From Kribbella italica (GTDB lineage: Bacteria > Actinomycetota > Actinomycetes > Propionibacteriales > Kribbellaceae): a DNA stretch of 64,000 nucleotides. The position numbers were made by a program, and so were the translations under genes. The first letter of the stretch is position 1; each line of letters starts with the position of its first letter. The notes under the pieces were generated by a model. That model had not been told where the DNA came from, did no database searches, and was given only the letters and a program-made list of their open reading frames with translations. Where the stretch lies: contig NZ_JACHMY010000001.1 of the NCBI RefSeq assembly GCF_014205135.1, positions 124,001 to 188,000 on the forward strand, written 5' to 3'. Positions 1-64,000 of the stretch are shown piece after piece.

Positions 1-278
1 CCGGTCACCTTGAGGGAGTGGTCCGCCTCCAGGTCGTCGAGCTCGCGCTCGTGCCGGCTGACCATGCGCTCACGCTCGTCGGCGTAGGCGATCTCGGCCT
101 GCTCGATCTGGAACGTGGCCTCGTTGGCGACGGCGCTCAGCTCGGCCTCGGCCTGGACGTGGTCCTCGATCAGGTTCTCGAAGACGGAGGCGGCCGACGA
201 GTGCAGCGCCAAGGCCGCGCCGTACTGCTCGCCGAGGGACGGGGTGGGCGGGGTCTTCTTCAGCAGGTTCTTGATCAC
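1..278 (-). CDS. Partial hypothetical phage protein, coiled-coil
   Basis: Open through the left window edge; about 92 N-terminal residues are visible. Start is GTG at 278 behind GAGAGAGAGGA. The N-terminus is basic (VIKNLLKK), followed by a long helix rich in Glu and Ala (about residues 35-90) with heptad character. It follows the small membrane protein gene by 22 nt, so it is probably in the same minus-strand operon as the exonuclease. Function not recognised. Confidence 0.6.
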   Translation of the reverse strand, partial: MIKNLLKKTPPTPSLGEQYGAALALHSSAASVFENLIEDHVQAEAELSAVANEATFQIEQAEIAYADERERMVSRHERELDDLEADHSLKVT

Positions 279-300
279 GATTAGGTGGTCCTCTCTCTCG

Positions 301-471
301 TCAGTGCTTGAAGTTGGTGAGGCAGCGGGCCGGAACCTCGGCCGCCTTGGCGAACTGGAACCAGGCGCACGGGATGTGCGTGCTGATCCAGATCAGGAGG
401 CCGATCACGATCAGCACGGGAATGCCGGCGAGCGCGATGGCCAGAGCTTCTTTGAGCTTGCGCCGGCTCAC
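301..471 (-). CDS. Small single-pass membrane protein (56 aa)
   Basis: GTG start at 471 overlaps the upstream stop as GTGA. A basic N-terminus (SRRKLKEA) is followed by one strongly hydrophobic segment at about residues 9-30, then a short tail with two cysteines (CAWFQF, ARCLTNF). Topology is probably N-in, C-out. No family recognised. It sits in the exonuclease operon, away from the lysis cassette, so it may alter the host membrane early; that role is a guess. Confidence 0.6.
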   Translation of the reverse strand: MSRRKLKEALAIALAGIPVLIVIGLLIWISTHIPCAWFQFAKAAEVPARCLTNFKH

Positions 472-755
472 GACTGCTGGACCGGCACGTCGTCGGGCAG
501 CTCGTGGCCGAGGCAGTGGGCGCACTCGTTCGGCCAGAGCCACGAGTAGTCGCACCGCTCGGCCGGCAGGCCGTAGAGCAGGCGCAGGGTCGCGGGGTTC
601 ACCTCGATGAGGTTGAACGTCGAGGAGAACGAGCGGAACTGGTGCCACCCGGTCAGCGCGATCTCGTGCAACTGCTCCATCGACTCGCTAGCCCTACCCA
701 TCATCGGGCCGTAGCCCTCGACGAGGTCACCGTAGGTGTAGCCGACCGACTCCAT
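468..755 (-). CDS. Hypothetical phage protein with C-terminal Cys/His cluster
   Basis: 95 aa, ATG at 755; 11 nt separate it from the upstream mini-gene and the stop overlaps the next gene by 4 nt. The C-terminal third has CDYSWLWPNECAHCLGHE: three Cys and two His close together, which could bind one zinc. The N-terminal two thirds look helical. No family recognised. A much longer reading frame starts upstream, but it runs antisense-like through the neighbouring gene and lacks a ribosome site. Confidence 0.6.
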   Translation of the reverse strand: MESVGYTYGDLVEGYGPMMGRASESMEQLHEIALTGWHQFRSFSSTFNLIEVNPATLRLLYGLPAERCDYSWLWPNECAHCLGHELPDDVPVQQS

Positions 756-766
756 GCTGACCGCGT

Positions 767-853
767 TCAGGAGTCGTCCCGGATATCGTGCTCGGCCAGG
801 GTCTCCTCGCGACCCTTGGTGTAGCCGTCGTCCCACCCGTCCGCGGTGCTCAC
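767..853 (-). CDS. Very small acidic phage peptide (28 aa)
   Basis: GTG at 853 overlaps the upstream stop (GTGA). The product is short and charged (DGWDDGYTKGREETL then AEHDIRDDS). Support is only translational coupling and codon style; a peptide this short could be chance. No function proposed. Confidence 0.4.
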   Translation of the reverse strand: MSTADGWDDGYTKGREETLAEHDIRDDS

Positions 854-1404
854 GCCGCCGCCTGGAGGGACTTGCCCTTGGCCTTGTACGCGGCCATGAT
901 CTCGGGGTTGGCGTCGAACAGCACCTTGTTCTCGGCCCACACGAGCTGGAGCGCCTTGACACTGGTCTGCGAGTTGACGGTGTCGATCATGACGTCGACC
1001 GGGTTCGGAGTGGGGTCCGCGGCCTCGGCCTTCGCAGGCGAGCTCGCGCCCTCGGCCGCCTTCCACGGGTCGCCGTCCTTCATGGCCTCGTGCACCGCCG
1101 CGGGGATCTGGTCGCGGGGCTGGGTGCTGGCCGCCGCGTTCGCTGCGGTCTCTTCGGACTTGGTCGCGAGGACCGCGCCGAGCTTGTTCTGCACCGTGGT
1201 CACGGCCTGGGCGACAGCGTCGCACATCAGGCGGATCTCGAAGTCGGTGCGACCGTCGCACTCGCTCGGCTTGAGGCCGAAGTAGGCGATCTGGTCGGCG
1301 CGAACCGCCTCGCGCTCGCCGCTGAAGTTGATCAGCGACTCCTTGTACTTCTCGCCGGTCTTGTAGGTGACGCTCGTCCGGCTGGTCAACTCGTTGTCTG
1401 TCAC
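850..1404 (-). CDS. Hypothetical early phage protein downstream of exonuclease
   Basis: 184 aa. GTG at 1,404 is chosen because GAGGAGAGGAG lies 8 nt upstream; the longer frame from 1,446 would start inside the promoter. The N-terminal half is ordered (TYKTGEKYKESL, QIAYFGLKPSEC). An Ala/Pro-rich low-complexity linker (about residues 100-135) precedes a helical C-terminus. It follows the exonuclease gene, a place where phages often carry an ssDNA-binding or annealing partner, but I see no OB-fold or RecT signature. It is read from the two promoters at 1,445-1,560. Confidence 0.6.
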   Translation of the reverse strand: MTDNELTSRTSVTYKTGEKYKESLINFSGEREAVRADQIAYFGLKPSECDGRTDFEIRLMCDAVAQAVTTVQNKLGAVLATKSEETAANAAASTQPRDQIPAAVHEAMKDGDPWKAAEGASSPAKAEAADPTPNPVDVMIDTVNSQTSVKALQLVWAENKVLFDANPEIMAAYKAKGKSLQAAA

Positions 1405-1444
1405 TCGGTTGGTGCTCCTCTCCTCGGCGCCGCTTGTGAGGTAC

Positions 1445-1474
1445 ACACTAACACACTCACACCGGCGAGGTCAA
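1445..1474 (-). promoter_or_regulatory. Sigma70-type promoter overlapped by operator motif
   Basis: On the minus strand, -35 TTGACC (1,474-1,469), 18-bp spacer, -10 TAGTGT (1,450-1,445). The -10 lies inside a perfect GTGTGTTAGTG motif (1,446-1,456), so a protein bound there would block RNA polymerase. It drives the gene starting at 1,404. Confidence 0.55.
1446..1456 (-). promoter_or_regulatory. Operator/stoperator-like motif, perfect copy
   Basis: GTGTGTTAGTG on the minus strand, parallel to local transcription, overlapping the -10 of the promoter at 1,445-1,474. Confidence 0.6.
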
Positions 1475-1531
1475 GCTGATCTTTCAGGGCTTCGAGCGGG
1501 CCGCTAGCCACGCTCACGCAGTACACAGTAC

Positions 1532-1560
1532 ACAGTAACACACTTACGCCGAACGAACAA
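1532..1560 (-). promoter_or_regulatory. Second promoter with variant operator motif
   Basis: Minus strand: -35 TTGTTC (1,560-1,555), 17-bp spacer, -10 TACTGT (1,537-1,532). A one-mismatch copy of the 11-bp motif, GTGTGTTACTG, covers 1,533-1,543. It overlaps the end of the exonuclease gene. Together with the promoter at 1,445 it makes a tandem pair about 85 bp apart. Confidence 0.4.
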
Positions 1561-2668
1561 GTTCGGTTCTGAGCGCGTTCTTGCTGAACGGGATGAGGGC
1601 CTTCTTCCCGCGGTTGCGCAGGTCCCGCACCTTGCCGGCGACCTGGACACCTTCCCAGCCCATGTCGAGGTCGGCCCAGTAGAGCTCGGCCTCGCCGCTG
1701 CCCGCCGGCAGGTTGATGATGATGCCCCAGTCCTTGCGGACCTCGCCCATCGGTCGACGGCAGTGCCTCACGCTCGCCGGGGTGTGGCTGTAGAACTCCC
1801 CGCGTGAGTAGATGGAGAGCTGCATGGCGATCTTGAGCTGGCCGAAGTCGACCCGCCCGGTCTTGAGGTCGGTGATGAGCAGGTCGTCCTCGTCGATGAT
1901 CTGCCCGTCCGGCGTCACCAGCTCGACGAACTCCCAGTCCTTGCGCCACTGGTCGTTGCTCAGGTCAAACTCTTCCTCCAGGTACGCCATGCTCACGTGC
2001 TCGCCGGTGATCCTGTTCCGGTAGCACGACCACTTGCTCACCCGGTCGGGCGTGCCGGCGACCTTCAGCTCGTCGACGACGACCAGGCGCTCCATCTCCA
2101 CGTGAACGAAGTGCCGATACGTACGCCGGTAGGCATCCATGTCGACCACGTCCTCGAACGACACGTCGTCGGGGAGCACCTCGCCCTGGTCCTTCAGCTC
2201 GGACAGGCCATGCAGGTAGGTGCCCCGCTCAGCCTTCTTCTCCGAGCCGGCCGTCTGCTTGGCCACCTTGGCGCGGCGGTTCAGCCAGTCCTTGTCGTCG
2301 GCGTTCTCGGGGTCGCGCTCGGCCACGCCCTCCGTGAGGCTCGGGTCGAGCACTACGCCGATCAGGACGGAGCGTTCGCCCCAGGCCATGAGCTGCGACT
2401 TGTCCTCCAGCACGTCGATGTAGCTGGTGACGCGAGAGTAGGCCCGCGTGATCTCACCCTTGCCCTTACACTTCGGGCACTGGATCGTGTTGCCCGGCCG
2501 CTTCTCCGAGGGGATCCGGCCGACGCCGTCGCACTGCGGGTTGTGGCAGACGTTGCGGATCTTCGGCCGGCCCGAGCCCTCCTCGCGAGGGACCTCGTTG
2601 TCGCCGCCGGCAGCGCGGTTCTGCTGGAGCTTGGCGTTGGTACTGGGCTCCGCGAAGACCGCCGTCAC
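1544..2668 (-). CDS. Cas4/RecB-like PD-(D/E)XK exonuclease with N-terminal zinc fingers
   Basis: 374 aa. GTG at 2,668 overlaps the preceding stop (GTGA) and is preferred over the ATG at 2,728. An N-terminal zinc module has two Cys pairs (CHNPQC, then CPKCKGKGE, about residues 40-75), resembling a DnaJ-type CxxCxGxG element. The C-terminal half has the nuclease core: acidic residues followed by the DLKTG motif (about residues 270-275) and a Q-rich helix (QLKIAMQLSIYS). This fits the Cas4-family exonucleases common in actinophages, which act in recombination or replication. It is encoded with a small upstream gene behind a strong promoter at 3,029-3,056. Confidence 0.75.
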   Translation of the reverse strand: MTAVFAEPSTNAKLQQNRAAGGDNEVPREEGSGRPKIRNVCHNPQCDGVGRIPSEKRPGNTIQCPKCKGKGEITRAYSRVTSYIDVLEDKSQLMAWGERSVLIGVVLDPSLTEGVAERDPENADDKDWLNRRAKVAKQTAGSEKKAERGTYLHGLSELKDQGEVLPDDVSFEDVVDMDAYRRTYRHFVHVEMERLVVVDELKVAGTPDRVSKWSCYRNRITGEHVSMAYLEEEFDLSNDQWRKDWEFVELVTPDGQIIDEDDLLITDLKTGRVDFGQLKIAMQLSIYSRGEFYSHTPASVRHCRRPMGEVRKDWGIIINLPAGSGEAELYWADLDMGWEGVQVAGKVRDLRNRGKKALIPFSKNALRTELVRSA

Positions 2669-2982
2669 TCGACCACCTCGGCGAGCCAGATGCGAACCGT
2701 GCCGTCGTCCAATGTCTCGGCGGGGCACTCGCTCTCGGGCATGACCTCGAAGCCGTACGCCGGCAGTGCGCGGATCAGGATGGTGAGGGCGCGCTCGTCG
2801 TGGTCGGGCGCGGCGTCGATGTAGAGCTCCTCGTTCTCGCAGTCGAGGTGGACACTGATGCCGCCCGAGCTGATGGTGATCGCCAGCCGCTCCCAGAGCT
2901 TGGGGACGACGGACGATCCGACGAGCTTCAAGTGCGGACGCGCAGCGGAAGTGACCGGCGGGTGAACCAGCTCGGCAACCAC
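2665..2982 (-). CDS. Hypothetical phage protein, first gene of exonuclease operon
   Basis: 105 aa from GTG at 2,982, with AGGAGG 8 nt upstream. The sequence is acidic with short beta-prone stretches (GISVHLDCENEELYID, FEVMPESEC). The stop overlaps the exonuclease start by 4 nt, so the two are translationally coupled. No family recognised. Confidence 0.6.
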   Translation of the reverse strand: MVAELVHPPVTSAARPHLKLVGSSVVPKLWERLAITISSGGISVHLDCENEELYIDAAPDHDERALTILIRALPAYGFEVMPESECPAETLDDGTVRIWLAEVVE

Positions 2983-2998
2983 AGTGACGTACCTCCTG

Positions 2999-3009
2999 GT
3001 GTGTTAGTG
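2999..3009 (+). promoter_or_regulatory. Operator-like motif, perfect copy in reverse orientation
   Basis: GTGTGTTAGTG reads on the plus strand although the flanking gene is transcribed on the minus strand. It sits about 20 bp downstream of the -10 at 3,029-3,034, in the 5' leader, where a bound repressor would block early elongation. It is the only perfect copy pointing against its local transcription. Confidence 0.55.
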
Positions 3010-3028
3010 GTGATGTTCATGCGGCATT

Positions 3029-3056
3029 TCTATACCAGGGTGTGATGGTGTGTCAA
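3029..3056 (-). promoter_or_regulatory. Strong promoter of exonuclease operon
   Basis: Minus strand: consensus -35 TTGACA (3,056-3,051), 16-bp spacer, -10 TATAGA (3,034-3,029). The -35 and the following bases, TTGACACACCATCACA, recur exactly at 26,361-26,376 on the plus strand. This suggests paired leftward and rightward lytic promoters under the same control. Confidence 0.65.
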
Positions 3057-3066
3057 CTATGCGGAC

Positions 3067-3263
3067 GCGGATTGCAGTTTGTTGCAAATCCGCGGTTCCC
3101 CCCGCGCGACAGAAAAGGCCCCCAGCCACAAGCCGGGGGCCTCGGTGCCTCCGTCCCCCGGTTGTGACGGGAAACCTAGCAGTCGGAGGGATGTGACAGA
3201 TAGTCACTATTGGGGTTACTGGGGAGTTGTGATCTCTCTGTTATTGAACGTTCAAACGCAGAC
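3067..3263. other. Untranslated stretch between repressor gene and exonuclease promoter
   Basis: It holds a hairpin at about 3,067-3,093 (GCGGATT ... AATCCGC with a TGCA/TGCAA inner stem) and the repressor terminator at 3,116-3,142. An AT-richer stretch at 3,190-3,260 follows with no convincing gene. Confidence 0.4.
3116..3142 (-). terminator. Rho-independent terminator of the repressor gene
   Basis: 8-bp stem AGGCCCCC/GGGGGCCT with an 11-nt loop. Read on the minus strand it is followed by TTTT CTGT. It lies 120 nt after the repressor stop codon and isolates repressor transcription from the lytic promoter downstream. Confidence 0.7.
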
Positions 3264-3731
3264 CTAGGAGTCTCGCTTGTCCCGACTCCTTCGAGGCGTG
3301 GTCTTGCTCTCAGGCTCACGAATCAGGTCGTTGTCGATCCCCGGCCGGCGAGGAACGTAGAAGAATCCGCGCTCCGTGTCGGGGTCGTAATGAACCACAG
3401 TGCCGGTCTCGCGTCGCGTCTCCAGCCATCCGGGAAGTCGCTCAGCGTCACGCTCACTCAGCTCCATCCCGGCGCGCTGGCGGGCCACGGCGCGAAGGAG
3501 CGTTACGGCGTTCCGCCAGCGGTGCTCGTCCTTGATCTCCCACGGGATCAGGTCGTCGTCGCGCACCAGCCGCGCCTCGATCCCGTTCCGTCGACGGAAG
3601 TTCCCCCACATGGAGGGCACGGTCTCGATGCCGTACTTCTCTCTGTACTGCTCGACCATCCAATCGTAGGTTCGCCCCTCGTCGAACCAACGGATCACCT
3701 CAGCCTTGTCCTGGATTTTCGATGCCGGCAT
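3264..3731 (-). CDS. Immunity-repressor-like DNA-binding protein (L5/Bxb1-type layout)
   Basis: 155 aa, ATG at 3,731 behind GAGAGGGGG. N-terminal helix-turn-helix-like region at about residues 8-50 (AEVIRWFDEGRTYDW, then MWGNFRRRNGIEAR). Then comes an order of landmarks I recall from mycobacteriophage L5-family repressors: IPWEI with a downstream H, an LR-containing helix, MELSERD, LPGWLE, VVHYDP, and GFFYVPRRP near residue 130. Those repressors bind many asymmetric dispersed operators, which matches the GTGTGTTAGTG set in this element. It is a monocistronic gene with its own promoter and terminator, as expected for a lysogenic repressor. Assignment rests on remembered motif order, not a search. 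Confidence 0.6.
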   Translation of the reverse strand: MPASKIQDKAEVIRWFDEGRTYDWMVEQYREKYGIETVPSMWGNFRRRNGIEARLVRDDDLIPWEIKDEHRWRNAVTLLRAVARQRAGMELSERDAERLPGWLETRRETGTVVHYDPDTERGFFYVPRRPGIDNDLIREPESKTTPRRSRDKRDS

Positions 3732-3784
3732 TGGAGCCCCCTCTCGATGTCCTGCCCCGTCAATGGGGTTGTGTAGATGAGTCC

Positions 3785-3813
3785 ATAGTTGCCCAACTGA
3801 GACACAGTGTCAA
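3785..3813 (-). promoter_or_regulatory. Repressor promoter carrying 15-bp element shared with early control region
   Basis: Minus strand: -35 TTGACA (3,813-3,808), 17-bp spacer, -10 AACTAT (3,790-3,785). The spacer contains CTGTGTCTCAGTTGG (3,807-3,793), which recurs exactly at 26,388-26,402. No GTGTGTTAGTG copy lies here, consistent with the gene staying on in the lysogen. Confidence 0.5.
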
Positions 3814-3867
3814 GGTGTTACAGTTTAGGGACGTGGCGTACATCACGCCGAGATAGGAGCAGTAGCT

Positions 3868-4146
3868 ATGGAGATCGTCATCCAGGTGTGTGACGTGTGT
3901 GAGAAGGTGGGCAAGCCGGTGAAGCAGTACGGGGTCTCCGAGGATGACCGTGTCGCGAAGCCCGTCCTGTGCGCTGATGACGCCGCCCCGCTGGAGCGGT
4001 TCCTGCCGAAGGCGCCTGGGGGAAAGGTCGTCGCGGCAGCGAGGCCGGCGACGAAGCGGCCCGCAAAGAAGGCGGCGGCCCGCGGCGGTCGGCAGTCCGG
4101 GGTCATGACGATGGAAGAGATCGAAGCCCAGAAGCGCAAGAGCTGA
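3868..4146 (+). CDS. Small zinc-ribbon protein with basic tail, divergent from repressor
   Basis: 92 aa, ATG at 3,868 behind GATAGGAG. N-terminal CDVC (residues 8-11) and a later Cys around 35 could hold zinc. The C-terminal half is a Lys/Arg/Ala-rich tail (ATKRPAKKAAARGG) like nucleoid-binding tails in actinobacterial histone-like proteins. It is the only plus-strand gene in the left 27 kb and faces the late operon across a shared terminator. The position opposite the repressor suggests expression in the lysogen. Could be an Lsr2-like or superinfection-exclusion factor; unproven. Confidence 0.65.
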   Translation: MEIVIQVCDVCEKVGKPVKQYGVSEDDRVAKPVLCADDAAPLERFLPKAPGGKVVAAARPATKRPAKKAAARGGRQSGVMTMEEIEAQKRKS

Positions 4147-4157
4147 GCAACGACGAA

Positions 4158-4183
4158 AAGCCCCCGCCGTGAGGCGGGGGCTT
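4158..4183. terminator. Bidirectional terminator between convergent genes
   Basis: 11-bp perfect stem AAGCCCCCGCC/GGCGGGGGCTT with a 4-nt GTGA loop. Minus-strand reading ends GGGGGCTTTTCG. It closes both the plus-strand zinc-ribbon gene and possible opposing transcription near the lysis cassette. Confidence 0.8.
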
Positions 4184-4196
4184 CGTCATGTCAGGC

Positions 4197-4508
4197 TCAG
4201 TGGTTGATGCTGGCCTGGTCGTCCTTCAGGAAGGCCGGCAGGTAGCCGAGGTCTTCCAGCTTGTTCTTGACCTTGGAGATCAGGGTGGTCGCGGCTAGAA
4301 CCAGCCCGAAGACGTACGCCTCGCTTTCCAGGCTGACGCCGAACTCGTGCAGCATCGGCACGATGACGGCGATGACGGCGAGTACGCCGAGCGCCATGTC
4401 GATGCCGGTGCGAACGGCGCGGCGAGTCGAGGTCGAGGAGATCTTCTTCAGCACGGTGTTACCTCCGATGAGGGTGTCGGACAGGGTGGGCTTGCGGTGC
4501 TCGGCCAT
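4197..4508 (-). CDS. Phage holin
   Basis: 103 aa, ATG at 4,508 overlapping the endolysin stop by one base (TGATG). A charged N-terminus (AEHRKPTL) is followed by two hydrophobic segments at about residues 36-55 and 66-82. The tail is charged (SKVKNKLEDLGYLPAFLKDD). Size and position immediately after the endolysin fit a two-helix holin that would permeabilise the membrane for release of the endolysin. Confidence 0.75.
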   Translation of the reverse strand: MAEHRKPTLSDTLIGGNTVLKKISSTSTRRAVRTGIDMALGVLAVIAVIVPMLHEFGVSLESEAYVFGLVLAATTLISKVKNKLEDLGYLPAFLKDDQASINH

Positions 4509-5326
4509 CAGCCGTTGACCACGACGTGGTAGCCGTAGCGGGCCATGAGGGCGCCGGTCCGGGGACCGAAGACGCCATCGGCGGCGAGCTTGTTCTTGCG
4601 CTGGACGGCCTTGACCGCCTGGAGGACGAGCGCGTTGGCGCCGGTCCAGTTGATCCACTGCGGGTGGCTGGTCTTGTTGACCCAGGCGGCCTCGTGCTCG
4701 GCGGTGATGAAGTTCAGCCGGCGAGCCCACGCCATGAAGGCGCGGATGTCGAGCCAGGTGGCGTCGGCCGTGCGCATGTGGCCGCCCGGCTGGATCAAGC
4801 CGGCGCCGAACTTCAGGCTCCAGGTCACGATCGTCACGTCACGCTCGGGCGCAGAACTCGGCGGCTTGGTGGAGCCACCGCGGATCTTCCGGGCGACCGC
4901 CGCGACGCGCGCCTTGGAGGCGTTGATCTCGAAGTGCATCTCGTCCTTGCGGCCCGAGTAGTCGCCACCCCAGCGGATGGCGCCGTCGTACTCCTTCAGC
5001 TTCTGGCGGATCTTCGCCGCCTGCGCCGCGGTGAAGGTGTTGCGCGCGGCGAGCGGGTGGTCGACGGCGTTGGCGTCGGCCGCGGTGCCCGAGGCGTGGT
5101 TGCTCAGGTCGGTGCCGCCGCGGACCGGGCGCTCGGCGTAACCCCAGTCGTCGAAGATGCCGCCCTCGATGTCCTCGATGTTCTTGTCGAACCAGGCGAG
5201 GAAGTGGGTCAGCAGGAAGCCGGCATCGCCGCTCGCCAGGCGCAACTTGCGCGTAGTTCCGGGGATGGTCCAGCTCTTAGTCAGTGAGATGTCGTTGGCC
5301 GGCCAGCCGTTCTGGCTCTTGGGCAT
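4508..5326 (-). CDS. Endolysin: M15-type peptidase plus peptidoglycan-binding domain
   Basis: 272 aa. Residues ~60-150 form a VanY/M15 D-Ala-type peptidase: SNHASGTAADAN supplies the zinc-binding His/Asp pair and MHFEI supplies the later His. A linker (PPSSAPERD) leads to a C-terminal domain ending QRKNKLAADGVFGPRTG, typical of a PG_binding_1 repeat. It cleaves cell-wall peptides at lysis. The ATG at 5,326 follows an AGGTAC stretch. No signal peptide is seen, consistent with holin dependence. Confidence 0.85.
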   Translation of the reverse strand: MPKSQNGWPANDISLTKSWTIPGTTRKLRLASGDAGFLLTHFLAWFDKNIEDIEGGIFDDWGYAERPVRGGTDLSNHASGTAADANAVDHPLAARNTFTAAQAAKIRQKLKEYDGAIRWGGDYSGRKDEMHFEINASKARVAAVARKIRGGSTKPPSSAPERDVTIVTWSLKFGAGLIQPGGHMRTADATWLDIRAFMAWARRLNFITAEHEAAWVNKTSHPQWINWTGANALVLQAVKAVQRKNKLAADGVFGPRTGALMARYGYHVVVNG

Positions 5327-5370
5327 GAGTGCGTACCTCCAGGGTGGTGTGGGCAGTTCGGTACAGACGG

Positions 5371-5403
5371 AGGCCCCGGTGCCTCACTAGCACACCGGGG
5401 CCT
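5371..5403. terminator. Hairpin between tail-tip and lysis genes
   Basis: 11-bp stem AGGCCCCGGTG/CACCGGGGCCT with an 11-nt loop, 14 nt after the membrane coiled-coil gene in transcription order. No long T run follows, so it may only attenuate late transcription before the lysis genes. Confidence 0.5.
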
Positions 5404-5416
5404 GCGACATGGTTGG

Positions 5417-5749
5417 TCAGTTGGCGATCGAGCGGAGTTCCTCGCGGGCGTCGTCGAGCGCGGCCTGGATCGCATCGAGCCGTAGCTCGACGGCCATCCG
5501 GCGCTCGCGCTCCGCATCTCGGTCGGCGATGGCGTGGTCCCGGTCAGCCTCGGCCCGGTCGGCTCGGGCGGTCTCGGCGGCGAGCACTGCGGTGAGGGCT
5601 ACAACAGCCGTCTCCGCGCCGTTCACGATGATGCTGTCCCGTTCGACCGGGACCTTCTTCCGCGCCGTCCAGGCCGCAACCACGCCCGCTACCGCGGTGC
5701 CGGTGAGGAAGGGCGCGGCGAGCTGGATAGCCAGAGGGATCTCACTCAC
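5417..5749 (-). CDS. Membrane-anchored coiled-coil protein near lysis cassette
   Basis: 110 aa, GTG at 5,749 overlapping the previous stop (GTGA). Hydrophobic N-terminal segment at about residues 6-27, a second weaker one at 45-60, then a long charged helix (ETARADRAEADRDHAIADR) that reads as a coiled coil. Such proteins accompany actinophage lysis genes and could act as a spanin-like or holin-accessory factor. Role inferred from position only. Confidence 0.65.
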   Translation of the reverse strand: MSEIPLAIQLAAPFLTGTAVAGVVAAWTARKKVPVERDSIIVNGAETAVVALTAVLAAETARADRAEADRDHAIADRDAERERRMAVELRLDAIQAALDDAREELRSIAN

Positions 5750-6801
5750 GAGCCGACCCTCCGGAACGAGATCCGCTGGTACTCGTGGCCGGAGATCAGG
5801 TTGAGGTTGCCGGTCGAGGTCTGGCGGCAGGCCAGGATGACCTGGTCGTTGGCCGCGAGGCGGACCTCGCCGTTCAGCCGGACCGTGGTCCAGCCGATCT
5901 TGGCTGCGTCGCGGGAGTCGTAGTCGATGTAGTCGCCGTTGGGCGAGCCGTCGACCCGAGCCAGCCGCAGCTCGCGAGCTCCCGTGGTGTTGCTGTTGAA
6001 GGTCAGCGTCACGTCGTAGACGTAGCGACCCGCGGTCGGGAAGCTGAAGCGCGCGCTCTCGAAGGTGTAGCCGATGCCGCTCTGGCCGCCGTTGTCCATG
6101 CGCCAGTCGAGGATCTGCCACACGTCGTCGGGGATGCTGATGCCGCCGGCAACGCCGACACGCCACGCCTCCGAGCGCATGATGTACGGCTGGTTCTCCA
6201 GCGTGGACAGCCGAGCGAACACGTCGGCCGGCACGATGGTCGCCCAGGCCGAGCCGTTCCAGAACTCCCACTGGCCGATGGTGGTGTTGTAGCCCAGCCG
6301 GCCGTAGCGCGGCGAGCTCGGCCTGGTGGCCGTCGACCAGGGGCCAACGGTGCTGCCGAGGAAGAGGCGGTCGTCGGTGATCTTGGCGGGGTTCACGTTC
6401 ACATCGCCCGGCGAGATCAGGATCGTTGCCACCGGCATCTCGAAGATTCCGATGTCGGTCTGGTTGAGCGAGGGGACCGGGCCGCCGGCCGTGCCGGAGA
6501 TGACGACCGGGAGGATCGAGTTCGCGGCGGGGTCCAGGCGAAGGACCACGCGGTGGTACACCGGCGCCGAGCTGGCCGCCGGGATGGCGATGGGCTCGAC
6601 CGCGGTGTTCTGTGCGCCGTGGCCGCGGACCAGGGCGAAGCCCGGCTGGGCGGTGACGTTCATGCCGGACGCGGCGACGATCTTCCAGGCGGTGCCGCCG
6701 TAGGTGTCGGCGACGCCGGTCTGCTGGAGCTCACGGAAGAGGGTGGTGTACTGCCCCTCCGTGCTGTCCTGGTTGTCGAATGGGAAGGAGCTGATAGCCA
6801 C
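5746..6801 (-). CDS. Minor tail / receptor-binding protein
   Basis: 351 aa, ATG at 6,801. The N-terminal part (ISSFPFDNQDSTEGQY, then LFRELQQTGV) resembles the beginnings of tail-tip baseplate proteins. The middle contains WEFWNGSAW, a common phage tail-fibre signature. The C-terminal ~130 residues form a beta-sandwich with VWQILDWRMDN and FSFPTAGRYVYDV, similar to the C-terminus of the upstream tail protein. Likely surface-exposed and host-binding. Confidence 0.7.
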   Translation of the reverse strand: MAISSFPFDNQDSTEGQYTTLFRELQQTGVADTYGGTAWKIVAASGMNVTAQPGFALVRGHGAQNTAVEPIAIPAASSAPVYHRVVLRLDPAANSILPVVISGTAGGPVPSLNQTDIGIFEMPVATILISPGDVNVNPAKITDDRLFLGSTVGPWSTATRPSSPRYGRLGYNTTIGQWEFWNGSAWATIVPADVFARLSTLENQPYIMRSEAWRVGVAGGISIPDDVWQILDWRMDNGGQSGIGYTFESARFSFPTAGRYVYDVTLTFNSNTTGARELRLARVDGSPNGDYIDYDSRDAAKIGWTTVRLNGEVRLAANDQVILACRQTSTGNLNLISGHEYQRISFRRVGS

Positions 6802-6835
6802 TAGGGATCTCCAATGGGGCTGAAAATGTGAGGGG

Positions 6836-8470
6836 TTAGCGCCCCAGGTGCTCGATGGTGATGCGGGCGTAGGCGTCGCCGGGCACGAGCGTGAGCAGGC
6901 CGCCAGCGGACTGGAAGACCTGCACCCAGACGGTCTCGTTTGAGGCGAGGCGGATGGCGTCGGAGACGCTCAGCGCGGTGAAGCTGGTGGAGTTGCCCGG
7001 CAGCGACTGGTAGGCGAACATGCCCCTGGTCGAGGAGTGCAGCGCGATGTAGCGGTAGCCGACCGTGCCGCTCGGGACCGAGGGGAAGGTGACTCGCGCG
7101 CTCACCAGGTAGCGGCCCGGCACTCTGGTCGTGAACTCGCCGCCGCCAACGCTGAAGTTGTGGGGGATCAAGTCAGTGCCGGCCGGGTCTGCCGAGGAGT
7201 CTCGCTTGACGGTCCAGCGGAGCACCTGCCACGCATTGGGTGGGATGGCCGACGAGGCGGATGCCTTCAGGTTGGGCACAACCCACTCGGTGTACGGCCG
7301 GGTCGTCTCGACCCCGGTGTTCCGCTCGATCGCAGAGATCCTGCTCTCCACGCTGGAGACCCGGCTCGCCATCCCGTCGCCGAACTGCGTCGGGTCGCCG
7401 ATGGTGACGCCCACGCGGAAGCCGGTGGCGTCCGCCTTCAGGACGTAGCCGGTTACGTCGACCTTGAGCTCCTGGCCGTCGACCGTGACTGCGACCCGGT
7501 CGCCCAGGTTCCAGTCCGTGCCGAAGGTGGCGGCGCTGTCGTCGGACGGGACGGTCTGGGCCGAGACTGCGCTGAAGCCAGCGTCGTCCAGGGCTTCCTT
7601 GCCGGCGGCGGCCAGCTCGGCGGGATCGTCCTCCGTGCGCTGGTCGATGAACCGCTCGATGCGCCGACCCCACTGGGCCTGCGCTGCGACCGACGCCGCG
7701 GTGGTGTACTCGGAGAGCTGGCGCGTCTCGTCGACACCCTGGCCGCCAACGATCGCGACCGTGAGCCCCGGTGGGGAGGTGGCAACCTTCTGGCTGGCAA
7801 GGGATCCGTTGCGCGCGTCGAGCCGGATGATGTCCGACTTGTCGCTCACTCGGTAGGTCTCGAAGACCAGGCCGGCGCCGCGCTGCACGACCCTGAATCC
7901 GAGCCCGAGCCCCTCCTGGATCGCCAGCTCGGCGAGCAGTTCTCCGAGGGGCTGGAAGTTCGGGGCCTTGGTCACGTACGCCCCGCGGCCGAGGTCCGTG
8001 CCCGTGGTCAGGCCGGCCTTCTTCCGGGCCGCGGTGGCGAAGGAGCCGATGTTCACGTTGACGTACGCGTGCATCAGCGTCTCGGCGAAGCCCGAGCGCC
8101 TGTCGGCCTTGTATCGCTGGGCGTTGACCGCCCGGCTTGGGTCGGGGTAGGCCAGCGTGTCCGCCAGGATGACGGTGTCGGTCACGCCCTCGATCGTCAG
8201 GGTGCCGCCGGGGTCGGTGGTCGATGTCACCTCGGTGGGCGTGACCATCGGCCCGGAGAACAGCACGTCCTCCGGGCCGTCCACGATGAGGCCCGAGCCG
8301 GGCGTTCGGAGGATCGCCGCGAGCGGGTGATCGGCTCGGAGGCTGAGCGTCCAGCTACCGACGTTGTTGTGGTCGACGGATGCCGTGAGGTTCAGCTCGG
8401 CGGGGACGATGATGCCTTGGCGAACGAGCGACTTGTCCCGGACGGTGACAGTGATGTCGTCGAGCTTCAA
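6836..8470 (-). CDS. Tail-tip protein, Gp37/endopeptidase-like, with duplicated C-terminal sandwich
   Basis: 544 aa, start at 8,470 directly after the distal tail gene stop (8,471). Residues ~1-380 resemble siphophage Gp37-like tail proteins (tail-hub fold): DHPLAAILRTPGSGL, then TDTVILADTLAYPDP, then LGELLAELAIQEG. A coiled coil (SSVESRISAIERNTG) leads to a C-terminal beta-sandwich with AWQVLRWTV and FTTRVPGRYLVSA, paralogous to the end of the next gene. It probably links the tail tube to the fibres. Confidence 0.75.
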   Translation of the reverse strand: MKLDDITVTVRDKSLVRQGIIVPAELNLTASVDHNNVGSWTLSLRADHPLAAILRTPGSGLIVDGPEDVLFSGPMVTPTEVTSTTDPGGTLTIEGVTDTVILADTLAYPDPSRAVNAQRYKADRRSGFAETLMHAYVNVNIGSFATAARKKAGLTTGTDLGRGAYVTKAPNFQPLGELLAELAIQEGLGLGFRVVQRGAGLVFETYRVSDKSDIIRLDARNGSLASQKVATSPPGLTVAIVGGQGVDETRQLSEYTTAASVAAQAQWGRRIERFIDQRTEDDPAELAAAGKEALDDAGFSAVSAQTVPSDDSAATFGTDWNLGDRVAVTVDGQELKVDVTGYVLKADATGFRVGVTIGDPTQFGDGMASRVSSVESRISAIERNTGVETTRPYTEWVVPNLKASASSAIPPNAWQVLRWTVKRDSSADPAGTDLIPHNFSVGGGEFTTRVPGRYLVSARVTFPSVPSGTVGYRYIALHSSTRGMFAYQSLPGNSTSFTALSVSDAIRLASNETVWVQVFQSAGGLLTLVPGDAYARITIEHLGR

Positions 8471-9370
8471 TCAGACCACCATCCACTTCCGGTCTTGCCA
8501 GGTCACCCGGATGCGGGCCTTGGCGGAATCGACCACGTCCATGGAGACGTGGGCAGTACTGGTGCCGGGGGCAACGGTCCACATTCGTGGAGCCGCACCG
8601 ACGCTGGCGAAGCGGTTGGCTCCAGTGGAGTCCCAGACGCGCCCCGACTTGGTGTCGATGTAGAGGGTCACGCCATCGGCGAGCGTCCCGTTCCAGGCGA
8701 TCCTCTGGCCGCTGGGCGAGATCGCCTCGAAGTTCGTGCCGGAGGTGATCTCCCATAGCGGGTAGGCCGGAGCGTCGCCGCCGTTGACCAGGGTCACGTC
8801 GCCGAAGGCTTGCGAGGAGCGGACCTTCAGCGCGGTGAGTGGGCCGTTGAGGAGTCCTCGGCCGGCGCCCTCGGTGACGATGGTCAGGCCGCCGTCGCGG
8901 GAGCTGATCCAGTACGGATCGCCCGCCCTGAAGGTGATGACCATCATGAGGTCGCGCTCGCCGATGGTGTCGGCTCCGTAGACGTAGCTGCCACCGCCGA
9001 CGCGGACGACATTGCAGTACCAGTAGGTGCCATCGGCCTCTACGAGCCGCAGCTCGCACTCGCCGGACACCATGATGGCCAGCCGGGAGACGAGGGCCTT
9101 CAGCCCCTCGCGATCCTTGCCGTCGAAGTACAAGGGCAGGTCGATGTCGCGGGGCAGGACCCGCTGCCCGCGGAAGGTCGCGCCGTCGCCTGCGCCCTCG
9201 ATCCACTGCACCGAGACCGGCGGCAGGCCGAGACCGGTTACCCCGGTCAGGGCCTGCGCGCCGCGCATCTCGGGCGGGATCAAGTCGTACACAGGGTCGT
9301 CCTCCATCAGGAGGGAATCCAGGTCGAGCAGATCCCCTGTGACGTTGGACTTGAGTACGAGCTTGACCAT
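8471..9370 (-). CDS. Distal tail protein
   Basis: 299 aa, ATG at 9,370 overlapping the tape measure stop by one base (TAATG). Typical actinophage Dit-like sequence: GVTGLGLPPVSVQW near residue 43, LPLYFDGKDREGL, MMVITFRAGDPYW. The C-terminal half has LPNG-type strands (MWTVAPGTSTA). Location right after the tape measure is the canonical place for the distal tail/hub protein. Confidence 0.85.
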   Translation of the reverse strand: MVKLVLKSNVTGDLLDLDSLLMEDDPVYDLIPPEMRGAQALTGVTGLGLPPVSVQWIEGAGDGATFRGQRVLPRDIDLPLYFDGKDREGLKALVSRLAIMVSGECELRLVEADGTYWYCNVVRVGGGSYVYGADTIGERDLMMVITFRAGDPYWISSRDGGLTIVTEGAGRGLLNGPLTALKVRSSQAFGDVTLVNGGDAPAYPLWEITSGTNFEAISPSGQRIAWNGTLADGVTLYIDTKSGRVWDSTGANRFASVGAAPRMWTVAPGTSTAHVSMDVVDSAKARIRVTWQDRKWMVV

Positions 9371-12300
9371 TACCAGTTCACCATCCTTGAGCGTTCGGCA
9401 GCCGCGAAGAGGTCTTCCTCGGCGTTGATCGAGGAGCCCTCGGCCGCGTGGTAATGAAGGACGCGCTGTGCGCCGGCAGCCCCACCCGAGAGCGAGGAGT
9501 CGACGGCGGACGCGAGCTTCAGGGACTGCCCGGACGGGCGCTGGGAGGCCATGTCCTCCATGGCCGCGGAGACACGGGGGACCGAGGCGGAGATGCCGTT
9601 GGCGAACCCCTGCCCGACGAAGCCACCGATCGCCATGAACACGCGAGACGGGGACTTGATCTTCAGTGCCTTCTTGATCGCGGCGGTGAGCACGTCGGCG
9701 ATCCGCAGCATCTGGAGCTCAAGCGGCTTCTCCATTGCCTTGAGCCCCTTTACGAGGCCCTCGGCGATGTGGATGCCGTTGGCGTACTGCGTGTCCGCTG
9801 CGGCCTTCGCAGCCTTGCCGGCGTACGTCGCCAGCTCGGCCTGGAGCTTGTTGATCTCCTTGACGCCGGACTTGCCGGCGCCGAGGATCGACTTGCCCGC
9901 TGCGATGCCGGCCTCCGGACCAGCCTGTGCGATCTGGTCGAGGGCGGTCTTGTTCAGGCCCGCCTTCTGGAGGTCGGCGAGCACCCGCTGGAACTCCGCG
10001 GCTGCGTTGCGGGCCTTGATCAGGCCGGCCACGATCGCGTCGTACGAGTGCTTGTCGCCCGCCGTCACGTCGCCAGCGCCGACGAGGTTGCCGTAGATGC
10101 TGGAGGCGTAGCTGGCCGACTTCTTGCGGAGGTCGTCCAGGTTGGACTGAGCGGCCTTCATCCGCTTGGCCAGCGCGTCCTGAGCCTTGGTGACCAGGGC
10201 GAGCGCGGTCTGGCTGTTGGTGACGAGGGTGTTCAGGTGAGCCTTCTGGTTCGCCGTGAGCACCCTGGACATCGAGCCGATGACCGTGTTGACCTTGCCG
10301 ATGTTGGTCTTCACCATCGACGGGATGGCGTTCGTCAGGCCCTTGAGCGCAGCCCGCAGGACGGGGATCTGCTTCTTGATTCCGACGATGAAGCCGTTGA
10401 TGACCTTCACGCCCGCGGGCGTGAGGATCGTGGCGTCCCGCTCGGCCGGCCCCTTCCACTCAGGGAGCTTGTCGGTGATGCCACCGAGGACGCCCCGAAT
10501 GCTGGGGATCGCGCTGGTGATGCCGCTGACGAAGCCGGAGATCAGGGAGCGGCCGGCCGAAACCAGCACGCCGCCGAGGTTGCCCAGGGCGCCAGCCGCG
10601 CGAGTGCCGAGACTCTTGACCGTGGAGATCGCGGAGTCGACGCCCGTCTTGACTGCGGCGACGAGCTTGGCCATCGCACCGCTGGCCGAGGTGACCATCG
10701 AGTTGAAGCCGGTGACCAGGTTGTTCTTGGCCTGCCCGACCTTCGCGCTGACGGTGGCCTGCACCGAGTCGAATCCGACGCGCACGCTGGCGGCGATCCT
10801 GGAGACCGCGGAGCCCGTGTCGGTGTTGGCGGTTGCCCAGCCGGCCTTGATGTCGGCGACGACCGTGTCCATCTTGCCGGAGATGGTCGTGCCGATGTCC
10901 TCGAACCAGCCCTTGACGGCGTTGAAGCCAGCCTCGACGTAGCCAGGGATCTCGGTGACGAAGCCGTCCGAGAACAACTGCTTGAGGATGTCGATCGTCG
11001 GGCCGATGTTGGTGACCAGGTTGGACAGCGCGAGCCAGGGCGCGTTGAGCGCCTCGGTGAGCGGTCCGATCAGGTAGCCAGCGATTTCGCCCAGCGGTCC
11101 GAGGATCGGAGAGACCGCTTCGAGCAGCAAGCCGAAGGCTTCGATGATCGGGGTGAGCGCGAGCGCGAGCTCGGTCGACCCTTCGATCAAGCCGGGCAGG
11201 ATGTCGGTGGCGAAGCCGACCAACTGCGGGAGCAGCGGGGCGACGGCCTCGACCAGGCTGATGAACGCCTGGGCCAGGGACGGCAACAGCTCGCCCAGCT
11301 TCGGCATCGCCTCTTCGACCAACTGCTTGAACGAGGCGAGCAGCTCCGGCGTAACCAGGTTGGCGAGCGCCTCGGCGATCGGCGGCAGGAGCGGGGCGAT
11401 GATCCCGATTGCGTCCGCCAGCGCCTCACCGAGCAGGTCGATGATCGGCGTCAGGACGGGAGCGAGCTCGGTGACCACGTCGGCCAGGGCGCCGAAGGCC
11501 GGACCCAGCACGGGACCGAGGTTCTCGGCCAGCTTGCCGGCCACTTCGAGGATGGCCCCGAACGCATCGCCGAGCTGCGGCAGGTACGGCAGGATGGCAT
11601 CGACGCCGGCCGAGATCCCACCGAAGAGGGTCTCGATTCCCTGCTGCACTGCGGGAGAGGCCAGCGCCTTGGCAATGCCGCCGATGACCTTGCCAATGGT
11701 CTCGCCAGCGAGCGGCAGGACCGTGGTCGCGGTCTTGGATAGGGCCAGGAACAACTTCTCCAGGCCGGGGCCGGCGTTCTTCGTCAGGTTGTCCATGGCC
11801 GTGTGAGCGGCCTCGAACGTGGTGACCAGGGCGGTCTGGAAGGTGGCGCCGTTGACGACTGCACCGATCCGCTCCAGGGCGTCGGCCAGCCCGCTGAGGG
11901 ACGAGCCACCGGCGGCCTGAGCAGCCTTCGCCAGGCCGGACAGGATCTTGCCGGCGCCAGCAGCGACGCGGCCCAGTTCCTTCAGCGCGAACAGGCCGGA
12001 CTCGATCCAGCCCTCCAGGCGACCATCGGCCGCGACGGCGGTAAGCCAGCCGTCGAACTGCTTGGCGATGTCGACGAACCACTTGGCCAGGCGGGGCAGG
12101 TAGCCCGCGCCGACCTTGCCGAGCGTCGCGATGGTGGAGGCCAGCGAGCTGGTCGCACCCTCGGCGATGCCGATGGAGTCGTTGAGGTCCCGGAACATGT
12201 TGCCGAGCAGGCCGTCGAACGACGTGGTGAGCGCCGTGGCCAGGCCGCCGAAGAACACGCCGAGGTTGCCGGCGGTCTTCTGGAGTCCGGCCGAGAGCTC

Positions 12301-13443
12301 GGGGAACACGTGGTCGACGAGGTTGCGGATCGGCTTCTCGGCCACTGCCCAGAACTTGCTGGACATCTGGTCCTGAAGCTTCGAGAACTTCTTGCCCACC
12401 TCGGGGATGACCTTGTTGAAGTCCTTCAGCACCGCGAAGCTCGCGCCCAGGCCGATGGCGATGCCACCGAACAGGCCGGGCAGCGCGAAGGCCAGTCCGC
12501 CGATCTGAGCCAGCGACGCCGACAAGGCGAACAGGTTGCTCGCGCTCGCCAGGGCGAACGCACCCAGGCCGGCGATCGCCTCAGCGATGGTGCCGATCAG
12601 GGGGACGTTGCGGTCCAGGTTGGACAGCGAGCGGGTCAGGTCTTGGAGGTAGCCGTTCAGGACTCGGGCGCCGGACAGCGCCGCGAGGGTTGCGCCGACC
12701 TTGGCGACCGACGCCTTGTTGATCGAGGCAACGATCTCGGCGCGGCGCTTCCGTGCGAGCAGGGCGAGCTGGGCCTGAGCCTTCAGCCTGGCGCGCTCCT
12801 GAATGCTCGGCTCGATGGCCGTGTCCTTCAGGTCGTCGAGCTTGTCGCGCAGGTCGGCGATGTCGTTCTCGACCTTGTGCTTGTCGCGGTCGCTCATCTC
12901 CGGCTTGATGGTGGCCTGGAGCTTCTCGATCTGCTCCAGGATGCCGGCCATCTGCCGACGCATCCGAGTGGTGGAGGAGGCGTCGAGGGAGGGGTGGAAC
13001 TTGAGATCCTTCAACTCGGCGTTCACGCGCTCGCGCATCTCGGCGAACGCCTGGTCGTCGATCGCGACCTTGATCTTGGTGGCCTCGGCGACCTTGTCGG
13101 CCAGCAGCTTCTTCGCGGCTTCGAGCGCCGGCCGGTCGAGCTTCACGTCGACGGAGATCTCGTCGAGCTTCTCAATCTCGCGCTGGACCTGCTTGAGTGT
13201 CGCCTCCAGGGAGGTGAGGGAGTTCTCGTTCACCCTGAGGGTGACGGAGCCGAGCTCCTTCTTCACCTTCGCGGCGGTGGCCTTGGCCTGGGCCACGACC
13301 CCGGTGGCGTCGAGGTTCAGCTTGATGTCGAGGGCATCGACCGACTTCTCGATGGCGGTCAGGTCACGCTTGAGCGTGCGCCGGAAGTCGTTCGTGTCGG
13401 GCATCACCTTGACCGCGATCCGGCCGATGATCTGTGTTGCCAT
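9370..13443 (-). CDS. Tape measure protein
   Basis: 1,357 aa. The longest gene of the element, between the tail chaperones and the tail tip. The N-terminal ~250 residues are charged coiled coil (AKATAAKVKKELG, RDLTAIEKSVDAL). A hydrophobic block at about 285-340 (AGLGAFALASA through ALPGLFGGIAIG) is typical of DNA-ejection segments. Long amphipathic repeats rich in LP/LG (residues ~480-800) follow. Residues ~880-1000 hold repetitive AA-rich helices (VSRIAASVRVGFDSV). Length sets a tail of roughly 200 nm by the usual 0.15 nm per residue rule. Confidence 0.95.
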   Translation of the reverse strand: MATQIIGRIAVKVMPDTNDFRRTLKRDLTAIEKSVDALDIKLNLDATGVVAQAKATAAKVKKELGSVTLRVNENSLTSLEATLKQVQREIEKLDEISVDVKLDRPALEAAKKLLADKVAEATKIKVAIDDQAFAEMRERVNAELKDLKFHPSLDASSTTRMRRQMAGILEQIEKLQATIKPEMSDRDKHKVENDIADLRDKLDDLKDTAIEPSIQERARLKAQAQLALLARKRRAEIVASINKASVAKVGATLAALSGARVLNGYLQDLTRSLSNLDRNVPLIGTIAEAIAGLGAFALASASNLFALSASLAQIGGLAFALPGLFGGIAIGLGASFAVLKDFNKVIPEVGKKFSKLQDQMSSKFWAVAEKPIRNLVDHVFPELSAGLQKTAGNLGVFFGGLATALTTSFDGLLGNMFRDLNDSIGIAEGATSSLASTIATLGKVGAGYLPRLAKWFVDIAKQFDGWLTAVAADGRLEGWIESGLFALKELGRVAAGAGKILSGLAKAAQAAGGSSLSGLADALERIGAVVNGATFQTALVTTFEAAHTAMDNLTKNAGPGLEKLFLALSKTATTVLPLAGETIGKVIGGIAKALASPAVQQGIETLFGGISAGVDAILPYLPQLGDAFGAILEVAGKLAENLGPVLGPAFGALADVVTELAPVLTPIIDLLGEALADAIGIIAPLLPPIAEALANLVTPELLASFKQLVEEAMPKLGELLPSLAQAFISLVEAVAPLLPQLVGFATDILPGLIEGSTELALALTPIIEAFGLLLEAVSPILGPLGEIAGYLIGPLTEALNAPWLALSNLVTNIGPTIDILKQLFSDGFVTEIPGYVEAGFNAVKGWFEDIGTTISGKMDTVVADIKAGWATANTDTGSAVSRIAASVRVGFDSVQATVSAKVGQAKNNLVTGFNSMVTSASGAMAKLVAAVKTGVDSAISTVKSLGTRAAGALGNLGGVLVSAGRSLISGFVSGITSAIPSIRGVLGGITDKLPEWKGPAERDATILTPAGVKVINGFIVGIKKQIPVLRAALKGLTNAIPSMVKTNIGKVNTVIGSMSRVLTANQKAHLNTLVTNSQTALALVTKAQDALAKRMKAAQSNLDDLRKKSASYASSIYGNLVGAGDVTAGDKHSYDAIVAGLIKARNAAAEFQRVLADLQKAGLNKTALDQIAQAGPEAGIAAGKSILGAGKSGVKEINKLQAELATYAGKAAKAAADTQYANGIHIAEGLVKGLKAMEKPLELQMLRIADVLTAAIKKALKIKSPSRVFMAIGGFVGQGFANGISASVPRVSAAMEDMASQRPSGQSLKLASAVDSSLSGGAAGAQRVLHYHAAEGSSINAEEDLFAAAERSRMVNW

Positions 13444-13458
13444 GCACTGCTCCCTTCA

Positions 13459-14168
13459 TTACTGGAAGCCGCGGTACAGATCGGCTACGGTCTTGGGCTT
13501 TTCGCGCTCGTCGGGCTTGGGCTTCACCGACTCGGGGCGCGGGTACAGCGGGATGTTGGGCGCCTTGCCCTTCCACTGACCGGTGGCGCGGGTGTTCTGG
13601 TTGAGCGCGTCGTAGTTGTCGGCCGCCAGGTGGCGGTCCTGGCCCCAGCCGTAGTGCTCTCGGCCGCCGGCGACGAGCGCCATCGTGAGGCAGGTGTCGG
13701 GTAGACCCCTCGCCAGGATGTTGACGATCTGGGGCGATGGCCCCCGACCTTCGATCACGTCGACCAGGTCGACGCCGTAGTGATCGAGCAGGTCGGGGTA
13801 GAGGCCCTCGCCGTAGTCGTCAATCAGTCCTGCGAGGGCGAGGCTTCCCCCACCTGGGCGCCCGAGTTGAACATCTCGAACACGGTGGCCAGCATCGTCA
13901 GGTCGCCGTCGAGCTCCTTCAGGAGCTGCTTGGCGTACTTCTGGTTCTCGGCCACCAGGAGCAGGCTCTTGGCCAGCAGCTCCTCGGTGTCGCTCTCCTC
14001 GTCGCCCTGCTCCTTCTGGAGCGCCATGAGCTGGTCGCGCTTCTCCTTCTTCAGGCGCAGCGGGTTCAGCAGCCGGCAGACGGAGCCGTCGCCCAGCACG
14101 ATCTCGGTGGAGCCGTACTTCGCCTCGGCGGCGTCGCGGATGTCATCCAGGGTGAAAGAGTTGGACAT
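13459..14168 (-). CDS. Tail assembly chaperone, long frameshift product
   Basis: Made by -1 frameshifting of the upstream chaperone frame at GGGGGAA (13,851-13,845). After the slip the frame reads DYGEGLYPDLLDHYGVDL and then SPQIVNILARGLPDT, the sequence style of actinophage 'T' chaperone domains, and ends at 13,459 just before the tape measure. The predicted fusion is about 236 aa. No good ribosome site precedes an internal start in the second frame, which supports frameshifting over independent translation. Confidence 0.75.
13824..14168 (-). CDS. Tail assembly chaperone, short form
   Basis: 114 aa, ATG at 14,168. It begins MSNSFTLDDIRDAAEAKYG; a beta-strand pair (STEIVLGDGSVCRLLNP) is followed by helices (KEKRDQLMALQKEQGDEE). 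It ends just past the slippery site. With the frameshifted long form it would coat the tape measure during tail assembly, as gpG/gpGT do in lambda. Confidence 0.8.
   Translation of the reverse strand: MSNSFTLDDIRDAAEAKYGSTEIVLGDGSVCRLLNPLRLKKEKRDQLMALQKEQGDEESDTEELLAKSLLLVAENQKYAKQLLKELDGDLTMLATVFEMFNSGAQVGEASPSQD
13845..13851 (-). promoter_or_regulatory. Programmed -1 ribosomal frameshift site
   Basis: Minus-strand heptamer GGGGGAA read in frame as G GGG GAA. A -1 slip keeps GGG and gives GGA. It lies 22 nt before the short-form stop and connects exactly to the open second frame. Confidence 0.7.
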
Positions 14169-14310
14169 GGTTTTGCGGACCTCCAGGGTTGATGAATGGG
14201 GTAGTGCGAAATCAGTGGGGGAGCGGACCTTCGCTATGGGGCACGGGCGGCGCCCCCTCCCCGCGACGGGTCCGCAACGCATCGCGGGGAGGGTGGTTCA
14301 GTGGGGCTGA

Positions 14311-14865
14311 TCAGCCCTCTTCGATGACACCCAGCGGCGTGACCGCGTAGGTCCAGGTGTTCGTGCCGAGCTGGAGCGGCTTCACGCCCAGCGGTAGGCC
14401 GGCCAGCGACTCGGTGTCGGCGATGGCCAGGTCGTCGCCGCGGTAGATCTCGGCCTTCGGCGCGTAGAACGCGAAGACGTTGCTGCCGTCAACGAAGATG
14501 CCGATGAAGGCGCAGGTCGTCGGGACCGGCTCGGTCGGGACGCCGATGGTGCCGTCCGCCAGGGTCGGCGCGTTCGAGCCGTAGAACAGCTTCAGCGACT
14601 TCTCGTCGAACTGCTGGAGCGTGAACGCCAGGGTCTCGGACCGCGAGGAGTACTTGGTCCGCAGCGTCTTGTTCTGCAGGGTGCTCAGCACGGTGGCCTC
14701 GCCACCCTCGGAGCTGATCGCGAGGATGTCCTCGATCGAGGTGTGACCGACGTTCTCCCACGCAACCGCGGGCGAGAGCAGATCGGCCGGAAGGGCGGTG
14801 CCGGTCACCGCGGTGAAGTAGTTGCCGGCCCCGATCACCAGGGTCGCGTTGTCGTTCAGTGCCAC
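14311..14865 (-). CDS. Major tail protein
   Basis: 184 aa; GTG at 14,865 chosen because a longer frame would run through the terminator hairpin at 14,895. The sequence begins ALNDNATLVIGAGNYFTA, continues AWENVGHTSIEDI (a motif common to actinophage tail tube subunits) and ends TNTWTYAVTPLGV. Rich in beta strands. Position between tail terminator and chaperones matches the tube protein, the most abundant tail component. Confidence 0.85.
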   Translation of the reverse strand: MALNDNATLVIGAGNYFTAVTGTALPADLLSPAVAWENVGHTSIEDILAISSEGGEATVLSTLQNKTLRTKYSSRSETLAFTLQQFDEKSLKLFYGSNAPTLADGTIGVPTEPVPTTCAFIGIFVDGSNVFAFYAPKAEIYRGDDLAIADTESLAGLPLGVKPLQLGTNTWTYAVTPLGVIEEG

Positions 14866-14894
14866 TAGGGGCTCCGTTTCTGTGGGCAAAGCAA

Positions 14895-14922
14895 AAGGCC
14901 CCCAGCGGGTGCTGAGGGCCTT
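14895..14922 (-). terminator. Intra-operon terminator/attenuator before the major tail gene
   Basis: Imperfect 11-bp stem (AAGGCCC-CAGC / GCTG-GGGCCTT with single bulges) and, on the minus strand, CCTTTTGCTTTG after it. It lies between the tail terminator gene and the major tail gene, so it may tune tube-protein expression or stabilise a processed 3' end. Confidence 0.6.
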
Positions 14923-14939
14923 GCTTCGTTGGGGTTGGA

Positions 14940-15428
14940 TCAGGGGGTCTGAGTGCTCGCCGGCTTGCGGATGACCAGGTCGTAGACGGTCTCGTAGCGC
15001 GTCACCCCGGTGGGGAGGTCGGCGTACTGCACAGGGCCGGTGGCGGTCGCCCAGTCGGTCACTCGGCGAGGGGCCGATGACATCTCGACCTTGACCAGGT
15101 GGCCACGGTGGGGGACCACGATGTTGACCGAGTCGCGGAGGATCACGCGTACCGCCTCGGAGAGGAGTGCGGCATCCTCGTCGCCGTTCACGCCGTCGCA
15201 CATCGCGTGGATGTTGATGCGAGCTGCATCGAGGAAGCGCGGATCGCCACCCCACTCCCCGAAGTTGGGGGACCGTCGCGGAATGACGAGGGGGAACTCT
15301 TGGTGATCGGCGATGAGGGATCTGACTTGCACCCCCGGAAGTTGTCCGGGAAGGAGCTCCAGCAGGAGGTCTTCCACTGGGTGCATCTCGGTCAGTGCGA
15401 TCACATCGGGGTGCAGGGTCGTCGTCAT
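14940..15428 (-). CDS. Tail terminator protein
   Basis: 162 aa, ATG at 15,428 overlapping the previous stop. Starts MTTTLHPDVIALTEMH; contains the conserved-looking NIHAMCDG strand, LLSEAVRVILRDS and RYETVYDLVIRKP at the end. Length, strand order and place just before the major tail gene fit the siphophage tail-terminator (gpU/Gp6-like) family. Confidence 0.75.
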   Translation of the reverse strand: MTTTLHPDVIALTEMHPVEDLLLELLPGQLPGVQVRSLIADHQEFPLVIPRRSPNFGEWGGDPRFLDAARINIHAMCDGVNGDEDAALLSEAVRVILRDSVNIVVPHRGHLVKVEMSSAPRRVTDWATATGPVQYADLPTGVTRYETVYDLVIRKPASTQTP

Positions 15429-15766
15429 CGGCGCCCCCTGCTCTTGAGGTGCGCCGCGTTGCCGAGGATGTGTAGACCGTCCATGCCGCCGACGAGCTCA
15501 CCGTCCTTCTCGTACGGCTCACGGCCGAACTCGATGGACAGGGCGGCGAGCTGGCCGCGCTCGTCGGACAGGACCACATACCAGTCGACGCCGCCGTCTT
15601 CGATGTCGATTTCTGCATCGCCATCGTGGTGATGCTCGGCGAGGCCGGCTTCGGCTCGGCCGGCGACTTGCAGGGTTCGCTCCTCCAGCTCGCGCTGGAC
15701 CTCGGGGAGAATGGCCAGGGCCTTCTCGACCTTCCGGCCGCCGAGCGTGCGGTAGACCTCAGCCAT
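15425..15766 (-). CDS. HK97 gp10-like neck/tail-completion protein
   Basis: 113 aa, ATG at 15,766. An N-terminal helix (GGRKVEKALAILPEVQRELEE) is followed by a beta part with WYVVLSDERGQLAALSIEFG and a terminal GLHILGNAAHLKSRGRR. This is the usual layout of HK97 gp10-like neck proteins in actinophages. Confidence 0.7.
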   Translation of the reverse strand: MAEVYRTLGGRKVEKALAILPEVQRELEERTLQVAGRAEAGLAEHHHDGDAEIDIEDGGVDWYVVLSDERGQLAALSIEFGREPYEKDGELVGGMDGLHILGNAAHLKSRGRR

Positions 15767-16103
15767 TGTTCGGACGCTCCCGGATGTCGATGGACCAGTG
15801 CCGTACGTGGCGGGATCCGTGGTGGTAGGCCGGCGGCGTGACAACGTCCCAGGTCCGGCCGAGGTAGTGGACCAGCGACCAGAGCTCGACGCCGTCCAGG
15901 TTGGCGTTGACGCCGATCCGGATGACGTTGATCTTCTGCTGGCCGGGCACCTCAGCCTTGGCGCTGCGCTGCGGGATCGTCCACGCCTTCACGACCCAGG
16001 GGTTCGCCGCGTCGGCGGCCTTCACCTTGTTGCCGCGATTGTCGGTCTGCTCGATCGTGCGCCAGATGGTGAGCGGCTGGCCCCGCCTGCGCTGCATGCT
16101 CAC
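15759..16103 (-). CDS. Head-closure protein
   Basis: 114 aa, GTG at 16,103 (GTGA overlap with the upstream stop). Beta-rich; central RIGVNANLDGVELWSLVHY and a C-terminal GRTWDVVTPPAYHHG resemble the SPP1 gp16-like head-closure (stopper) family. Placed between adaptor and gp10-like protein, as expected. Confidence 0.65.
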   Translation of the reverse strand: MSMQRRRGQPLTIWRTIEQTDNRGNKVKAADAANPWVVKAWTIPQRSAKAEVPGQQKINVIRIGVNANLDGVELWSLVHYLGRTWDVVTPPAYHHGSRHVRHWSIDIRERPNNG

Positions 16104-16555
16104 CAGGGGTGGCTATCGCTGTTGAACAGCGGGAACGGGGCGCCGTGCTCGGTAGGGACCAGGCCCTCCCGGCGCCGAGTGCGGGTGCCCCAGGCAATGA
16201 CCGGCACCGAGAAGATCTTCGTGATGCCGGCGAGCTTGCGGAGCTGGTCGATCTCGCGGGGGATGAAGTAGGCGGAACCTGCGTCCTCGCCTCGGCCGTC
16301 CCATGCCAAAGTCTCATCACCGGCACGGGATTGGGTGTACCCGTCCGGGTTCTTCATGTGCCTGGCGGCAGCCTTCAGTACCAGCCGACTCACCTGGGGT
16401 GGGGTCGTTGCCGGGTCTGCCCATGAGGGCTTGCCGTAGTGCCGGGCGTCGTCGGAGAGATCCTCCAGCGCGCCCATCGCCTCGCGCTCCTCGTCATCAT
16501 CCATGACGAACGGGAGTCGGTTGGCCAGTTCTTCGAGGGTAGCCAAGGGCTCCAT
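16100..16555 (-). CDS. Head-to-tail adaptor protein
   Basis: 151 aa, ATG at 16,555. It starts MEPLATLEELANRLPF and has helices ending ARHMKNPDGYTQSRAGDET, the hallmark of gp15/Gp6-type connector proteins in actinophages, then SAYFIPREIDQLRKL. It binds beneath the portal and is followed by the closure protein. Confidence 0.8.
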   Translation of the reverse strand: MEPLATLEELANRLPFVMDDDEEREAMGALEDLSDDARHYGKPSWADPATTPPQVSRLVLKAAARHMKNPDGYTQSRAGDETLAWDGRGEDAGSAYFIPREIDQLRKLAGITKIFSVPVIAWGTRTRRREGLVPTEHGAPFPLFNSDSHPW

Positions 16556-16618
16556 CGCGGGCTCCTATCTGCCGGAGGTGAGCAGGGGCGAGACCCGAAG
16601 GCCCGCCCCTGCTCGTGA

Positions 16619-17806
16619 TCACTCGGTCGGGGTCGCGACCGAGGCGTCAGCCTCGTTCTTCGCCTTGCGGCCCGGCGCGGCCGGCGTCGCGGCGGAGCCG
16701 TCTGCCTTCTTCACCGTGCTGGCCTGACGGGTCTGGTTGTCGACCGTCTTCTTGGCGTTGCTCGGCAGCCACAGGCCGGTGATGTTGCCCAGCTCGGTCA
16801 TCTTCTCGTCGTCGCCGTCCGGGTCCGGCAGGATGTCGAAGCTCGCGGCCTCGGTCGCGCCGTCCGCCAGCTCCAGCTTGAACGCCCGGACGAAGTGCTC
16901 GTAGTCGGACACGAAGCCCTGGCCGTCCGCGTCACGGCCCACGAGGGTGTCCATGACCTGGCGGTAGGAGTCGTAGGTGTCGACCAGCGAGCGGTCCACC
17001 TTGTAGTCCATGTCGTAGTCGACCATCCAGCGCAGGCTCACGCCGTTGTGCGACGCGTTGGCGCCGAACGGGATCGAGTTCGGGACGGACGCGGCGCCGG
17101 TCACGAAGACGAACGCGGAGTCGATCATCACGATCGCGGTGCCCGGCGGCAGCTCCTGGGCCACGACGAAGTCGAAGCCGTAGCGCCGGCCGAGGGTGGC
17201 CTCGCGCAGCGCGGTGACAGCCTCGGCCTCACCGACGTTGGAAGCCAGGTTCAGCTTCTCGTCCTCCAGCAGGGCCGCTTCCACGTCCGTGCCGCAGAGG
17301 ATGGTCCGCGCGCCGGCCGGAACGTTCAGCCGGTTCATGACCGAGCGGGCGCGGATCAGGCCCTTGCGCAGGTTGGTCGCGTCCAGGCCGAGCTGGATCT
17401 CGTACGGCGCGTCGACCAGGAAGTCGGTCGAGTGCGCCTCCAGACCACGGCCCACGGCTTCGGTCTGCTTGGTGACGAGCTTGCTCCAACCGTCGAGGTC
17501 GAAGTCCTTCTGCTCGTCGGTCAGCCGGATGCCCGACATCGTGTCGCCACCGAAGGTGACGGCGACCGTCTTCTCCTTGTACTCGTCGAAGACGACCGGC
17601 TGCGACCGGTCGTTCCGCCAGCCGTAGCTGCGGAAGGGCAGCACGCCCTCGACCTTCACGTTGACGGTGTCGTCCTTCGCGCCCTTGAAGCGGGCGATGT
17701 CCTCGCGGAAGAAGACCTGCGGGACGATCAGCGTCTCTTCGAGCGAGACCGCGGCGGTGGCGGCGATCTGCTCGGCCTTGACAACGTCGTGCTCGGTGTA
17801 TGCCAT
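16619..17806 (-). CDS. Major capsid protein
   Basis: 395 aa, ATG at 17,806. N-terminal arm with EETLIVPQVFFREDIARFK; core with VTFGGDTMSGIRLTDEQK, HSTDFLVDAPYEIQL, LCGTDVEAALLEDEKL and a conserved end of fold SLRWMVDYDMDYKVDRS. The C-terminal ~60 residues (KKADGSAATPAAPGRK) are a flexible Ala/Lys tail, possibly exposed. It follows the scaffold gene and precedes the adaptor. HK97-fold family. Confidence 0.85.
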   Translation of the reverse strand: MAYTEHDVVKAEQIAATAAVSLEETLIVPQVFFREDIARFKGAKDDTVNVKVEGVLPFRSYGWRNDRSQPVVFDEYKEKTVAVTFGGDTMSGIRLTDEQKDFDLDGWSKLVTKQTEAVGRGLEAHSTDFLVDAPYEIQLGLDATNLRKGLIRARSVMNRLNVPAGARTILCGTDVEAALLEDEKLNLASNVGEAEAVTALREATLGRRYGFDFVVAQELPPGTAIVMIDSAFVFVTGAASVPNSIPFGANASHNGVSLRWMVDYDMDYKVDRSLVDTYDSYRQVMDTLVGRDADGQGFVSDYEHFVRAFKLELADGATEAASFDILPDPDGDDEKMTELGNITGLWLPSNAKKTVDNQTRQASTVKKADGSAATPAAPGRKAKNEADASVATPTE

Positions 17807-17835
17807 TGTGTTGCGGCCCTCCTAGGGCATGAGAA

Positions 17836-17863
17836 AGCCCCCGAGGTCAGTTCCTCGGGGGCT
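17836..17863 (-). terminator. Hairpin between scaffold and capsid genes
   Basis: Perfect 11-bp stem AGCCCCCGAGG/CCTCGGGGGCT with a 6-nt loop. Minus-strand reading gives GGGGGCTTTCTC after it. Likely an mRNA-stabilising or attenuating element just upstream of the abundant capsid message. Confidence 0.6.
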
Positions 17864-17886
17864 CGGTGGGGGATGGTCTGGAGGCG

Positions 17887-18429
17887 TTACCGGCGGCGCT
17901 TGCGGGCCGCGCGGGAGGCGGCCACGGGGTCGAACGCCCCGGTGTCGGAGGTGCCGGGCTTCAGCCCTCCGGAGAGGTTCTCCGGCTCGACCTCCTCGGC
18001 GGGGGCGAACTTCGCGAGCTTCTCGGCGTGCGCCTCCAGCTCCTCGGCCGTCTGGCCCTGGAGCACGGCGGCGAGTTCGTCAGGGAGCTTGTGCTTGGTG
18101 GCTACGGTGTTCACCAGTACCTGTCGCTCCAGATCGGCGTTCGCCGTCTTGAGCTCGTTCACCGCGGCCTCGTACTCCTCGGGAGTCTTGGCCTGACCGA
18201 GCTTGGCCTCGGCGTCGCGGAGCTTGGTCCGGTAGTTCGCGGCCTCGCCGCGGACCTTGGTCAGCTCCTTCTGCGCCCACTCGGGCAGCTCCTTCAGCGG
18301 GTCGGGCTGTTCGCCCTCCGGCGCCGCGCCTTCCGGCGGGGTCGTGCCGTCCGGCGTCTCCGGGGGAGTGGTGCCGGCGGGGACCTCAGGGGTCTCGGTG
18401 GTCTCGGTGGATACGGTGGTGTCGCTCAC
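17887..18429 (-). CDS. Scaffolding protein
   Basis: 180 aa. GTG at 18,429 has AGGAGG 7 nt upstream, better spaced than GTG at 18,435. A disordered Thr/Pro/Glu-rich N-terminus (residues 1-45) is followed by a central coiled coil (KVRGEAANYRTKLRDAEAKL) and a basic end ASRAARKRRR that could bind the capsid protein. Acidic-helical with a basic tail, located before the capsid gene, as scaffolds are. Confidence 0.85.
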   Translation of the reverse strand: MSDTTVSTETTETPEVPAGTTPPETPDGTTPPEGAAPEGEQPDPLKELPEWAQKELTKVRGEAANYRTKLRDAEAKLGQAKTPEEYEAAVNELKTANADLERQVLVNTVATKHKLPDELAAVLQGQTAEELEAHAEKLAKFAPAEEVEPENLSGGLKPGTSDTGAFDPVAASRAARKRRR

Positions 18430-18431
18430 GC

Positions 18432-19430
18432 TCACGCCTCCTGGACGTTTGTGGTGGGAGTGGCCTTCGCCGCCTGGGCTTCGGCTCGTTGTTGCTGTCG
18501 GATGTAGCGCCGCCATGCGGAGACGGCGGCCTTCCCGGAGAGTCCGCGCGTGACCTTGGGCCACTCGTCGGCGTACTGCCGATTGAGCGCGTACTTGGGG
18601 TCGCTGTCGTACTGCTCGTCGGTGAAGACCGGCAGGGCCTCGCAGTGGCAGTTGTCGTGGTACTTGTCGCCATCGGCGTACTCAGCCGTCTTGGCGGACT
18701 TGTAGACCGCGCCGCGGCTGATGAGCATCGCGCACCAACCACAAGGCGTTCCGGTGGTCGAGAAGCGGGCGTAGCCGAGGGCGCGTTCGTCGTGCTCCAT
18801 GGCCGTCCACAGCTCGGCGCGAGCTCCGTTCAGGACGAGTCGCTCGAACGCTGCACCCTGTCGGGCGCCGGCCTGGCGGTACGCCTCGGCGCGGGCGGTC
18901 TCGATGTCGTCGTACGGGAGCTTGCCGTCGAGGTCGCCGAACAGCCGGCCGAGGTTGGTCGGCCCGAGGGCGTCCAGGACGAGCTCGGCCTCGCGTTCGG
19001 CCTCACGCTCCTGGCGTTCGGCGTCGGCCGCGAGGCCAGACAGGTGCTCGACCGGGATCTCGTTGGACCCGGAGTCCGTGTCCTGACCGGCCGGCCTGGG
19101 CAGCAGCGCCTCGAACTCCTCGCGGAGCACGTCGAGGGTGATGGTGGCCGGCTCGGGCTTGTTCGGGTCGGCGATCGTCGAGCCAGTGCGGAGCGCGCGG
19201 GCCAGGCGGTAGTACGCCCGGCCGAGACTGCGCGCCTCGGAGCGTCGACCGCGCAGCGCCCTCGTGGCTCGGTTGAGCCACGTCGTACGGACGCGAGCCA
19301 TGGAGGCCGGCGGGATGCTCTGCCAGAGAGCAAGCGCCTCCTCCAGGCTCGCGAGGCCGATCTGGGAGAGTGCTACGTGGAAGACCTGGTCGACCCGCTC
19401 GGCTTCTCTCTGCCTCGCGGGGGTGGTCAC
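18432..19430 (-). CDS. MuF-like minor capsid protein
   Basis: 332 aa, GTG at 19,430 overlapping the portal stop. N-terminal helices (REAERVDQVFHVALSQ) are followed by a C-terminal domain with FSTTGTPCGWCAMLISRG and YHDNCHCEALPVF: the paired Cys and Cys-His motif common to actinophage MuF-like/'VG15' head proteins. It is probably packaged in the head or involved in portal-capsid assembly. No protease catalytic triad is obvious. Confidence 0.75.
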   Translation of the reverse strand: MTTPARQREAERVDQVFHVALSQIGLASLEEALALWQSIPPASMARVRTTWLNRATRALRGRRSEARSLGRAYYRLARALRTGSTIADPNKPEPATITLDVLREEFEALLPRPAGQDTDSGSNEIPVEHLSGLAADAERQEREAEREAELVLDALGPTNLGRLFGDLDGKLPYDDIETARAEAYRQAGARQGAAFERLVLNGARAELWTAMEHDERALGYARFSTTGTPCGWCAMLISRGAVYKSAKTAEYADGDKYHDNCHCEALPVFTDEQYDSDPKYALNRQYADEWPKVTRGLSGKAAVSAWRRYIRQQQRAEAQAAKATPTTNVQEA

Positions 19431-20932
19431 TCAATCGCCCCCACGATGGGGGCCGGCGCGGAGCTGCGGAAGCTCGTGCTGTCGTTGGTCGTCGCCGAGC
19501 CCGTCGAGCGGGTGACGGCCTGGGAGAGCGCCAGGGCGGCGTCCTCGTCCTCGGCCATGTCTTCCCACTGATCAAGCTCGGTGCGGGTCACGCCGGGGAT
19601 GCGAGCCCACAGGCCACGCTTCGGCACCTGGAGCTGCTCGCGGATCTTGCCGAGGGCATCGGCAGCCTGAGCGAGCGAACGCTGCTCCATGTCCCGCCAG
19701 AGCGTCTCGCCCTGGTAGTCCTCGGCAGCCGCGGCCTCACCGTCGATCTCCGCGGCCAGGCGGAAGACCCGCTCCCACGCCTCGCCGAAGCCCTTGCGGA
19801 ACTCTTCGACCATGCGGGAGAAGGCGGTCTCGGCGGCGAGCAGAGCCTCGGCGGACAGGTTTGCGATCTGCCCGAGCAGGTGGTGCGGGGGTGTCTGCGA
19901 CAGCGCGGCCATGTGGCGGAAGCTCATGTCGATCGATTCGATGAACCCGCCGAGCGGGGTCTCGTCGAGCGAGCCGAACTTCACATTGTCGTCCTCGGCG
20001 AAGAGGAAGCGTCGCGCGTTGTGGTCCATTGGGGCTGGCTTGGCGTTGCCGGCGTCGTCCCGCACGGGGACGTAGTCGACGATGTCGGCCTCGACTTTGG
20101 TGTAGTTGCCCTCAGCATCGACGCCCTGCATGAGCAGCGGGGGCGCCATGCCGGTGACCCAGCGGACCTTGAAGCTCGCGTAGGTCTGGGCGACCAGGAG
20201 GTCGAACACCGTCTGGTTGATCCGGTTCTGGATCGCGATCATCGGCTCGACCAGGCCGGTCGTCCGGCCCTCGGTGTCCAGGTGGCAGACGAAGCGGGTG
20301 ACCGGGCACTCGGAGGCGCCGTGGATCTTGCCCTTGCCGACCTGGACCGAGTCGGCGTCCGTCAGGGACTTGAAGGTCACCTCGTACTCGTGCTTGCCGT
20401 CGAAGAGGCGAGCCTTGCCGGGGATGCGTTCGTCCTGTGAGCCGGTCGATTCTTTGGTGATGGTCAGCGCGTAGAGCGGGGTCTCGTCGTTGGCCGGATC
20501 CTCGTACAGCGCCGCGGTCTTCAGGGCCGACAGGCTCTTGGTGCGAGCGCGGCCCTTGACCTTCTCGGTGAGGGTGAAGCTGTGGCCGAACTTGAACGAG
20601 GCGCGGTAGATCGCGGACTGGCGGGCGTCCAGGCGGGACCACTGCCAGTGCTCCATCTCGTACGAGGAGGTCGCTCCGGTGACCGAGCGGTTGCCCGGCC
20701 GGAAGTCGTCCACGTACATCGCCTGCGCCGGCGCCCCAGTGAGGAGCGGCATGACGTTGGTCTTGGCTCGCTCGGCGAGCAGCTTGTACTCCGCGTCGGC
20801 GTTGTTCGGCATGTAGGGGTCGTCCTGCTCGCCCTCGACGTACCGATCGAATCGCTCCAGCAGGGGGCGGTCGTTCGCCAGGATGGCGAGCAGCTCGACC
20901 GCTCTGGCCGTCAGGTCAGCCACGTGCGTCAC
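19427..20932 (-). CDS. Portal protein
   Basis: 501 aa. GTG at 20,932, 6 nt after the terminase stop with TAAGGA upstream. Portal landmarks: RFDRYVEGEQDDPYM near the N-terminus, NVMPLLTGAPAQAMYVDDF, then EPMIAIQNRINQTVF (clip/stem region) and SQTPPHHLLGQIANLSAEAL, the conserved crown motif of SPP1-type portals. Forms the dodecameric DNA gate at the capsid vertex. Confidence 0.9.
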   Translation of the reverse strand: MTHVADLTARAVELLAILANDRPLLERFDRYVEGEQDDPYMPNNADAEYKLLAERAKTNVMPLLTGAPAQAMYVDDFRPGNRSVTGATSSYEMEHWQWSRLDARQSAIYRASFKFGHSFTLTEKVKGRARTKSLSALKTAALYEDPANDETPLYALTITKESTGSQDERIPGKARLFDGKHEYEVTFKSLTDADSVQVGKGKIHGASECPVTRFVCHLDTEGRTTGLVEPMIAIQNRINQTVFDLLVAQTYASFKVRWVTGMAPPLLMQGVDAEGNYTKVEADIVDYVPVRDDAGNAKPAPMDHNARRFLFAEDDNVKFGSLDETPLGGFIESIDMSFRHMAALSQTPPHHLLGQIANLSAEALLAAETAFSRMVEEFRKGFGEAWERVFRLAAEIDGEAAAAEDYQGETLWRDMEQRSLAQAADALGKIREQLQVPKRGLWARIPGVTRTELDQWEDMAEDEDAALALSQAVTRSTGSATTNDSTSFRSSAPAPIVGAIE

Positions 20933-20937
20933 CGTCC

Positions 20938-22599
20938 TTACATGAAGTAGCCCTTGCCCGTGCGCTTCTTTTCCTTCTTCGCGCGGGTGCGCAGGTCGTA
21001 GAACGCCTCGTGTGCCAGCAGGAGTGCGGCGTAGAGGTCGACCTTGCGGGGGGACTCGCGGCTTTCCTTGCCGAAGCTGAGTCCGTGGTTGTTGGTGCGG
21101 CGACGCGCGTTGAGCATGTGCCGCTTGATGGCGAGATCGCCGTCGTACTTGAGCTTTGCGTCGAAGACGCTGCGCATCAGGCGCTCGTGCGCCAGGGTGA
21201 CGAGCTTGAGGGACGACCGCATGTCCCAGGCGATGGCGTTGTGCCCGCCGGACTTGACGGTCAGACCCTCGCTGTAGTCCTCGGCCCAATCGCCGATGTA
21301 GGACTCCCAGAGGGCCACGTCAGCGTAGAAACCCTTGACCTCGTACAACCGGAACATCTCGCGCACCTGGCTATCGACCTGTTCACGGTTGACCTCCCAG
21401 CGGGGAGCGTCGGGGTCTTCGTTGCTGTTGGCACCGTCTGGCTTGAACCAGTGGCCGAGCTTGAAGATGGCCTGATCACTGATGCGAATCGCCACCAGGG
21501 CGGTGTCGTCATCGGTCTTGCCGCCGTCGAAGCCGGCCACGATCTCGTCGCCAGGGTGGAGCTCAAGGTCGGGGTCCTCCATCGCGGAGAGCTGGTCCGG
21601 CCCGTAGAGAGCGTCCTCCTCGGCGACGATCTGGTTGAGCCACATCCGGCGCGATCGCGAGGCGGACATGGAGCCCGTCTGGATCGACTGGATGATGGTC
21701 TCGACGCGCAGCCACACGGCGTCGCCCCGGATCTTGGGGATGACGATGTGCAGCGCCTCGATCGTCAGCGGAGTGCGCGGATGCGCCTCGACGCTGTCGT
21801 ACATCATTCCGATGTCGACGGTGCGGCCTTCGAGGATCTTCTCGTGGACCTCGCGCATGATCTCCGCGACGCTGTCTTCACCTGGAAGATAGGCGTTGGT
21901 GATCGCGAGGTAGCGAGCGTCCTTCTTGGTCGCGTTGCCGTCGATCGTCTCGTACATCTTGATGCCCTTGTTGGACGCGACCCAGTGATGGGTCTCGTTC
22001 AGCAGGGTGAATGTGGTTCGCTTGCCTTCGATCGCGCGGTACGACGAGGTGACGGCTTCGAGCCGGCACTTGCCACCCATCGCGCGGATCAGCTCCGCGC
22101 CTTCCTTGACGCGGTACTTGGCCTTGAAGCGATCGCTCATCAGGCCAGGGATGAGTTCCATCGTGTTCGTGGTCTGCGACTGGTTGACCGCGGTCACCTG
22201 GACCCAGGTCTTGCGCAGCGCAGCACCCACCGGGTTGCCATCGGCGTCCCAATGGGAGAAGCGGCTCGGGCCGACGAGCTCGACCAGGCACATCACCGCG
22301 AGCACGGGGTCCTTGCCCCAGCCCTTCATGCGCTGGAGGACCCCGGTGCGGTAGATGAAGCGGCCGTTCTCGTCGACCGCGTACCACCAGAGGATGAAGC
22401 GGAGCTGCTCCATCGTGAACTTCCACGGCTTGCCGTCTTCGCCGAGCAGCCATTCGCTGCACCAGCCGGCGATCTGCCAGCCCAGCGTGCGCTGCGGGAG
22501 GAACCAGGAGCCGTCCTCGTTCTTCGCCCAGGTGGGGCCGAGGTAGGTCGGCTCCAGGGCGTCGATCTCTTCGGTGGAGAGGGGGTTCATCGCAGCCAT
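20938..22599 (-). CDS. terL: Large terminase subunit
   Basis: 553 aa. ATPase part: a variant Walker A, RMKGWGKDP (about residue 92), and a Walker-B-like strand ending FTLLNETHHW (about residue 200). The C-terminal RNase H-like nuclease starts at GFDGGKTDDDTAL (about residue 355) with later acidic residues YADVALWE and RKVDLYAALLLA. The WG-K Walker A variant and NET in place of DE are also seen in other actinophage terminases. Start at 22,599 or the ATG at 22,590. Confidence 0.9.
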   Translation of the reverse strand: MAAMNPLSTEEIDALEPTYLGPTWAKNEDGSWFLPQRTLGWQIAGWCSEWLLGEDGKPWKFTMEQLRFILWWYAVDENGRFIYRTGVLQRMKGWGKDPVLAVMCLVELVGPSRFSHWDADGNPVGAALRKTWVQVTAVNQSQTTNTMELIPGLMSDRFKAKYRVKEGAELIRAMGGKCRLEAVTSSYRAIEGKRTTFTLLNETHHWVASNKGIKMYETIDGNATKKDARYLAITNAYLPGEDSVAEIMREVHEKILEGRTVDIGMMYDSVEAHPRTPLTIEALHIVIPKIRGDAVWLRVETIIQSIQTGSMSASRSRRMWLNQIVAEEDALYGPDQLSAMEDPDLELHPGDEIVAGFDGGKTDDDTALVAIRISDQAIFKLGHWFKPDGANSNEDPDAPRWEVNREQVDSQVREMFRLYEVKGFYADVALWESYIGDWAEDYSEGLTVKSGGHNAIAWDMRSSLKLVTLAHERLMRSVFDAKLKYDGDLAIKRHMLNARRRTNNHGLSFGKESRESPRKVDLYAALLLAHEAFYDLRTRAKKEKKRTGKGYFM

Positions 22600-22625
22600 C
22601 GCGACTCACCCCCTCTCGTGACCGC

Positions 22626-24062
22626 CTAGCCGAAGAGGGAGGCGCGAGCGGTCGTGCTCGTCTGGTAGGTGGTGGGGCCGAAGTAGACGTGGTCGGCGTA
22701 GAAGGTGCCGGCCGCCTCCTGGACGTAGAGGGCGACCTGGACGAGGCGGGTGTCGGGGTGGAGGACGCCGACGTAGCTCGCGCCGGCCGTGGACTCGCCG
22801 GGCCAGGCGGTGCTCTGCGCCCACGCGCTGGTGGATGCGGTCCCGCGGACGGAGCGGCCGGGGATGCTCGTGCCGTTCTCGTCGAACTCGTTGATGCGGA
22901 CGGAGAACTTGCCGGTCCCGGTGGGGGTGCCTTCGTGGCGGATCTGGGCGGACAGCGCGAAGGACCGGCCACCCTGGACCGCGACGGTCTGGGAGACGGT
23001 GACACTGTCCGAGCTCGTGGTCGTGTTCGGGGACACGATCCGGAGCGACTTGGATCCGTTGAGGCCGGTGGCCGGCGCGTCGTCGACCACGCTCACCGTG
23101 GTGCCCGTGGCGGCGGCGCCGGCAGTGATGACGGTCCATCCGACCAGGTCGTTCTCGAAACCGCCGTTCACGACCTTCGGGCCGGGCAGCGCCTCGGCCG
23201 TGGTGAGGCAGGGGATGCCGTTGGCCTCGCAGAAGTCGAGGGCTTCGAGCACCTGCTCCTCGGTCGGGGTGTCGGGGTTGCCGATCTGGTGGGCGTACGT
23301 CGTCAGGGTGACGGCGTTGGCCATCACCTGGTCCCGCAGGATCGCCATCAGCTGAGAGTGCGTCTGCTGGTTCCAGGGGAACCGGCCGTGCTTGAAGCCC
23401 TCGTAGTCCGGGCGAAGCAGCCAGTTGCCGGCCTTGGTCGACGAGCCGATGAAGCCCTGCGCCAGGCCGGTGAGGGCCACCCGGTCGTAACGGAGGTAAG
23501 CCTCACGGTCGGTCACGTCGGAGTGATCGCCCAGCGGGTAGGCGTAGCTGCGCACCTGACCACTCAGACCGATCAACCCGTCCAGCGTGGCGACCGAGTT
23601 GTCCCACTCGGGCTGGCGCTGGGCGGCGGTGAGGCCGGTCATCGACACGTGGTTGACGCTGTGCGAGCCGATCTCGTGGCCCAGCGCGAAGATGTCCGCG
23701 ACGGCGGAGGCCGGCATGTGCTGCGCCCCGCCAAGCAGGCCCGTCGTGAGGTAGAAGGTCGCCTTCTGGCCGCGGTCCGCGTGCCACTGGGCGACCTGCG
23801 GGTGGGTGTCCCATCCGTCGTCCCAGGTGAAGACGACGGCGCCGCGAGCTCGCAGAGCGGGGACCGGGCGGTGGACCAGGCGGTCGACCTCGGTCTCCAC
23901 GACCTGCACCCGCGTGGTCAGCTCGGTGATGTCGCCGGTGCCGGCCTCTTCGAGGCTCGTCACCCGCTGGTCGAGCCCGTCGTACGTGGCCTCTTCATCG
24001 CTGCGCCAGTCGATGTCGCTGGGCTCGCGGAAGATCGCCAGGGGGTCGTTGTTGTTGCTCAA
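22626..24062 (-). CDS. Polysaccharide deacetylase (NodB domain) with carbohydrate-binding-like C-terminus
   Basis: 478 aa. TTG at 24,062 is chosen because AGGAGGAATCTC lies directly before it; frames starting earlier run into the small terminase. Residues ~10-65 form a coiled coil (LDQRVTSLEEAGTGDIT). The NodB domain has VFTWDDGW (paired Asp) and HEIGSHSVNHVS (zinc His pair). After ~310, NGGFENDLVGWTV starts a beta-sandwich like CBM4/9 modules. Such enzymes deacetylate cell-wall or capsular sugars. Placement between small and large terminase is odd for a virion enzyme. The coiled coil suggests oligomerisation on the particle. Confidence 0.8.
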   Translation of the reverse strand: MSNNNDPLAIFREPSDIDWRSDEEATYDGLDQRVTSLEEAGTGDITELTTRVQVVETEVDRLVHRPVPALRARGAVVFTWDDGWDTHPQVAQWHADRGQKATFYLTTGLLGGAQHMPASAVADIFALGHEIGSHSVNHVSMTGLTAAQRQPEWDNSVATLDGLIGLSGQVRSYAYPLGDHSDVTDREAYLRYDRVALTGLAQGFIGSSTKAGNWLLRPDYEGFKHGRFPWNQQTHSQLMAILRDQVMANAVTLTTYAHQIGNPDTPTEEQVLEALDFCEANGIPCLTTAEALPGPKVVNGGFENDLVGWTVITAGAAATGTTVSVVDDAPATGLNGSKSLRIVSPNTTTSSDSVTVSQTVAVQGGRSFALSAQIRHEGTPTGTGKFSVRINEFDENGTSIPGRSVRGTASTSAWAQSTAWPGESTAGASYVGVLHPDTRLVQVALYVQEAAGTFYADHVYFGPTTYQTSTTARASLFG

Positions 24063-24072
24063 GAGATTCCTC

Positions 24073-24513
24073 CTACGGCGCGACCCCGAGCTCGCGCCTG
24101 TACTCGGTGATGGCGTGGACGCTGGCCGGCTCGGTCTCGGGCTCGGGTTCGGCAAGCTCGATGCGGGCGCGGCGGCGATCGCCCTCGGTGAGGAGGAGTC
24201 GCTCCATCGCGGTCATGATGGCCTTGAGCATTTCGGGCGAGCGGCGCTCAGCCTTCTTGTAGTACGTGAGGTCGTCACAGAGGGAGTAGGCGTAGGCCCA
24301 GTCGGTCTGCTGGTAGTAGTCCTCCTGGCCGGACACCTTCATGGCTTCCCAGATGCGCTTCGCGATCGGGTGCCAATCCTTGTCGGCGCGGGGGATCGAG
24401 ACCTTGCGGCGCTCGCCCGAGGAGATCGGGCGGCCGGCGTCGCCACCCTTGCGGGATCGCTCGCGGGCTAGGTCGTCACTGTGGTTCGGCGTCGGTCCCG
24501 GCAACGGGCTCAC
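24073..24513 (-). CDS. Small terminase subunit
   Basis: 146 aa, GTG at 24,513 inside the end of the previous gene. The core DWHPIAKRIWEAMKVSGQ and YYQQTDWAYAYSLCDDL is a pattern widespread in actinophage small terminases; PEMLKAIMTAMERLLLTEGDRRRARIE follows. The C-terminus repeats EPE. Recognises the packaging site for TerL. A later start is possible since the first 25 residues are low complexity. Confidence 0.8.
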   Translation of the reverse strand: MSPLPGPTPNHSDDLARERSRKGGDAGRPISSGERRKVSIPRADKDWHPIAKRIWEAMKVSGQEDYYQQTDWAYAYSLCDDLTYYKKAERRSPEMLKAIMTAMERLLLTEGDRRRARIELAEPEPETEPASVHAITEYRRELGVAP

Positions 24514-24649
24514 CTCCTCGGGGCAGTTGGAATCCGAGCGGGGCGGCCGGCACCTCCTCCAGCTCGACCTCGTGGTCTCGGTGGAACAGGGTCAGGGCGA
24601 CCCGCAGGTCAATCAGGACGAACTCGCCGAAGGCGATGTGGATGTGCAC
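24476..24649 (-). CDS. Hypothetical small phage protein (57 aa)
   Basis: GTG at 24,649 with CCAGGAGG six bases upstream. The N-terminal strand is HIHIAFGEFVLIDLRVAL, followed by a charged middle HRDHEVELEEVPA. The end overlaps the small terminase start by 38 nt. The upstream extension of this frame crosses the tRNA-like gene and is not credible as coding. No family recognised. Confidence 0.6.
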   Translation of the reverse strand: MHIHIAFGEFVLIDLRVALTLFHRDHEVELEEVPAAPLGFQLPRGGEPVAGTDAEPQ

Positions 24650-24673
24650 GATCGCCTCCTGGCGTAGTAGTTG

Positions 24674-24743
24674 CGGGCCGCCGAGGAATCGAACCTCGAA
24701 CGGTCGGGGTTGGAATCCGACCTGCGCACACAGAGCGCGACCC
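24674..24743 (-). tRNA. tRNA-Trp(CCA)-like gene, short D arm
   Basis: 70 nt on the minus strand: 7-bp acceptor GGGTCGC/GCGGCCC (one G-T pair), a small irregular D region, and an anticodon arm with loop TTCCAAC giving anticodon CCA with T33 and A37. The T arm CGAGG-TTCGATT-CCTCG is perfect. No encoded CCA tail (GCAA follows). D arm is weak, with only CTG/CAG pairing, and the anticodon stem has an A-C mismatch, so it may be a degenerate or specialised tRNA. It lies 25 nt upstream of the gene that starts at 24,649. Confidence 0.45.
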
Positions 24744-24747
24744 ATGA

Positions 24748-24785
24748 CTGCACCGCCCCCGGCGTGGTGACCGAGGGCGGTGCAG
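24748..24785. terminator. Perfect 11-bp hairpin next to tRNA-like gene
   Basis: CTGCACCGCCC/GGGCGGTGCAG with a 16-nt loop, 4 nt beyond the 5' end of the tRNA-like gene. TTTT follows on the plus strand only. It may stop antisense transcription or serve as a processing boundary for the tRNA 5' end. Confidence 0.45.
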
Positions 24786-24877
24786 GTTTTGCCGATGGGG
24801 GAGCGACCCCCTTTGTTCACCGTCGACTCGGCGCTCCCTCGCCGCTGCGTACTTTGCGGGTCCGTAGGGACTACGAA

Positions 24878-24930
24878 AGCCCCCGGATCAGCGAGCGGGA
24901 GAGGGGCGCTCAGAGCTGATCACGGGGGCT
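24878..24930 (-). terminator. Terminator after the HNH gene
   Basis: Long stem AGCCCCCG-GATCAGC / GCTGATC-A-CGGGGGCT (15 bp with one bulge) and a 22-nt loop. Minus-strand reading ends GGGGGCTTTCG. It lies about 50 nt after the HNH stop codon, so part of the late transcription may stop before the terminase genes. Confidence 0.6.
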
Positions 24931-24978
24931 CAGGAAGGGGCACATGTAGCGAGGCACGCGCCGCACCTTCCCGGTCAT

Positions 24979-25302
24979 TCACAGCTCGCCGGGGTGTTTC
25001 TCGGCTCGCCGAAACTTGCTGTTGTTCCGCCGCCAGTTCGCGGCCCGCGCATCCGCGCCTTCCTTGCCGGACTTCTGCCCGTGGTGGAAGGAGCACATGG
25101 AGCGGAGGTTCTCGATGCTGTGGTCGTCGTTCGGAATGTGGTGGTCGCATTCCTCGGCCGGCCCCGTACATCGTTCGTCGTAGACGTTCTCCCACGTGCA
25201 GCGGAAGTCGTCGATGCGGAATCGCTTCTTCCGCCTGGCGTCCCAGTCCGAGGGGAGTCGGTTGCGGCGATCTGAGTTAGCCCAGTTCGGCACTCCAACC
25301 AC
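24979..25302 (-). CDS. HNH endonuclease, packaging-associated
   Basis: 107 aa, GTG at 25,302 (GTG at 25,293 also possible). HNH signature: CTGPAEECDHHIPNDDH with the catalytic His pair, then ENLRSMCSFHHGQKSG completing the zinc/HNH fold. Adjacent to the terminase genes, as in cos-type phages where an HNH protein cooperates with terminase in genome cutting. First gene of the late operon, with a purine-rich leader upstream. Confidence 0.8.
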   Translation of the reverse strand: MVGVPNWANSDRRNRLPSDWDARRKKRFRIDDFRCTWENVYDERCTGPAEECDHHIPNDDHSIENLRSMCSFHHGQKSGKEGADARAANWRRNNSKFRRAEKHPGEL

Positions 25303-25405
25303 CCCCTCGGACCGGGAAGTAGAACCCCGACCACGTGTCGACCATCGCTGGTCGGTGAGCTTGGCTCGTGGACTCGGGGTTAGCTCTTAAGACTTAGAGC
25401 GAAGG

Positions 25406-25451
25406 TCTTCCTCTTCACTTCTTTCCTCTTCACTCTTTCGTCTTACTCTTT
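25406..25451 (-). other. Polypurine leader tract upstream of late operon
   Basis: On the minus (transcribed) sense this 46-nt stretch is nearly all A/G, with GTGAAGAGGAA repeated twice about 15 nt apart. GC content drops clearly versus flanks. Such purine-rich unstructured leaders can boost translation or stability of late mRNA; that function is inference. Confidence 0.4.
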
Positions 25452-25506
25452 AAAAGACGCAGCGGCGAAGTCACTTCTCAACACAGGATCCGTGTGACCT
25501 AGGACA

Positions 25507-25537
25507 CACTAACACACTCAGGTCTTAGACCTGAGTG
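25507..25537 (-). promoter_or_regulatory. Operator motif fused to a 10-bp palindrome
   Basis: Perfect GTGTGTTAGTG (minus strand, 25,517-25,507) shares its first three bases with the perfect inverted repeat CACTCAGGTC-TTA-GACCTGAGTG (25,515-25,537). No -35 is seen at the proper spacing, so this copy may act as a transcription-blocking stoperator, with the palindrome a site for a second, dimeric regulator or an RNA hairpin. Confidence 0.5.
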
Positions 25538-25659
25538 CCACCGGCGAAGTGATGGGGAGGGAGGAGAGGAAGGACTGAGAGCTACGTGTTAGCTACTAGG
25601 AGCTAGAGGGGGCTGACGCCCCACGAGCATCTCGACCGAAGATCTTAAGTACTTATCCG

Positions 25660-25697
25660 ACCGTAGCATGGAGCGCCAAACGGTGCAACTAACACAC
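25660..25697 (-). promoter_or_regulatory. Candidate late promoter overlapped by variant operator
   Basis: Minus strand: -35 TTGCAC (25,688-25,683), 17-bp spacer, -10 TACGGT (25,665-25,660). A one-mismatch motif copy, GTGTGTTAGTT (25,697-25,687), overlaps the -35. Transcription from here would run into the polypurine leader and the HNH/terminase genes. Confidence 0.5.
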
Positions 25698-26034
25698 CCG
25701 CGGCGCCGGCGAGGTGGACGAGAACGACCTTGGAGCCGGCTGGCGCTCGGGCCGAAACCGCCGTTAGGTGCCCTTCCGTGCCACCCTGAGCGCCGCGCCA
25801 GACGGTCCGCGGGCAAGAGCGCCACTCGGGACAAAAGCCCTGGTCAGAGGCCGTCTGGCGCCGTCGCACGGACCCTGCTGATCCACTCGCCGGCGGTGAC
25901 CTGGCGGTCGCGTTCTGACCCTGGAACCGTGGCAGAATCCTAGCTGCTAAACATGGCGGTGCCCCTCCAGACGCGCGCGGGGATGGTACCCCCACCCCTC
26001 CCGCCTGTCAATGGCCGGGGCCCGTGGTCCTCGC

Positions 26035-26070
26035 CACTAACACACAGGGCTTGACAGCGGTGTGTTAGTG
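26035..26070. promoter_or_regulatory. Inverted pair of operator motifs around a -35 box
   Basis: CACTAACACAC (26,035-26,045) and GTGTGTTAGTG (26,060-26,070) form a perfect 11-bp inverted pair with a 14-bp spacer. TTGACA (26,051-26,056) lies between them, pointing right. This is the point from which copies diverge: left of it they read on the minus strand, right of it on the plus strand. Confidence 0.65.
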
Positions 26071-26360
26071 AGGCAGAGTTCTACCCATCAGCACGACGCA
26101 GGGCCGGAGCGACCGGCCACCAGGGGGCGCACAGGGCGCCGACCGCACGCAGGCTGACAACTCCACACAGGCACACCGCGCAACACACGCGGTGTGGATC
26201 GGCCAAGAGAATGCCGGGGCAGTCACCGCACGCAGCACGCAGGCGGGCACGGACTCACCCGGATAGGGCAAGAGCAGCGACAGCCTCCAAGTGGCCCCAG
26301 ATGGGCACGCCCGCCAAACCATGGCAGTAGCCACCGATCCACACCGCTCAGCGACTCGGC

Positions 26361-26402
26361 TTGACACACCATCACATCCATGATTGACTGTGTCTCAGTT
26401 GG
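26361..26402 (+). promoter_or_regulatory. Early control segment repeating two left-end promoter elements
   Basis: TTGACACACCATCACA (26,361-26,376) repeats the exonuclease promoter -35 region. CTGTGTCTCAGTTGG (26,388-26,402) repeats the repressor promoter spacer. Both copies are exact. No strong -10 follows TTGACA at 17 bp, so it may be a protein-binding module more than a promoter. Confidence 0.5.
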
Positions 26403-26488
26403 TCAGGGCGGCTGGATCTCCCGCTGGGAGCTCTCCGGTTAGAGCTTGTCTCCCGCCCGCCGATCGACTGGAAATCGAAAGTCGCAAG

Positions 26489-26517
26489 TTGCACACGGTG
26501 TGCAAGTGTGGTAAGCT
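26489..26517 (+). promoter_or_regulatory. Candidate rightward early promoter with internal dyad
   Basis: -35 TTGCAC (26,489-26,494), 17-bp spacer, -10 TAAGCT (26,512-26,517). The -35 is part of an inverted repeat, TTGCACA-CGG-TGTGCAA (26,489-26,505), a likely operator distinct from the GTGTGTTAGTG motif. Confidence 0.5.
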
Positions 26518-26944
26518 TGCACCAGCAAGACACGGACACAACAACTGAATAGGCCCGAGATCGAATCGACCGCGTCCTTCGGGACAACGTAAAGCATCAC
26601 GGGCAACGGGAACTCCGGGAAATGAACGGCGCGCATTCGCCGCCGGAGGGCCAAGTACTTACTTGCCGGGAATGTTGTACCTGGCAGGCGGGCAACGATG
26701 GAACCGCCGCACAAGAGCTCTCGATACGCCTAGCTTCGATCCGGTATGCCGGTGAGAGGCGACAGCTACCAGGTCGACAGCAGGGTTGCGGTAGGCCGCG
26801 AGACGAGCCGCGCCGGAGTCTTTCGCAATGCAGCTAGCTGCTACTGTCCTTGGGCATACCTGAGGTCGGCGAGTGAGATTGCGAAACCAGCCACACTGGC
26901 CGGGCCGAACGGGAAACCGGGGAGCTGCCCGAAGGTGTGGCTGG

Positions 26945-26992
26945 GGCCGGAGAGGGTAACGGTGCGAGCCTCGCTCGCTCACCTCTCCGGCC
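26945..26992 (+). terminator. Long GC-rich hairpin in early leader
   Basis: Perfect 11-bp stem GGCCGGAGAGG/CCTCTCCGGCC with a 26-nt loop rich in GCTCG. It lies about 430 nt after the candidate early promoter and 170 nt before the first early gene. No U tract follows, so it may be a leader-RNA structure or an attenuator. Confidence 0.4.
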
Positions 26993-27119
26993 ACAAATGT
27001 AACAACCCTCCGGGTGCCGCACCTAGGCTCACTCTCTCCGAACACGTTGACGAGAGGTGAGCGGGTGCGAGCGACAGACCGATCGAATCGGAACGGAGGG
27101 ACTCTATTTTTTGACCATG

Positions 27120-27130
27120 GTGTGTTAGTG
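27120..27130 (+). promoter_or_regulatory. Operator motif, perfect copy, before first early gene
   Basis: GTGTGTTAGTG on the plus strand, 32 bp before the first early start codon and 9 bp after a TTGACC. It could silence the early operon directly in the lysogen. Confidence 0.6.
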
Positions 27131-27161
27131 TGTCACCCACGTGATGGTGAGGGAGTCGGAC

Positions 27162-27368
27162 ATGACGAGAACGGACAGGCTGGCACTTGAGGCGCAGCTC
27201 GCCGCCCAGCGCCGAATGCGCGAGATGCCCGCTCTGGCGGGTGAGGTTGTGACCGAGTTTCACGCTCGGATCTGCCGGGAGGTTGGCCACGCCACCCACA
27301 CGGTCGACGGCATCGATCAGGGCGTCTGCCCTCGGTGCGGCGACGTCACGGAAAGGCCGGCCGAATGA
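27162..27368 (+). CDS. Small zinc-binding early protein
   Basis: 68 aa, ATG at 27,162 with GAGGGAG upstream. Basic helical N-terminus (RTDRLALEAQLAAQRRM), then a possible zinc site with ICREVGHATH and CPRCGD. First gene of the early operon, coupled to the next by ATGA. No family recognised. Confidence 0.6.
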   Translation: MTRTDRLALEAQLAAQRRMREMPALAGEVVTEFHARICREVGHATHTVDGIDQGVCPRCGDVTERPAE

Positions 27369-27565
27369 CCGACTACACGTGGGACGACATCTTCGACAAG
27401 GCCAGGCCGAATCCCGGCGACGACGGGAAGTGGAGCAAGGCTGTCATCGCGGTGAACGGGGGAGACACCGCTCCGATTCCCGGCACGACCAAGCACCGAC
27501 TGACTACGGCTGGCCTCTACCAGTACGACATCCACCCCTCAGGGGTCCTGCTCAAGAAGCTCTGA
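27365..27565 (+). CDS. Hypothetical early protein
   Basis: 66 aa, ATG at 27,365 in an ATGA overlap. Contains YTWDDIFDKARPNPGDDGKW and a C-terminal strand YQYDIHPSGVLLKKL. Followed by a strong hairpin. Function unknown. Confidence 0.6.
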   Translation: MTDYTWDDIFDKARPNPGDDGKWSKAVIAVNGGDTAPIPGTTKHRLTTAGLYQYDIHPSGVLLKKL

Positions 27566-27577
27566 GTCACCTGATAC

Positions 27578-27613
27578 CTGCACACCTCCCGGCACGGGGG
27601 TGGAGGTGTGCAG
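27578..27613 (+). terminator. Perfect 12-bp hairpin after second early gene
   Basis: CTGCACACCTCC/GGAGGTGTGCAG with a 12-nt loop, 13 nt after the stop codon. No T run. Candidate attenuator or processing structure separating the first two early genes from the rest. Confidence 0.5.
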
Positions 27614-27666
27614 CCCTGGCTACTCAGCCGAATCACCCGAACCACGAATCAGAGGAGAGCTCTGCC

Positions 27667-27873
27667 ATGAGCCAGAAGCTGCTGACCGAGAACGTCCCAG
27701 GCACTCACTTGGGCCGTCACCCGCACGGAACCGAGATCTACCGGCACGGCAAGGTGAAGCACCGCATGCAGGACCGCGTGGTCCCCGGTGGTGAGGTGTC
27801 GGTGAGGCACGTGGCCCCGAGGCCGCGGCCGGAGGGTGAGCGGAAGTTCCCGTGGCACCTGATGGGTCGCTGA
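27667..27873 (+). CDS. Small basic early protein
   Basis: 68 aa, ATG at 27,667 behind GAGGAGAG. Rich in His, Arg and Lys (HLGRHPHGTEIYRHGKVKH), predicted pI high. May bind nucleic acid. Stop is 1 nt before the next start. Confidence 0.6.
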   Translation: MSQKLLTENVPGTHLGRHPHGTEIYRHGKVKHRMQDRVVPGGEVSVRHVAPRPRPEGERKFPWHLMGR

Positions 27874-27874
27874 C

Positions 27875-28051
27875 GTGCGGATCCTGTGTGCCCTGGCCAT
27901 CGCCGTCGGGATGCTCTCGGCGAGCTGGAACTACTACCAGCCGGACAGTCAGTGCGGTCACGCCGCATCGCTGGAGCCCGGACAGATGAGCTTCTGTCTC
28001 GACGCCGACCTCGATACGTCGGGCGTCGTGGACATGCGTGACGGCCGGTGA
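27875..28051 (+). CDS. Small secreted or membrane-anchored early protein (58 aa)
   Basis: GTG at 27,875, one base after the previous stop. N-terminal hydrophobic segment (RILCALAIAVGMLSASW) like a signal peptide or membrane anchor, then a short polar tail with two cysteines (SQCGHAASLE, SFCLDADL) that could pair outside the cell. Superinfection exclusion proteins often look like this; unproven. The first minihelix follows 7 nt later. Confidence 0.5.
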   Translation: MRILCALAIAVGMLSASWNYYQPDSQCGHAASLEPGQMSFCLDADLDTSGVVDMRDGR

Positions 28052-28058
28052 AGCAACC

Positions 28059-28099
28059 GCCAGGACAGGCAGGCAACGGGGTTCGAGTCCCCGGCTGGC
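28059..28099 (+). ncRNA. tRNA-like minihelix element 1
   Basis: Outer stem GCCAG/CTGGC, 12-nt linker containing GG, then T arm CGGGG-TTCGAGT-CCCCG plus one mismatched position. The 3' strand from loop to end of outer stem is 11 nt. Located between the stop of the preceding small gene and the next gene. No D or anticodon arm. Confidence 0.6.
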
Positions 28100-28181
28100 A
28101 CTCAGACAGACGTACGGGGATCAAGGAGGCGTCTGTCCAGCGGTAATCAATCCGCAGAGCGGAAGAAAGGAATGGGTCGAG

Positions 28182-28286
28182 ATGGGTCGAGCGAAGCGAA
28201 ATCGCAGGGTCCGACCGAAGCGTAAAGGCTTGTCACCGTGCCGCATCCTGCGGGACTCGGTGGGGGATGCGGCGACGTATCGGTGA
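28182..28286 (+). CDS. Very small basic protein (34 aa)
   Basis: ATG at 28,182 with AAAGGA upstream. Arg/Lys-rich first half (GRAKRNRRVRPKRKG), then CRILRDSVGD. Likely nucleic-acid binding if real; the upstream extension of the frame passes through the minihelix and is discarded. Confidence 0.4.
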   Translation: MGRAKRNRRVRPKRKGLSPCRILRDSVGDAATYR

Positions 28287-28582
28287 CCGAGCACACGGCG
28301 AAACCACGTGGCCTCCCGCCAGGAGTCGCGTGGTCCGGGACAGGGTGGCGCCCTGCCCGCTGAGGATGCCAAGCCAACTGGGGGTGAGCTCCGATGTGAT
28401 CCGCGGCTGAATCCGTGAATCCGAACGGCGACTCGTGAAACCAGGGACAACTTCACAAGCACCTACCCCCGAGCCCGATCGTTGCGATCGCTGGCCGGGA
28501 CACAGGGAAGAGACGTAGGCACGTGCGAGCCAGGCTGACGCAATCGCACATACCAATCCCACTTGAGATGAGAGAGATCCGC
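28287..28582 (+). other. Structured untranslated region upstream of clamp gene
   Basis: 296 nt with no convincing gene but several small hairpins in series: CCACG...CGTGG enclosing CTCC/GGAG (28,305-28,334 region), CAGGG-TGGCG-CCCTG, and the palindrome CGATCG-TTG-CGATCG near 28,480. Candidate noncoding RNA or translational control region of the sliding clamp. Confidence 0.35.
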
Positions 28583-29191
28583 ATGACTGTCACGCTGGAA
28601 AACGTTCGGACGCTGGTCCCCGCTACCCACCTTCGGGATGCACTGAGTGCGGCGCTGTTGAGTGCGGGGAAGGATGTGTTCCTTCCGATCCTGGCCGCGG
28701 TGCAGGTTGAGAAGTGTGGAGGGGAGTTGATCTTCCGGGCCACTGATCGATACCGCCTGACTCGGGTCACGATCACGCTCAACTCAGAGGATGCGCCGTC
28801 GCCGGACTGGATGGTCACACTCTCTGCGGCGGACGTGAAGCAGCTCGTCAACGCACTCCCCAAGCCGAAGAAGGGGCAGGCGCCGGCGCCTGTGGCGCTG
28901 ACCGTCGAGGACGGCATCCTGCACGCTGACACGGGCCAGGCTGAGCTCCGACTCAAGCCGCTCGACGGCGACTTCCCGAAGGTCGACGGGATCATCCCGA
29001 CCGAGATCAACCCGGTCGACGAGATCGGCTTCAATCCGAAGTACCTCGCCGACCTGGGCAAGATGCCGGGCTTCGACGGGAATCAGTCCGTCAAGCTCCG
29101 CTTCAACGGTCCCAAGGCGATGCGTGCCGAGTGGGGTAGCGACGACGTGCAGTTCGTCTACCTCCTGATGCCGGTGCGCCTCAACGGCTAG
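28583..29191 (+). CDS. DNA polymerase sliding clamp (beta)-like protein, two-domain length
   Basis: 202 aa, ATG at 28,583 behind GAGATGAGAGAG. Similar to the last two domains of DnaN: LPILAAVQVEKCGG, then FRATDRYRLTRVTITL (the ATDxxRL clamp motif) and the C-terminal end YLLMPVRLNG matching the VLMPMR terminus of bacterial beta clamps. Bacterial clamps are ~370 aa with three domains. At 202 aa this one could form a trimer, like PCNA. It would tether a phage or host polymerase during replication. Confidence 0.7.
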   Translation: MTVTLENVRTLVPATHLRDALSAALLSAGKDVFLPILAAVQVEKCGGELIFRATDRYRLTRVTITLNSEDAPSPDWMVTLSAADVKQLVNALPKPKKGQAPAPVALTVEDGILHADTGQAELRLKPLDGDFPKVDGIIPTEINPVDEIGFNPKYLADLGKMPGFDGNQSVKLRFNGPKAMRAEWGSDDVQFVYLLMPVRLNG

Positions 29192-29202
29192 ATGTGTTAG
29201 TA
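29192..29202 (+). promoter_or_regulatory. Operator-like motif, two-mismatch copy
   Basis: ATGTGTTAGTA directly after the clamp stop codon and 10 bp before minihelix 2. Same orientation as transcription. Confidence 0.35.
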
Positions 29203-29212
29203 GTGCTTCACC

Positions 29213-29252
29213 GCCCGAACGGTTCAAGCTCCGGTTCGATTCCGGAGCGGGC
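29213..29252 (+). ncRNA. tRNA-like minihelix element 2
   Basis: Outer stem GCCCG/CGGGC, 11-nt linker with GG at the fourth and fifth positions, T arm CTCCGG-TTCGATT-CCGGAG (6 bp). 3' strand length 11 nt, as in the other four elements. Between the clamp gene and ardA. Confidence 0.65.
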
Positions 29253-29266
29253 ACTCGCAGAACCTA

Positions 29267-29277
29267 GTGTGTTAGTG
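29267..29277 (+). promoter_or_regulatory. Operator motif, perfect copy in ardA leader
   Basis: GTGTGTTAGTG ends 8 bp before the ArdA start codon and overlaps its probable ribosome site GTGAGGG. In this position it would act as a roadblock or translational element. Confidence 0.55.
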
Positions 29278-29285
29278 AGGGAATC

Positions 29286-29825
29286 ATGAGTGACGCGATG
29301 GTGTGGGTGGGCTGCCTCGCCTGCTACAACGGCGGCGACTTGGTCGGCGAGTGGTTCGACGCGGGAGACGCGCCGACCGAGACGACCGGTGAGAACGAGT
29401 TCGATGCTCGGGTCAAGGTGCCGAGTGAGCACATCACCGAGGCTCACGAGGAGCTTTGGGTGATGGACACGGACGGCATGCCGGAGAGCCGGGAGATGTC
29501 GCCCGACGAGGCGAACCGGATCGGCGCCTTCCTGAACGAGATCGAGAGCCACGATCGCCTGACGACCGAGGCCGTGCGGATGTACGCGCAATGGGCAGGC
29601 GTTGCGTTCGTCGACGTGGATCTGCGGAGGTGCGACGACGCATACCGGGGCGAGTGGGACTCCGAGGTGGACTTCGCGCAGGACTATGCGGACGACTTCC
29701 TCGACAGGGAACAGCCCTGGCCGCTGAATCACATCGACTGGGATGCGGCGACCGAGGATTTCATGCAGGACTACTGGTCCGGAGAGGACCCCTCCGGCAT
29801 GGTCCACATCTGGGACGCGCACTGA
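29286..29825 (+). CDS. ardA: ArdA-type antirestriction protein
   Basis: 179 aa, ATG at 29,286. Begins with the ArdA signature WVGCLACYNGGDLVGEWFDAG; the middle has HEELWVMDTDG; the end FDxx-type acidic helix reads HIDWDAATEDFMQDYW. Strongly acidic throughout, as expected for a DNA mimic that binds type I restriction enzymes and blocks them when phage DNA enters or is unmodified. Early-operon location fits that timing. Followed by another acidic protein with ATGA overlap. Confidence 0.85.
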   Translation: MSDAMVWVGCLACYNGGDLVGEWFDAGDAPTETTGENEFDARVKVPSEHITEAHEELWVMDTDGMPESREMSPDEANRIGAFLNEIESHDRLTTEAVRMYAQWAGVAFVDVDLRRCDDAYRGEWDSEVDFAQDYADDFLDREQPWPLNHIDWDAATEDFMQDYWSGEDPSGMVHIWDAH

Positions 29826-30166
29826 TGAGCGCCGTGATCGAGAAGGCCAGCCCGCTTGAGATCGGGTGCTGGATCGAGGGACACCGCGGCCGGTACGTCA
29901 CCTCCGAGCTGGTGTGGAGGGCTGCGAATCGTGGCTTCGAGATCGACGACGACGACCGGCGTGCGCTCGAAGCGTACGAGGCCGGCGACGAGTCGATCGT
30001 GTGGGACGGCCAGGACTGCGACGTCTACGACTGGGTCGTTGATCTCGCGGATGACGCCGAGGTGTGGATGAACGAGAACGTCGCGCCGGAGGGTCACGCC
30101 TTCGGCTGGCACGACTGCGAGTTCTTCCTCTGGACCGACGAGGAGTGGGCCCAGAACGCCTACTGA
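29825..30166 (+). CDS. Acidic early protein coupled to ArdA
   Basis: 113 aa, ATG overlapping the ardA stop. Very acidic: DDDDRRALEAYEAGDE, CDVYDWVVDLADDAEVW and HDCEFFLWTDEEWAQ. Sequence style like ArdA but no recognised domain. Could be a second DNA mimic or an ArdA partner; inference from charge and coupling. Minihelix 3 follows 7 nt after the stop. Confidence 0.65.
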   Translation: MSAVIEKASPLEIGCWIEGHRGRYVTSELVWRAANRGFEIDDDDRRALEAYEAGDESIVWDGQDCDVYDWVVDLADDAEVWMNENVAPEGHAFGWHDCEFFLWTDEEWAQNAY

Positions 30167-30173
30167 GCAACCA

Positions 30174-30214
30174 GCCCTGAAGGGAAGTCACCCCGGTTCG
30201 AGTCCGGGGAGGGC
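30174..30214 (+). ncRNA. tRNA-like minihelix element 3
   Basis: Outer stem GCCCT/AGGGC, 12-nt linker beginning GAAGG, T arm CCCCGG-TTCGAGT-CCGGGG (6 bp, perfect). Stacked helix of 11 bp. It is the best-paired of the five. Confidence 0.7.
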
Positions 30215-30251
30215 ACTCGCACCACCCCAACGAGAGAGACGAGATCCACTC

Positions 30252-30602
30252 ATGACGACCACCGTCACAGAGCCCATGATGTTCAACGAGATGCGCGTCA
30301 AGCGCGTCGAGGTGTCCGTCCTGGCGAAGTTCCAGGCGTACGTCGCAGTCACCTTGGATGACGACGGCAACGAGATGATCGAGCTGCCCGAGGGTCGCAT
30401 CGGGTACGAGATCGCCGACGCGATCGAGTACTACGCCGCGCACACGTCCGACGCCCAAGATGGCGACGCACTGGTGGCGCTGGTCGGTGGCGGGATTGGG
30501 AACACGGTCGAGATCGAGGTTGCCGCATGGGAAGTCGAGAGCGACGACACCTCCGCTGACGTGCAGGATGCGGTCGACCACACGGAAGCGTGGAAGTCGT
30601 GA
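30252..30602 (+). CDS. Hypothetical early protein
   Basis: 116 aa, ATG at 30,252 behind GAGAGAGACGAG. Beta-strand start (VKRVEVSVLAKFQAYVAVTLDD) then a helix GYEIADAIEYYAAHTSDA and an acidic C-terminus. Coupled to the next gene (GTGA). No family recognised. Confidence 0.65.
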   Translation: MTTTVTEPMMFNEMRVKRVEVSVLAKFQAYVAVTLDDDGNEMIELPEGRIGYEIADAIEYYAAHTSDAQDGDALVALVGGGIGNTVEIEVAAWEVESDDTSADVQDAVDHTEAWKS

Positions 30603-30970
30603 CCCGCCCGCTGGCCGACGTGCTCGATCACTACGACGGGCTGGCCAAGAGCCGCAAGTACCTGGCCGAGCTCTACGAGCTGGCGGAGACCGGAGAGGCT
30701 GGCTACGAGGAGGCAGACGAGCTGTCGGCAGACCTCAACGAAGACCTCCGCGACATCGCTGACGACCTGGTCGCACTGCTCCGCAATCCTGTCGTCGCGC
30801 CCACTCCAGAGACGCCGGAGCATGAGCTCTACGCGGTCTACACCGTCGATGGTGAGTACGACAGCGCGCAGCTCTACCGCGATGTCGATGCCGCCGAGGA
30901 GGTGGCCGAGATCCTCTGTCGCGACCGCGGCGAGGGCTACGCCTGGACCGACAGCGTCACCGTTCACTGA
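30599..30970 (+). CDS. Hypothetical acidic helical early protein
   Basis: 123 aa, GTG at 30,599 in the GTGA overlap. Helical acidic N-terminal half (LADVLDHYDGLAKSRKYLAE, ADLNEDLRDIADDLVALL), then a beta part YAVYTVDGEYDSAQLYRDVD and helix AAEEVAEILCRDRG. Function unknown. Minihelix 4 follows 7 nt after the stop. Confidence 0.65.
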   Translation: MTRPLADVLDHYDGLAKSRKYLAELYELAETGEAGYEEADELSADLNEDLRDIADDLVALLRNPVVAPTPETPEHELYAVYTVDGEYDSAQLYRDVDAAEEVAEILCRDRGEGYAWTDSVTVH

Positions 30971-30977
30971 TTCACCA

Positions 30978-31018
30978 GCCTGACTGGCAGACACGCGGGG
31001 TTCGAGTCCCCGGCAGGC
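30978..31018 (+). ncRNA. tRNA-like minihelix element 4
   Basis: Outer stem GCCTG/CAGGC, 12-nt linker beginning ACTGG, T arm CGGGG-TTCGAGT-CCCCG with one G-G mismatch at the sixth position. Same 11-nt 3' strand. Outer stem identical to element 5. Confidence 0.6.
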
Positions 31019-31066
31019 GCTCCGGCGTACAGACCAGTGCGCCATCCCCTGAATGGAGACACACCA

Positions 31067-31159
31067 ATGAAGCACACCACGCGCAAGACCACCCCCGAGG
31101 CCAAGCGCGAGACGCTGCGCCGTCGCCAGGTCCGTGCGATCAAGACCCTGGTGAAGTGA
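31067..31159 (+). CDS. Very small basic protein (30 aa)
   Basis: ATG at 31,067. Almost entirely Lys/Arg/Thr (KHTTRKTTPEAKRETLRRRQ); the stop overlaps the next start (TGATG). Probably a nucleic-acid or regulator-binding peptide if expressed. Confidence 0.45.
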   Translation: MKHTTRKTTPEAKRETLRRRQVRAIKTLVK

Positions 31160-31332
31160 TGAGCGACCGAGCTGTGGTCGAGGAGATCATCCCCCCTCGC
31201 CCGACGCTGAAGGAGGAGGCCGAGCGCCTCCGCTCGTACTGGGAGCGGCACGGCAACAACCCCGAGGCGGTCGCCAAGTGGGCCGTGACGGACATGGTCG
31301 GAATCCTGAACTACATCATCGAAGGGGAATGA
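31159..31332 (+). CDS. Small helical early protein (57 aa)
   Basis: ATG at 31,159 overlapping the previous stop. Helical: TLKEEAERLRSYWERHGN then AVAKWAVTDMVGILNYI. Followed by the next gene one base later. No family recognised. Confidence 0.5.
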   Translation: MSDRAVVEEIIPPRPTLKEEAERLRSYWERHGNNPEAVAKWAVTDMVGILNYIIEGE

Positions 31333-31333
31333 C

Positions 31334-31900
31334 GTGAGCGACTACGCGCAGGGTCTGATCGAGGAGACCGGAGACTTCCGGGTCCGAGTGGTGTACGACG
31401 AGAGTCAGTCGGAGTTCCCCGACTTCGTGCAGTCGGCAGTGATCTCGATGAACGACCGCTACCTGTCCTACAACGACACCCGCGGACTCGGCGCGCTGGT
31501 CCGGCGGGAGTGGTCGGAGCGACTGCGCGACTTCGACGTGATCGACCGGTGGCTGAAGATCTTCCACGGCGTGCGGGCGGTGTCCCAGGTGGACACGCGA
31601 GACGCCACCTACCTCGTGCTGCTGACCGAGGACGCGCGGTGGTACTACGGCACGCCCGAGGATCGAGTGCAGGAGTGCGCGGACGGCGACGCCGAGACGT
31701 TCATGCAGTGGGCCGAGGGTGACATCTACGGCTACGTCGTGGAGGAGCGCGCCACTTGGCGTCGCGAGGGTGGCGACGAGGAGACGATGGAGACGTGGGA
31801 GGAAGTCGACTCCCTGTGGGACCTCTACGGCCACGACTACGCCTCAACCGAGGCGCGCGAGGCGCTGACCTCGTGGGCCGGAGATGCGGCGGCGGCATGA
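31334..31900 (+). CDS. Hypothetical acidic early protein (188 aa)
   Basis: GTG at 31,334. Acidic and Trp/Tyr-rich (REWSERLRDFDVIDRWLKIF, DARWYYGTPEDRVQEC, YGYVVEERATW). The composition recalls DNA-mimic antirestriction proteins but I recognise no family. ATGA overlap with the next gene. Confidence 0.65.
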   Translation: MSDYAQGLIEETGDFRVRVVYDESQSEFPDFVQSAVISMNDRYLSYNDTRGLGALVRREWSERLRDFDVIDRWLKIFHGVRAVSQVDTRDATYLVLLTEDARWYYGTPEDRVQECADGDAETFMQWAEGDIYGYVVEERATWRREGGDEETMETWEEVDSLWDLYGHDYASTEAREALTSWAGDAAAA

Positions 31901-32139
31901 GTCGGGCGATCTACTCGATGAAGCCTGCCGCGCGGACCGAGTACCTGAAGTCCAGGGTCGGGGAGTGGGTGGTCGTGATCTATGGGCGCCACTACCGACG
32001 AGATGCGCACTGCAAGATCCTCGGCGTTGCGCCCTCGCTGACCAACTCGTTCGCCGATCAGCTCGTGGTGCAGAGCCACTACGGCGGCGACATGTTCGTC
32101 CTCTCGTCGGCAGAGCTGATCCGATTCGAGGAGAGCTGA
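31897..32139 (+). CDS. Hypothetical early protein (80 aa)
   Basis: ATG at 31,897. Beta-rich small domain: GEWVVVIYGRHYRRDAHC, SFADQLVVQSHYGGDMFVL, ending SSAELIRFEES. Looks like a small SH3-like barrel; speculative. One base precedes the XRE gene. Confidence 0.55.
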   Translation: MSRAIYSMKPAARTEYLKSRVGEWVVVIYGRHYRRDAHCKILGVAPSLTNSFADQLVVQSHYGGDMFVLSSAELIRFEES

Positions 32140-32140
32140 C

Positions 32141-32458
32141 GTGATCGCCGCACCCGAGGCCGAGGCCACCTTCGCACTGCGGATGAGGCAGAGGCGCGAC
32201 GCGCTCGGCATCAGCCAGAAGGTCCTCGCGCGGAAGGTGTCGCTGGAGCGCGGCTGGACCGAGCAGGCGACCATCGCCCGCATCGAGACGGGCAAGCGGG
32301 GCGTCAGCCTGGCCGACGCCATCGCCTTGGCTCAAGCACTGAGCTGCGAGCTCGGCGACCTGCTTACTCCGGTGAAGTGTCAAGCATGCAAGGACAATCC
32401 GCCCGCTGGCTACTCGTGCCAGACGTGCGGGACATCGAGCGAGAGGAGCACAGCGTGA
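32141..32458 (+). CDS. XRE-family helix-turn-helix regulator with C-terminal zinc ribbon
   Basis: 105 aa, GTG at 32,141. HTH at residues ~8-70: MRQRRDALGISQKVLARKVS, then TIARIETGKRGVSLADAIALAQAL, standard Cro/C1-type. The last 30 residues carry two CxxC pairs (CQACKDNPPAGYSC, CQTCG), an unusual zinc-ribbon addition. Within the early operon it could be a Cro-like switch opposing the left-end repressor. The helix loop has extra residues (ERGWTEQ) compared with minimal XRE domains. Confidence 0.75.
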   Translation: MIAAPEAEATFALRMRQRRDALGISQKVLARKVSLERGWTEQATIARIETGKRGVSLADAIALAQALSCELGDLLTPVKCQACKDNPPAGYSCQTCGTSSERSTA

Positions 32459-32835
32459 CCACCTTCACCCTGAAGTACGACGAGGTACGCACCGCGATGT
32501 TGGAGCTGGCGGCCGAGCGCCCGGACTTCAACTACCACGAGAGCGACGACTTCAAGCAGGTTCAGCACTGCGTCTACGTGAACCCCAAGACGAAGGCTCC
32601 GAGCTGCCTGGTCGCCGCGGTCGTGGATCGAGTGCACGGACCCGAGGCGCTAGCACTCCTGGCCGACGCCGAAGACGTGCACCCGGATTCGTTCGGCGTT
32701 GGCGGTCAGGGCTGGCCGAGAGAGCTGGAGATTCCGGAGGGACGGACGGCCGGTCTCCTCTCTGTCGGTCAGGACCTGCAAGACCAGGGATACACGTGGG
32801 GCTACGCAGTGGCCGAGGCCACTCGCGACTACTGA
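32455..32835 (+). CDS. Hypothetical early protein (126 aa)
   Basis: GTG at 32,455 in the GTGA overlap. Contains YDEVRTAMLELAAERPDFNY, CVYVNPKTKAPSCLVAAVV and a C-terminal helix LLSVGQDLQDQGYTWGYAV. Similar small proteins occur in actinophage early operons; function unknown. Minihelix 5 follows 7 nt after the stop. Confidence 0.65.
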   Translation: MTTFTLKYDEVRTAMLELAAERPDFNYHESDDFKQVQHCVYVNPKTKAPSCLVAAVVDRVHGPEALALLADAEDVHPDSFGVGGQGWPRELEIPEGRTAGLLSVGQDLQDQGYTWGYAVAEATRDY

Positions 32836-32842
32836 TCCACCA

Positions 32843-32881
32843 GCCTGAATGGTTGCACCTCGGTTCGATTCCGGGGCAGGC
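32843..32881 (+). ncRNA. tRNA-like minihelix element 5
   Basis: Outer stem GCCTG/CAGGC, 10-nt linker beginning AATGG, T arm CCTCGG-TTCGATT-CCGGGG (6 bp including T-G). Preceded by the same CCACCA sequence context as element 4 (TTCACCA). 3' strand 11 nt. Confidence 0.65.
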
Positions 32882-32919
32882 GCTCAAGCACGACCACCAC
32901 CAGACATGGGAGACCGAGC

Positions 32920-33093
32920 ATGGCCAGCTATCGAGTGACGATCACTGAGGTTGCGGAGTACGCGGTGCACGTGGAGGCCAACTCCGAGGACGCGGCGATC
33001 TGGGCTGCCGAGGAGGAGTTCCTGAACAACGGCGCCCACTCGTACCCCGTCGTCGTTGAGGACCGCACCGTCGAGGCCGAGGAGATCCCGTGA
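32920..33093 (+). CDS. Small early protein, DUF-like strand-helix fold (57 aa)
   Basis: ATG at 32,920. ASYRVTITEVAEYAVHVEANS then EDAAIWAAEEEFLNNG: a beta-beta-alpha pattern also seen in the gene at 41,027. Coupled to the next gene by GTGA. Likely a small paralogous family within this element. Confidence 0.55.
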   Translation: MASYRVTITEVAEYAVHVEANSEDAAIWAAEEEFLNNGAHSYPVVVEDRTVEAEEIP

Positions 33094-33452
33094 ACCTGTA
33101 CCTGAAAGCCCTTGCGCAGCAGCTCGACGGCCCGCCCGCCGAGGACTACGCCTGGATCGTGGACATCGACCACCTCGCAGACGAGGGGGAGACCGGCGAC
33201 GCCGGCACGATGGGACCGAGCCAGGCGCCGGCCGAGCTGCTAGCCAAGCTGGAAGCTGGTTTCGGGGACGCCATCTGGAAGGTGTACGACGACGACGGCG
33301 AGCTGTACTACACCGGCCGCCTGGTGTGCATCCTCGAAGAGGACGGGCTTCCGTCGAACGAGGCCATGGCTGGCCCGCTGGACGACTGGGGCGTGGGCGC
33401 CGGAGCTACCGAGGTGCGATACCCCGGCAAGCCGCACTGGAACTGCCCGTGA
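33090..33452 (+). CDS. Hypothetical acidic early protein (120 aa)
   Basis: GTG at 33,090. Acidic: LDGPPAEDYAWIVDIDHLADE, FGDAIWKVYDDDGELYYTG. Ends YPGKPHWNCP. GTGA coupling on both sides. Not recognised. Confidence 0.6.
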   Translation: MNLYLKALAQQLDGPPAEDYAWIVDIDHLADEGETGDAGTMGPSQAPAELLAKLEAGFGDAIWKVYDDDGELYYTGRLVCILEEDGLPSNEAMAGPLDDWGVGAGATEVRYPGKPHWNCP

Positions 33453-33799
33453 GCCGGGAGAATCCTCGCTCGCCAGAGTGGGCGAAGTTCTACGAGAACC
33501 ACCCCAACGTCATCGCCAGTTGGGGTGAAGCGAACGACAGGGCGAACAACTGCCCGTGCGTCCCCTGCGGTGTGGTCGTCGAGGAACCCGCGGCCGTCCG
33601 CGCCGACGCTGGATGGGTGGACGACGACGAGGACCTGATGGCGTACGCCAGCCCTGACTCGGCAAGCGGTGCGGTGTTCGTCGCCGTCGAGGCGGCCGAC
33701 CACCTGATCGCCTACCTGACGCCGGGCGCTGCCGAGCGGCACGCCCGAGACATCCTGGCCGCCGCCGCCCTGGCCCGGTCCATGAACGAGGAGGACTGA
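33449..33799 (+). CDS. Hypothetical early protein with Cys pair (116 aa)
   Basis: GTG at 33,449. EWAKFYENHPNVIASWGEAN is followed by a Cys cluster NNCPCVPCGVV, possible metal site. The C-terminal helix ERHARDILAAAALARSM. Not recognised. Confidence 0.6.
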   Translation: MSRENPRSPEWAKFYENHPNVIASWGEANDRANNCPCVPCGVVVEEPAAVRADAGWVDDDEDLMAYASPDSASGAVFVAVEAADHLIAYLTPGAAERHARDILAAAALARSMNEED

Positions 33800-33800
33800 C

Positions 33801-34091
33801 GTGCACATCGACAACGAGGGCGAAGCCCTGACCACGCAGCACATCGTGCTCGATGGCCCCGACGACCAGCTCTACGTGACCTACCAGGGGGTGACGCTCT
33901 CGATCAGTCTCGGCGAGATGGATCCCGAGCTGGTGTTCCACCCTCGCCCCATCGAGCTGGACATCATGACCGAGGACGACCTGGTCCTGACGCGCCACAG
34001 CCCGCGCTCCGAGCCTGGCGACGGCGTGCGCATCCACCTGGACGGGATCGAGTACGCCCAGCTCGATCGCGCCTACCTCAAGGACAACTGA
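33801..34091 (+). CDS. Hypothetical beta-rich early protein (96 aa)
   Basis: GTG at 33,801, one base after the previous stop. Strands HIVLDGPDDQLYVTYQGVTLS and GVRIHLDGIEYAQLDRAYL; acidic. Function unknown. Confidence 0.6.
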   Translation: MHIDNEGEALTTQHIVLDGPDDQLYVTYQGVTLSISLGEMDPELVFHPRPIELDIMTEDDLVLTRHSPRSEPGDGVRIHLDGIEYAQLDRAYLKDN

Positions 34092-34108
34092 AGAGAGGGC
34101 ACCCGCAC

Positions 34109-34387
34109 TTGGACACGATTCAGCAGGACTTCGAGCAGTTCCATCGAGAGAACCCGCAGGTCTTGCTCAAGCTGGAGGCCATGGCTCGGAACTGGTTCGA
34201 GCAGGGGCACTCCAGCGTCAGCATCGGGATGCTCTGGGAGACCATGCGCTGGCTGACCGGCATCGAGACGACGGGCGACATCTACCGCCTGAACAACAAC
34301 TACCGCAGCCGGTACGTCCGGCTGCTCATCGAGCGCAACCCGAGCTGGGAGACAGCCTTCCGGGTGCGAGAACTGAGGGCAGCGTGA
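34109..34387 (+). CDS. Hypothetical early protein (92 aa), TTG start
   Basis: TTG at 34,109 behind AGAGAGGGC, the only plausible start in frame. Helical: DFEQFHRENPQVLLKLEAMA, SIGMLWETMRWLTGIETTG, NNNYRSRYVRLLIERNPSW. A similar pattern recurs in many phages and I recall it as a widespread small conserved protein of unknown role. GTGA overlap with the next gene. Confidence 0.6.
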   Translation: MDTIQQDFEQFHRENPQVLLKLEAMARNWFEQGHSSVSIGMLWETMRWLTGIETTGDIYRLNNNYRSRYVRLLIERNPSWETAFRVRELRAA

Positions 34388-35046
34388 CCGAGACGATGGT
34401 GATCTCCGAGACCGGAGGGAAGAAGGCGCGGAAGCCGCAGCAGATCCACCGCCTCGACCCCCTGGCGTTGGCGTACGTGGCCGAGGTTGCGTCGTGGGGT
34501 GGTGCGAAGTACGACCTCGACGAGGACGGCGACCACTACAACTACCTCAACGGCTTCCCCTGGTCCGACACCTACGACGCCGGCCAGCGGCACCAGATGC
34601 TGCACTGGTCGGGCGAGGATCGGGACCCGGAGTCCGACCTCTTCCACATGGGCCACGCGGCCTGGCATGCGCTGTGCCAGCTCGGCTTCATGATCCGGGG
34701 GATCGGCACCGACGACCGGCCGAAGAAGTACCAGCGCGAGCCGAACGAATGGGACCAACTCGCCGAGCAGGCCGAGGCTCTGCGAGAGCAGGCGATCAGG
34801 ACCCAGACGCCGGTGGTGATCGCTTGCCGGCCGAACGACGAGCCGAAGACCGAGCTGCTCGACTGCGACGAGGAGCGGTGGCACCGAGCCCGCACCGGAG
34901 ACTCCTGGTACTGCACCGCCGCGACGGGGTGCGACGAGGCGACCGCCACCGCCCGAGCCGAGCGCAACTTGGTCGAGGCGAACCGCGAGGTCACGACACT
35001 GGCCGACATCCGCCGCAAGTACAGCCCGCTCACCTTCGTGGGCTGA
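34384..35046 (+). CDS. dATP/dGTP diphosphohydrolase-like protein (N-terminal domain family)
   Basis: 220 aa, GTG at 34,384. Residues ~25-115 carry a MazG-like helical core: EVASWGGAKYDLDEDGDHYNY, QRHQMLHWSGEDRDPESDLFHMGHAAWHAL, with the E-x3-D metal pattern and a conserved histidine. This is the architecture of the phage dNTP diphosphohydrolase N-terminal family. It may trim dNTPs to reshape the nucleotide pool. The C-terminal half (from ~130) is unknown. No PurZ homologue is visible in the window. Confidence 0.65.
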   Translation: MTETMVISETGGKKARKPQQIHRLDPLALAYVAEVASWGGAKYDLDEDGDHYNYLNGFPWSDTYDAGQRHQMLHWSGEDRDPESDLFHMGHAAWHALCQLGFMIRGIGTDDRPKKYQREPNEWDQLAEQAEALREQAIRTQTPVVIACRPNDEPKTELLDCDEERWHRARTGDSWYCTAATGCDEATATARAERNLVEANREVTTLADIRRKYSPLTFVG

Positions 35047-35054
35047 TACCTCAC

Positions 35055-35084
35055 TTGCACACCGTCGAAGCGGTGTGTTAGTGT
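35055..35084 (+). promoter_or_regulatory. Internal early promoter overlapped by operator
   Basis: -35 TTGCAC (35,055-35,060), 18-bp spacer, -10 TAGTGT (35,079-35,084), with a perfect GTGTGTTAGTG (35,073-35,083) across the -10. Same geometry as the promoter at 1,445-1,474. Drives the second half of the early genes. Confidence 0.65.
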
Positions 35085-35121
35085 TGCACAAACACACCAC
35101 GACAGCGAGGAGAGACGCACA

Positions 35122-35970
35122 GTGACCAACGAGAACACCACCATCACAGTCGAGGACTTGGCCGGGCTCGAAGCCCTGCCGACCGGCACTGAGTTCCGCG
35201 GCATCGGCCGGTTCTTCAGCCTGGCGCGCACCAGCCATGGCGTGGGCCTGGCGAACTCCAGCACGGAGTACACCACCAATCACATCGCCAACACCTACCT
35301 GCCGGCCGAGATCACCAACCCCGAGACGCTGGGGTCGTTCGCCGGAGTCGGCGACCGGGTGCGCATCGTCCGTGAGTACGAGGTCGAGGGCCGCGGCGAG
35401 TTCGACGGCGAGCTCGGCGAGGTGGCGGAGGTCCACCCCGGCCAGACCTGGTCCTACTCCGTGAAGACGGACACCGGCCCGCTTATCGGCGCCATGGTGG
35501 TCGAGCTGACCGACACGCCGAAGCCCACCGAGCCGGTGGTCGCGACCGCAGTGAAGGTCGGCGACCGCGTCCGCATCGTTCGTGAGTTCGAGGAGGGGAC
35601 GAGCAGGTACGACGGACGGCCCGGCACGCTGACCCGCATCGACCCCGACAGCCAGGCGTTCCCGTACTCGGTGACGCTGGACGACGGCGACTACGACATC
35701 TTCTTCCAGGTGGAGCCGCTGATCGAGCCGGGCGCCGAGCCCACGCTGGAGTACCCGCTGGTGAACGACGCCGCCGGCCTGAACGCCCTACCGGGCGGCT
35801 CGATCGTGGTCCCGCTGGCCGAGGGCTACTCGCCGCGGATGTTCTACGGCGCCGGCTTCTCGGACGACCAGGCGGGGTGGCGCTGCTTCGCCGACAACAG
35901 CTTCGACCTGACCGACCAGACGCTGGAGCTGGCGCTCGACGAAGGGGTGCTCGTGGTCTACCAGCCCTGA
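35122..35970 (+). CDS. Hypothetical protein with tandem KOW/SH3-like repeats
   Basis: 282 aa, GTG at 35,122 behind GCGAGGAGAG. Two internal repeats: VGDRVRIVREYEVEGRGEFDG (~75) and VGDRVRIVREFEEGTSRYDG (~150), each followed by GxxGxxxxxP and strands, typical of KOW/SH3-like barrels. N- and C-terminal flanks also share a pattern (LAGLEALPTGT and AAGLNALPGGS). Strongly acidic. First gene behind its own operator-bearing promoter. May bind nucleic acid or act as a mimic; not recognised. Confidence 0.6.
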   Translation: MTNENTTITVEDLAGLEALPTGTEFRGIGRFFSLARTSHGVGLANSSTEYTTNHIANTYLPAEITNPETLGSFAGVGDRVRIVREYEVEGRGEFDGELGEVAEVHPGQTWSYSVKTDTGPLIGAMVVELTDTPKPTEPVVATAVKVGDRVRIVREFEEGTSRYDGRPGTLTRIDPDSQAFPYSVTLDDGDYDIFFQVEPLIEPGAEPTLEYPLVNDAAGLNALPGGSIVVPLAEGYSPRMFYGAGFSDDQAGWRCFADNSFDLTDQTLELALDEGVLVVYQP

Positions 35971-35984
35971 TTCGTCAGGTCACG

Positions 35985-35995
35985 GTGTGTTACTT
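35985..35995 (+). promoter_or_regulatory. Operator-like motif, two-mismatch copy
   Basis: GTGTGTTACTT, 14 bp after a stop codon and directly before the hairpin at 36,002. Orientation follows transcription. Confidence 0.35.
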
Positions 35996-36001
35996 GCGAT
36001 T

Positions 36002-36027
36002 GGGGCGAGACATCAGGGTCTCGCCCC
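36002..36027 (+). terminator. Perfect 10-bp hairpin with short loop
   Basis: GGGGCGAGAC/GTCTCGCCCC with a 6-nt loop, followed by GCC, not a T run. It separates the repeat protein from the next gene and may attenuate or stabilise the transcript. Confidence 0.5.
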
Positions 36028-36052
36028 GCCTGACGAGAGGAGATCTACCCCC

Positions 36053-36427
36053 ATGGACTTCAAGTACTTCGAGCTGAGCTTCACCTTCCCCGCCGAGCTC
36101 GCCGCCAGCATCTTGGCCGCCGACAAGGCCGACCAGTACGACGAGCTGGTCACGCTGTTCTCTGACGAGGGTGGCATCGTCGCCGCGGTCACGGTCGCCT
36201 CCTCGGAGAAGCTGTCCTTCGGTGAGTTCCTGGACGACGCCATCGACATGGCGACCGACACATTCGTCACGCACACCGCGGAGGAGGTCGACATCCCGCT
36301 GCCGTGGAGCGTGAAGCTGGTCGACCGCGAGCTGATGAGCGAGTACTTCCAGCAGGTCGCGACCGCCCCGGTCTTGCCGGCCTGCGGCCCGATCGAAGAC
36401 GACGGACTGGAAGGTGCCGGCGTCTAG
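36053..36427 (+). CDS. Hypothetical early protein (124 aa)
   Basis: ATG at 36,053 behind GAGAGGAGATC. Acidic and helical: ELAASILAADKADQYDELVTLFS, FGEFLDDAIDMATDTFVTH. Ends with a flexible tail. Function unknown. Confidence 0.6.
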   Translation: MDFKYFELSFTFPAELAASILAADKADQYDELVTLFSDEGGIVAAVTVASSEKLSFGEFLDDAIDMATDTFVTHTAEEVDIPLPWSVKLVDRELMSEYFQQVATAPVLPACGPIEDDGLEGAGV

Positions 36428-36429
36428 CT

Positions 36430-36942
36430 GTGGCGATCACATGGAAGGACATCCCCGGATACGAAGGCCACTACCAGGCCAGCTCGGACGGGCGGGTGAG
36501 AAGCCTGGATCGCACGGTCTCGATGGGGCGCGGCGGCCACACCAAGAAGATACGCGGATGCATCCTGCGCCCAACGGTAGAGCGGGATCGATGGGGTCAC
36601 CTGAAGGTCGGTTTGCGCAGGGATGGCAAGACCGTCACTCGCCGGGTGCACAGCCTCGTGATGTTGGCGTTCGTCGGTGAGCGGGAGGACCCGAGCCTGG
36701 TGACCTGCCACGGAGATGGGAATCCGGCCAATAACCATCTCTGCAATCTCCGGTACGACACCCAGTCGAACAACAGTCTGGATGCGGTCAGGCACGGCAC
36801 GCACCCCACCGGATCGAAGACCCACTGCCCGAAGAACCACGAGTACACCGCGGAGAACACCCTCGTGCGCCCCAGGGGTGAAGGGCGATTCTCTCGAACG
36901 TGCCTGACGTGCAAGCGCGCAGCTGGACGGAAGGGGCCGTAG
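36430..36942 (+). CDS. HNH homing-type endonuclease with NUMOD4 motif
   Basis: 170 aa, GTG at 36,430. NUMOD4 at the start (WKDIPGYEGHYQASSDGRVRS), then HNH: RRVHSLVMLAFVGE, CHGDGNPANNHLCNLRYDT, and a C-terminal zinc-like CPKNHEYTAENT with CLTCKRAAG. Free-standing HNH endonucleases like this spread themselves between phages. The next gene begins with nearly the same bases (GTGGCRATCAC), suggesting insertion at its start codon. Confidence 0.85.
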   Translation: MAITWKDIPGYEGHYQASSDGRVRSLDRTVSMGRGGHTKKIRGCILRPTVERDRWGHLKVGLRRDGKTVTRRVHSLVMLAFVGEREDPSLVTCHGDGNPANNHLCNLRYDTQSNNSLDAVRHGTHPTGSKTHCPKNHEYTAENTLVRPRGEGRFSRTCLTCKRAAGRKGP

Positions 36943-37430
36943 TGGCAATCACTTTCACCAAGAAACATGTCGCCACGATGGCCGAGGTGCTCGACCGGGA
37001 TCACGAAGACCTGGACGCCGCGGCTGTCGCGGCGCTGAGCGCGGCCTTGGAGATCATCGAAAAAAGGGCGAAGTTCACCGTGGTGGGCCAGCTCCGCTTC
37101 CCTGCCGGACACCTGACGCCGGACGAGGCGCGGGCCAACCAGGTGGCGCTCGGCTGGTACGCCACCGAGGGGCAGGCCGATGCCGCCGCCCTCTCGCTGG
37201 TCTACTCCACGGCCACGCACGAGACGTTCCAGACGTGGACGTTGCCGATCTTCAACGGCACGCCGGCTGCGTACTACACCACTCGGAAGCAGGCGCGAGA
37301 GGCGGCCGAGAACTCGCTGAAGTCCGGCCCCGAGGCCGAGCTCCAGCGCCGGGTGCAGTGGTTCAAGGACAACCCCGAGGCCGAGACGCCCGACTGGGGA
37401 CCGATCTGGAAGACGGAGGTGAGTGTGTGA
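36942..37430 (+). CDS. Hypothetical early protein (162 aa)
   Basis: GTG at 36,942 overlapping the HNH stop (TAGTG). N-terminal helix TKKHVATMAEVLDRDHEDLDA, then a mixed domain LRFPAGHLTPDEARANQVALGWY and TWTLPIFNGTPAAYYTTRKQA. Not recognised. Probably the gene disrupted or flanked by the homing endonuclease. Confidence 0.6.
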   Translation: MAITFTKKHVATMAEVLDRDHEDLDAAAVAALSAALEIIEKRAKFTVVGQLRFPAGHLTPDEARANQVALGWYATEGQADAAALSLVYSTATHETFQTWTLPIFNGTPAAYYTTRKQAREAAENSLKSGPEAELQRRVQWFKDNPEAETPDWGPIWKTEVSV

Positions 37431-37711
37431 AGACCGTGGCGCACAGCATGTGCCCGTGTGGCAAGCGATCGTTCGCAAGTGAGCGGTTGGCCGAGAAGGC
37501 TCTCGGCAAGGCGAAGGCGAGCCACCGAGCTCGGATGGAGGTGGTCGGCTCGCGACGCATCGGCAAGCAGGAGAACCGCTTCTACCTGTGCCAGGCCGGC
37601 GACGCCTACCACCTCACATCGGAGAGCCGGCGCGACTACCAGATGCGCACCATCCCCGCCCCGACCCTGACCTGGGAGCAGTTCCAGGCGAGCGAGAGGA
37701 GAGCCGCGTGA
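37427..37711 (+). CDS. Small zinc-finger-like early protein (94 aa)
   Basis: GTG at 37,427. CPCGKRSFASERLAEKALGKA is followed by a basic region SHRARMEVVGSRRIG and YLCQAGDAYHLTS: Cys/Cys and Cys/His spacing like a C2CH finger (this motif recurs widely in actinophage proteins). Probably DNA- or RNA-binding. Confidence 0.65.
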   Translation: MKTVAHSMCPCGKRSFASERLAEKALGKAKASHRARMEVVGSRRIGKQENRFYLCQAGDAYHLTSESRRDYQMRTIPAPTLTWEQFQASERRAA

Positions 37712-38259
37712 TTCCCACCGAAGCGAGAGACATCAACCGCCGGGGCATCCTCATCAAGGATGCACTGAGCGGACGAAGCGATCGCCGCATCCTGAAGGGA
37801 ACCCTCGTTCGAGTCCTCGACATCAAGGCCGGCCCCTTCCACGGGCAGGCTGGACCGGGGAGCGACAAGGTCCTAGTCGAGCCTGCGGACACGGACGACT
37901 ACGCGCTGTGGACCGCGGCGCGCAATGTGGAGCTGCTCGACGATGGCGTGCGCTACGGCCACACCCACGGCGTGGTCTTGCCGCCGGCCATGTCGATACA
38001 GACCCACGCCAAGTGGTTCTCGCCCGTCGAGAGCGGTGGCGAGGTCGTCCATCGGGGCATCACACACAACGGGCGGTTCCAGGGTCAGTCGGCGCAGTCC
38101 TACATCGACACGCTCGCCAGCAACGGACCGTTCGTGACTCTCGACTTCAACCGCGAGGTCCACCGCAACGACTTCCACGACATGCAACTCCGGGATGCAG
38201 TGATGCTCAGGGATCTGTTGGACGTGGCCATCCGAGACGCGCAGGAGGTACAGCAGTGA
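37708..38259 (+). CDS. Hypothetical early protein (183 aa)
   Basis: GTG at 37,708. N-terminal region LKGTLVRVLDIKAGPFHGQAG could be an SH3-like barrel; the C-terminal part THAKWFSPVESGGEVV and FVTLDFNREVHRNDFHDM with helix MLRDLLDVAIRDA. Not recognised. Confidence 0.6.
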   Translation: MIPTEARDINRRGILIKDALSGRSDRRILKGTLVRVLDIKAGPFHGQAGPGSDKVLVEPADTDDYALWTAARNVELLDDGVRYGHTHGVVLPPAMSIQTHAKWFSPVESGGEVVHRGITHNGRFQGQSAQSYIDTLASNGPFVTLDFNREVHRNDFHDMQLRDAVMLRDLLDVAIRDAQEVQQ

Positions 38260-38690
38260 GGATTCTCAGCCCCATCCAATCGACGACCATCATGATCCTC
38301 GGTGACAACCCCGTGCGGTTGACGTTCCCGGACGGGGGCACCATCGACCTCGCCGTGGGGCAGGAGATCGAGGTGGAGGTCGTCGAGGCAAAGCCGCGGG
38401 GCACCACGAACTGCGGCGGTGAGCGCAAGCTCACGCCGAAGGCCGAGCCAACCACCGGCTGGGAGTGGGTGCGAGACTCGATGCGCCGCGGTGATGAGGC
38501 TGCGGTCGAGCGTCAGCGTGCCGAAGAGGCCCGACTGCGGCGCCGGCCGAGCAGGTTCGTCGACGGCGAGGGTGACACCTGGGTTCGGGACGCCGGCGGC
38601 ACCTACGCCACCACTTGGGCCGGTGACTCCGGCTACTGGTCGGGGTGGACCTACGAGCACGTCGTCGACGCCTTCGGAGTGGGCTGGTGA
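38256..38690 (+). CDS. Hypothetical early protein (144 aa)
   Basis: GTG at 38,256. Strand-rich N-terminus (MILGDNPVRLTFPDGGTIDL), a charged middle rich in Arg/Glu (RRGDEAAVERQRAEEARLRR), and a Trp-rich end (GDTWVRDAGGTYATTWAG). Not recognised. Confidence 0.55.
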   Translation: MRILSPIQSTTIMILGDNPVRLTFPDGGTIDLAVGQEIEVEVVEAKPRGTTNCGGERKLTPKAEPTTGWEWVRDSMRRGDEAAVERQRAEEARLRRRPSRFVDGEGDTWVRDAGGTYATTWAGDSGYWSGWTYEHVVDAFGVGW

Positions 38691-39127
38691 GCACCCTCAG
38701 GGTCCCGAGCATCTACGAGCACCCGGTCGGCAAGATCGTGGAGATCGTGGAGGGCGAGCCCTACTCGAACCAGGTCGAGCCGAGCGGAACCACCGAGTGG
38801 ATGGACGACGACGCCGAGGTGGTGACGAGCGAGATCGTGGAGGCTCGGCCGGCGGACCCGTTCGACCTGTTCGGACCGCCCGAGCCCAGACACACCATCA
38901 TGGTCGACCTCGACGTGCCGGCCACGCTGATCCCGTCGACCACGCCAGGCCACTCGCATCTCTACATCGACGTGCCGGTGAACTGGAGTGACTACCAGCT
39001 CCTGCTCGACGCCCTGGCCTTGGTCGGTGCGGTCGAGCCGGGCTACGTCCAGGCATCCAAGGCTCGGGGCTTCACCTCCCTGCGCCTGCCGTGGGTGAAG
39101 AAGCGCAAGACCGCGGCGGCGGCGTGA
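38687..39127 (+). CDS. Hypothetical early protein (146 aa)
   Basis: GTG at 38,687. Strongly acidic centre (TEWMDDDAEVVTSEIVEARP); C-terminal strands TIMVDLDVPATLIP and LYIDVPVNWSDYQLLLDAL, ending KKRKTAAAA. Not recognised. Confidence 0.55.
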   Translation: MSTLRVPSIYEHPVGKIVEIVEGEPYSNQVEPSGTTEWMDDDAEVVTSEIVEARPADPFDLFGPPEPRHTIMVDLDVPATLIPSTTPGHSHLYIDVPVNWSDYQLLLDALALVGAVEPGYVQASKARGFTSLRLPWVKKRKTAAAA

Positions 39128-39447
39128 AGGCAACCATCACCTGGGACGAGACCTGGCGCCGGACCGCCGAGGTCGAGGTTCAGGAGTGGGAGGTACGAGA
39201 CGCCTTCGGAGTGAGTGAGCACGAGCCGATCACCGGCGATCAACTCTACGAGTACCTCGAAACGATCGAGGACGCCGGCGAGGGCATTCCCTGGATCACC
39301 GGCCAAGGGATGGAGGGCTACGACTTCATGCAGTACGACCTCACCGAGGTCGTCACCGACGAGTTCGGCTCGTCGAACGACCACAAGTGCTGGTGCATCG
39401 GGCTGGATCACCACCGGAAGTGCCCGAAGTGGGTGCTTCCGATCTGA
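39124..39447 (+). CDS. Hypothetical early protein with Cys/His end (107 aa)
   Basis: GTG at 39,124. Begins ATITWDETWRRTAEVEVQEW; C-terminal DHKCWCIGLDHHRKCPK has three Cys and two His, a possible zinc site. Overlaps the RNase H gene by 19 nt. Confidence 0.6.
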   Translation: MKATITWDETWRRTAEVEVQEWEVRDAFGVSEHEPITGDQLYEYLETIEDAGEGIPWITGQGMEGYDFMQYDLTEVVTDEFGSSNDHKCWCIGLDHHRKCPKWVLPI

Positions 39448-39860
39448 TCGAGGTCTACACGGACGGAGCTTGCTCCGGAGGCACCGGGGGATGGGCCTGG
39501 GTCGTCGCTGACGGCCCGGAAGGGTCCGGGGCAACCAACGACACCACCAACCAGCGAATGGAGCTCCAGGCGGCGTACGAGGCGGCTCAGTCACTGTTCG
39601 GTCCGCTCACCATCGTCTCCGACAGCTCGTACGTCGTGAACTGCTTCAAGCAGGGCTGGTGGAAGGGCTGGCACGCCCGGAACTGGGTCAACTCGGCCCG
39701 CAAGCCCGTCGCAAACAAGGACATCTGGGAACCGCTCATCGAGCTGGTCCTGCACCGCGGAGACATCGACTTCCGCTGGATCAAGGGCCACTCGGGGCAC
39801 CCACTCAACGAACGAGCCGATCGCCTCGCGGTGGCGGCCAGACAGGGGGTACAGCAGTGA
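39429..39860 (+). CDS. Ribonuclease HI
   Basis: 143 aa, GTG at 39,429 inside the previous gene; the residue order fits RNase HI exactly: VYTDGACSGGTGG (first Asp), QRMELQAAYEA (Glu), IVSDSSYVVNCF (second Asp), WIKGHSGHPLNERADRLA (His and last Asp). All four DEDD residues are present. It would remove RNA primers or R-loops during phage replication. GTGA coupling to the RNA ligase. Confidence 0.9.
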   Translation: MGASDLIEVYTDGACSGGTGGWAWVVADGPEGSGATNDTTNQRMELQAAYEAAQSLFGPLTIVSDSSYVVNCFKQGWWKGWHARNWVNSARKPVANKDIWEPLIELVLHRGDIDFRWIKGHSGHPLNERADRLAVAARQGVQQ

Positions 39861-40525
39861 TCGAGTTCGAGGGTTGGCCGAAGACGCCGCGCCTGTTCCG
39901 TGACGTGAGCATCACGGAGAAGATCGACGGCACCAACGCCGCGGTGATCATCCGCGAGTTCAGCTTCGGAGAGCTGGCCGACTACGCCGGCCCCGAGGTG
40001 CACGTGCTCGGCCCGGTGGGAGAGTGCGAGGTGCCCGAGAAGGAGTACCTCGTCGGGGCGCAGTCGCGGAAGCGCCTGATCACTCCGGGCAAGACCACCG
40101 ACAACGCTGGCTTCGCGGGGTGGGTCTACGACAACGCCGTCTATCTGGTGGACATCCTCGGCACTGGCCGCCACTTCGGTGAGTGGTGGGGCTCCGGCAT
40201 CCAGCGCAACTACGGCCTGACCGAGGGCGAGAAGCGGTTCAGTCTGTTCAACACCCACCGCTACCGCCCCCTGCTGACCGCCGCCGTGTCGGACATCGAC
40301 GGCTACGAGATCCTGCCCGAGCTGGACGTGGTCCCTGAGCTGTACATCGGCCCGTTCTCCACCGACATCGTGTACATGGTGCTGGAGGACTTGCAGGAGA
40401 CCGGCTCCCACGCGGCGCCGGGATTCATGAAGCCGGAAGGCGTCATCGTGCACCACTCGGCCGCCGGCCAGGTGTTCAAGGCCCTGTTGGAGAACGACCA
40501 CCTGCCGAAGGGGGTTGCAGCGTGA
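39857..40525 (+). CDS. RNA ligase family protein (nucleotidyltransferase)
   Basis: 222 aa, GTG at 39,857. Motif I TEKIDGTNAAV with the adenylated Lys at about residue 22; then GAQSRKRLI (motif Ia/II region), LFNTHRYRP, and motif IV KPEGVIVHHS with motif V VFKALLE. Rnl2-like core without an obvious C-terminal domain. Phage RNA ligases mend nicked tRNAs after host anticodon-nuclease attack. Its operon also encodes tRNA-like minihelices, making an RNA-repair role attractive but unproven. Confidence 0.8.
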   Translation: MIEFEGWPKTPRLFRDVSITEKIDGTNAAVIIREFSFGELADYAGPEVHVLGPVGECEVPEKEYLVGAQSRKRLITPGKTTDNAGFAGWVYDNAVYLVDILGTGRHFGEWWGSGIQRNYGLTEGEKRFSLFNTHRYRPLLTAAVSDIDGYEILPELDVVPELYIGPFSTDIVYMVLEDLQETGSHAAPGFMKPEGVIVHHSAAGQVFKALLENDHLPKGVAA

Positions 40526-40818
40526 GCAAGACGAGCTGGGAGGACATCGACCGGCTGACCAAGTTCTGCAAGGCGTACCGCGAGCGCCGGCCGAACTCGC
40601 CGATCGTCCGCGGAGTGAAGATCCCGGACGGCGACCCGATCCATCTGGACATCTCCGACCTGGAGACCCTGGTCGAGCAGGCGAAGGACCAACTCCCGCT
40701 CCGAGACAGGATGCGACTCCACGAGACCGTGCTCTGGACCTTCGACGAGGGGCAGCGGCGCGTGGTGCGGGTCGACCAGTCCAGCCCGACCGAGCGACGC
40801 ATCATGGCGGCGCTGTGA
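40522..40818 (+). CDS. Hypothetical early protein (98 aa)
   Basis: GTG at 40,522. Helical, charged: TSWEDIDRLTKFCKAYRERR, LETLVEQAKDQLPLRDRMRLHET. GTGA-coupled. Not recognised. Confidence 0.55.
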   Translation: MSKTSWEDIDRLTKFCKAYRERRPNSPIVRGVKIPDGDPIHLDISDLETLVEQAKDQLPLRDRMRLHETVLWTFDEGQRRVVRVDQSSPTERRIMAAL

Positions 40819-41030
40819 GCACGCCGGCCGAGGTCGAGACCGACCCCATTCGGATCTACGCCGCCGAGATGGTGCGGAAGTACGGCCAGCACAACCCGGA
40901 GTGGGACCTGATCGCGGAGTGCTGGGAGGGCGAGGAGGATCTGACCGGTGAGGAGTTGGATCGAGCCTTCAGCCTGATCCTCCGGGCCGAGGTCGTCATC
41001 ACGCTTCCGAGCGTGGAGGACGAGCTGTGA
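40815..41030 (+). CDS. Small helical early protein (71 aa)
   Basis: GTG at 40,815. DPIRIYAAEMVRKYGQHNPEW then ECWEGEEDLTGEELDRAFSLI. Possible small DNA-binding or adaptor protein; not recognised. Coupled to the next gene. Confidence 0.55.
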   Translation: MSTPAEVETDPIRIYAAEMVRKYGQHNPEWDLIAECWEGEEDLTGEELDRAFSLILRAEVVITLPSVEDEL

Positions 41031-41227
41031 GCACCTACCGCGTCTACATGGGGACGGAGGCGTCCACCTCGGTTGAGGTCCAGGCCGAGGATCGCGAGGA
41101 CGCCATCGAGAAGGCGTACGAGAAGTTCCAGGGCGTCATCTTGTGCCATCAGTGCGCGCACGAGGTGGACCTGGGCGACTTCGAGGTGCCGGTCGACAAG
41201 GACTACGCCGTCGAGCTGGTCGAATGA
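41027..41227 (+). CDS. Small early protein, paralogue-like fold (66 aa)
   Basis: GTG at 41,027. STYRVYMGTEASTSVEVQAED then a helix AIEKAYEKF and a CHQC pair. Sequence order resembles the gene at 32,920 (Tyr-Arg-Val strand, VEA/VQA strand, acidic helix), suggesting duplication. Confidence 0.55.
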   Translation: MSTYRVYMGTEASTSVEVQAEDREDAIEKAYEKFQGVILCHQCAHEVDLGDFEVPVDKDYAVELVE

Positions 41228-41433
41228 GCTGCGAGAACTGTCCACCCGTGGTCCACTTGACCCCGAAGGATCTCGCCGCGCGATGGCGGGTCTCGGTCGG
41301 CCATCTGGCCAACCTCCGCTCGGAGGGTAGAGGGCCGGACTTCATCCGGCCGGGGGGTCGAGTCGCCTATCGGTTGGCCGACATCGAGCAGTACGAGGAG
41401 CGCACCCTGGTGCGCCAACGCAAGGCTGCCTGA
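41224..41433 (+). CDS. Excisionase / MerR-type HTH protein
   Basis: 69 aa, ATG at 41,224. Winged-helix excisionase pattern: LTPKDLAARWRVSVGHLANLR, then GPDFIRPGGRVAYRLADIEQYE (the GxxYxxxDIExW motif). Immediately upstream of the integrase gene, where recombination directionality factors lie. Two N-terminal Cys (CENC) may bind metal. Confidence 0.75.
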   Translation: MSCENCPPVVHLTPKDLAARWRVSVGHLANLRSEGRGPDFIRPGGRVAYRLADIEQYEERTLVRQRKAA

Positions 41434-41474
41434 CCGGGCGGCGGTGATCCACCACGACATGAAACGGGGGAGTG

Positions 41475-42695
41475 ATGGCAGGGAAGGCGCTCGGGCTCGG
41501 AGAGCACGGAGAGATTGAGGCTATCCCGCAGAAGCGGGACGGGGCCGGCAAGTGGAAGCGGGCGGTACACCACCGCTCCGCTGAACGCTGGCGTGCCCGA
41601 GTCTACTTCCGTGGCTTCGATGGCATCACCCGAGAGATCTCCCGCTTCGGCAAGACCCGCCGGGCAGCCATCGAGAACGTCGAGGATGCCCTCAAGGAAC
41701 AGCCAAGCCTGGGCGCCGCACTGGAGGGCATGACGCCATCAACGCCTGTCCCGCTGGCCGGAGAGCTCTGGCTTGAGCAGATCAAGCGCCCCGAGTCGAA
41801 GCTCTCGGCCGAGACGATCGACGACTACGAGCGTGCGTTCAAGAATCATGTGAAGGGCAAGTCGTCCACTCTGCGGGGTCTGACCCTGAAGCAGGCCAAC
41901 GATCCCCAGAGGCTGCGCCTGTTCCTCCAGGAGGTGGCAGACCGACGCGGCACTGGTGCCGCCAAGATGGCCAGGCAGGTGATGTCGGGCATCCTCTGGA
42001 TGGCGGTCGACGACGGCGTATTCACGGTGAACGCGACGAGGATGGTCAGGCCGGTCAAGGCGAAGGTCAAGAAGCAGACCGTGCGCCAGGCTCAGCACGA
42101 CCACCAGCGTGCCTACACCGCCGAAGAGGCCGATGCGGTCATGGCGTACGCCGACAAGCTCGCCATCGACGAGGCCGCCAACCCACGGACGCTGCGGAAG
42201 TGGGCGACGACGGCCGACCTCAACGCATTCATGAAGGGCACGGGCGCTCGCATCGGCGAGGCTCGCGGCATGAGCTGGGAGGATGTCGACCTTCTCACGG
42301 GCTGGGCACTCATCCTCGGCACCAAGACCGAGGGGTCTAGGCGCGCGGTCAGGATGCCGAGCTGGCTCCTCGAACGGATACGAGAGCGAGGCGCTCGGTA
42401 CGGGGTCGAGGGCCTGATCTTCCCATCACCCCATCAGACCGACGATCCCTGGAAGCCCTGGGATCAGTCGAACTGCAACAAGGCGGTCCGGCACATACTC
42501 GACGGCGCGGAGATGCCGTGGGCCATCCCGCACACCTGGCGTCGCACTGTCGCGAAGCGACTGGAGGAGGCTGGGTGGGATCTGTCCGACATCGCGGACC
42601 AGCTCGGCCACGGCGATCCATCCATGACGGCCGACCACTACCTGGAGCGCGATCTCATGGGACGAGGCGACTCGCGCGCCGCCGATATCCTCTAG
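41475..42695 (+). CDS. int: Tyrosine integrase
   Basis: 406 aa, ATG at 41,475 (GTG at 41,472 also possible). Arm-binding N-terminus (residues ~20-65: WRARVYFRGFDGITREISRFG), core-binding domain to ~200, then the catalytic domain with Arg in TGARIGEARGMSWEDVD (~259), HTWRR (~354-357) and Tyr in TADHYLERD (~388). Plus strand, last prophage gene, adjacent to the attachment site, so it integrates at the tRNA-Arg gene described here. Confidence 0.95.
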   Translation: MAGKALGLGEHGEIEAIPQKRDGAGKWKRAVHHRSAERWRARVYFRGFDGITREISRFGKTRRAAIENVEDALKEQPSLGAALEGMTPSTPVPLAGELWLEQIKRPESKLSAETIDDYERAFKNHVKGKSSTLRGLTLKQANDPQRLRLFLQEVADRRGTGAAKMARQVMSGILWMAVDDGVFTVNATRMVRPVKAKVKKQTVRQAQHDHQRAYTAEEADAVMAYADKLAIDEAANPRTLRKWATTADLNAFMKGTGARIGEARGMSWEDVDLLTGWALILGTKTEGSRRAVRMPSWLLERIRERGARYGVEGLIFPSPHQTDDPWKPWDQSNCNKAVRHILDGAEMPWAIPHTWRRTVAKRLEEAGWDLSDIADQLGHGDPSMTADHYLERDLMGRGDSRAADIL

Positions 42696-42701
42696 CCAGC
42701 T

Positions 42702-42733
42702 CGCCCGAGGTGCCCGGTACAGTACCTCGGGCG
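42702..42733 (+). terminator. Integrase terminator
   Basis: Perfect 10-bp stem CGCCCGAGGT/ACCTCGGGCG with a 12-nt loop, 7 nt after the integrase stop and 7 nt before the tRNA-Arg gene. No T run, so termination may rely on processing at the tRNA 5' end. Confidence 0.6.
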
Positions 42734-42739
42734 GGATAC

Positions 42740-42814
42740 GCCCCCGTAGCTCAGTCCGGATAGAGCGCCGGTCTTCTAAACCGTTGGTCGCTGGTTCGAG
42801 TCCAGCCGGGGGCG
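42740..42814 (+). tRNA. Phage-borne tRNA-Arg(UCU)
   Basis: 75 nt, no CCA encoded. Acceptor GCCCCCG/CGGGGGC with discriminator G; D arm GCTC/GAGC; anticodon arm with loop CTTCTAA, anticodon TCT; T arm GCTGG-TTCGAGT-CCAGC. The same anticodon as the host gene cut at the right end, but with different acceptor and arms. It sits on the opposite strand from the host fragment, within the prophage. It presumably keeps AGA/AGG decoding active in lysogens. Confidence 0.85.
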
Positions 42815-42863
42815 CAAGTACCCATCACCGGTAACTTAACCGGTAACTCACCTCAAAAAGAAC

Positions 42864-42897
42864 GGCCCCTGACCTGCATAACCGCAGGTCAGGGGCC
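42864..42897. terminator. Bidirectional terminator at prophage right end
   Basis: 14-bp perfect stem GGCCCCTGACCTGC/GCAGGTCAGGGGCC with a 6-nt loop, between the phage tRNA and the attachment site. It would insulate the prophage from host transcription reading in from the tRNA promoter. Confidence 0.75.
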
Positions 42898-42912
42898 ATA
42901 TCTGTGTTTCCA

Positions 42913-42968
<56 letters not shown>

Positions 42969-43158
42969 CCGTGCCTGCGGCACGGGGAAGAGTGTCTCAG
43001 ATCGGGGGCCGATCACGCTCGTGGGTTCCCGGTGCGGCGTCACGGGGCGTACGCCGTACGGGGACAGCGGGTGGATAAGTACAGCCTTGTCGTTCCATCC
43101 CGGTAACGCCGAGTGGCCGGTTCTGCCGTGCTGACGGGACTCCAACTAGGCTGCGGTC

Positions 43159-44850
43159 ATGAGTTACCCCTCAGGAGGCCCTGCCGACGCGCCGCAACCG
43201 GCGGCGAACGGCTCGGCCGGCGCGCCGTACCCGCAGCCGAACACGCTGGGACCGCACCCGGTCCCGGGCCAGCGGCGCAACCGGGGCCTGCTGATCGGCA
43301 TCGTGATCGCGGTGGTGTTCGCGATCGCGGGGCTGCTGATCTTCGGCATCGTGGCCAAGTCGGTCGGTGCCAGCGGCTTCCTGTGGGGGATCGGGCTGGC
43401 CTTCGTCCCGATCGTGATCATCATCCCGCTCTACCTGTGGCTGGACCGCTACGAACCCGAGCCGGTCCGGTTCCTGGTGTTCGCACTCTGCTGGGGCGCG
43501 TTCATCGCGACCCTGGCCGCACTCCTGATCAACACCCAGGCCGCGAGCCTGCTGCACGAGACCACCGGCGGCGGCAACCGGGCCGCGGTCTTCGTCGCGC
43601 CGCCGGTCGAGGAGTTCGCCAAGGGCTCGGTGATCCTGCTGCTGGCGCTGGTCCGGCGCAAGGAGTTCGACGGGATCATCGACTCCCTGGTGTACGCCGG
43701 GATGGTCGGGATCGGCTTCGCCTTCACCGAGAACATCCTCTATCTCGGCCGCGTCTTCAACCAGCTCTCCGAGGAGGGCGGCAGCGCGGCCGGCGTCCAG
43801 GGCGTCATCGGGCTGTTCATCCTGCGCTGCGTGGTCTCACCGTTCGCGCATCCACTCTTCACCTCCTGTACGGCGATCGGCATCGGCATCGCGGTCCGGC
43901 ACCGCAGTACGGCGGTCCGCTTCCTCGCGCCGGTGGTCGGATACCTGACCGCCGTGCTGCTGCACGGCCTGTGGAACGGCGGCGCGAGCTGGGCGGGCGG
44001 CAGCGGCTTCCTGACCGTGTACCTGTTCCTGATGGCGCCGCTGTTCATCGCGATGGTCGTCTTCGCGCTGGTGATGCGCTCTCGCGAGGGACAGATGATC
44101 GCGTCGAGGCTGTACGACTACGTGCGCTTCGGCTGGATGAACGGCCAGGACGTCCCCCTGATCGCGACGCTGCGCGGCCGCAAGGCCCTGCGCCAGAACG
44201 CGAAGCGGTACGGCCCGCAGGCCGAGGCCGCGGCGAAGGCCTTCCAGCACACCGCGACCGAGCTCGCGTACCTGCGCGACAAGATCGTCCGGCAGGTGAT
44301 CGGCGCGGACGCGCTGGACACCGAGAAGAAGCTGCTGGACGAGCTGCGGGCGCGGAGACCTTCTGTTCCGTTCCCGCCGATGCCCGCGTTCGCCACCGCC
44401 ACGCCTGCCATTGCGCCGGCTGGGCCGGGGGCACCGCCGTACGGCGGTCCGCCTGTGCCGCAGCAGGGGTATCCAGGGGGGCCTGGGTACGGCGGTGGGC
44501 CGCAACAGGGTGGGCCGGCGTACCAAGGTGGGGCTCAGCAGCCGGTGTACCCGGGTGGGCCGCAGCAGCAGGCGGCGTACCCGGGTGGGCCGCAGCAGCA
44601 GGGTGGGGCCCAGCAGCAGGGTGCGGCTCAGCCGCCGTACCAGCAGCCGCAGGAGGCGCCTCGGGGGCCGGAGCAGGGCGGTGGTCCGGGGGTACCTGGA
44701 GGACAACAGCCGGGTGGTTATCCGGACGGTCGGACGGGGTATCCGTCGGGGCAACCCGGCTACCCAGCGGGCCGGCCCGGTTACCCACCGGGACCCACTG
44801 GAACCCCGGGACCGCCGGGAGGATACGGTCCCTATCCACCGTCGCAGTGA
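43159..44850 (+). CDS. PrsW-family intramembrane protease with Gln/Pro/Gly-rich tail
   Basis: 563 aa, ATG at 43,159. Residues 1-40 disordered, then 8-9 hydrophobic segments between ~40 and ~300. Motifs of the PrsW glutamic protease family: PPVEEFAKGSV (~147-157), GFAFTENILYLGR, and SPFAHPLFTSCTA. The C-terminal ~150 residues are low complexity with repeated YPGGP and QQ units, probably cytoplasmic. PrsW homologues cleave anti-sigma factors; the substrate here is unknown. First intact host gene beyond the integration site. Confidence 0.85.
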   Translation: MSYPSGGPADAPQPAANGSAGAPYPQPNTLGPHPVPGQRRNRGLLIGIVIAVVFAIAGLLIFGIVAKSVGASGFLWGIGLAFVPIVIIIPLYLWLDRYEPEPVRFLVFALCWGAFIATLAALLINTQAASLLHETTGGGNRAAVFVAPPVEEFAKGSVILLLALVRRKEFDGIIDSLVYAGMVGIGFAFTENILYLGRVFNQLSEEGGSAAGVQGVIGLFILRCVVSPFAHPLFTSCTAIGIGIAVRHRSTAVRFLAPVVGYLTAVLLHGLWNGGASWAGGSGFLTVYLFLMAPLFIAMVVFALVMRSREGQMIASRLYDYVRFGWMNGQDVPLIATLRGRKALRQNAKRYGPQAEAAAKAFQHTATELAYLRDKIVRQVIGADALDTEKKLLDELRARRPSVPFPPMPAFATATPAIAPAGPGAPPYGGPPVPQQGYPGGPGYGGGPQQGGPAYQGGAQQPVYPGGPQQQAAYPGGPQQQGGAQQQGAAQPPYQQPQEAPRGPEQGGGPGVPGGQQPGGYPDGRTGYPSGQPGYPAGRPGYPPGPTGTPGPPGGYGPYPPSQ

Positions 44851-44940
44851 CTTGCCCCCCGTCCACGCCGCCACACGGGATGAAGATGACTTTGCTTCTG
44901 CGCTGTCCGACCGGGCACTCTGTGCTCGTGGACGGACACC

Positions 44941-47820
44941 GTGGCTGACATCAGGTCAGCAGCTGGTGAGGGTTCGGAGCGCTCGGATGAGCCGCAGGTT
45001 CCGGACCAGGCGGAGCCTGCCCGGATGACGACCGACACCGGTGCCAAGGGCAAGGGCTTCTGGCGCCGCCGCCGTCGCAAGACGGAGGCGGTCGAGCCGG
45101 AGGCGACGCCTGCTGTCGAGCCGACGCCTGGGCCGGCCACGGAGTCGACTGCTGACCCGAAGCCTTCCGACGACGAGACCGTGGCGTCGGCTGACGCGGA
45201 TGCGAAGCCTGCTGCCGACGAGGCTGTGGCGTCGCCTGATGCGGATGCCGAACCTGCCGCCGACGAGGCGACCACGCCGGCTCCTGCGGATGCGAAGCCT
45301 GCCGCCGACGAAGCGAGTGCGCCGGCTGCTGCGGATGCGGAGCCTGCCGCCGACGAGTCGACGGAGGAGTCGGCCGAGCCGACGGCTGCTGCTGAGTCTG
45401 CGCCGAAGGATGCTGCTGCGGCTCCTTCGAACAAGTCGGCGGAAGGCGACGAGCCCAAGCCGGCCGATGCGGTCGAGCCGGGCAAGGCCGACGAGGCCCA
45501 GCCCGACTCGAAGGACGAGCCCACCGACGAGAAGGCGTCCGAAGATGAGGACGACCGACCGGCCGTAGGTGTGACGTACGAGCCGGAGGAGTCTCCGGAC
45601 GGCTTCCCGTTGGAGTACGGCGAGATCATCATCGGTCTGCCGAAGGGCGGCGAGGTCCCGGAGTCCGAGCGGATGGTCGACCCGCAGACGGTCGCCGCCG
45701 AGGTGCCGGACGACAAGCCGGAGAAGGCGGCCGCCAAGGATTCAGCGGAAGAGCCGGCCACCGAGGCAGAGAAGGAAGAGCCGGCAACAGAAGAAGCCGC
45801 TCCCACCGAGCCCGAGCCCGAGGACACCGACGAGGCTTCGGACGAAGCCGACTTGGAGACCGAGGCTGCGGACGAGCCGGTCGAGGAGGTCGCACCAGCT
45901 GCAGACGAGTCTGTAGAGGAGTCGCCGGCCGACGATGCTGAGGCTTCGGACACCGATGAGGCTTCGGACGAAGTCGCCCCGGAAGAAGAAATCGCGCCCG
46001 ACGAAGAAGCCGTGTCCGCCGAAGAAGTCGAGGCGGAAGAAGAGGCCGCCCCGGACGAAGAAGCCGAGCCGGAGGTTGTGCTTTCGGCTGAAGAACTGGC
46101 GGCGAAGGCGGCCGAGCAGCAGGCGGCGATGGCTCTCATCACCGCGTTGATGAAGCTGCGCGGAGCACTTGCCGACAGCAAGCTTCCCCTGGATGTGGTC
46201 GGCGCCGACGAGGCTCGCCAGCAGCGGAAGGCGATGCTCGACCAGCTGGACGACTACGTCCTCCCGCGTCTCGTGCAGCTCGAAGCACCCGTCCTCGCAG
46301 TCGTCGGCGGATCCACCGGTGCCGGCAAGTCGACGCTGGTGAACAGCCTCATCGGCCAGGTCGTCAGCGAGCCCGGCGTACTGCGCCCGACCACCCGGTC
46401 CCCGGTCCTCATCCATCACCCCGCCGACGCCGAGTGGTTCGCCGGCGACCGGGTCCTCCCCGGCATGGCGCGCTCGAGCGGCGACAGCCCGGGCGGCATG
46501 GAGGACCCCGGCCAGATCCGTTTGGTTGCCGCCGACACCATTCCGCGCGGCCTCGCCGTACTGGATGCCCCGGACATCGACTCCGTCGTCGAGGCCAACC
46601 GCGACCTCGCGACGCAGCTGCTCGCGGCCGCGGATCTCTGGCTGTTCGTCACGACCGCCGCCCGGTACGCCGACGCGGTGCCGTGGGAGTTCCTGCAGAG
46701 CGCGTCCGACCGCAGTACGGCGGTCGCCGTCGTACTGGATCGCGCCCCGGCCGACACCATCGACGACATCACCGGTCACCTCGCCCAGATGCTGCTCGAG
46801 CGCGGCCTCGGCGACTCGCCGTTGTTCAGCATCAAGGAGACCGTGGTCGACGACCGCGGCATGCTGCCGAACGAGACGGTTGCCTCGATCAAGGACTGGC
46901 TGATCGACCTGGCCGCCGACGCGGAGGCGCGGTCGGCCGTCGTACGGCGGACGCTGCAGGGCGCGGTCACCGCGATGACGAAGAAGACGCCGGCCTTCTC
47001 GAAGGCGGTCCGGGACCAGGCCGACACGTTCGTCGAGCTGCGCGCCAACGCCGAGACGGCGTACGAGCGCGGGGTGAAGGACATCGCGAAGGCGACCCAG
47101 GACGGCACGATGCTGCGCGGCGAGGTGCTGGCCCGCTGGCAGGAGTTCGTCGGGACCGGCGAGCTGCTGAAGGGTCTGCAGACCAACGTCGGACGCATGC
47201 GCGACAAGGTCCGCGCGTCGATCGTCGGCAAGCCGCCGCCGACCCGCGACCTCAACGACGCCGTCGAGTCCGGGCTGGAGTCGTTGCTGCGCGAGCACGC
47301 GGAAGCCGCGGCCGAGCGGGCCGAGGAGTCGTGGCAGTCGACCGCCGCCGGACGGCAGCTGCTCGCCGCCGGTGAACGCGACCTGGGCCGGATGTCGAAG
47401 GACTTCCCGGCGTCCGCGGGCCGTGCGGTGCGTGAGTGGCAGGGCTTCGTGCTCGACCTGGTCCGCAAGGAAGGCGCGGACAAGCGGTCGACGGCGCGCA
47501 TTCTGGCGTACGGCGTGAACGGCCTGGGCCTGTCGCTGATGGTCGTCATCTTCGCCAGCACGGCGGGCATCACCGGCGCCGAGGTCGGCGTCGGCGCGGG
47601 CACCGCGGTGGTCGGGCAGAAGCTGCTGGAGGCGGTGTTCGGCGACCAGGCGGTGCGGACCCTGGCGGCGAAGGCCCGGCAGGACCTTGACGATAGGGTT
47701 CATGCGTTGATGGATGCGGAATTCGCCCGCTACCTGGCTGTGCTCGACCAGCATCCGGTCGATCCCGAAGCACCCAGGCAACTGACCGAGGCCGCACGCG
47801 CGGTGGAGGACTGCACGTGA
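44941..47820 (+). CDS. Dynamin-like/Era-type GTPase with long acidic N-terminus
   Basis: 959 aa, GTG at 44,941. The first ~380 residues are an extremely acidic Ala/Glu/Asp/Pro region with imperfect AADEA-type repeats. From ~405 a helical lead precedes the GTPase: Walker A GGSTGAGKSTLVNSLIG (~452), a DAPDID switch and WLFVTTAARYAD. The C-terminal part is helical with a hydrophobic pair near ~860-905 (GLGLSLMVVIFASTAG). Overlaps a second GTPase gene by 4 nt. Tandem dynamin-like genes support septation in Streptomyces (DynA/DynB); whether this pair is equivalent is inference. Confidence 0.75.
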   Translation: MADIRSAAGEGSERSDEPQVPDQAEPARMTTDTGAKGKGFWRRRRRKTEAVEPEATPAVEPTPGPATESTADPKPSDDETVASADADAKPAADEAVASPDADAEPAADEATTPAPADAKPAADEASAPAAADAEPAADESTEESAEPTAAAESAPKDAAAAPSNKSAEGDEPKPADAVEPGKADEAQPDSKDEPTDEKASEDEDDRPAVGVTYEPEESPDGFPLEYGEIIIGLPKGGEVPESERMVDPQTVAAEVPDDKPEKAAAKDSAEEPATEAEKEEPATEEAAPTEPEPEDTDEASDEADLETEAADEPVEEVAPAADESVEESPADDAEASDTDEASDEVAPEEEIAPDEEAVSAEEVEAEEEAAPDEEAEPEVVLSAEELAAKAAEQQAAMALITALMKLRGALADSKLPLDVVGADEARQQRKAMLDQLDDYVLPRLVQLEAPVLAVVGGSTGAGKSTLVNSLIGQVVSEPGVLRPTTRSPVLIHHPADAEWFAGDRVLPGMARSSGDSPGGMEDPGQIRLVAADTIPRGLAVLDAPDIDSVVEANRDLATQLLAAADLWLFVTTAARYADAVPWEFLQSASDRSTAVAVVLDRAPADTIDDITGHLAQMLLERGLGDSPLFSIKETVVDDRGMLPNETVASIKDWLIDLAADAEARSAVVRRTLQGAVTAMTKKTPAFSKAVRDQADTFVELRANAETAYERGVKDIAKATQDGTMLRGEVLARWQEFVGTGELLKGLQTNVGRMRDKVRASIVGKPPPTRDLNDAVESGLESLLREHAEAAAERAEESWQSTAAGRQLLAAGERDLGRMSKDFPASAGRAVREWQGFVLDLVRKEGADKRSTARILAYGVNGLGLSLMVVIFASTAGITGAEVGVGAGTAVVGQKLLEAVFGDQAVRTLAAKARQDLDDRVHALMDAEFARYLAVLDQHPVDPEAPRQLTEAARAVEDCT

Positions 47821-49496
47821 CGGGAATTGTGGATACGGTCAAGGGCCTGGTGCGCGGCTCTTCCGATGTCCTGACCAAGATCGAGGCGCTGGAGGACGCG
47901 GCCGAGGCCGGCAAGGGCCGCCTCGACCGGGTAGTGCTCAGTGAGGCCGAGCAGATCGTCGACCGGGCCGGGCAGCGGCTGCGGATGTCCGGCGACCTGA
48001 CGGTGGTCGCACTGGCCGGGGCCACTGGTTCCGGCAAGTCGTCGCTGTTCAACGCGCTGACCGGGCTCGACCTGGCCGCGATCGGTACGCGCCGCCCGAC
48101 CAGCTCGATGCCGCTGGCCTGTGTGTGGGGTGAGGAGCCGGCCGGCGAGGTGCTGAACTGGCTGGGTATCCCGCGGCGCCACCAGGTGCAGCACCGCAGC
48201 TCGCTGGAGGAGGCGCAGTCGGAGGACCTGGACGGACTGGTCCTGCTGGACCTGCCCGACCACGACTCGACCGAGGTCGAGCACCGGCTGATCGTGGACC
48301 GGCTGGTCGAGCTGGTGGACCTGCTGATCTGGGTGGTCGATCCGCAGAAGTACGCCGACGCCGCGCTGCACAACCGGTACATCAAGCCGTTCGCGTCGCA
48401 CTCGTCGGTGATGGTGTTCGCGCTGAACCACATCGACAAGCTCACCGAGGACCAGCGCAAGAGCTGCCTGACCGACCTGGACCGGCTGCTGAAGGCCGAC
48501 GGGCTGAAGAATCCGACCGTGGTCGGTACGTCGGCGGTCAGCGGCGACGGCCTGGCCGAGATGCGCGGCCTGCTGGTCAAGCGGGTCAGCAACAAGCGTG
48601 CGGCGCGGGAGCGACTGGCGGCCGACGTCGACCGGGTCGCGGACCGGATGGCCAGCCAGTGCGGTACCGCGAAGACGCCGGAGATCGCCAAGTCGGACAT
48701 CACCGAACTGGTCGACGCGCTGTCGGATGCTTCCGGCGTACCGGTGGTGGTCGACGCCGTACGGCGTTCGTACCTGCAGCGCGCTCGCGCGGCGACGGGC
48801 TGGCCGGTGACCAAGTGGCTCGGCCGGTTCCGGCCCGACCCGTTGCGGCGGCTGCACCTGGACGGCGGCGCGCGCCAGCAGGGCAAGGCGGCCCGCAAGT
48901 CCGCGTCCAACGAGGTGTCGATCGCCCGCTCTTCGTTGCCTGCGGCAACACCGGTGCAGCGGGCCCGGATGGACACCGCCGTACGGACGATCACGAACAA
49001 GGCCGCCGAGGGGCTTTCGCGGCCGTGGGCGGACTCGGTGCGGACCTCGGTGCGCAAGCGCGAGGAGTCGCTGGGCGACGAGCTGGACCAGGCTGTCGCG
49101 CGGACCGATCTCGGGGCGACGTCGACGCCGGGCTGGTGGGGCGCGGCGCGATTCCTGCAGTGGCTGCTGTTCCTGGTGGCGCTGGGTGGCGCGGTGTGGC
49201 TGGCCGTTCTGGCCGTCGTCGGGTACCTGCAGCTGGAGGACCCGCCGCTACCGAAGTGGAACGGGATCCCGTACGCGACGCTGATGCTGATCGGCGGCGT
49301 CGTGATCGGGGTGCTGGTGTCGGTGGCGTGCCGGCTGTTCGCCGCGAACGGCGCGAACCGGCGGGCCCGGCTGGTGGCACGGGCGCTGCGGTCGGAGCTG
49401 GAGAAGGTTGCCGACAGCCACGTTGTCGACCCGGCCCGGACCGAGCTGGACGCGTACACGATCTGCCGCGACAAGCTGGCGGTCGCGCGGCGCTGA
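47817..49496 (+). CDS. Second membrane GTPase (YfjP/dynamin-like), coupled
   Basis: 559 aa, GTG at 47,817 overlapping the previous stop. Walker A AGATGSGKSSLFNALTGL (~66), switch region DLPDHDSTEVEHR, WVVDPQKYADA and NHIDKLTED (N-KxD-like specificity motif). Two transmembrane helices near residues ~445-505 (LQWLLFLVALGGAVWLAV, YATLMLIGGVVIGVLVSV), then a cytoplasmic tail. The pair probably acts together at the membrane. Confidence 0.8.
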   Translation: MTGIVDTVKGLVRGSSDVLTKIEALEDAAEAGKGRLDRVVLSEAEQIVDRAGQRLRMSGDLTVVALAGATGSGKSSLFNALTGLDLAAIGTRRPTSSMPLACVWGEEPAGEVLNWLGIPRRHQVQHRSSLEEAQSEDLDGLVLLDLPDHDSTEVEHRLIVDRLVELVDLLIWVVDPQKYADAALHNRYIKPFASHSSVMVFALNHIDKLTEDQRKSCLTDLDRLLKADGLKNPTVVGTSAVSGDGLAEMRGLLVKRVSNKRAARERLAADVDRVADRMASQCGTAKTPEIAKSDITELVDALSDASGVPVVVDAVRRSYLQRARAATGWPVTKWLGRFRPDPLRRLHLDGGARQQGKAARKSASNEVSIARSSLPAATPVQRARMDTAVRTITNKAAEGLSRPWADSVRTSVRKREESLGDELDQAVARTDLGATSTPGWWGAARFLQWLLFLVALGGAVWLAVLAVVGYLQLEDPPLPKWNGIPYATLMLIGGVVIGVLVSVACRLFAANGANRRARLVARALRSELEKVADSHVVDPARTELDAYTICRDKLAVARR

Positions 49497-49518
49497 CGCG
49501 CCCGCCGTGAACACGAGA

Positions 49519-49558
49519 CCGGGACCGTGAACAGGTGCTGGCCTGTTCACGGTCCCGG
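49519..49558. terminator. Strong terminator after GTPase operon
   Basis: 17-bp perfect stem CCGGGACCGTGAACAGG/CCTGTTCACGGTCCCGG with a 6-nt loop, between convergent genes. Bidirectional use likely. Confidence 0.8.
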
Positions 49559-49569
49559 TGTGTCGGTGC

Positions 49570-50190
49570 CTAGTTCTCCGGCGGGTTCTCGGGGACGTAC
49601 TGGGCCGTCGAGATCGCGATCGCCTCGTCGAGGTCCTTGTCCGTGGTGGTCCCGGAGGCGCGGATCGCCTCGATCCAGGCCTTGATGCAGGCCTCGTTGT
49701 ACTCGACGACCTCGGGGGAGTTGGCCATCTCCACCGGGTCGGCGTCCTCGGGAAGGTCGCCGTCCAGGTAGAGGGCGAGGCCGGCGATGGCGCCGTCCCA
49801 GCCCGGGCCGACGTACAGGGCGCCGGCTCCGCCGGGAGCGGGCGGGCCCTCCATCGAGTGCTCCAGCTCGAAGTCGGTGGTGTCACCGGTGCCGGGCGTC
49901 AGCCGGACCTCGAGCAGGCTGGTCGGGCCGCCGAAGGTGACCTTGTAGCGCTGGGGCGGCTCGCACTCCAGGATCTCGCCGCCCGCGTTGCCCTGGATCT
50001 GGAAGCTGCCGCCGACCTTGAGCTCGCCGGTGACGGGGGAGAACCAGCGAGCCATCCGCGCGGGGTCGGTGAGTGCGTCCCAGACCTCGTCGGGCGTTCC
50101 CTGGTAGGTGCGGCGCATCCGCACCGTCGCCGTCTCGCCGGTCCGGGTGACCTCGCGCTGGACCGCGGTGATGTGTTCCAGGATGTCCAT
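49570..50190 (-). CDS. SRPBCC-family protein (AHSA1-like)
   Basis: 206 aa, ATG at 50,190. START/AHSA1 hallmarks: RRTYQGTPDEVWDALTDPARMARWF near residue 30, VGGSFQIQGNAGGEILEC, and the long C-terminal helix PEVVEYNEACIKAWIEAI. Possibly a ligand-binding or stress protein; substrate unknown. Confidence 0.8.
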   Translation of the reverse strand: MDILEHITAVQREVTRTGETATVRMRRTYQGTPDEVWDALTDPARMARWFSPVTGELKVGGSFQIQGNAGGEILECEPPQRYKVTFGGPTSLLEVRLTPGTGDTTDFELEHSMEGPPAPGGAGALYVGPGWDGAIAGLALYLDGDLPEDADPVEMANSPEVVEYNEACIKAWIEAIRASGTTTDKDLDEAIAISTAQYVPENPPEN

Positions 50191-50362
50191 CGGTGTGCTG
50201 CCGCCTCTCGTGAAGTGCTTGCCGGGCTCCAGAATGACGGGGTTCGCTTATATAAGTCAAGGCTAAGGCTTTGAGTTGTCCCCAGGCCCGGAAGTCGTCC
50301 TCCCGGGAAGGTCGATCGCGGGCATCTTCTCTGGTGACAGCACATCCGCGATCGGAGGAATC

Positions 50363-50806
50363 ATGAGCAATGACGCGTACCTGACCCTGACCGGCTGGGT
50401 CGGCAGTGAGGTCGAGCTGAAGAAGCTGGAGGGCGGGTCGACGGTGGCGTCGTTCCGGATCGGGTCGACGCCGCGGAGCTTCGACAAGGGCCAGAACACG
50501 TGGGTGGACCGCCCGACGACCTGGTTCACCGTGGACTGCTGGCGCTCGCTGGCGCAGAACGTCGCCGAGTCGATCAACCGCGGCGACCCCGTCGTGGTCT
50601 ACGGCCGCCTGAAGACCAGCGAGTGGACCGAGAACGGCGAACCCCGCTCCCGCACGCTGATCGAAGCCTTCGCGGTCGGCCACGACCTCTCCCGCGGTAC
50701 GACGTCCTTCCGCAAACAGTTGCCCCAAGGGTTCGGGGCACAGTCTTCGCCGTTCGACGATCTCCCGGTCGAAGCGAACCCCTTCAGCGCCGAGGAGGCC
50801 GCGTGA
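50363..50806 (+). CDS. Single-stranded DNA-binding protein paralogue
   Basis: 147 aa, ATG at 50,363 behind GGAGGA. OB-fold SSB signature: LTLTGWVGSEVELKKLEGGS, then RPTTWFTVDCWRSLAQNVAES and GDPVVVYGRLKTSEWTE. It lacks the acidic DDDIPF-like C-terminal tip of replicative SSBs, ending NPFSAEEAA; more like an SsbB/accessory copy. Confidence 0.85.
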   Translation: MSNDAYLTLTGWVGSEVELKKLEGGSTVASFRIGSTPRSFDKGQNTWVDRPTTWFTVDCWRSLAQNVAESINRGDPVVVYGRLKTSEWTENGEPRSRTLIEAFAVGHDLSRGTTSFRKQLPQGFGAQSSPFDDLPVEANPFSAEEAA

Positions 50807-50846
50807 GAGGTGGACTGGTCAGGACAGACCGGGGCAGGGTGAGCGG

Positions 50847-51620
50847 GTGACCGAATTCGTGAAGGAGAACTTGACCGGTGCGCGGTTCGAGGACGTCCAT
50901 CTCACCGGCGCGAGCTTCCACGACGTCGATCTGTCCGGCGCGCGGTTCCAGCTCGTGGACCTGAGCGGCGTCACGATCCGCGGCGCCGCACTGGTCGACG
51001 TGGAGATCGACGCGCAGATCGAGAACCTGCGGATCAACGGCGTCGACGTCGTACCGCTGGTGGAGGCGGAGCTCGATCGTCTGCAGCCCGAGCGCGCCAA
51101 GATGCGCCCGGTGGACGCTGCCGGCTATCGCGAGGCCTGGGCCGCTCTCGAGCGCTTGTGGGACGGGACGGTCGAGCGGGCTCGGGCGTTGCCGGCCGAG
51201 CGGTTGCACGAGCGGGTCGACGGGGAGTGGTCGTTCGTCGAGACACTGCGGCATCTCGTGTTCGCGACGGACGCATGGATCGGCCGGGCCGCATTGGGTG
51301 ATCCTGCACCGTGGCACCCGCTCGGCTTGCCCCACGACGAGATGCCCGACTCGCCGCCGGTCCCTCGCGATCGCGATGCTCGTCCTGGGTTGGACGAGAT
51401 CCTCGCGGCCCGGGGCGAGCGCCAGGCGATGGTGCGCGAGTACTTCGCCCGGCTCACCGACGACCAGCTCACGACTTCGACAGCCCCCGTGGAGGGTCCT
51501 GGCTATCCCGCATCCGAGAGCTACCCGCTCACCCGCTGCCTGCGCGCCGTCGTACAGGAGGAGTGGCTGCACCGCCTGTATGCCGAACGGGACCTGGATG
51601 TACTCACCTCGACCGGCTGA
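50847..51620 (+). CDS. Pentapeptide repeat plus DinB-domain protein
   Basis: 257 aa, GTG at 50,847. The first ~50 residues are pentapeptide repeats (LTGARFEDV, LTGASFHDV, LSGARFQLV) forming a short right-handed helix. From ~75 a DinB-like four-helix bundle: REAWAALERLWDGTVERARAL, FVETLRHLVFATDAW with conserved His, and VVQEEWLHRLYAERDL, giving the His triad of mycothiol-type/DinB enzymes. Fusion of these two parts is common in actinobacteria. Probably a metal-dependent thiol-linked detoxification enzyme. Confidence 0.8.
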   Translation: MTEFVKENLTGARFEDVHLTGASFHDVDLSGARFQLVDLSGVTIRGAALVDVEIDAQIENLRINGVDVVPLVEAELDRLQPERAKMRPVDAAGYREAWAALERLWDGTVERARALPAERLHERVDGEWSFVETLRHLVFATDAWIGRAALGDPAPWHPLGLPHDEMPDSPPVPRDRDARPGLDEILAARGERQAMVREYFARLTDDQLTTSTAPVEGPGYPASESYPLTRCLRAVVQEEWLHRLYAERDLDVLTSTG

Positions 51621-51652
51621 AGGGCTGTGTGGACGGTGGGTACGGAGTTCGT

Positions 51653-52366
51653 ATGTTCTGGAGATTGCTGGCCGCGCCTCGGTGGATCGTCGGTGGATCG
51701 ATGGCGCTGGTCGTCTTCGTCGGGTACTCGATCGGGTTCAAGCTGACCAAGGAGCAGCTCTCGTGGCCGGAGGCTCTGCTGATCGGCGCGCTGGGAGGGG
51801 TGGTTGTCGCGGTGGCGGTTGTGCTGGGACTGACGATGCGTCAGCGCGAGCTGAGGGCCGTCGGGGCTGATCGGTTGTCGCCTGGACAACAGGCGAAGGC
51901 TTACCGGGCCGCGCAGCGAGGGCGGGTCGATGCCGACCCGGAGATCCGTGCTGCCGCGCTGCGGATCGCCGAGTACCGGGTGAAGGGAGGATCGAGGCAG
52001 GACCGATTGTTCGTCGTGGGGGCGGTGCTGCTCGCGACGTCAGCGGTGATCAACCTCACGGCGGGCAAGCTCAGCAGTGCGATCATCGCGCTCGTGGGTG
52101 TGGCTGGTTTCGTGGTTCTGCTTGCGCAGCTGAAGACGGCCCGCCGTCGAGCAGCCGAACTGGTGAACGCTGCCGCTCCTGGGGATGCCGCTGCTCATGC
52201 ACCCGCCTCGGCCCCTGACCGGGCTGGTCCGGCAACGAGCACGCACCCTGTGCCCGCGCCGACCTCCACCTCGACCTCCGCCCCGGGGTCGGCTTCTCCC
52301 CACGCCCCTTCCGCTTCTCCTTCTGGCTCCCCGGACAACGGACTCCCCGAGGACGGCAAGGGCTGA
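51653..52366 (+). CDS. Actinobacterial membrane protein with Pro/Ser-rich tail
   Basis: 237 aa, ATG at 51,653. Four hydrophobic segments: WIVGGSMALVVFVGYSIG, EALLIGALGGVVVAVAVVLG, LFVVGAVLLATSAVINL and IALVGVAGFVVLLAQ, followed by a ~70-residue Ala/Pro/Ser-rich tail. Function unknown. Confidence 0.7.
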   Translation: MFWRLLAAPRWIVGGSMALVVFVGYSIGFKLTKEQLSWPEALLIGALGGVVVAVAVVLGLTMRQRELRAVGADRLSPGQQAKAYRAAQRGRVDADPEIRAAALRIAEYRVKGGSRQDRLFVVGAVLLATSAVINLTAGKLSSAIIALVGVAGFVVLLAQLKTARRRAAELVNAAAPGDAAAHAPASAPDRAGPATSTHPVPAPTSTSTSAPGSASPHAPSASPSGSPDNGLPEDGKG

Positions 52367-52418
52367 CGGGTGGGCGCCGGTTGGGATTGGGCGGGGGGCA
52401 GCGCATAGGCTCTGGAGC

Positions 52419-54101
<1,683 letters not shown>

Positions 54102-54124
54102 CCTGCGGTCGACCTGGTCGGCAC

Positions 54125-54165
54125 AGCCCCCACCTTCCTCGGCGGAAGGTGGGGGCTCTTTCGTC
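54125..54165 (+). terminator. Rho-independent terminator of ettA
   Basis: 14-bp stem AGCCCCCACCTTCC/GGAAGGTGGGGGCT with a 5-nt loop and CTCTTTCG after it. Confidence 0.9.
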
Positions 54166-54622
54166 CAGCACACGCCATCGGCCGGCCCGCAGCTTGACGA
54201 GAAGCGATGCGGGGAGACCGGACTCCCGGAGGACCTGGTCAGCCTGGTCGAGCCGGTGTCGCCGAACGCCAGGCCTCGTCGCCGAACGCACGGGGCCATC
54301 GCCCAACCGCGATGATCGAGCTCGCCGACGTGCCGGCCGGTTCGGTCACCACCGAGCACCTGTGCGCCCCGGTACGGAAGGTCGTCTTGCGGTGCCGGGA
54401 GTGGGCTGGTGGCGATCGGCGGGGCTAGAGGCCTGAGGCGGCTGGTCATTTGTCGTCCTGCGGTGCCAGGGGGTGGTGGTGATCAGCGGAGGTGGAGGCT
54501 GCGGCGGGTTGGTCTGAGGCGGCCGGTCGTTGTCGTCCTGCGGCGCCGGGGGGAGGGGCTGGTGGTGACCGGCGGGGCTGGAGGCTGTGGCGGTTGGCCT
54601 GAGGTGACCGGTCGTTTGTCGT
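54166..54622. other. Intergenic stretch with degenerate GC-rich repeats
   Basis: No supported gene. The left part (to ~54,400) has only chance frames. From ~54,408 onward three imperfect copies of an ~85-bp unit can be seen (core GATCGGCGGGGC-TAGAGGC then TGAGGCGGCTGGTC and GTCGTCCTGCGG). Each unit is degenerate; they abut the end of the GlxA gene. Confidence 0.5.
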
Positions 54623-54650
54623 TCACCGGGGTCGGGGCCTGGTTTGATCA
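54408..54650. repeat. Three imperfect ~85-bp tandem repeats
   Basis: Copies begin near 54,408, 54,484 and 54,566. Shared segments: GGTGA[T/C]C[A/G]GCGG, then GGAGGCTG and CTGAGG[C/T]G[G/A]CCGGTCG and TGTCGT. The last copy runs into the 3' end of the regulator gene. Probably decaying duplications. Confidence 0.55.
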
Positions 54651-55624
54651 GCGGAGTTGGAAGCTGCGGCGGTAGGCCTGGGGGACATCTGCAGGCGGCG
54701 GGTGAAGTGCTGGCGGAGGTTGACGGCGGTGCCGAAGCCGCAGTGCTGGGCGATGTCTTCTACCGGGAGGTCCGAGGTTTCCAGGAGCTCTTGGGCGTGG
54801 CGCACTCGCTGGGTGAGTAGCCACTGCAGTGGGGTCGTCCCGGTCTGTTCGCGGAAACGGCGGTTGAGGGTTCGCGGGCTCATCGCTGCCTGCCGGGCGA
54901 TGTCGGGCAGCGTCAACGGCTGGTCCACGTGGTCGCGTAACCACCTCATCGTCGGCTCGAGCGAACCGCTGTCGGCGGCGGGTTCCTGGTGGACGATGAA
55001 CTGCGCCTGGCCGCCGTCACGCTGCGGTGCGATCACGATGTGGCGGGCGACCTCAGCCGCCACCGCCGCACCGAAGTCGTTGCGGACCATGTGGATGCAC
55101 AGGTCGAGGCCTGTCGCCGCACCGGCGGACGTCAGTACGTCGCCTCCGTCGACGAACAGCACGGTGGGATCGACCTCGACCCGTGGGAACCGCCGGGCGA
55201 AGTCCGCGGCCGAGGTCCAGTGGGTCGTCGCCCGCCGACCGTCGAGCAGTCCCGCCGCGGCCAGTAGGTAGGCACCGCAGCAGACAGAGGCGATCCGCGC
55301 GCCGCGGGCGGAGGCCTCGCGCAGGACGTCCAGCACCTCGACCGCGGGTTCCCAGTCCGTGCGCGTCCCCGGCACGATCACCGTGTCGGCGGTCAGCACC
55401 TCTTCCAGGCCGTACGGCGCGGTGAGCCGGAACAGCTCCGCACCGCTGCGGCCGACGACGGCGAGGTCGGGTCGCTCCCCGCAGATGACGACCTCGTACA
55501 ACGGAGCGCCGAACACCGCCCCAGCCGGCTTGTCCCGTGAGTGCGCCGTCCCGAACACCTGGCCGGGGATCGCGAGCTCGAGGCTCTTCACCTGGTGGGC
55601 GGCCACGACGGCGACGCGATGCAT
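54623..55624 (-). CDS. GlxA-family transcriptional regulator (DJ-1/PfpI + AraC HTH)
   Basis: 333 aa, ATG at 55,624 (GTG at 55,630 possible). N-terminal DJ-1/PfpI-like domain with VAAHQVKSLELAIPGQVFG and GARIASVCCGAYLLAAAGLLDG (nucleophile-like Cys-Cys); C-terminal AraC/XylS HTH: LTLPDIARQAAMSPRTLNRRF and VEDIAQHCGFGTAVNLRQHFTR. Such regulators act near their own small-molecule catabolic genes; targets unknown. Confidence 0.9.
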   Translation of the reverse strand: MHRVAVVAAHQVKSLELAIPGQVFGTAHSRDKPAGAVFGAPLYEVVICGERPDLAVVGRSGAELFRLTAPYGLEEVLTADTVIVPGTRTDWEPAVEVLDVLREASARGARIASVCCGAYLLAAAGLLDGRRATTHWTSAADFARRFPRVEVDPTVLFVDGGDVLTSAGAATGLDLCIHMVRNDFGAAVAAEVARHIVIAPQRDGGQAQFIVHQEPAADSGSLEPTMRWLRDHVDQPLTLPDIARQAAMSPRTLNRRFREQTGTTPLQWLLTQRVRHAQELLETSDLPVEDIAQHCGFGTAVNLRQHFTRRLQMSPRPTAAASNSADQTRPRPR

Positions 55625-55694
55625 GACCACAATCTATCGATGCGGGGCATTCTTGCCACTGTCGAGCGCGACCGGGCGTCGCGACGATGATTCC

Positions 55695-55784
55695 GTGCTC
55701 ATCCTCGCCCAGGTCCTCGTCTCCGTCGCCGGCCTCCTGCTGCTGGTCCTGTCCGGCTGGCTGATCGACCAGGTGCTCAAATAG
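55695..55784 (+). CDS. Candidate 29-residue single-pass membrane peptide
   Basis: GTG at 55,695. LILAQVLVSVAGLLLLVLSG is a single hydrophobic segment; short charged end DQVLK. Divergent from the GlxA gene and upstream of the ArsR gene. Only composition supports it; it could be non-coding. Confidence 0.3.
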   Translation: MLILAQVLVSVAGLLLLVLSGWLIDQVLK

Positions 55785-55792
55785 TTTGCTTC

Positions 55793-55821
55793 GAGGCTAA
55801 GCATAAGTAATACTTAGCCTC
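55793..55821. promoter_or_regulatory. Inverted-repeat operator at arsR start
   Basis: GAGGCTAAG ... CTTAGCCTC, 9-bp perfect arms with an 11-nt AT-rich centre (CATAAGTAATA), ending one base before the ATG. Typical autoregulatory ArsR-type site; could also fold in mRNA and hide the start. Confidence 0.7.
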
Positions 55822-56160
55822 ATGGCACAGTATGACGAGGCGGTCGACGGGGTGTTCGTCGCACTCGCCGATCCCACCCGGCGCAGCGTGATCCGGCGCC
55901 TCGGCCGCGGGCCGACGAGCGTGGGCGAGCTGGCCGGCGGGTTTCCGATGACGCTGCCGTCGTTCATGAAGCACGTCCGGACGCTGGAGTCGAACGGCCT
56001 GATCCGGACGGTCAAGGTCGGGCGGGTCCGGACGTGTGTGCTGAACCGGGAACGGCTCGCGCTGGTGGACGACTGGCTGGCTGAGCAGCGGGCGACGTGG
56101 GAAGAGCGGACTGATCGGCTGGAGAGTCTGGTCGGCGAACTGATGGAGGAGGACCAATGA
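55822..56160 (+). CDS. ArsR-family helix-turn-helix regulator
   Basis: 112 aa, ATG at 55,822. Winged-helix pattern: VDGVFVALADPTRRSVIRRLG, VGELAGGFPMTLPSFMKHVRTLESNGL, VKVGRVRTCVLNRERL. No paired metal-binding Cys; this is the subgroup usually found upstream of SRPBCC (AHSA1) genes, as here (ATGA overlap). Likely represses its own operon through the dyad at 55,793. Confidence 0.9.
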   Translation: MAQYDEAVDGVFVALADPTRRSVIRRLGRGPTSVGELAGGFPMTLPSFMKHVRTLESNGLIRTVKVGRVRTCVLNRERLALVDDWLAEQRATWEERTDRLESLVGELMEEDQ

Positions 56161-56633
56161 ATCCCGAGCTCGATCTGGTGGTGGAACGGGTGATCCGCGC
56201 GCCGCGGGCGGTGGTGTGGAGTGCCTGGACCGAGCCGTCGCGGTTTGCGCGGTGGTGGGTGCCGGCCCCGACGGTGTGTCGTGTCGACCGGCTCGAGGTG
56301 CGGCCCGGTGGTGGGCTGGTGACCCGGATGAGCGACGACGGCGCGACGTTCGTGCCGCACCTCGACGCGAGCTTCGTGGTGGCCGAGGAGCTGGAGCGGA
56401 TCGTGTTCACGAACACGATCGACAGTTCCTGGCACCCGACGAACCCGACGCCGATCGCGATGACGGCTGAGGTCACGTTCGCCGATCACCCGGACGGGAC
56501 GGCGTACCGGATCGTCGTTCGGCATGGGGATCCGGCGTCGCGCAAGCTGCACGAGGAAATCGGGTTCGCCGACGGGTGGGGGTCGGTCACCGCGCAGCTT
56601 GCGGAGGTTGCCGAGAGCGAGGTGGCGAGATGA
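56157..56633 (+). CDS. SRPBCC/AHSA1-family protein, ArsR partner
   Basis: 158 aa, ATG at 56,157 overlapping the arsR stop. LVVERVIRAPRAVVWSAWTEPSRFARWWVPA, then GGGLVTRMSDDGATFV and AVTFADHPDGTAYRIVVRH-like strands, standard for AHSA1. Co-expressed with the regulator; ligand unknown. Confidence 0.9.
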   Translation: MNPELDLVVERVIRAPRAVVWSAWTEPSRFARWWVPAPTVCRVDRLEVRPGGGLVTRMSDDGATFVPHLDASFVVAEELERIVFTNTIDSSWHPTNPTPIAMTAEVTFADHPDGTAYRIVVRHGDPASRKLHEEIGFADGWGSVTAQLAEVAESEVAR

Positions 56634-57256
56634 AGCTCGTCCTGACCGAGTTCGTCACGCTGGACGGTGTGTGCCAAGGACCCGGGTCGCCGACCGAGGA
56701 TCCGAGTGACGGGTTCACGCGGGGCGGATGGCTGATTCCGTTCCTGGACGAGACCTTCGTACGCCGTACGTCGGAATGGCTCGGGCTGGCGGACGGCCTG
56801 TTGCTCGGGCGGCGGACGTACGAGGCGTTCGCGCGGGACTGGCCGGAGATCACGGACCCGGACGACCCGTTCACGGTCCGGATGAACGCGCTGCCGAAGT
56901 ACGTCGCCACGAGCACGCTGACCGAGGCCTCGTGGAATCCGACGACGATCCTCGAAGGTGACCCGGTCGAGTCGGTCGCGAAGCTCAAGGCCGAGCCGGG
57001 GCGAGAGCTGCAGATCCACGGCAGCGGGCGGCTGGGCAACGCGCTGCTCGCCGCTGGGCTCGTCGACACGCTTCGCTTGGCCGTTGCTCCGACGGTCGTC
57101 GGCTCCGGCCGCCGGCTGCTCGATCACCCCGGCATGCCCGTCGGTCTTCGACTGAGCAAGCACGAGGTGACCGGGACAGGCCTGCTGCTGCTCGAGTACG
57201 ACGCGACGGGCACGGCCGAGGTGGGCGAGTACGAAGGTGTCGGCGCCTTCGTCTAA
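56630..57256 (+). CDS. Dihydrofolate-reductase-like (RibD C-terminal family) protein
   Basis: 208 aa, ATG at 56,630 in the ATGA overlap. KLVLTEFVTLDGVCQGPGSP, LADGLLLGRRTYEAFARDWP, ELQIHGSGRLGNALLAAGLVDTLRL, all RibD_C/DHFR-like signatures. Third gene of the ArsR operon. NADPH-dependent reductase activity plausible, substrate unknown. Overlaps the Map stop by four bases in opposite orientation. Confidence 0.85.
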   Translation: MKLVLTEFVTLDGVCQGPGSPTEDPSDGFTRGGWLIPFLDETFVRRTSEWLGLADGLLLGRRTYEAFARDWPEITDPDDPFTVRMNALPKYVATSTLTEASWNPTTILEGDPVESVAKLKAEPGRELQIHGSGRLGNALLAAGLVDTLRLAVAPTVVGSGRRLLDHPGMPVGLRLSKHEVTGTGLLLLEYDATGTAEVGEYEGVGAFV

Positions 57257-58023
57257 CGCGGCAGGGTGAGGATCTCGGCGCCGTGATCGGTGATCGCGAT
57301 GGTGTGCTCGCTGTGGGCGGTGCGGCAGCCGGTGGCGCTGCGCAGGGTCCAGCCGTCGTCGTCGGTGACGAGCTCGGCGGTGTCGGCCATGATCCACGGC
57401 TCGAGCGCGAGCAGGAGTCCGGGGCGGAGTTTGTAGCCGCGGCCGGGGCGGCCCGTGTTCGAGATGTGGGGGTCCTGGTGCATCGTCGAACCGATGCCGT
57501 GGCCGCCGAACTCGGTGTTGATCTCGTACCCGGCTTCGCTGAGGACCGTCCCGATGGCGTGCGAGAGGTCGCCGATCCGGGCACCCGGCCCGGCGGCGGC
57601 GATGCCCGCGGCCAGGGCGCGTTCGGTCGTGTCGATCAGCGCGACGCTCTCCGCGGGCTTCGACTCGCCGACGATGAAGCTGATCGCGGAGTCCGCGGCG
57701 ACGCCGCCCTTCAGAACGGCGAGGTCGAGGCTGAGCAGGTCGCCGTCGGCCAGGGTGTAGTCGTGCGGCAGTCCGTGCAGTACGGCGTCGTTGACGCCCG
57801 TGCAGATGTAGTGGCCGAACGGCCCGCGCCCGAACGACGGCGCGTAGTCGACGTAGCAGGACTCCGCGCCGGCCTCGAGGATCATCGCCTTGGTCCACGC
57901 GTCGATGTCGAGCAGGTTCGTGCCGACCGTGGCGCGGCTCTTCATCGTCTGCAGGATGTCCGCGACCAGGGCGCCGGTCTCCTGCGCGCGGGGTAGTTCG
58001 GAGGGGCTCAGGATCTCGATCAT
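57253..58023 (-). CDS. map: Type I methionine aminopeptidase
   Basis: 256 aa, ATG at 58,023. Metal and substrate residues are present: HGLPHDYTL (His), GDLLSLDLAVLKGGVAADSAISF (two Asp), GGHGIGSTMHQDPHI (two His), LLALEPWIM (Glu) and TAHSEHTIAITD (Glu). Removes initiator Met. Probably a second copy, as many actinobacteria have two. Divergent from an XRE regulator with direct repeats between them. Confidence 0.9.
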   Translation of the reverse strand: MIEILSPSELPRAQETGALVADILQTMKSRATVGTNLLDIDAWTKAMILEAGAESCYVDYAPSFGRGPFGHYICTGVNDAVLHGLPHDYTLADGDLLSLDLAVLKGGVAADSAISFIVGESKPAESVALIDTTERALAAGIAAAGPGARIGDLSHAIGTVLSEAGYEINTEFGGHGIGSTMHQDPHISNTGRPGRGYKLRPGLLLALEPWIMADTAELVTDDDGWTLRSATGCRTAHSEHTIAITDHGAEILTLPR

Positions 58024-58051
58024 GCGGCGCCTTTCGTGTGCTACCAATAAC

Positions 58052-58073
58052 TATCCCGGCCATATTATCCCGG
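58052..58073. promoter_or_regulatory. Direct repeat operator between map and XRE gene
   Basis: TATCCCGG at 58,052-58,059 and again at 58,066-58,073, spaced 14 bp, in the 65-bp divergent spacer. XRE proteins often bind such repeats; likely controls both genes. Confidence 0.5.
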
Positions 58074-58088
58074 GACTAGAATCGGTTC

Positions 58089-58376
58089 ATGGTCAGGTTG
58101 CCGCTCACCCCCGCGGAGGTCGAACGCGGGCAGCGCCTCGGCGCTCTGCTGCGCCTCGCGCGGGGCGAGCGCTCGATGCTCGAGGTCGCGCTCGACGCGC
58201 GGGTCTCGCCGGAGACACTGCGCAAGATCGAGTCCGGGCGGGTGGCGACGCCGGCCTTTCCGACGATCGCGGCGATCGCCGACGTACTCGGGTTGTCGCT
58301 CGATGCCGTGTGGGCGGAGATCAGCCGGCCCGAGGGCAGTCCGGGGCGCAACGCGCGGGAGTGGTTGGCCTCGTGA
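58089..58376 (+). CDS. XRE-family regulator
   Basis: 95 aa, ATG at 58,089. HTH at residues ~15-70 (RLGALLRLARGERSMLEVALD, SPETLRKIESGRVATPAFPT, AIADVLGLSLDAVWAEI). Ends next to the stop of the WYL regulator. Probably regulates the divergent map gene. Confidence 0.85.
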   Translation: MVRLPLTPAEVERGQRLGALLRLARGERSMLEVALDARVSPETLRKIESGRVATPAFPTIAAIADVLGLSLDAVWAEISRPEGSPGRNAREWLAS

Positions 58377-59369
58377 TCAAGGCCCGTAGCGTTTGACGAT
58401 CGCCGTGGCGCGGTCGTGCAGGGTTGTGCGGAGCCAGTGGGGTTCCAGGACTTCCGCGTTCGTCGCGAGTTGCCACAGTGCCCAGACGGCGTGACGCGCG
58501 TCCTGGAACGTCGCCTCCATCAGCAGCCGGCCGTCGTCTTCCTCGGTCTCGGACAGTACGGCGAGCGCCGTACCGACGAGGTCCTTGCGGCGTACCGGGT
58601 TCACTCGGGCCAGTACGGCGACCTGGTCGCCGCCGGTGCGGAACCGCGTACTGCGTTCCTGCCAGGCGCGGTCGAGGTCGATCTCGTCCGGGCGCTCGGC
58701 GGGTTCGGTGAGCACCTCGGCGTCGAGGACTCGGGAGAGTCGGTACGTACGATCCTCGCCTGATTTCGTGGCCAGCAGGTAGCCCTGTTCGCGGACCGTG
58801 ACGAGGCCGATCGGGTCGACTGTGCGCCACTCCGGGGGCTTCTCGGCGGCCGCGTAGTGGATCCGGAGCCGGTGCCCGGTCAGCACAGCACGTCGTACGG
58901 CGGCCATGACTGCGTCGGGGACTTCCTCCGTGTCGCGGCGGCGTGAGAGGAGGTCGATCTCGGGCTCGAGCAGGAGGCGCTGGGCCGCGCCGGTCGCGGT
59001 GTCGCGGTAGTTGTCGGGGAGGGCGTCGACGACCTTGAGCATGGCCGACGCGAGGGCTGAGCCGAGGCCGAACGCCTGGGCGCCGCGCCGTGATCCGGCG
59101 ACCAGCAGGGCGAGGGCTTCGTCGTGACCGAGCCCGGTGAGCTCGGTCTGGAAGCCGGGCAGCAGGGTGAAGCCGCCATGGCGGCCGCGCTCGGCGTACA
59201 CCGGTACGCCGGCGGCGGAGAGCGCTTCGATGTCGCGCAGCACGGTGCGCGTGGAGACCTCGAGCTCGCGGGCGAGTGTGGTCGCGGAGAGTTGGCCGCG
59301 CTGCCGCAGCAGGAGAACCAGCGATACCAACCGGTCGGCGCGCACGCTCGAAACCGTACCGGAATACAT
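58377..59369 (-). CDS. WYL-domain transcriptional regulator (YafY-like)
   Basis: 330 aa, ATG at 59,369. N-terminal HTH LVLLLRQRGQLSATTLARELE and VSTRTVLRDIEALSAAGVPVY; then GRHGGFTLLPGFQTELTGL; the WYL domain with LRIHYAAAEKPPEWRTVDPIG and REQGYLLAT; C-terminal LWQLATNAEVLEPHWLR (WCX). Typically a ligand- or nucleic-acid-sensing repressor. Divergent from a RidA gene 68 bp away, its likely target. Confidence 0.9.
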   Translation of the reverse strand: MYSGTVSSVRADRLVSLVLLLRQRGQLSATTLARELEVSTRTVLRDIEALSAAGVPVYAERGRHGGFTLLPGFQTELTGLGHDEALALLVAGSRRGAQAFGLGSALASAMLKVVDALPDNYRDTATGAAQRLLLEPEIDLLSRRRDTEEVPDAVMAAVRRAVLTGHRLRIHYAAAEKPPEWRTVDPIGLVTVREQGYLLATKSGEDRTYRLSRVLDAEVLTEPAERPDEIDLDRAWQERSTRFRTGGDQVAVLARVNPVRRKDLVGTALAVLSETEEDDGRLLMEATFQDARHAVWALWQLATNAEVLEPHWLRTTLHDRATAIVKRYGP

Positions 59370-59436
59370 GACCAAGGGTGTCGTGAATTGTTGGCAGGCT
59401 CGTCGACGAACATCCGATGCGGCGAATGGAGCTGAA

Positions 59437-59838
59437 GTGGCAGTGGAGCGAACGGCGGTCAACCCGGTGACGTGGTCGGTGGGAATGGGCTTCAACCAGG
59501 GGGAACTCGTCTCCGGGCACACGCGGACGTTGTACTGCTCCGGGCAGACCGCGATGAACGCCGACGGCAAGCCCGAGCACGACGGCGACATGGCGGGGCA
59601 GCTGGCACTGAGCCTCAGCAACCTGGAGGCGTTGCTCGCGGAGGCGGGGATGTCGCTGGGGGATCTGGTGCGGCTCAACGTGTACACGACGGACGTCGAC
59701 CTGCTGTTCCAGCACTACGGCGTACTGGCGTCGCGACTCGGGGCTGCGGGGGTGGCGCCGAGTACGACCATGCTCGGGGTGACCCGACTGGCGATCCCGG
59801 GGCAGATGGTGGAACTGGAGGGGACTGCTGTGGCGTAG
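59437..59838 (+). CDS. RidA/YjgF family protein
   Basis: 133 aa, GTG at 59,437, the first plausible start in frame. RidA signature: TLYCSGQTAMNADGKPEHDGD, SLSNLEALLAEAGMSLGDLVRLNVYTTD, and the C-terminal GVTRLAIPGQMVELEGTAV. The usual Arg105 for imine hydrolysis reads as Arg in VTRLA, but the surrounding Y/P context differs. Deaminates reactive enamines or serves a related role. Confidence 0.85.
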   Translation: MAVERTAVNPVTWSVGMGFNQGELVSGHTRTLYCSGQTAMNADGKPEHDGDMAGQLALSLSNLEALLAEAGMSLGDLVRLNVYTTDVDLLFQHYGVLASRLGAAGVAPSTTMLGVTRLAIPGQMVELEGTAVA

Positions 59839-59960
59839 TGCCGCCCGTCGATTTCGTGAGGCTGACATCGGCCGACGGACGCGACAGTCGACCGTAAGGG
59901 CTCTGAAGGTGCTCCGTGGTGCGCTGGAGGAACTCAACCAGCGACAGGGAGGACAGGAAG

Positions 59961-60413
59961 ATGAAGGTCACACTGCGGATGGCGGGAACGGCGTTGGCGT
60001 CTGGTGGTCTTGTGATCGGGGGAGCGTTGACCTCGGCGGCGGCGGCGCCTGCGCCTGCGCCTGCAAGCCAGAGCAGTCAGTCAGCGATGGCTGCGCTGCC
60101 GACCTGCTACCGGACGCTCAAGGTGGTGACGCCGATCAATTACGCGATACTGCCGGCGGCCGCCAACCTCGAGTGTCAGATGGGCATCGGATCGGCTGGA
60201 CCGCAGGTCACGCCACTCCAAGTGTCGCTGAACCGGTGCCACGGGGCCGGGCTTGCTGTCGACTCGAAGTACGGACCGAAGACAGCTGCTGCCGTCCGGG
60301 CCGTGCAGGCGGCCAACGGGATCGCTGCCGACGGGATCTACGGGCCGGACACCCGGCGGGTGGTCAAGTGGCTGTTCAGCGACGGCAGGTGCCTGCGGGT
60401 GCTCGGTCCGTAG
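59961..60413 (+). CDS. Secreted peptidoglycan-binding protein
   Basis: 150 aa, ATG at 59,961 behind GGACAGGAAG. Signal peptide with hydrophobic core GTALASGGLVIGGALTSA and AAA cleavage region; short AP-repeat linker; PG_binding_1 domain: KYGPKTAAAVRAVQAANGIAADGIYGPDTRRVV. Four Cys probably pair outside the cell. No catalytic domain, so a wall anchor or regulator. Confidence 0.8.
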   Translation: MKVTLRMAGTALASGGLVIGGALTSAAAAPAPAPASQSSQSAMAALPTCYRTLKVVTPINYAILPAAANLECQMGIGSAGPQVTPLQVSLNRCHGAGLAVDSKYGPKTAAAVRAVQAANGIAADGIYGPDTRRVVKWLFSDGRCLRVLGP

Positions 60414-60513
60414 GCCACGACTCGAAGCCCTTCTGTGCGGCGGCGCGAGTAGACGCTTTGGAGCAGCATGTACCTTGCCACCTCCGGGTCGCCGGAGGTG
60501 GCAAGGGCAGCGG

Positions 60514-60725
60514 TTACTTGAGCCAGTGGATGCTGTGGCGGTGCTGGTGGCTGGCGAAGTCGTAGTCGTCGAGGGGTCGCCGGCGTTCCAGGCGCGGAGA
60601 AGCCGGTGCGGCTCGTCGCGCTCGCGTGCGTAGTACAGGTGGTGGATCTCCTCGGCATCCGGCCCGAACCGGCCGTGCGGGTGCCGATCGGTGCCGTCGC
60701 TGCGTGCGGGCTCGCAGGTGGCGTT
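60514..60725 (-). pseudogene. Frameshifted small-gene remnant
   Basis: On the minus strand one frame reads FGPDAEEIHHLYYARER and DEPHRLLRAWNAGD. The neighbouring frame continues RRPLDDYDFASHQHRHSIHWLK to a stop at 60,514. The two halves join by a +/-1 shift near 60,560. No clear start. No family recognised; it looks like a decayed ~65-residue gene. Confidence 0.35.
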
Positions 60726-60733
60726 CTTGAAGC

Positions 60734-60816
60734 GCGGGCGCTAGCCCGCCACTCAAGCGGGCGCCAGCACGCGCACTCGGCGCGCGACAGCGCGCACACT
60801 GCGGGCGCTAGCCCGC
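60734..60816. repeat. Two copies of a 16-bp GC palindrome unit
   Basis: GCGGGCGCTAGCCCGC at 60,734-60,749 and 60,801-60,816, with GCGCGC-rich sequence between. Each can form a 6-bp hairpin (GCGGGC/GCCCGC). Lies between the pseudogene and the MarR gene; possible terminator or small repeat element. Confidence 0.5.
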
Positions 60817-60841
60817 GCACCTCAACTGGGTGGCCCGAGTG

Positions 60842-61306
60842 TCAGCGTTGGCCGATGTGTTCGGAGACGGCGTCGAAGACTCGGCCTACGGCGGCGAAGT
60901 CTTCGGGGGTGGCAAGGTCGACCAGGTTTTCGCGGACGCCTTCGACGTGGGAGGGGGCGGCCTGTTCGAGGAGGGTGAAGCCGGCTTCGGTGAGTTCGGC
61001 CCAGACGCCGCGCTTGTCGCTCTTGCACGACGTACGGCGGACCAGGTCGGCTGCCTCGAGGCGTCCTACAGTGTGGGTGAGGCGGGAACGGCTCTGGTGC
61101 AGGCGGTCGGCCAGGTCGGCCATCCGGAGGCGCCGGTCAGGGGCCTCGGAGAGGCGGACCAGGATCTCGTAGTCGTTGATGCCCAGGCCGAACTGCCGCA
61201 GGTCGTCGTCCAGCTTGGCCATCAGGCGCGCAGTGCCCAGCAGGTACGCGCGCCACGCCACCTGCTGCTCGGAGTCCAGCCACCGGGTGCCAGTCGTCAT
61301 CGTCAC
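60842..61306 (-). CDS. MarR-family regulator
   Basis: 154 aa, ATG at 61,306. Winged HTH: YLLGTARLMAKLDDDLRQFGLGINDYEILVRLSEAPDRRL, SRSRLTHTVGRLEAADLVRR (recognition helix) and SDKRGVWAELTEAGFTLL (wing). Divergent from a yceI gene with a long dyad between them. Confidence 0.9.
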   Translation of the reverse strand: MTMTTGTRWLDSEQQVAWRAYLLGTARLMAKLDDDLRQFGLGINDYEILVRLSEAPDRRLRMADLADRLHQSRSRLTHTVGRLEAADLVRRTSCKSDKRGVWAELTEAGFTLLEQAAPSHVEGVRENLVDLATPEDFAAVGRVFDAVSEHIGQR

Positions 61307-61324
61307 CCGGACAGTGTACCGGGA

Positions 61325-61383
61325 ATGTAGTTCAGATTTAAACCGTTACAGCTCATCAGAGACGGTTGAAACTTGAACTACAT
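61325..61383. promoter_or_regulatory. Long inverted repeat between marR and yceI
   Basis: ATGTAGTTCA (61,325) and TGAACTACAT (61,383) form arms that extend inward as ATTTAAACCGT...ACGGTTGAAAC with one or two bulges. Each arm also contains TTCA/TTGAA half sites. Likely the MarR operator controlling both genes, and overlapping the yceI promoter. Confidence 0.7.
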
Positions 61384-61398
61384 CCTGAGAGGACCTTC

Positions 61399-61968
61399 AT
61401 GAGCAGCACCGGTACGACCACGGCGACGACCACGATCCCCGGCCTGGTGGCCGGCACCTACGCCCTCGACACGGCGCACACCGAGATCGGCTTCACCGTC
61501 CGGCACCTGATGACCAAGGTGCGCGGCACCTTCCGCGAGTTCGCGGGCGAGATCGTCGTCAAGGACTCACTGGAGGAGTCGACCGCGGCCGTCAGCGTCG
61601 AGCTGGCCTCCGTGCACACCCGCAGCGAGCAGCGCGACGGGCACCTGCGCTCCGGCGACTTCTTCGACGCGGAGAACAGCCCGAAGATGACGTTCACCAG
61701 CACCGCGCTGAAGCCGGAGGGCGACGACTTCGTCCTGGCCGGCGAGCTGACGATCAAGGGCGTCACCCGGCCGATCGAGTTCGCGGTCGAGTTCCTCGGC
61801 GTCGAGCAGAACGCGTTCGGTCAGAAGATCATCGGCTTCGAGGGCTCCACCTCGATCAGCCGCAAGGACTGGGGGATCGACTTCAACGTCCCGCTGGAGG
61901 GCGGCAAGCTCCTGATCGGCGACAAGGTGGAGATCCACCTCGACGTCCAGGCCGCGCTGCAGGACTAG
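61399..61968 (+). CDS. YceI-family lipid-binding protein
   Basis: 189 aa, ATG at 61,399 behind GAGAGGACC. No signal peptide: cytoplasmic type. YALDTAHTEIGFTVRHLMTKVRGTF, ELASVHTRSEQRDGHLRSGDFFDAENSPKMTF, GELTIKGVTRPIEFAVEFLG and KDWGIDFNVPLEGGKLLIGDKVEI, the classic YceI lipocalin-like strand series. Binds polyisoprenoid or amide ligands. Confidence 0.9.
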   Translation: MSSTGTTTATTTIPGLVAGTYALDTAHTEIGFTVRHLMTKVRGTFREFAGEIVVKDSLEESTAAVSVELASVHTRSEQRDGHLRSGDFFDAENSPKMTFTSTALKPEGDDFVLAGELTIKGVTRPIEFAVEFLGVEQNAFGQKIIGFEGSTSISRKDWGIDFNVPLEGGKLLIGDKVEIHLDVQAALQD

Positions 61969-61980
61969 TCCGTACGCCGA

Positions 61981-62018
61981 AAGGCCCCGAACCCTCGTCG
62001 AGGAGGGTCCGGGGCCTT
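61981..62018. terminator. Bidirectional terminator between yceI and tetR
   Basis: Stem AAGGCCCCG-ACCCTC / GAGGGT-CGGGGCCTT (with two single-base bulges) and a 6-nt loop, between convergent genes. Confidence 0.75.
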
Positions 62019-62026
62019 CGGTGTGT

Positions 62027-62626
62027 TCAGGCCTGGACCATCCGCAGCGCGAGGTCGGCGTACAGGGTGCCGAGCGACGCGGGCTTGGTGCGGTGCGGCG
62101 TGTACCAGCGCGCGACGTCGATCGACAGCGACAGCACGGCGAGCGTCGTACCGGGAAGGTCGTCGACGGTGAAGGAGCCGTCCCGTACGCCGTCCGCGAG
62201 CACCTGCTCGATCTGGGCCGAGATCGCGCGCCGGATCGTGGCGACCTCGGCGAAGTGCTCGGCGGTGAGCGCGGCCAGCTCGTACTGGACGACGCGCGCG
62301 ATGGTGTGGTGCTCGGCGTGCCAGGCGGTGAAGGCGGAGACCATCGAGCGCAGTCGCTCGGTTGGAGAAGACTGATCGCCTGCTTCTCGCAGTACGGCGA
62401 GGGCCGCCTGGTGGCCGTACAGGCTGATCTCGAAGAGCAGGCGTTCCTTCGACGGGTAGTGCACGTAGAGCGCGGCCGGTGACATGCCGGCGCGGGACGC
62501 GATGTCGCGGGTGGTGGTCGCCTGGAAGCCGCGTTCGGCGAACGCGTCGATGGCGCCGGTGAGCAGCCGGCGGGCGGCGGGCGGCTGGACGTGTTCCCAC
62601 ACGAGGGGACTGGTGACTGCGGACAC
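62027..62626 (-). CDS. TetR-family regulator of acyl-CoA metabolism (inferred)
   Basis: 199 aa; GTG at 62,626 chosen because the longer frame from 62,674 would translate through the operator palindrome. HTH at residues ~18-62: RRLLTGAIDAFAERGFQATTTRDIASRAGMSPAALYVHYPSKERLL. The ligand domain is typical for actinobacterial fatty-acid regulators. Divergent from an acyl-CoA dehydrogenase and thiolase, so likely senses acyl-CoA. Confidence 0.85.
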   Translation of the reverse strand: MSAVTSPLVWEHVQPPAARRLLTGAIDAFAERGFQATTTRDIASRAGMSPAALYVHYPSKERLLFEISLYGHQAALAVLREAGDQSSPTERLRSMVSAFTAWHAEHHTIARVVQYELAALTAEHFAEVATIRRAISAQIEQVLADGVRDGSFTVDDLPGTTLAVLSLSIDVARWYTPHRTKPASLGTLYADLALRMVQA

Positions 62627-62653
62627 GTTGACACTCTGCACCGGATTCGCGAA

Positions 62654-62671
62654 GCTAAGCAAGCGCTTAGC
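62654..62671. promoter_or_regulatory. TetR operator palindrome
   Basis: GCTAAGC-AAGC-GCTTAGC: perfect 7-bp arms with a 4-bp centre, between tetR and the acyl-CoA dehydrogenase gene. The AAGCAAGCGCTT core matches the style of fatty-acid TetR operators in actinobacteria. Confidence 0.8.
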
Positions 62672-62710
62672 CACAGATCACACTCGACGACCTCGGGGAA
62701 GGACCCAGCG

Positions 62711-63856
62711 ATGCAACGGATCATCTTCGGCGAGGACCACCACGCGTTCCGGGCCAGTGCCAAGGAGTTCTGCGACCGCTCGCTGGTCCCGCGGATGGAG
62801 CAGTTCCTCGAGGAGAAGACGATCGACCGCGCGGTCTGGCTGGAAGCCGGTAAGCAGGGCTTCCTCGGGCTCGACGTGCCGGAGGAGTACGGCGGTTCGA
62901 GCGTCGGCGACTACCGGTTCAACGCGGTGTTCGCCGAGGAGGTCTCGAAGGTCTCGGCGTCGCTGTCGAGCTGCTTCGGGATCCACTACGACTGCGCCGC
63001 GCCGTACCTGGTCGACCTCGGCACCGAGGAGCAGAAGCAGCGCTGGCTGCCCAAGTTCAGCTCCGGCGAGCTGGTCGCCGCGATCGGCATGACCGAGCCG
63101 TCCGGCGGGTCCGACCTGGCCGGGCTGAAGACCAGCGCGAAGAAGGTCGACGGCGGCTGGGTGCTGAACGGGTCGAAGACGTTCATCACCAACGGCGACA
63201 TGGCCGACCTGACCGTCACCGCCGCGCGGACCGACCCGAGCAAGGGCGCCAAGGGCATCACGCTGTTCGCGGTCGAGGAGGGCATGGACGGATTCGCCCG
63301 CGGCCGCAAGCTCGACAAGGTCGGGCAGACCGAGTCCGGGACGTCGGAGCTGTTCTTCGAGGACGTGTTCGTCCCGGACGAGAACGTGCTCGGCGAGATC
63401 GACCGCGGCTTCATCCACATGATGGAGCGGCTGGCCCAGGAGCGCGTCGGGGCAGCGGTCTCGAACATCGCGCACGCCGTACAGATCCTCGACGAGACGA
63501 TCGAGTACGTGAAGGAGCGCAAGGCGTTCGGTCAGCCGGTCGGCTCGTTCCAGTACAACAAGTTCCTGATCGCCGAGCTGGTCACCAAGGCCGAGGTGAC
63601 GAGGGCGTACGTCGACAACGCGGTCGTGGCGCACGACGAGGACCGGCTGTCCGCCGTCGACGCCGCGAAGGCCAAGTGGTGGAGCGCGCAGGTGCAGAAC
63701 GAGATCCTGGACGCGTGCGTCCAGCTGCACGGCGGCTACGGCTACATGAACGAGTATCGGGTGGCCCGCGCCTGGCGCGACGCCCGGGTGACCAAGATCT
63801 GGGCCGGCAGCAACGAGATCATGAAGGAACTCATCGGCCGCGACCTGGGCCTCTGA
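62711..63856 (+). CDS. Acyl-CoA dehydrogenase
   Basis: 381 aa, ATG at 62,711. FAD-binding and active-site landmarks: AAIGMTEPSGGSDLAGLKTS, VLNGSKTFITNGDMADL, QTESGTSELFFEDVFVP, HMMERLAQERVGAAVSNIAHA, RKAFGQPVGSFQYNKF and QLHGGYGYMNEYRVARAWRDARV (catalytic Glu normally in the last block at YMNE or just after). Beta-oxidation first step. Cotranscribed with the thiolase. Confidence 0.95.
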   Translation: MQRIIFGEDHHAFRASAKEFCDRSLVPRMEQFLEEKTIDRAVWLEAGKQGFLGLDVPEEYGGSSVGDYRFNAVFAEEVSKVSASLSSCFGIHYDCAAPYLVDLGTEEQKQRWLPKFSSGELVAAIGMTEPSGGSDLAGLKTSAKKVDGGWVLNGSKTFITNGDMADLTVTAARTDPSKGAKGITLFAVEEGMDGFARGRKLDKVGQTESGTSELFFEDVFVPDENVLGEIDRGFIHMMERLAQERVGAAVSNIAHAVQILDETIEYVKERKAFGQPVGSFQYNKFLIAELVTKAEVTRAYVDNAVVAHDEDRLSAVDAAKAKWWSAQVQNEILDACVQLHGGYGYMNEYRVARAWRDARVTKIWAGSNEIMKELIGRDLGL

Positions 63857-63868
63857 AAGGAACTGGGC

Positions 63869-64000
63869 ATGCCTGAAGCAGTTATCGTCTCCACCGCGCG
63901 CTCGCCGATCGGCCGGGCCGGCAAGGGGTCCCTGAAGGACATCCGGCCGGACGACCTGGCCGTGCAGATGATCCAGGCCGCGGTCGGGAGGGCCGGGCTG
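63869..64000 (+). CDS. Acetyl-CoA acetyltransferase (thiolase), N-terminal part
   Basis: 44 codons visible before the window ends; ATG at 63,869, 13 nt after the acyl-CoA dehydrogenase stop. Thiolase N-terminus: EAVIVSTARSPIGRAGKGSLKDIRPDDLAVQMIQAAV. Completes the beta-oxidation operon (final step). Confidence 0.9.
   Translation, partial: MPEAVIVSTARSPIGRAGKGSLKDIRPDDLAVQMIQAAVGRAGL

Follow-up and report, generated by a model that had tools for sequence, protein, structure and literature searches.

A rightward, non-structural operon within 64,000 nt of Kribbella italica DNA (the whole stretch analysed, hereafter the window) carries five short, tRNA-like elements. We regard the region as part of a prophage because terminase and portal genes lie on the minus strand and an integrase adjoins a tRNA-Arg gene. 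This raises the question of whether the elements belong to a genuine RNA family and, if so, what they might do between phage genes. The original prediction offered three mechanisms, in which the elements act as RNase P/RNase Z cut sites, as decoys for tRNA-cutting nucleases, or as substrates of an RNA ligase.

All five elements lie on the plus strand, and we scored each with R1, a covariance model trained on 57 elements. Element 1 (28059..28099) has the outer stem GCCAG/CTGGC (28059-28063/28095-28099), a 12-nt linker (28064-28075), an inner stem (28077-28081/28089-28093) and the T loop TTCGAGT (28082-28088), and it begins 7 nt after a TGA (28049-28051); its R1 alignment (E = 2.6e-7) starts at 28062, with the outer stem shifted. 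Element 2 (29213..29252) combines the outer stem GCCCG/CGGGC (29213-29217/29248-29252), an 11-nt linker, an inner stem (29229-29234/29242-29247) and the loop TTCGATT (29235-29241), 21 nt past the stop of a DnaN-like gene (E = 8.7e-11). For element 3 (30174..30214, E = 4.4e-5), the outer stem is GCCCT/AGGGC (30174-30178/30210-30214), followed by a 12-nt linker and an inner stem (30191-30196/30204-30209) closed by TTCGAGT (30197-30203), 7 nt after a TGA (30164-30166). Elements 4 (30978..31018, E = 1.9e-13) and 5 (32843..32881, E = 1.7e-10) have the same outer stem, GCCTG/CAGGC (30978-30982/31014-31018 and 32843-32847/32877-32881). Their linkers measure 12 and 10 nt, their inner stems occupy 30996-31000/31008-31012 and 32858-32863/32871-32876, their loops read TTCGAGT (31001-31007) and TTCGATT (32864-32870), and each starts 7 nt after a TGA (30968-30970 and 32833-32835). 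The outer stem is followed by a flank of the form R73-C74-N75, which is ACT in elements 1 (28100..28102), 2 (29253-29255) and 3 (30215-30217), and GCT in elements 4 (31019-31021) and 5 (32882-32884). On re-reading, the positions, sequences, outer stems and TTCGANT loops that had been predicted were correct throughout. So were the distances from the stops (7, 21, 7, 7 and 7 nt), the 3' strand of 11 nt, the linker GG and the absence of an anticodon arm.

Only element 2 (29,213) belongs to the R1 training set, so the other four window elements are independent tests of the model. R1 detected no further full-length copies in the window or in the 8.9-Mb host genome, and its two remaining matches in the window are T-arm fragments (E = 0.026 and 0.11). 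TTCGANT recurs elsewhere in the window, but apart from the tRNA-Arg at 42,740 (plus strand, 5-bp stem) and a site at 24,693 (minus strand, 6-bp stem), all such motifs have stems of 0-2 bp. Folding-energy z-scores ranged weakly from -0.37 to -1.78, and the lowest-energy folds of elements 1 and 4 differ from the proposed fold. Given that thermodynamic folding lends weak support, the case for the elements stands on covariation.

Distribution of the family

A covariance-model search, the check that the original prediction had named, returned many homologues with the stem and loop geometry kept across phages, and what began as five minihelices with a D-loop-like GG in one prophage operon is now a wide family. 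Of 15 named phages searched, 10 carry it, as do at least 69 IMG/VR loci, namely 16 of the 59 given to the model from a first scan and 53 of the 100 given to it from a second batch. The latter were drawn from the 118 loci L070-L187 and comprised L070-L161 plus eight later ones picked because a geometry scan showed elements there; L183, L184, L185 and L187 were left out although the same scan showed elements in them. When one element was used as a blastn query, 170 phage records matched, some of them duplicates and with the matches verified in part; of the 40 blastn matches listed, 39 lie clear of any annotated feature. Element 4 was the best blastn place for each of 31 phage records. The carriers are many phages of Actinobacteria and probably some of those that infect Bacteroides-type hosts. 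The blast matches in Axy11 and Fryberger were set aside as T-arm fragments in the stretches searched.

Bacterial genomes gave few matches. Within the genus, 2 of 38 genomes were positive at E <= 1e-3, and a sample of 396 from the phylum, filtered more strictly and at E <= 1e-4, gave 3; both counts include the host's own genome. This rarity led us to take the element as phage-borne and to reject a host housekeeping RNA. A pattern scan of the genome collection yielded, among the matches listed, few loci that passed the geometry scan; two of its loci, L278 and L293, match R1, and L293 is a training row. A single 56-base query found no match in the plasmid collection.

The distribution also bears on the idea that the elements are RNA-ligase substrates. 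RemusLoopin (39.8 of 41.4 kb searched) and Auxilium (30.8 of 49.4 kb) both encode a homologous RNA ligase and show no elements in those stretches. Among Streptomyces phage records, 29 match the element region and 9 match the ligase, the two sets being counted separately. On these stretches and records a link to the ligase is not supported, and we rejected it.

Fold and flanks of the element

In an alignment of 150 of 153 matches, the three weakest (element 3 of the window, L050 and L060) were dropped. In rows preselected for pairing stems, standard pairs filled 99.5% of cells and the covariation score was 0.94, compared with 0.20 in shuffles, figures that the preselection biases. Since alignment A2 and the rows of a 136-element set were chosen by their paired stems, stem covariation is partly built in. 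Two further couplings played no part in the selection. Linker position 2 forms Watson-Crick pairs with position 8 in 134 of the 136 elements, using four pair types (CG 57, AT 36, GC 35, TA 6, then GT 1 and AC 1), and linker position 9 is coupled to loop position 60 (AT 106, GC 25, GT 3, TT 1, CT 1). This set had been filtered for GG at linker positions 4-5, but for neither 2:8 nor 9:60. When mutual information was computed over every column of the larger set described below, 2:8 ranked fourth, among the helix pairs.

These couplings point to a compact fold in which a tRNA acceptor/T stack, a T loop and a D-loop GG come together without an anticodon arm. The predicted stacking of the two stems holds, but with an inner stem that as a rule has 6 bp, so that most copies stack 11 bp (5+6) and some 6+6. 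The linker is likewise present as described, but across the family it is internally structured by the 2:8 pair. Among 199 elements (taken from 270 matches after removal of repeats and of those that the geometry scan did not place, and leaning slightly towards 2:8 because R1 models it as a pair), 180 have a T loop of TTCGAGT or TTCGAGC. G4-G5 is found in all 142 elements with an 11-nt linker, the subset used for the linker tables, for which GG at this place was a filter.

We are close to certain that this is a real family built on the upper half of tRNA and under selection as RNA. Degenerate tRNA genes, or chance, would make a scarcely credible alternative. The phage MrMiyagi does carry versions with three arms and with many arms in slots of this kind, one of them followed by ACCA, and tRNA descent is plausible; covariation, multiplicity and placement speak against decay or chance, as do the negative ARAGORN and Rfam results in the stretches searched, and the unselected couplings 2:8 and 9:60 argue against it as a full explanation. 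Because the MrMiyagi forms share one type of slot, the tRNA upper half is their constant part, and because they grade from many-armed and tRNA-like to minimal, it may be possible to trace how they arose from tRNA genes.

The flanks resemble those of tRNA genes on one side. Elements had been predicted to lack CCA, and they usually do, but the 3' end is not neutral, since R73-C74 is conserved just past the outer stem: C74 is present in 185 of 199 elements, T75 in 116 and C75 in 17. We compared these with 50 unique host tRNAs from 78 ARAGORN calls, requiring 6 of 7 acceptor pairs. C74 occurs in all 39 of the CCA-less host genes kept, and the element 3' flank matches theirs; positions 75-76 are variable in both, with different preferences. 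On the 5' side, A(-1) is common in elements (134 of 175) and rare before host tRNAs (7 of 50), so this flank does not copy host pre-tRNAs. We found no U-run after the hairpin (T in 18 of 199 elements at position 76 and in 15-23 of 199 at positions 77-80) and therefore rejected an intrinsic terminator.

Placement in operons and candidate functions

We examined 226 unique contexts, obtained from the 270 matches by removing repeats and matches less than 200 nt from a locus start. In 175, the element lies 3-25 nt downstream of a stop closing an open reading frame of at least 50 codons, compared with 9% on the opposite strand; the commonest spacing is 6-8 nt (102 of 226). Annotated coding sequences in four phages gave a similar picture, with 23 of 26 R1 matches (E <= 0.0012) located 5-15 nt past a stop. 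The distance to the next start is looser (median 43 nt, 5-95% range 24-84). By our own count, the Papyrus stretch has one element in each of its 11 gaps of at least 50 nt. The remaining 51 contexts lie outside the 3-25-nt range, and some copies precede a first gene: LittleE has such copies, and the Endor1 leader has a 6+6-bp look-alike, found by the geometry scan and missed by R1.

The likeliest reading, to which we give about even credence, would have host tRNA-maturation enzymes (RNase P and/or RNase Z) treat the elements as signals between cistrons, for processing or for setting 3' ends. The element would act in cis as a copy of the tRNA upper half, in which an acceptor/T stack of 11-12 bp carries the T loop and the GG of a miniature D hairpin would dock into that loop. 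Recognition by host enzymes could rest on the elbow, the stack and R73-C74; RNase P might cut on the 5' side of G1, RNase Z after R73, or both, within the polycistronic transcript. The outcome would be shorter mRNAs with one end bearing a compact tRNA-like cap, possibly to the phage's benefit, much as with the RNase III hairpins of phage T7. RNase P, RNase Z and the CCA-adding enzyme all gauge the tRNA upper half, according to PMC4919913. RNase P RNA reads a 3' RCC, of which C75 is part (PMC12710915); the reading is done by its GGU. The segment GGGUAGGC occurs in the host RNase P RNA and, on our own reading, holds L15. The couplings, the placement after stops, the C74 shared with host tRNA genes, the MrMiyagi forms and the known cleavage of phage RNAs by RNase P speak for this reading. 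Against it weigh the 11-bp stack of most copies, the scarcity of C75, a 5' flank unlike that of host pre-tRNAs, the 51 contexts outside the usual range, the copies before a first gene and the plain hairpin in one MrMiyagi gap.

Alternatively, the elements could be structural 3'-end stabilisers, whose compact fold stops exonucleases after cutting or termination elsewhere, with no role for tRNA enzymes. The tight spacing from the upstream stop and the looser spacing to the next start would suit this explanation, as would the plain stem-loops that we saw by eye in gene gaps of Estes. One MrMiyagi gene gap carries a plain GAAA hairpin in place of an element, which suggests that the tRNA shape may not be essential. 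Yet a plain hairpin would be enough for such a role, whereas the T loop, the GG, 2:8, 9:60 and C74 are all kept, and we consider this explanation unlikely.

It is also conceivable that freed minihelices act as decoys or sponges that occupy RNase P, RNase Z, the CCA enzyme, T-arm modifiers or a defence nuclease. Copy numbers reach 15 in one record and 12 in one locus, and such proteins recognise tRNA by its elbow. However, elements occur mostly one per gap just past stops, which points to a local role, and Rabbitrun has a single copy in its whole record, making this account improbable. The decoy for tRNA-cutting nucleases that had been predicted is further disfavoured by the missing anticodon arm.

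A downstream structure touches a ribosome at a stop codon when the spacing is about 6-8 nt, the interval seen in 102 contexts, and the elements might thus act on readthrough, recycling or reinitiation. We rejected readthrough because the in-frame extension was not clearly longer (median 24 open codons versus 21 and 21 in the other frames, P = 0.06). The next start falls in frames 0, 1 and 2 in 57, 43 and 62 of 162 cases, and copies without an upstream stop exist; a device acting on the ribosome is accordingly very improbable. Still harder to credit is a recombination site or gene-cassette boundary acting as DNA. A two-gene cassette in LittleE does have two elements on each side, but stems differ among copies within one phage and so leave little common sequence, placement is strand-specific, and the tertiary couplings are understandable at the RNA level.

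Of the three mechanisms originally proposed, putative cut sites for RNase P/RNase Z are the best, with indirect support. We hold more tentatively, a little short of even belief, that the 40-nt mini-tRNA, which has a one-pair D hairpin of its own and contacts between linker and T loop, would be a new class of structured viral RNA. Phages of probably two bacterial phyla would use it as an intercistronic mark through which the host's essential tRNA-maturation enzymes are drafted into cutting, capping or stabilising mRNA gene by gene. If RNase P or RNase Z is recruited, the element would be a phage counterpart of tRNA punctuation. It could then serve as a natural 40-nt substrate in studies of tRNA measurement by these enzymes, as a compact means of dividing operons in Mycobacterium or Streptomyces, and as a way to learn how actinophages define mRNA ends gene by gene.

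Comparison with known RNAs

The elements were missed by both the tRNA caller and the RNA library: ARAGORN called no tRNA at elements in the window and phage stretches searched, and Rfam 15 gave no family match in the window and three phage stretches. With no cloverleaf or anticodon arm, a canonical tRNA was rejected. As the original prediction had supposed, we found no described family in the literature searched (titles and abstract beginnings, with few subscription journals or preprints). The mini-tRNA elements seem to be undescribed; in viral mRNA they may mark ends or sites of cutting.

Their closest likeness is to the upper half of tRNA (RF00005), with which they share a TTCGANT T stem-loop, stacked stems, N73-C74 and the D-loop-like motif A-N-Y-G-G-C-A; they combine a T loop of the form TTCRANY with a D-loop GG. 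They differ in having no anticodon arm, a one-pair D arm, a length of about 40 nt, usually no encoded CCA, and stems of 5+6 bp versus a 7-bp acceptor and 5-bp T stem, so that most copies stack 11 bp where tRNA has 12. The T arm and acceptor stack without CCA would fit the anatomy expected of an RNase Z substrate.

Several systems offer parallels in position. In plant mitochondria, tRNA-shaped t-elements between genes mark processing sites as tRNA punctuation, a likeness between different organisms. In phage T7, RNase III hairpins between early genes are processing signals; they occupy a similar gap position in a phage early operon, but are long hairpins made for RNase III. Cluster M mycobacteriophages have CR3/CR4 repeats with upstream stem-loops between genes, and so resemble our elements in placing repeats and stem-loops in gene gaps, as described in PMC7953290. 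A 28.6-kb stretch of Estes, a cluster M phage, gave short T-arm-like fragments and no full-length R1 match, and we therefore rejected identity between the two. Finally, PMC11143913 reports that RNase P cuts phage M3 RNA, C4 RNA, T4 gene 32 mRNA and other mRNAs, which are phage or operon RNAs offered to RNase P, as our elements may be. Compared by sequence through the Rfam scans, and unlike the M3, C4 and T4 gene 32 substrates, the elements form a repeated intercistronic family that joins a T loop to a D-loop GG, with cleavage that is putative.

Five window elements and their prophage

All five elements of the original prediction were confirmed in the window sequence, with the coordinates, stems and loops claimed for them (elements 1-5: 28059-28099, 29213-29252, 30174-30214, 30978-31018 and 32843-32881, all on the forward strand), and they follow the stop codons of their upstream ORFs by 7, 21, 7, 7 and 7 nt, respectively. 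R1, a covariance model of the family trained on 57 elements, including one from the window, matched all five (E 1.9e-13 to 4.4e-5), and its only other matches in the window were two T-arm fragments. Element 3 was the weakest copy, and the outer stem of element 1 was shifted in its alignment. Across the whole host genome (8.9 Mb, a single contig), R1 recovered these five elements and no others at E <= 0.1.

The stretch bearing the elements is part of a prophage, as judged from its terminase large subunit and portal genes (19.4-22.6 kb, minus strand) and from a tyrosine integrase (41,472-42,695) that adjoins a tRNA-Arg at 42,740. The rightward genes that carry the elements encode, among others, a DnaN-like clamp, an ArdA anti-restriction protein and an HTH protein, with a dGTP pyrophosphohydrolase and an RNA ligase farther along, and from this gene content we infer that the operon is an early one. 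Just past the integrase-side tRNA-Arg, a minus-strand segment at about 42944-42993 resembles by eye the 5' half of a tRNA, and ARAGORN placed no gene there. ARAGORN also predicted a tRNA at 60748-60841 on the minus strand, its type unassigned and its anticodon only two letters long; this prediction is probably false.

Extent and anatomy of the family

A pattern scan of IMG/VR, together with geometry scans, identified contigs with several copies each, whose stems differ yet still pair. Matches of R1 at E <= 1e-3 fell in at least 69 IMG/VR loci, of which 16 were among the 59 of a first scan and 53 among 100 taken from a second, and single records contained up to 15 copies. Within the stretches searched, R1 identified full-length elements in 10 of 15 named phages (Endor1, Lorelei, Papyrus, MrMiyagi, Konstantine, LittleE, Rabbitrun, ObLaDi, xhp1 and PhillyPhilly) and none in those of Axy11, Fryberger, Estes (chosen for its known repeats), or RemusLoopin and Auxilium (both chosen for their RNA ligase). 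One element, used as a blastn query, hit 170 phage records at 604 places, part of which were checked; among the matches listed, 39 of 40 rows did not overlap an annotated feature. Cellular genomes rarely contain the element: it occurred in 2 of 38 members of the genus and, in a draw from the phylum, in 3 of 396 genomes, the genome of the window being included in both.

Two low-GC IMG/VR members, L108 and L141, have a Mu-type transposase gene nearby. Since the L108 transposase resembles those of Bacteroides, Porphyromonas and Flavobacterium phages at low identity (28% among the matches listed), we can only infer the host phylum of these members from such matches.

No Rfam 15 family matches the element. 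We found no description of the family among titles and the beginnings of abstracts, in a literature search beyond whose reach most subscription journals and preprints lie, and the passages found of the Endor1 paper (PMC7650747) and of the phiScoe phages paper (PMC10276819) do not mention such elements.

A typical element consists of A(-1), a 5-bp outer stem, a linker (A1 N2 Y3 G4 G5 C6 A7 N8 R9 C10 A11), a 6-bp inner stem, the loop TTCGAG(T/C) and R73-C74; subtypes combine a GGTT linker with a TTCGATT loop, as in window elements 2 and 5, or a GGTC linker with a TTCGACT loop. The named structure was paired in 99.5% of cells, with both-side changes in 12 of 13 pairs, among rows preselected for pairing stems. 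Two further couplings, neither of them a selection criterion, were found within 136 elements: linker 2 with linker 8 (CG 57, AT 36, GC 35, TA 6, GT 1, AC 1) and linker 9 with loop 60 (AT 106, GC 25, GT 3, TT 1, CT 1). A mutual-information scan ranked linker 2:8 among the helix pairs, also found 9:60, and detected a weaker coupling of linker 6-7 with loop 59. From the 2:8 and 9:60 couplings, the linker is predicted to form a one-pair D hairpin with the loop YGGCA, the following base pairing with the T loop. It would map to A14-N15-Y16-G18-G19-Y20-A21 and N48 of tRNA. Energy-based folding added little support for the structure.

Placement between genes and proposed function

In 175 of 226 unique contexts, the element lies 3-25 nt past a stop closing an ORF of at least 50 codons, compared with 9% for an opposite-strand control, and in 102 it lies 6-8 nt past such a stop. 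Measured on the annotated genes of four phages, the distance from stop to element is 5-15 nt for 23 of 26 elements; of the other three, one lies 115 nt past, one 134 nt past and one overlaps its stop codon. The distance from an element to the start of the following CDS ranges from 12 to 172 nt. By our own count of gaps of at least 50 nt separating annotated genes, each of 11 in the Papyrus stretch has exactly one element, 8 of 10 have one in Endor1 883-5957 (those without measure 57 and 62 nt), and the 11 in MrMiyagi 4110-8982 comprise six R1 matches, four tRNA-like variants and one plain hairpin. There are exceptions to the post-stop position: in Endor1, a 6+6-bp look-alike lies in the leader ahead of the first early gene, and in LittleE (L376 2866-4505) a cassette of two genes, oriented against the structural operon, is flanked by two elements on each side.

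Other structures occupy similar gaps. In MrMiyagi, the gap at L320 4631-4708 has a plain GAAA-capped hairpin, and its neighbors have mini-tRNA elements. The cluster M phage Estes (L321 20840-26460) has plain stem-loops between genes, an analogous use of such slots. Gene gaps of Endor1 (L068 3309-3367, 5565-5628 and 7711-7771) contain TGTGACAGTG repeats. These may be R4-type stoperators, which have been reported in related phages; the phiScoe phages paper describes intergenic stoperators (passages of PMC10276819).

According to passages of PMC4919913, the enzymes that process tRNA ends measure the elbow and stack regardless of primary sequence, which fits the freely changing stems of the elements, and phage RNAs and mRNAs are known RNase P targets (passages of PMC11143913). 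For these reasons we favor, at about an even chance, the reading that the elements are marks for cutting or for RNA ends, recognized by RNase P and/or RNase Z. Their position, tight to the upstream stop and looser to the next start, points to the 3' end of the upstream message as the feature that counts; if so, RNase Z or a 3' cap would suit somewhat better than RNase P alone.

Comparison with tRNA

RNase P makes use of a 3' RCC and of N-1 (passages of PMC12710915), and the host has an RNase P RNA containing a GGGUAGGC stretch. Among the host tRNA genes retained for the analysis (L323-L372), C74 is present in all 39 that lack an encoded CCA, with positions 75-76 variable; the elements have C74 in 185 of 199, C75 in 17 and T75 in 116. 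An A at -1 occurs in 134 of 175 elements but in only 7 of 50 host tRNAs, which counts against simple copying of host tRNAs. MrMiyagi gaps (L320) without a strong R1 match contain a degenerate element copy (6341-6385), a minihelix variant (8486-8525), a three-armed tRNA-like version (7716-7779) and a many-armed one followed by ACCA (8818-8914), the last two going unseen by ARAGORN and Rfam. Across these forms, the part that stays constant is the upper half of tRNA.
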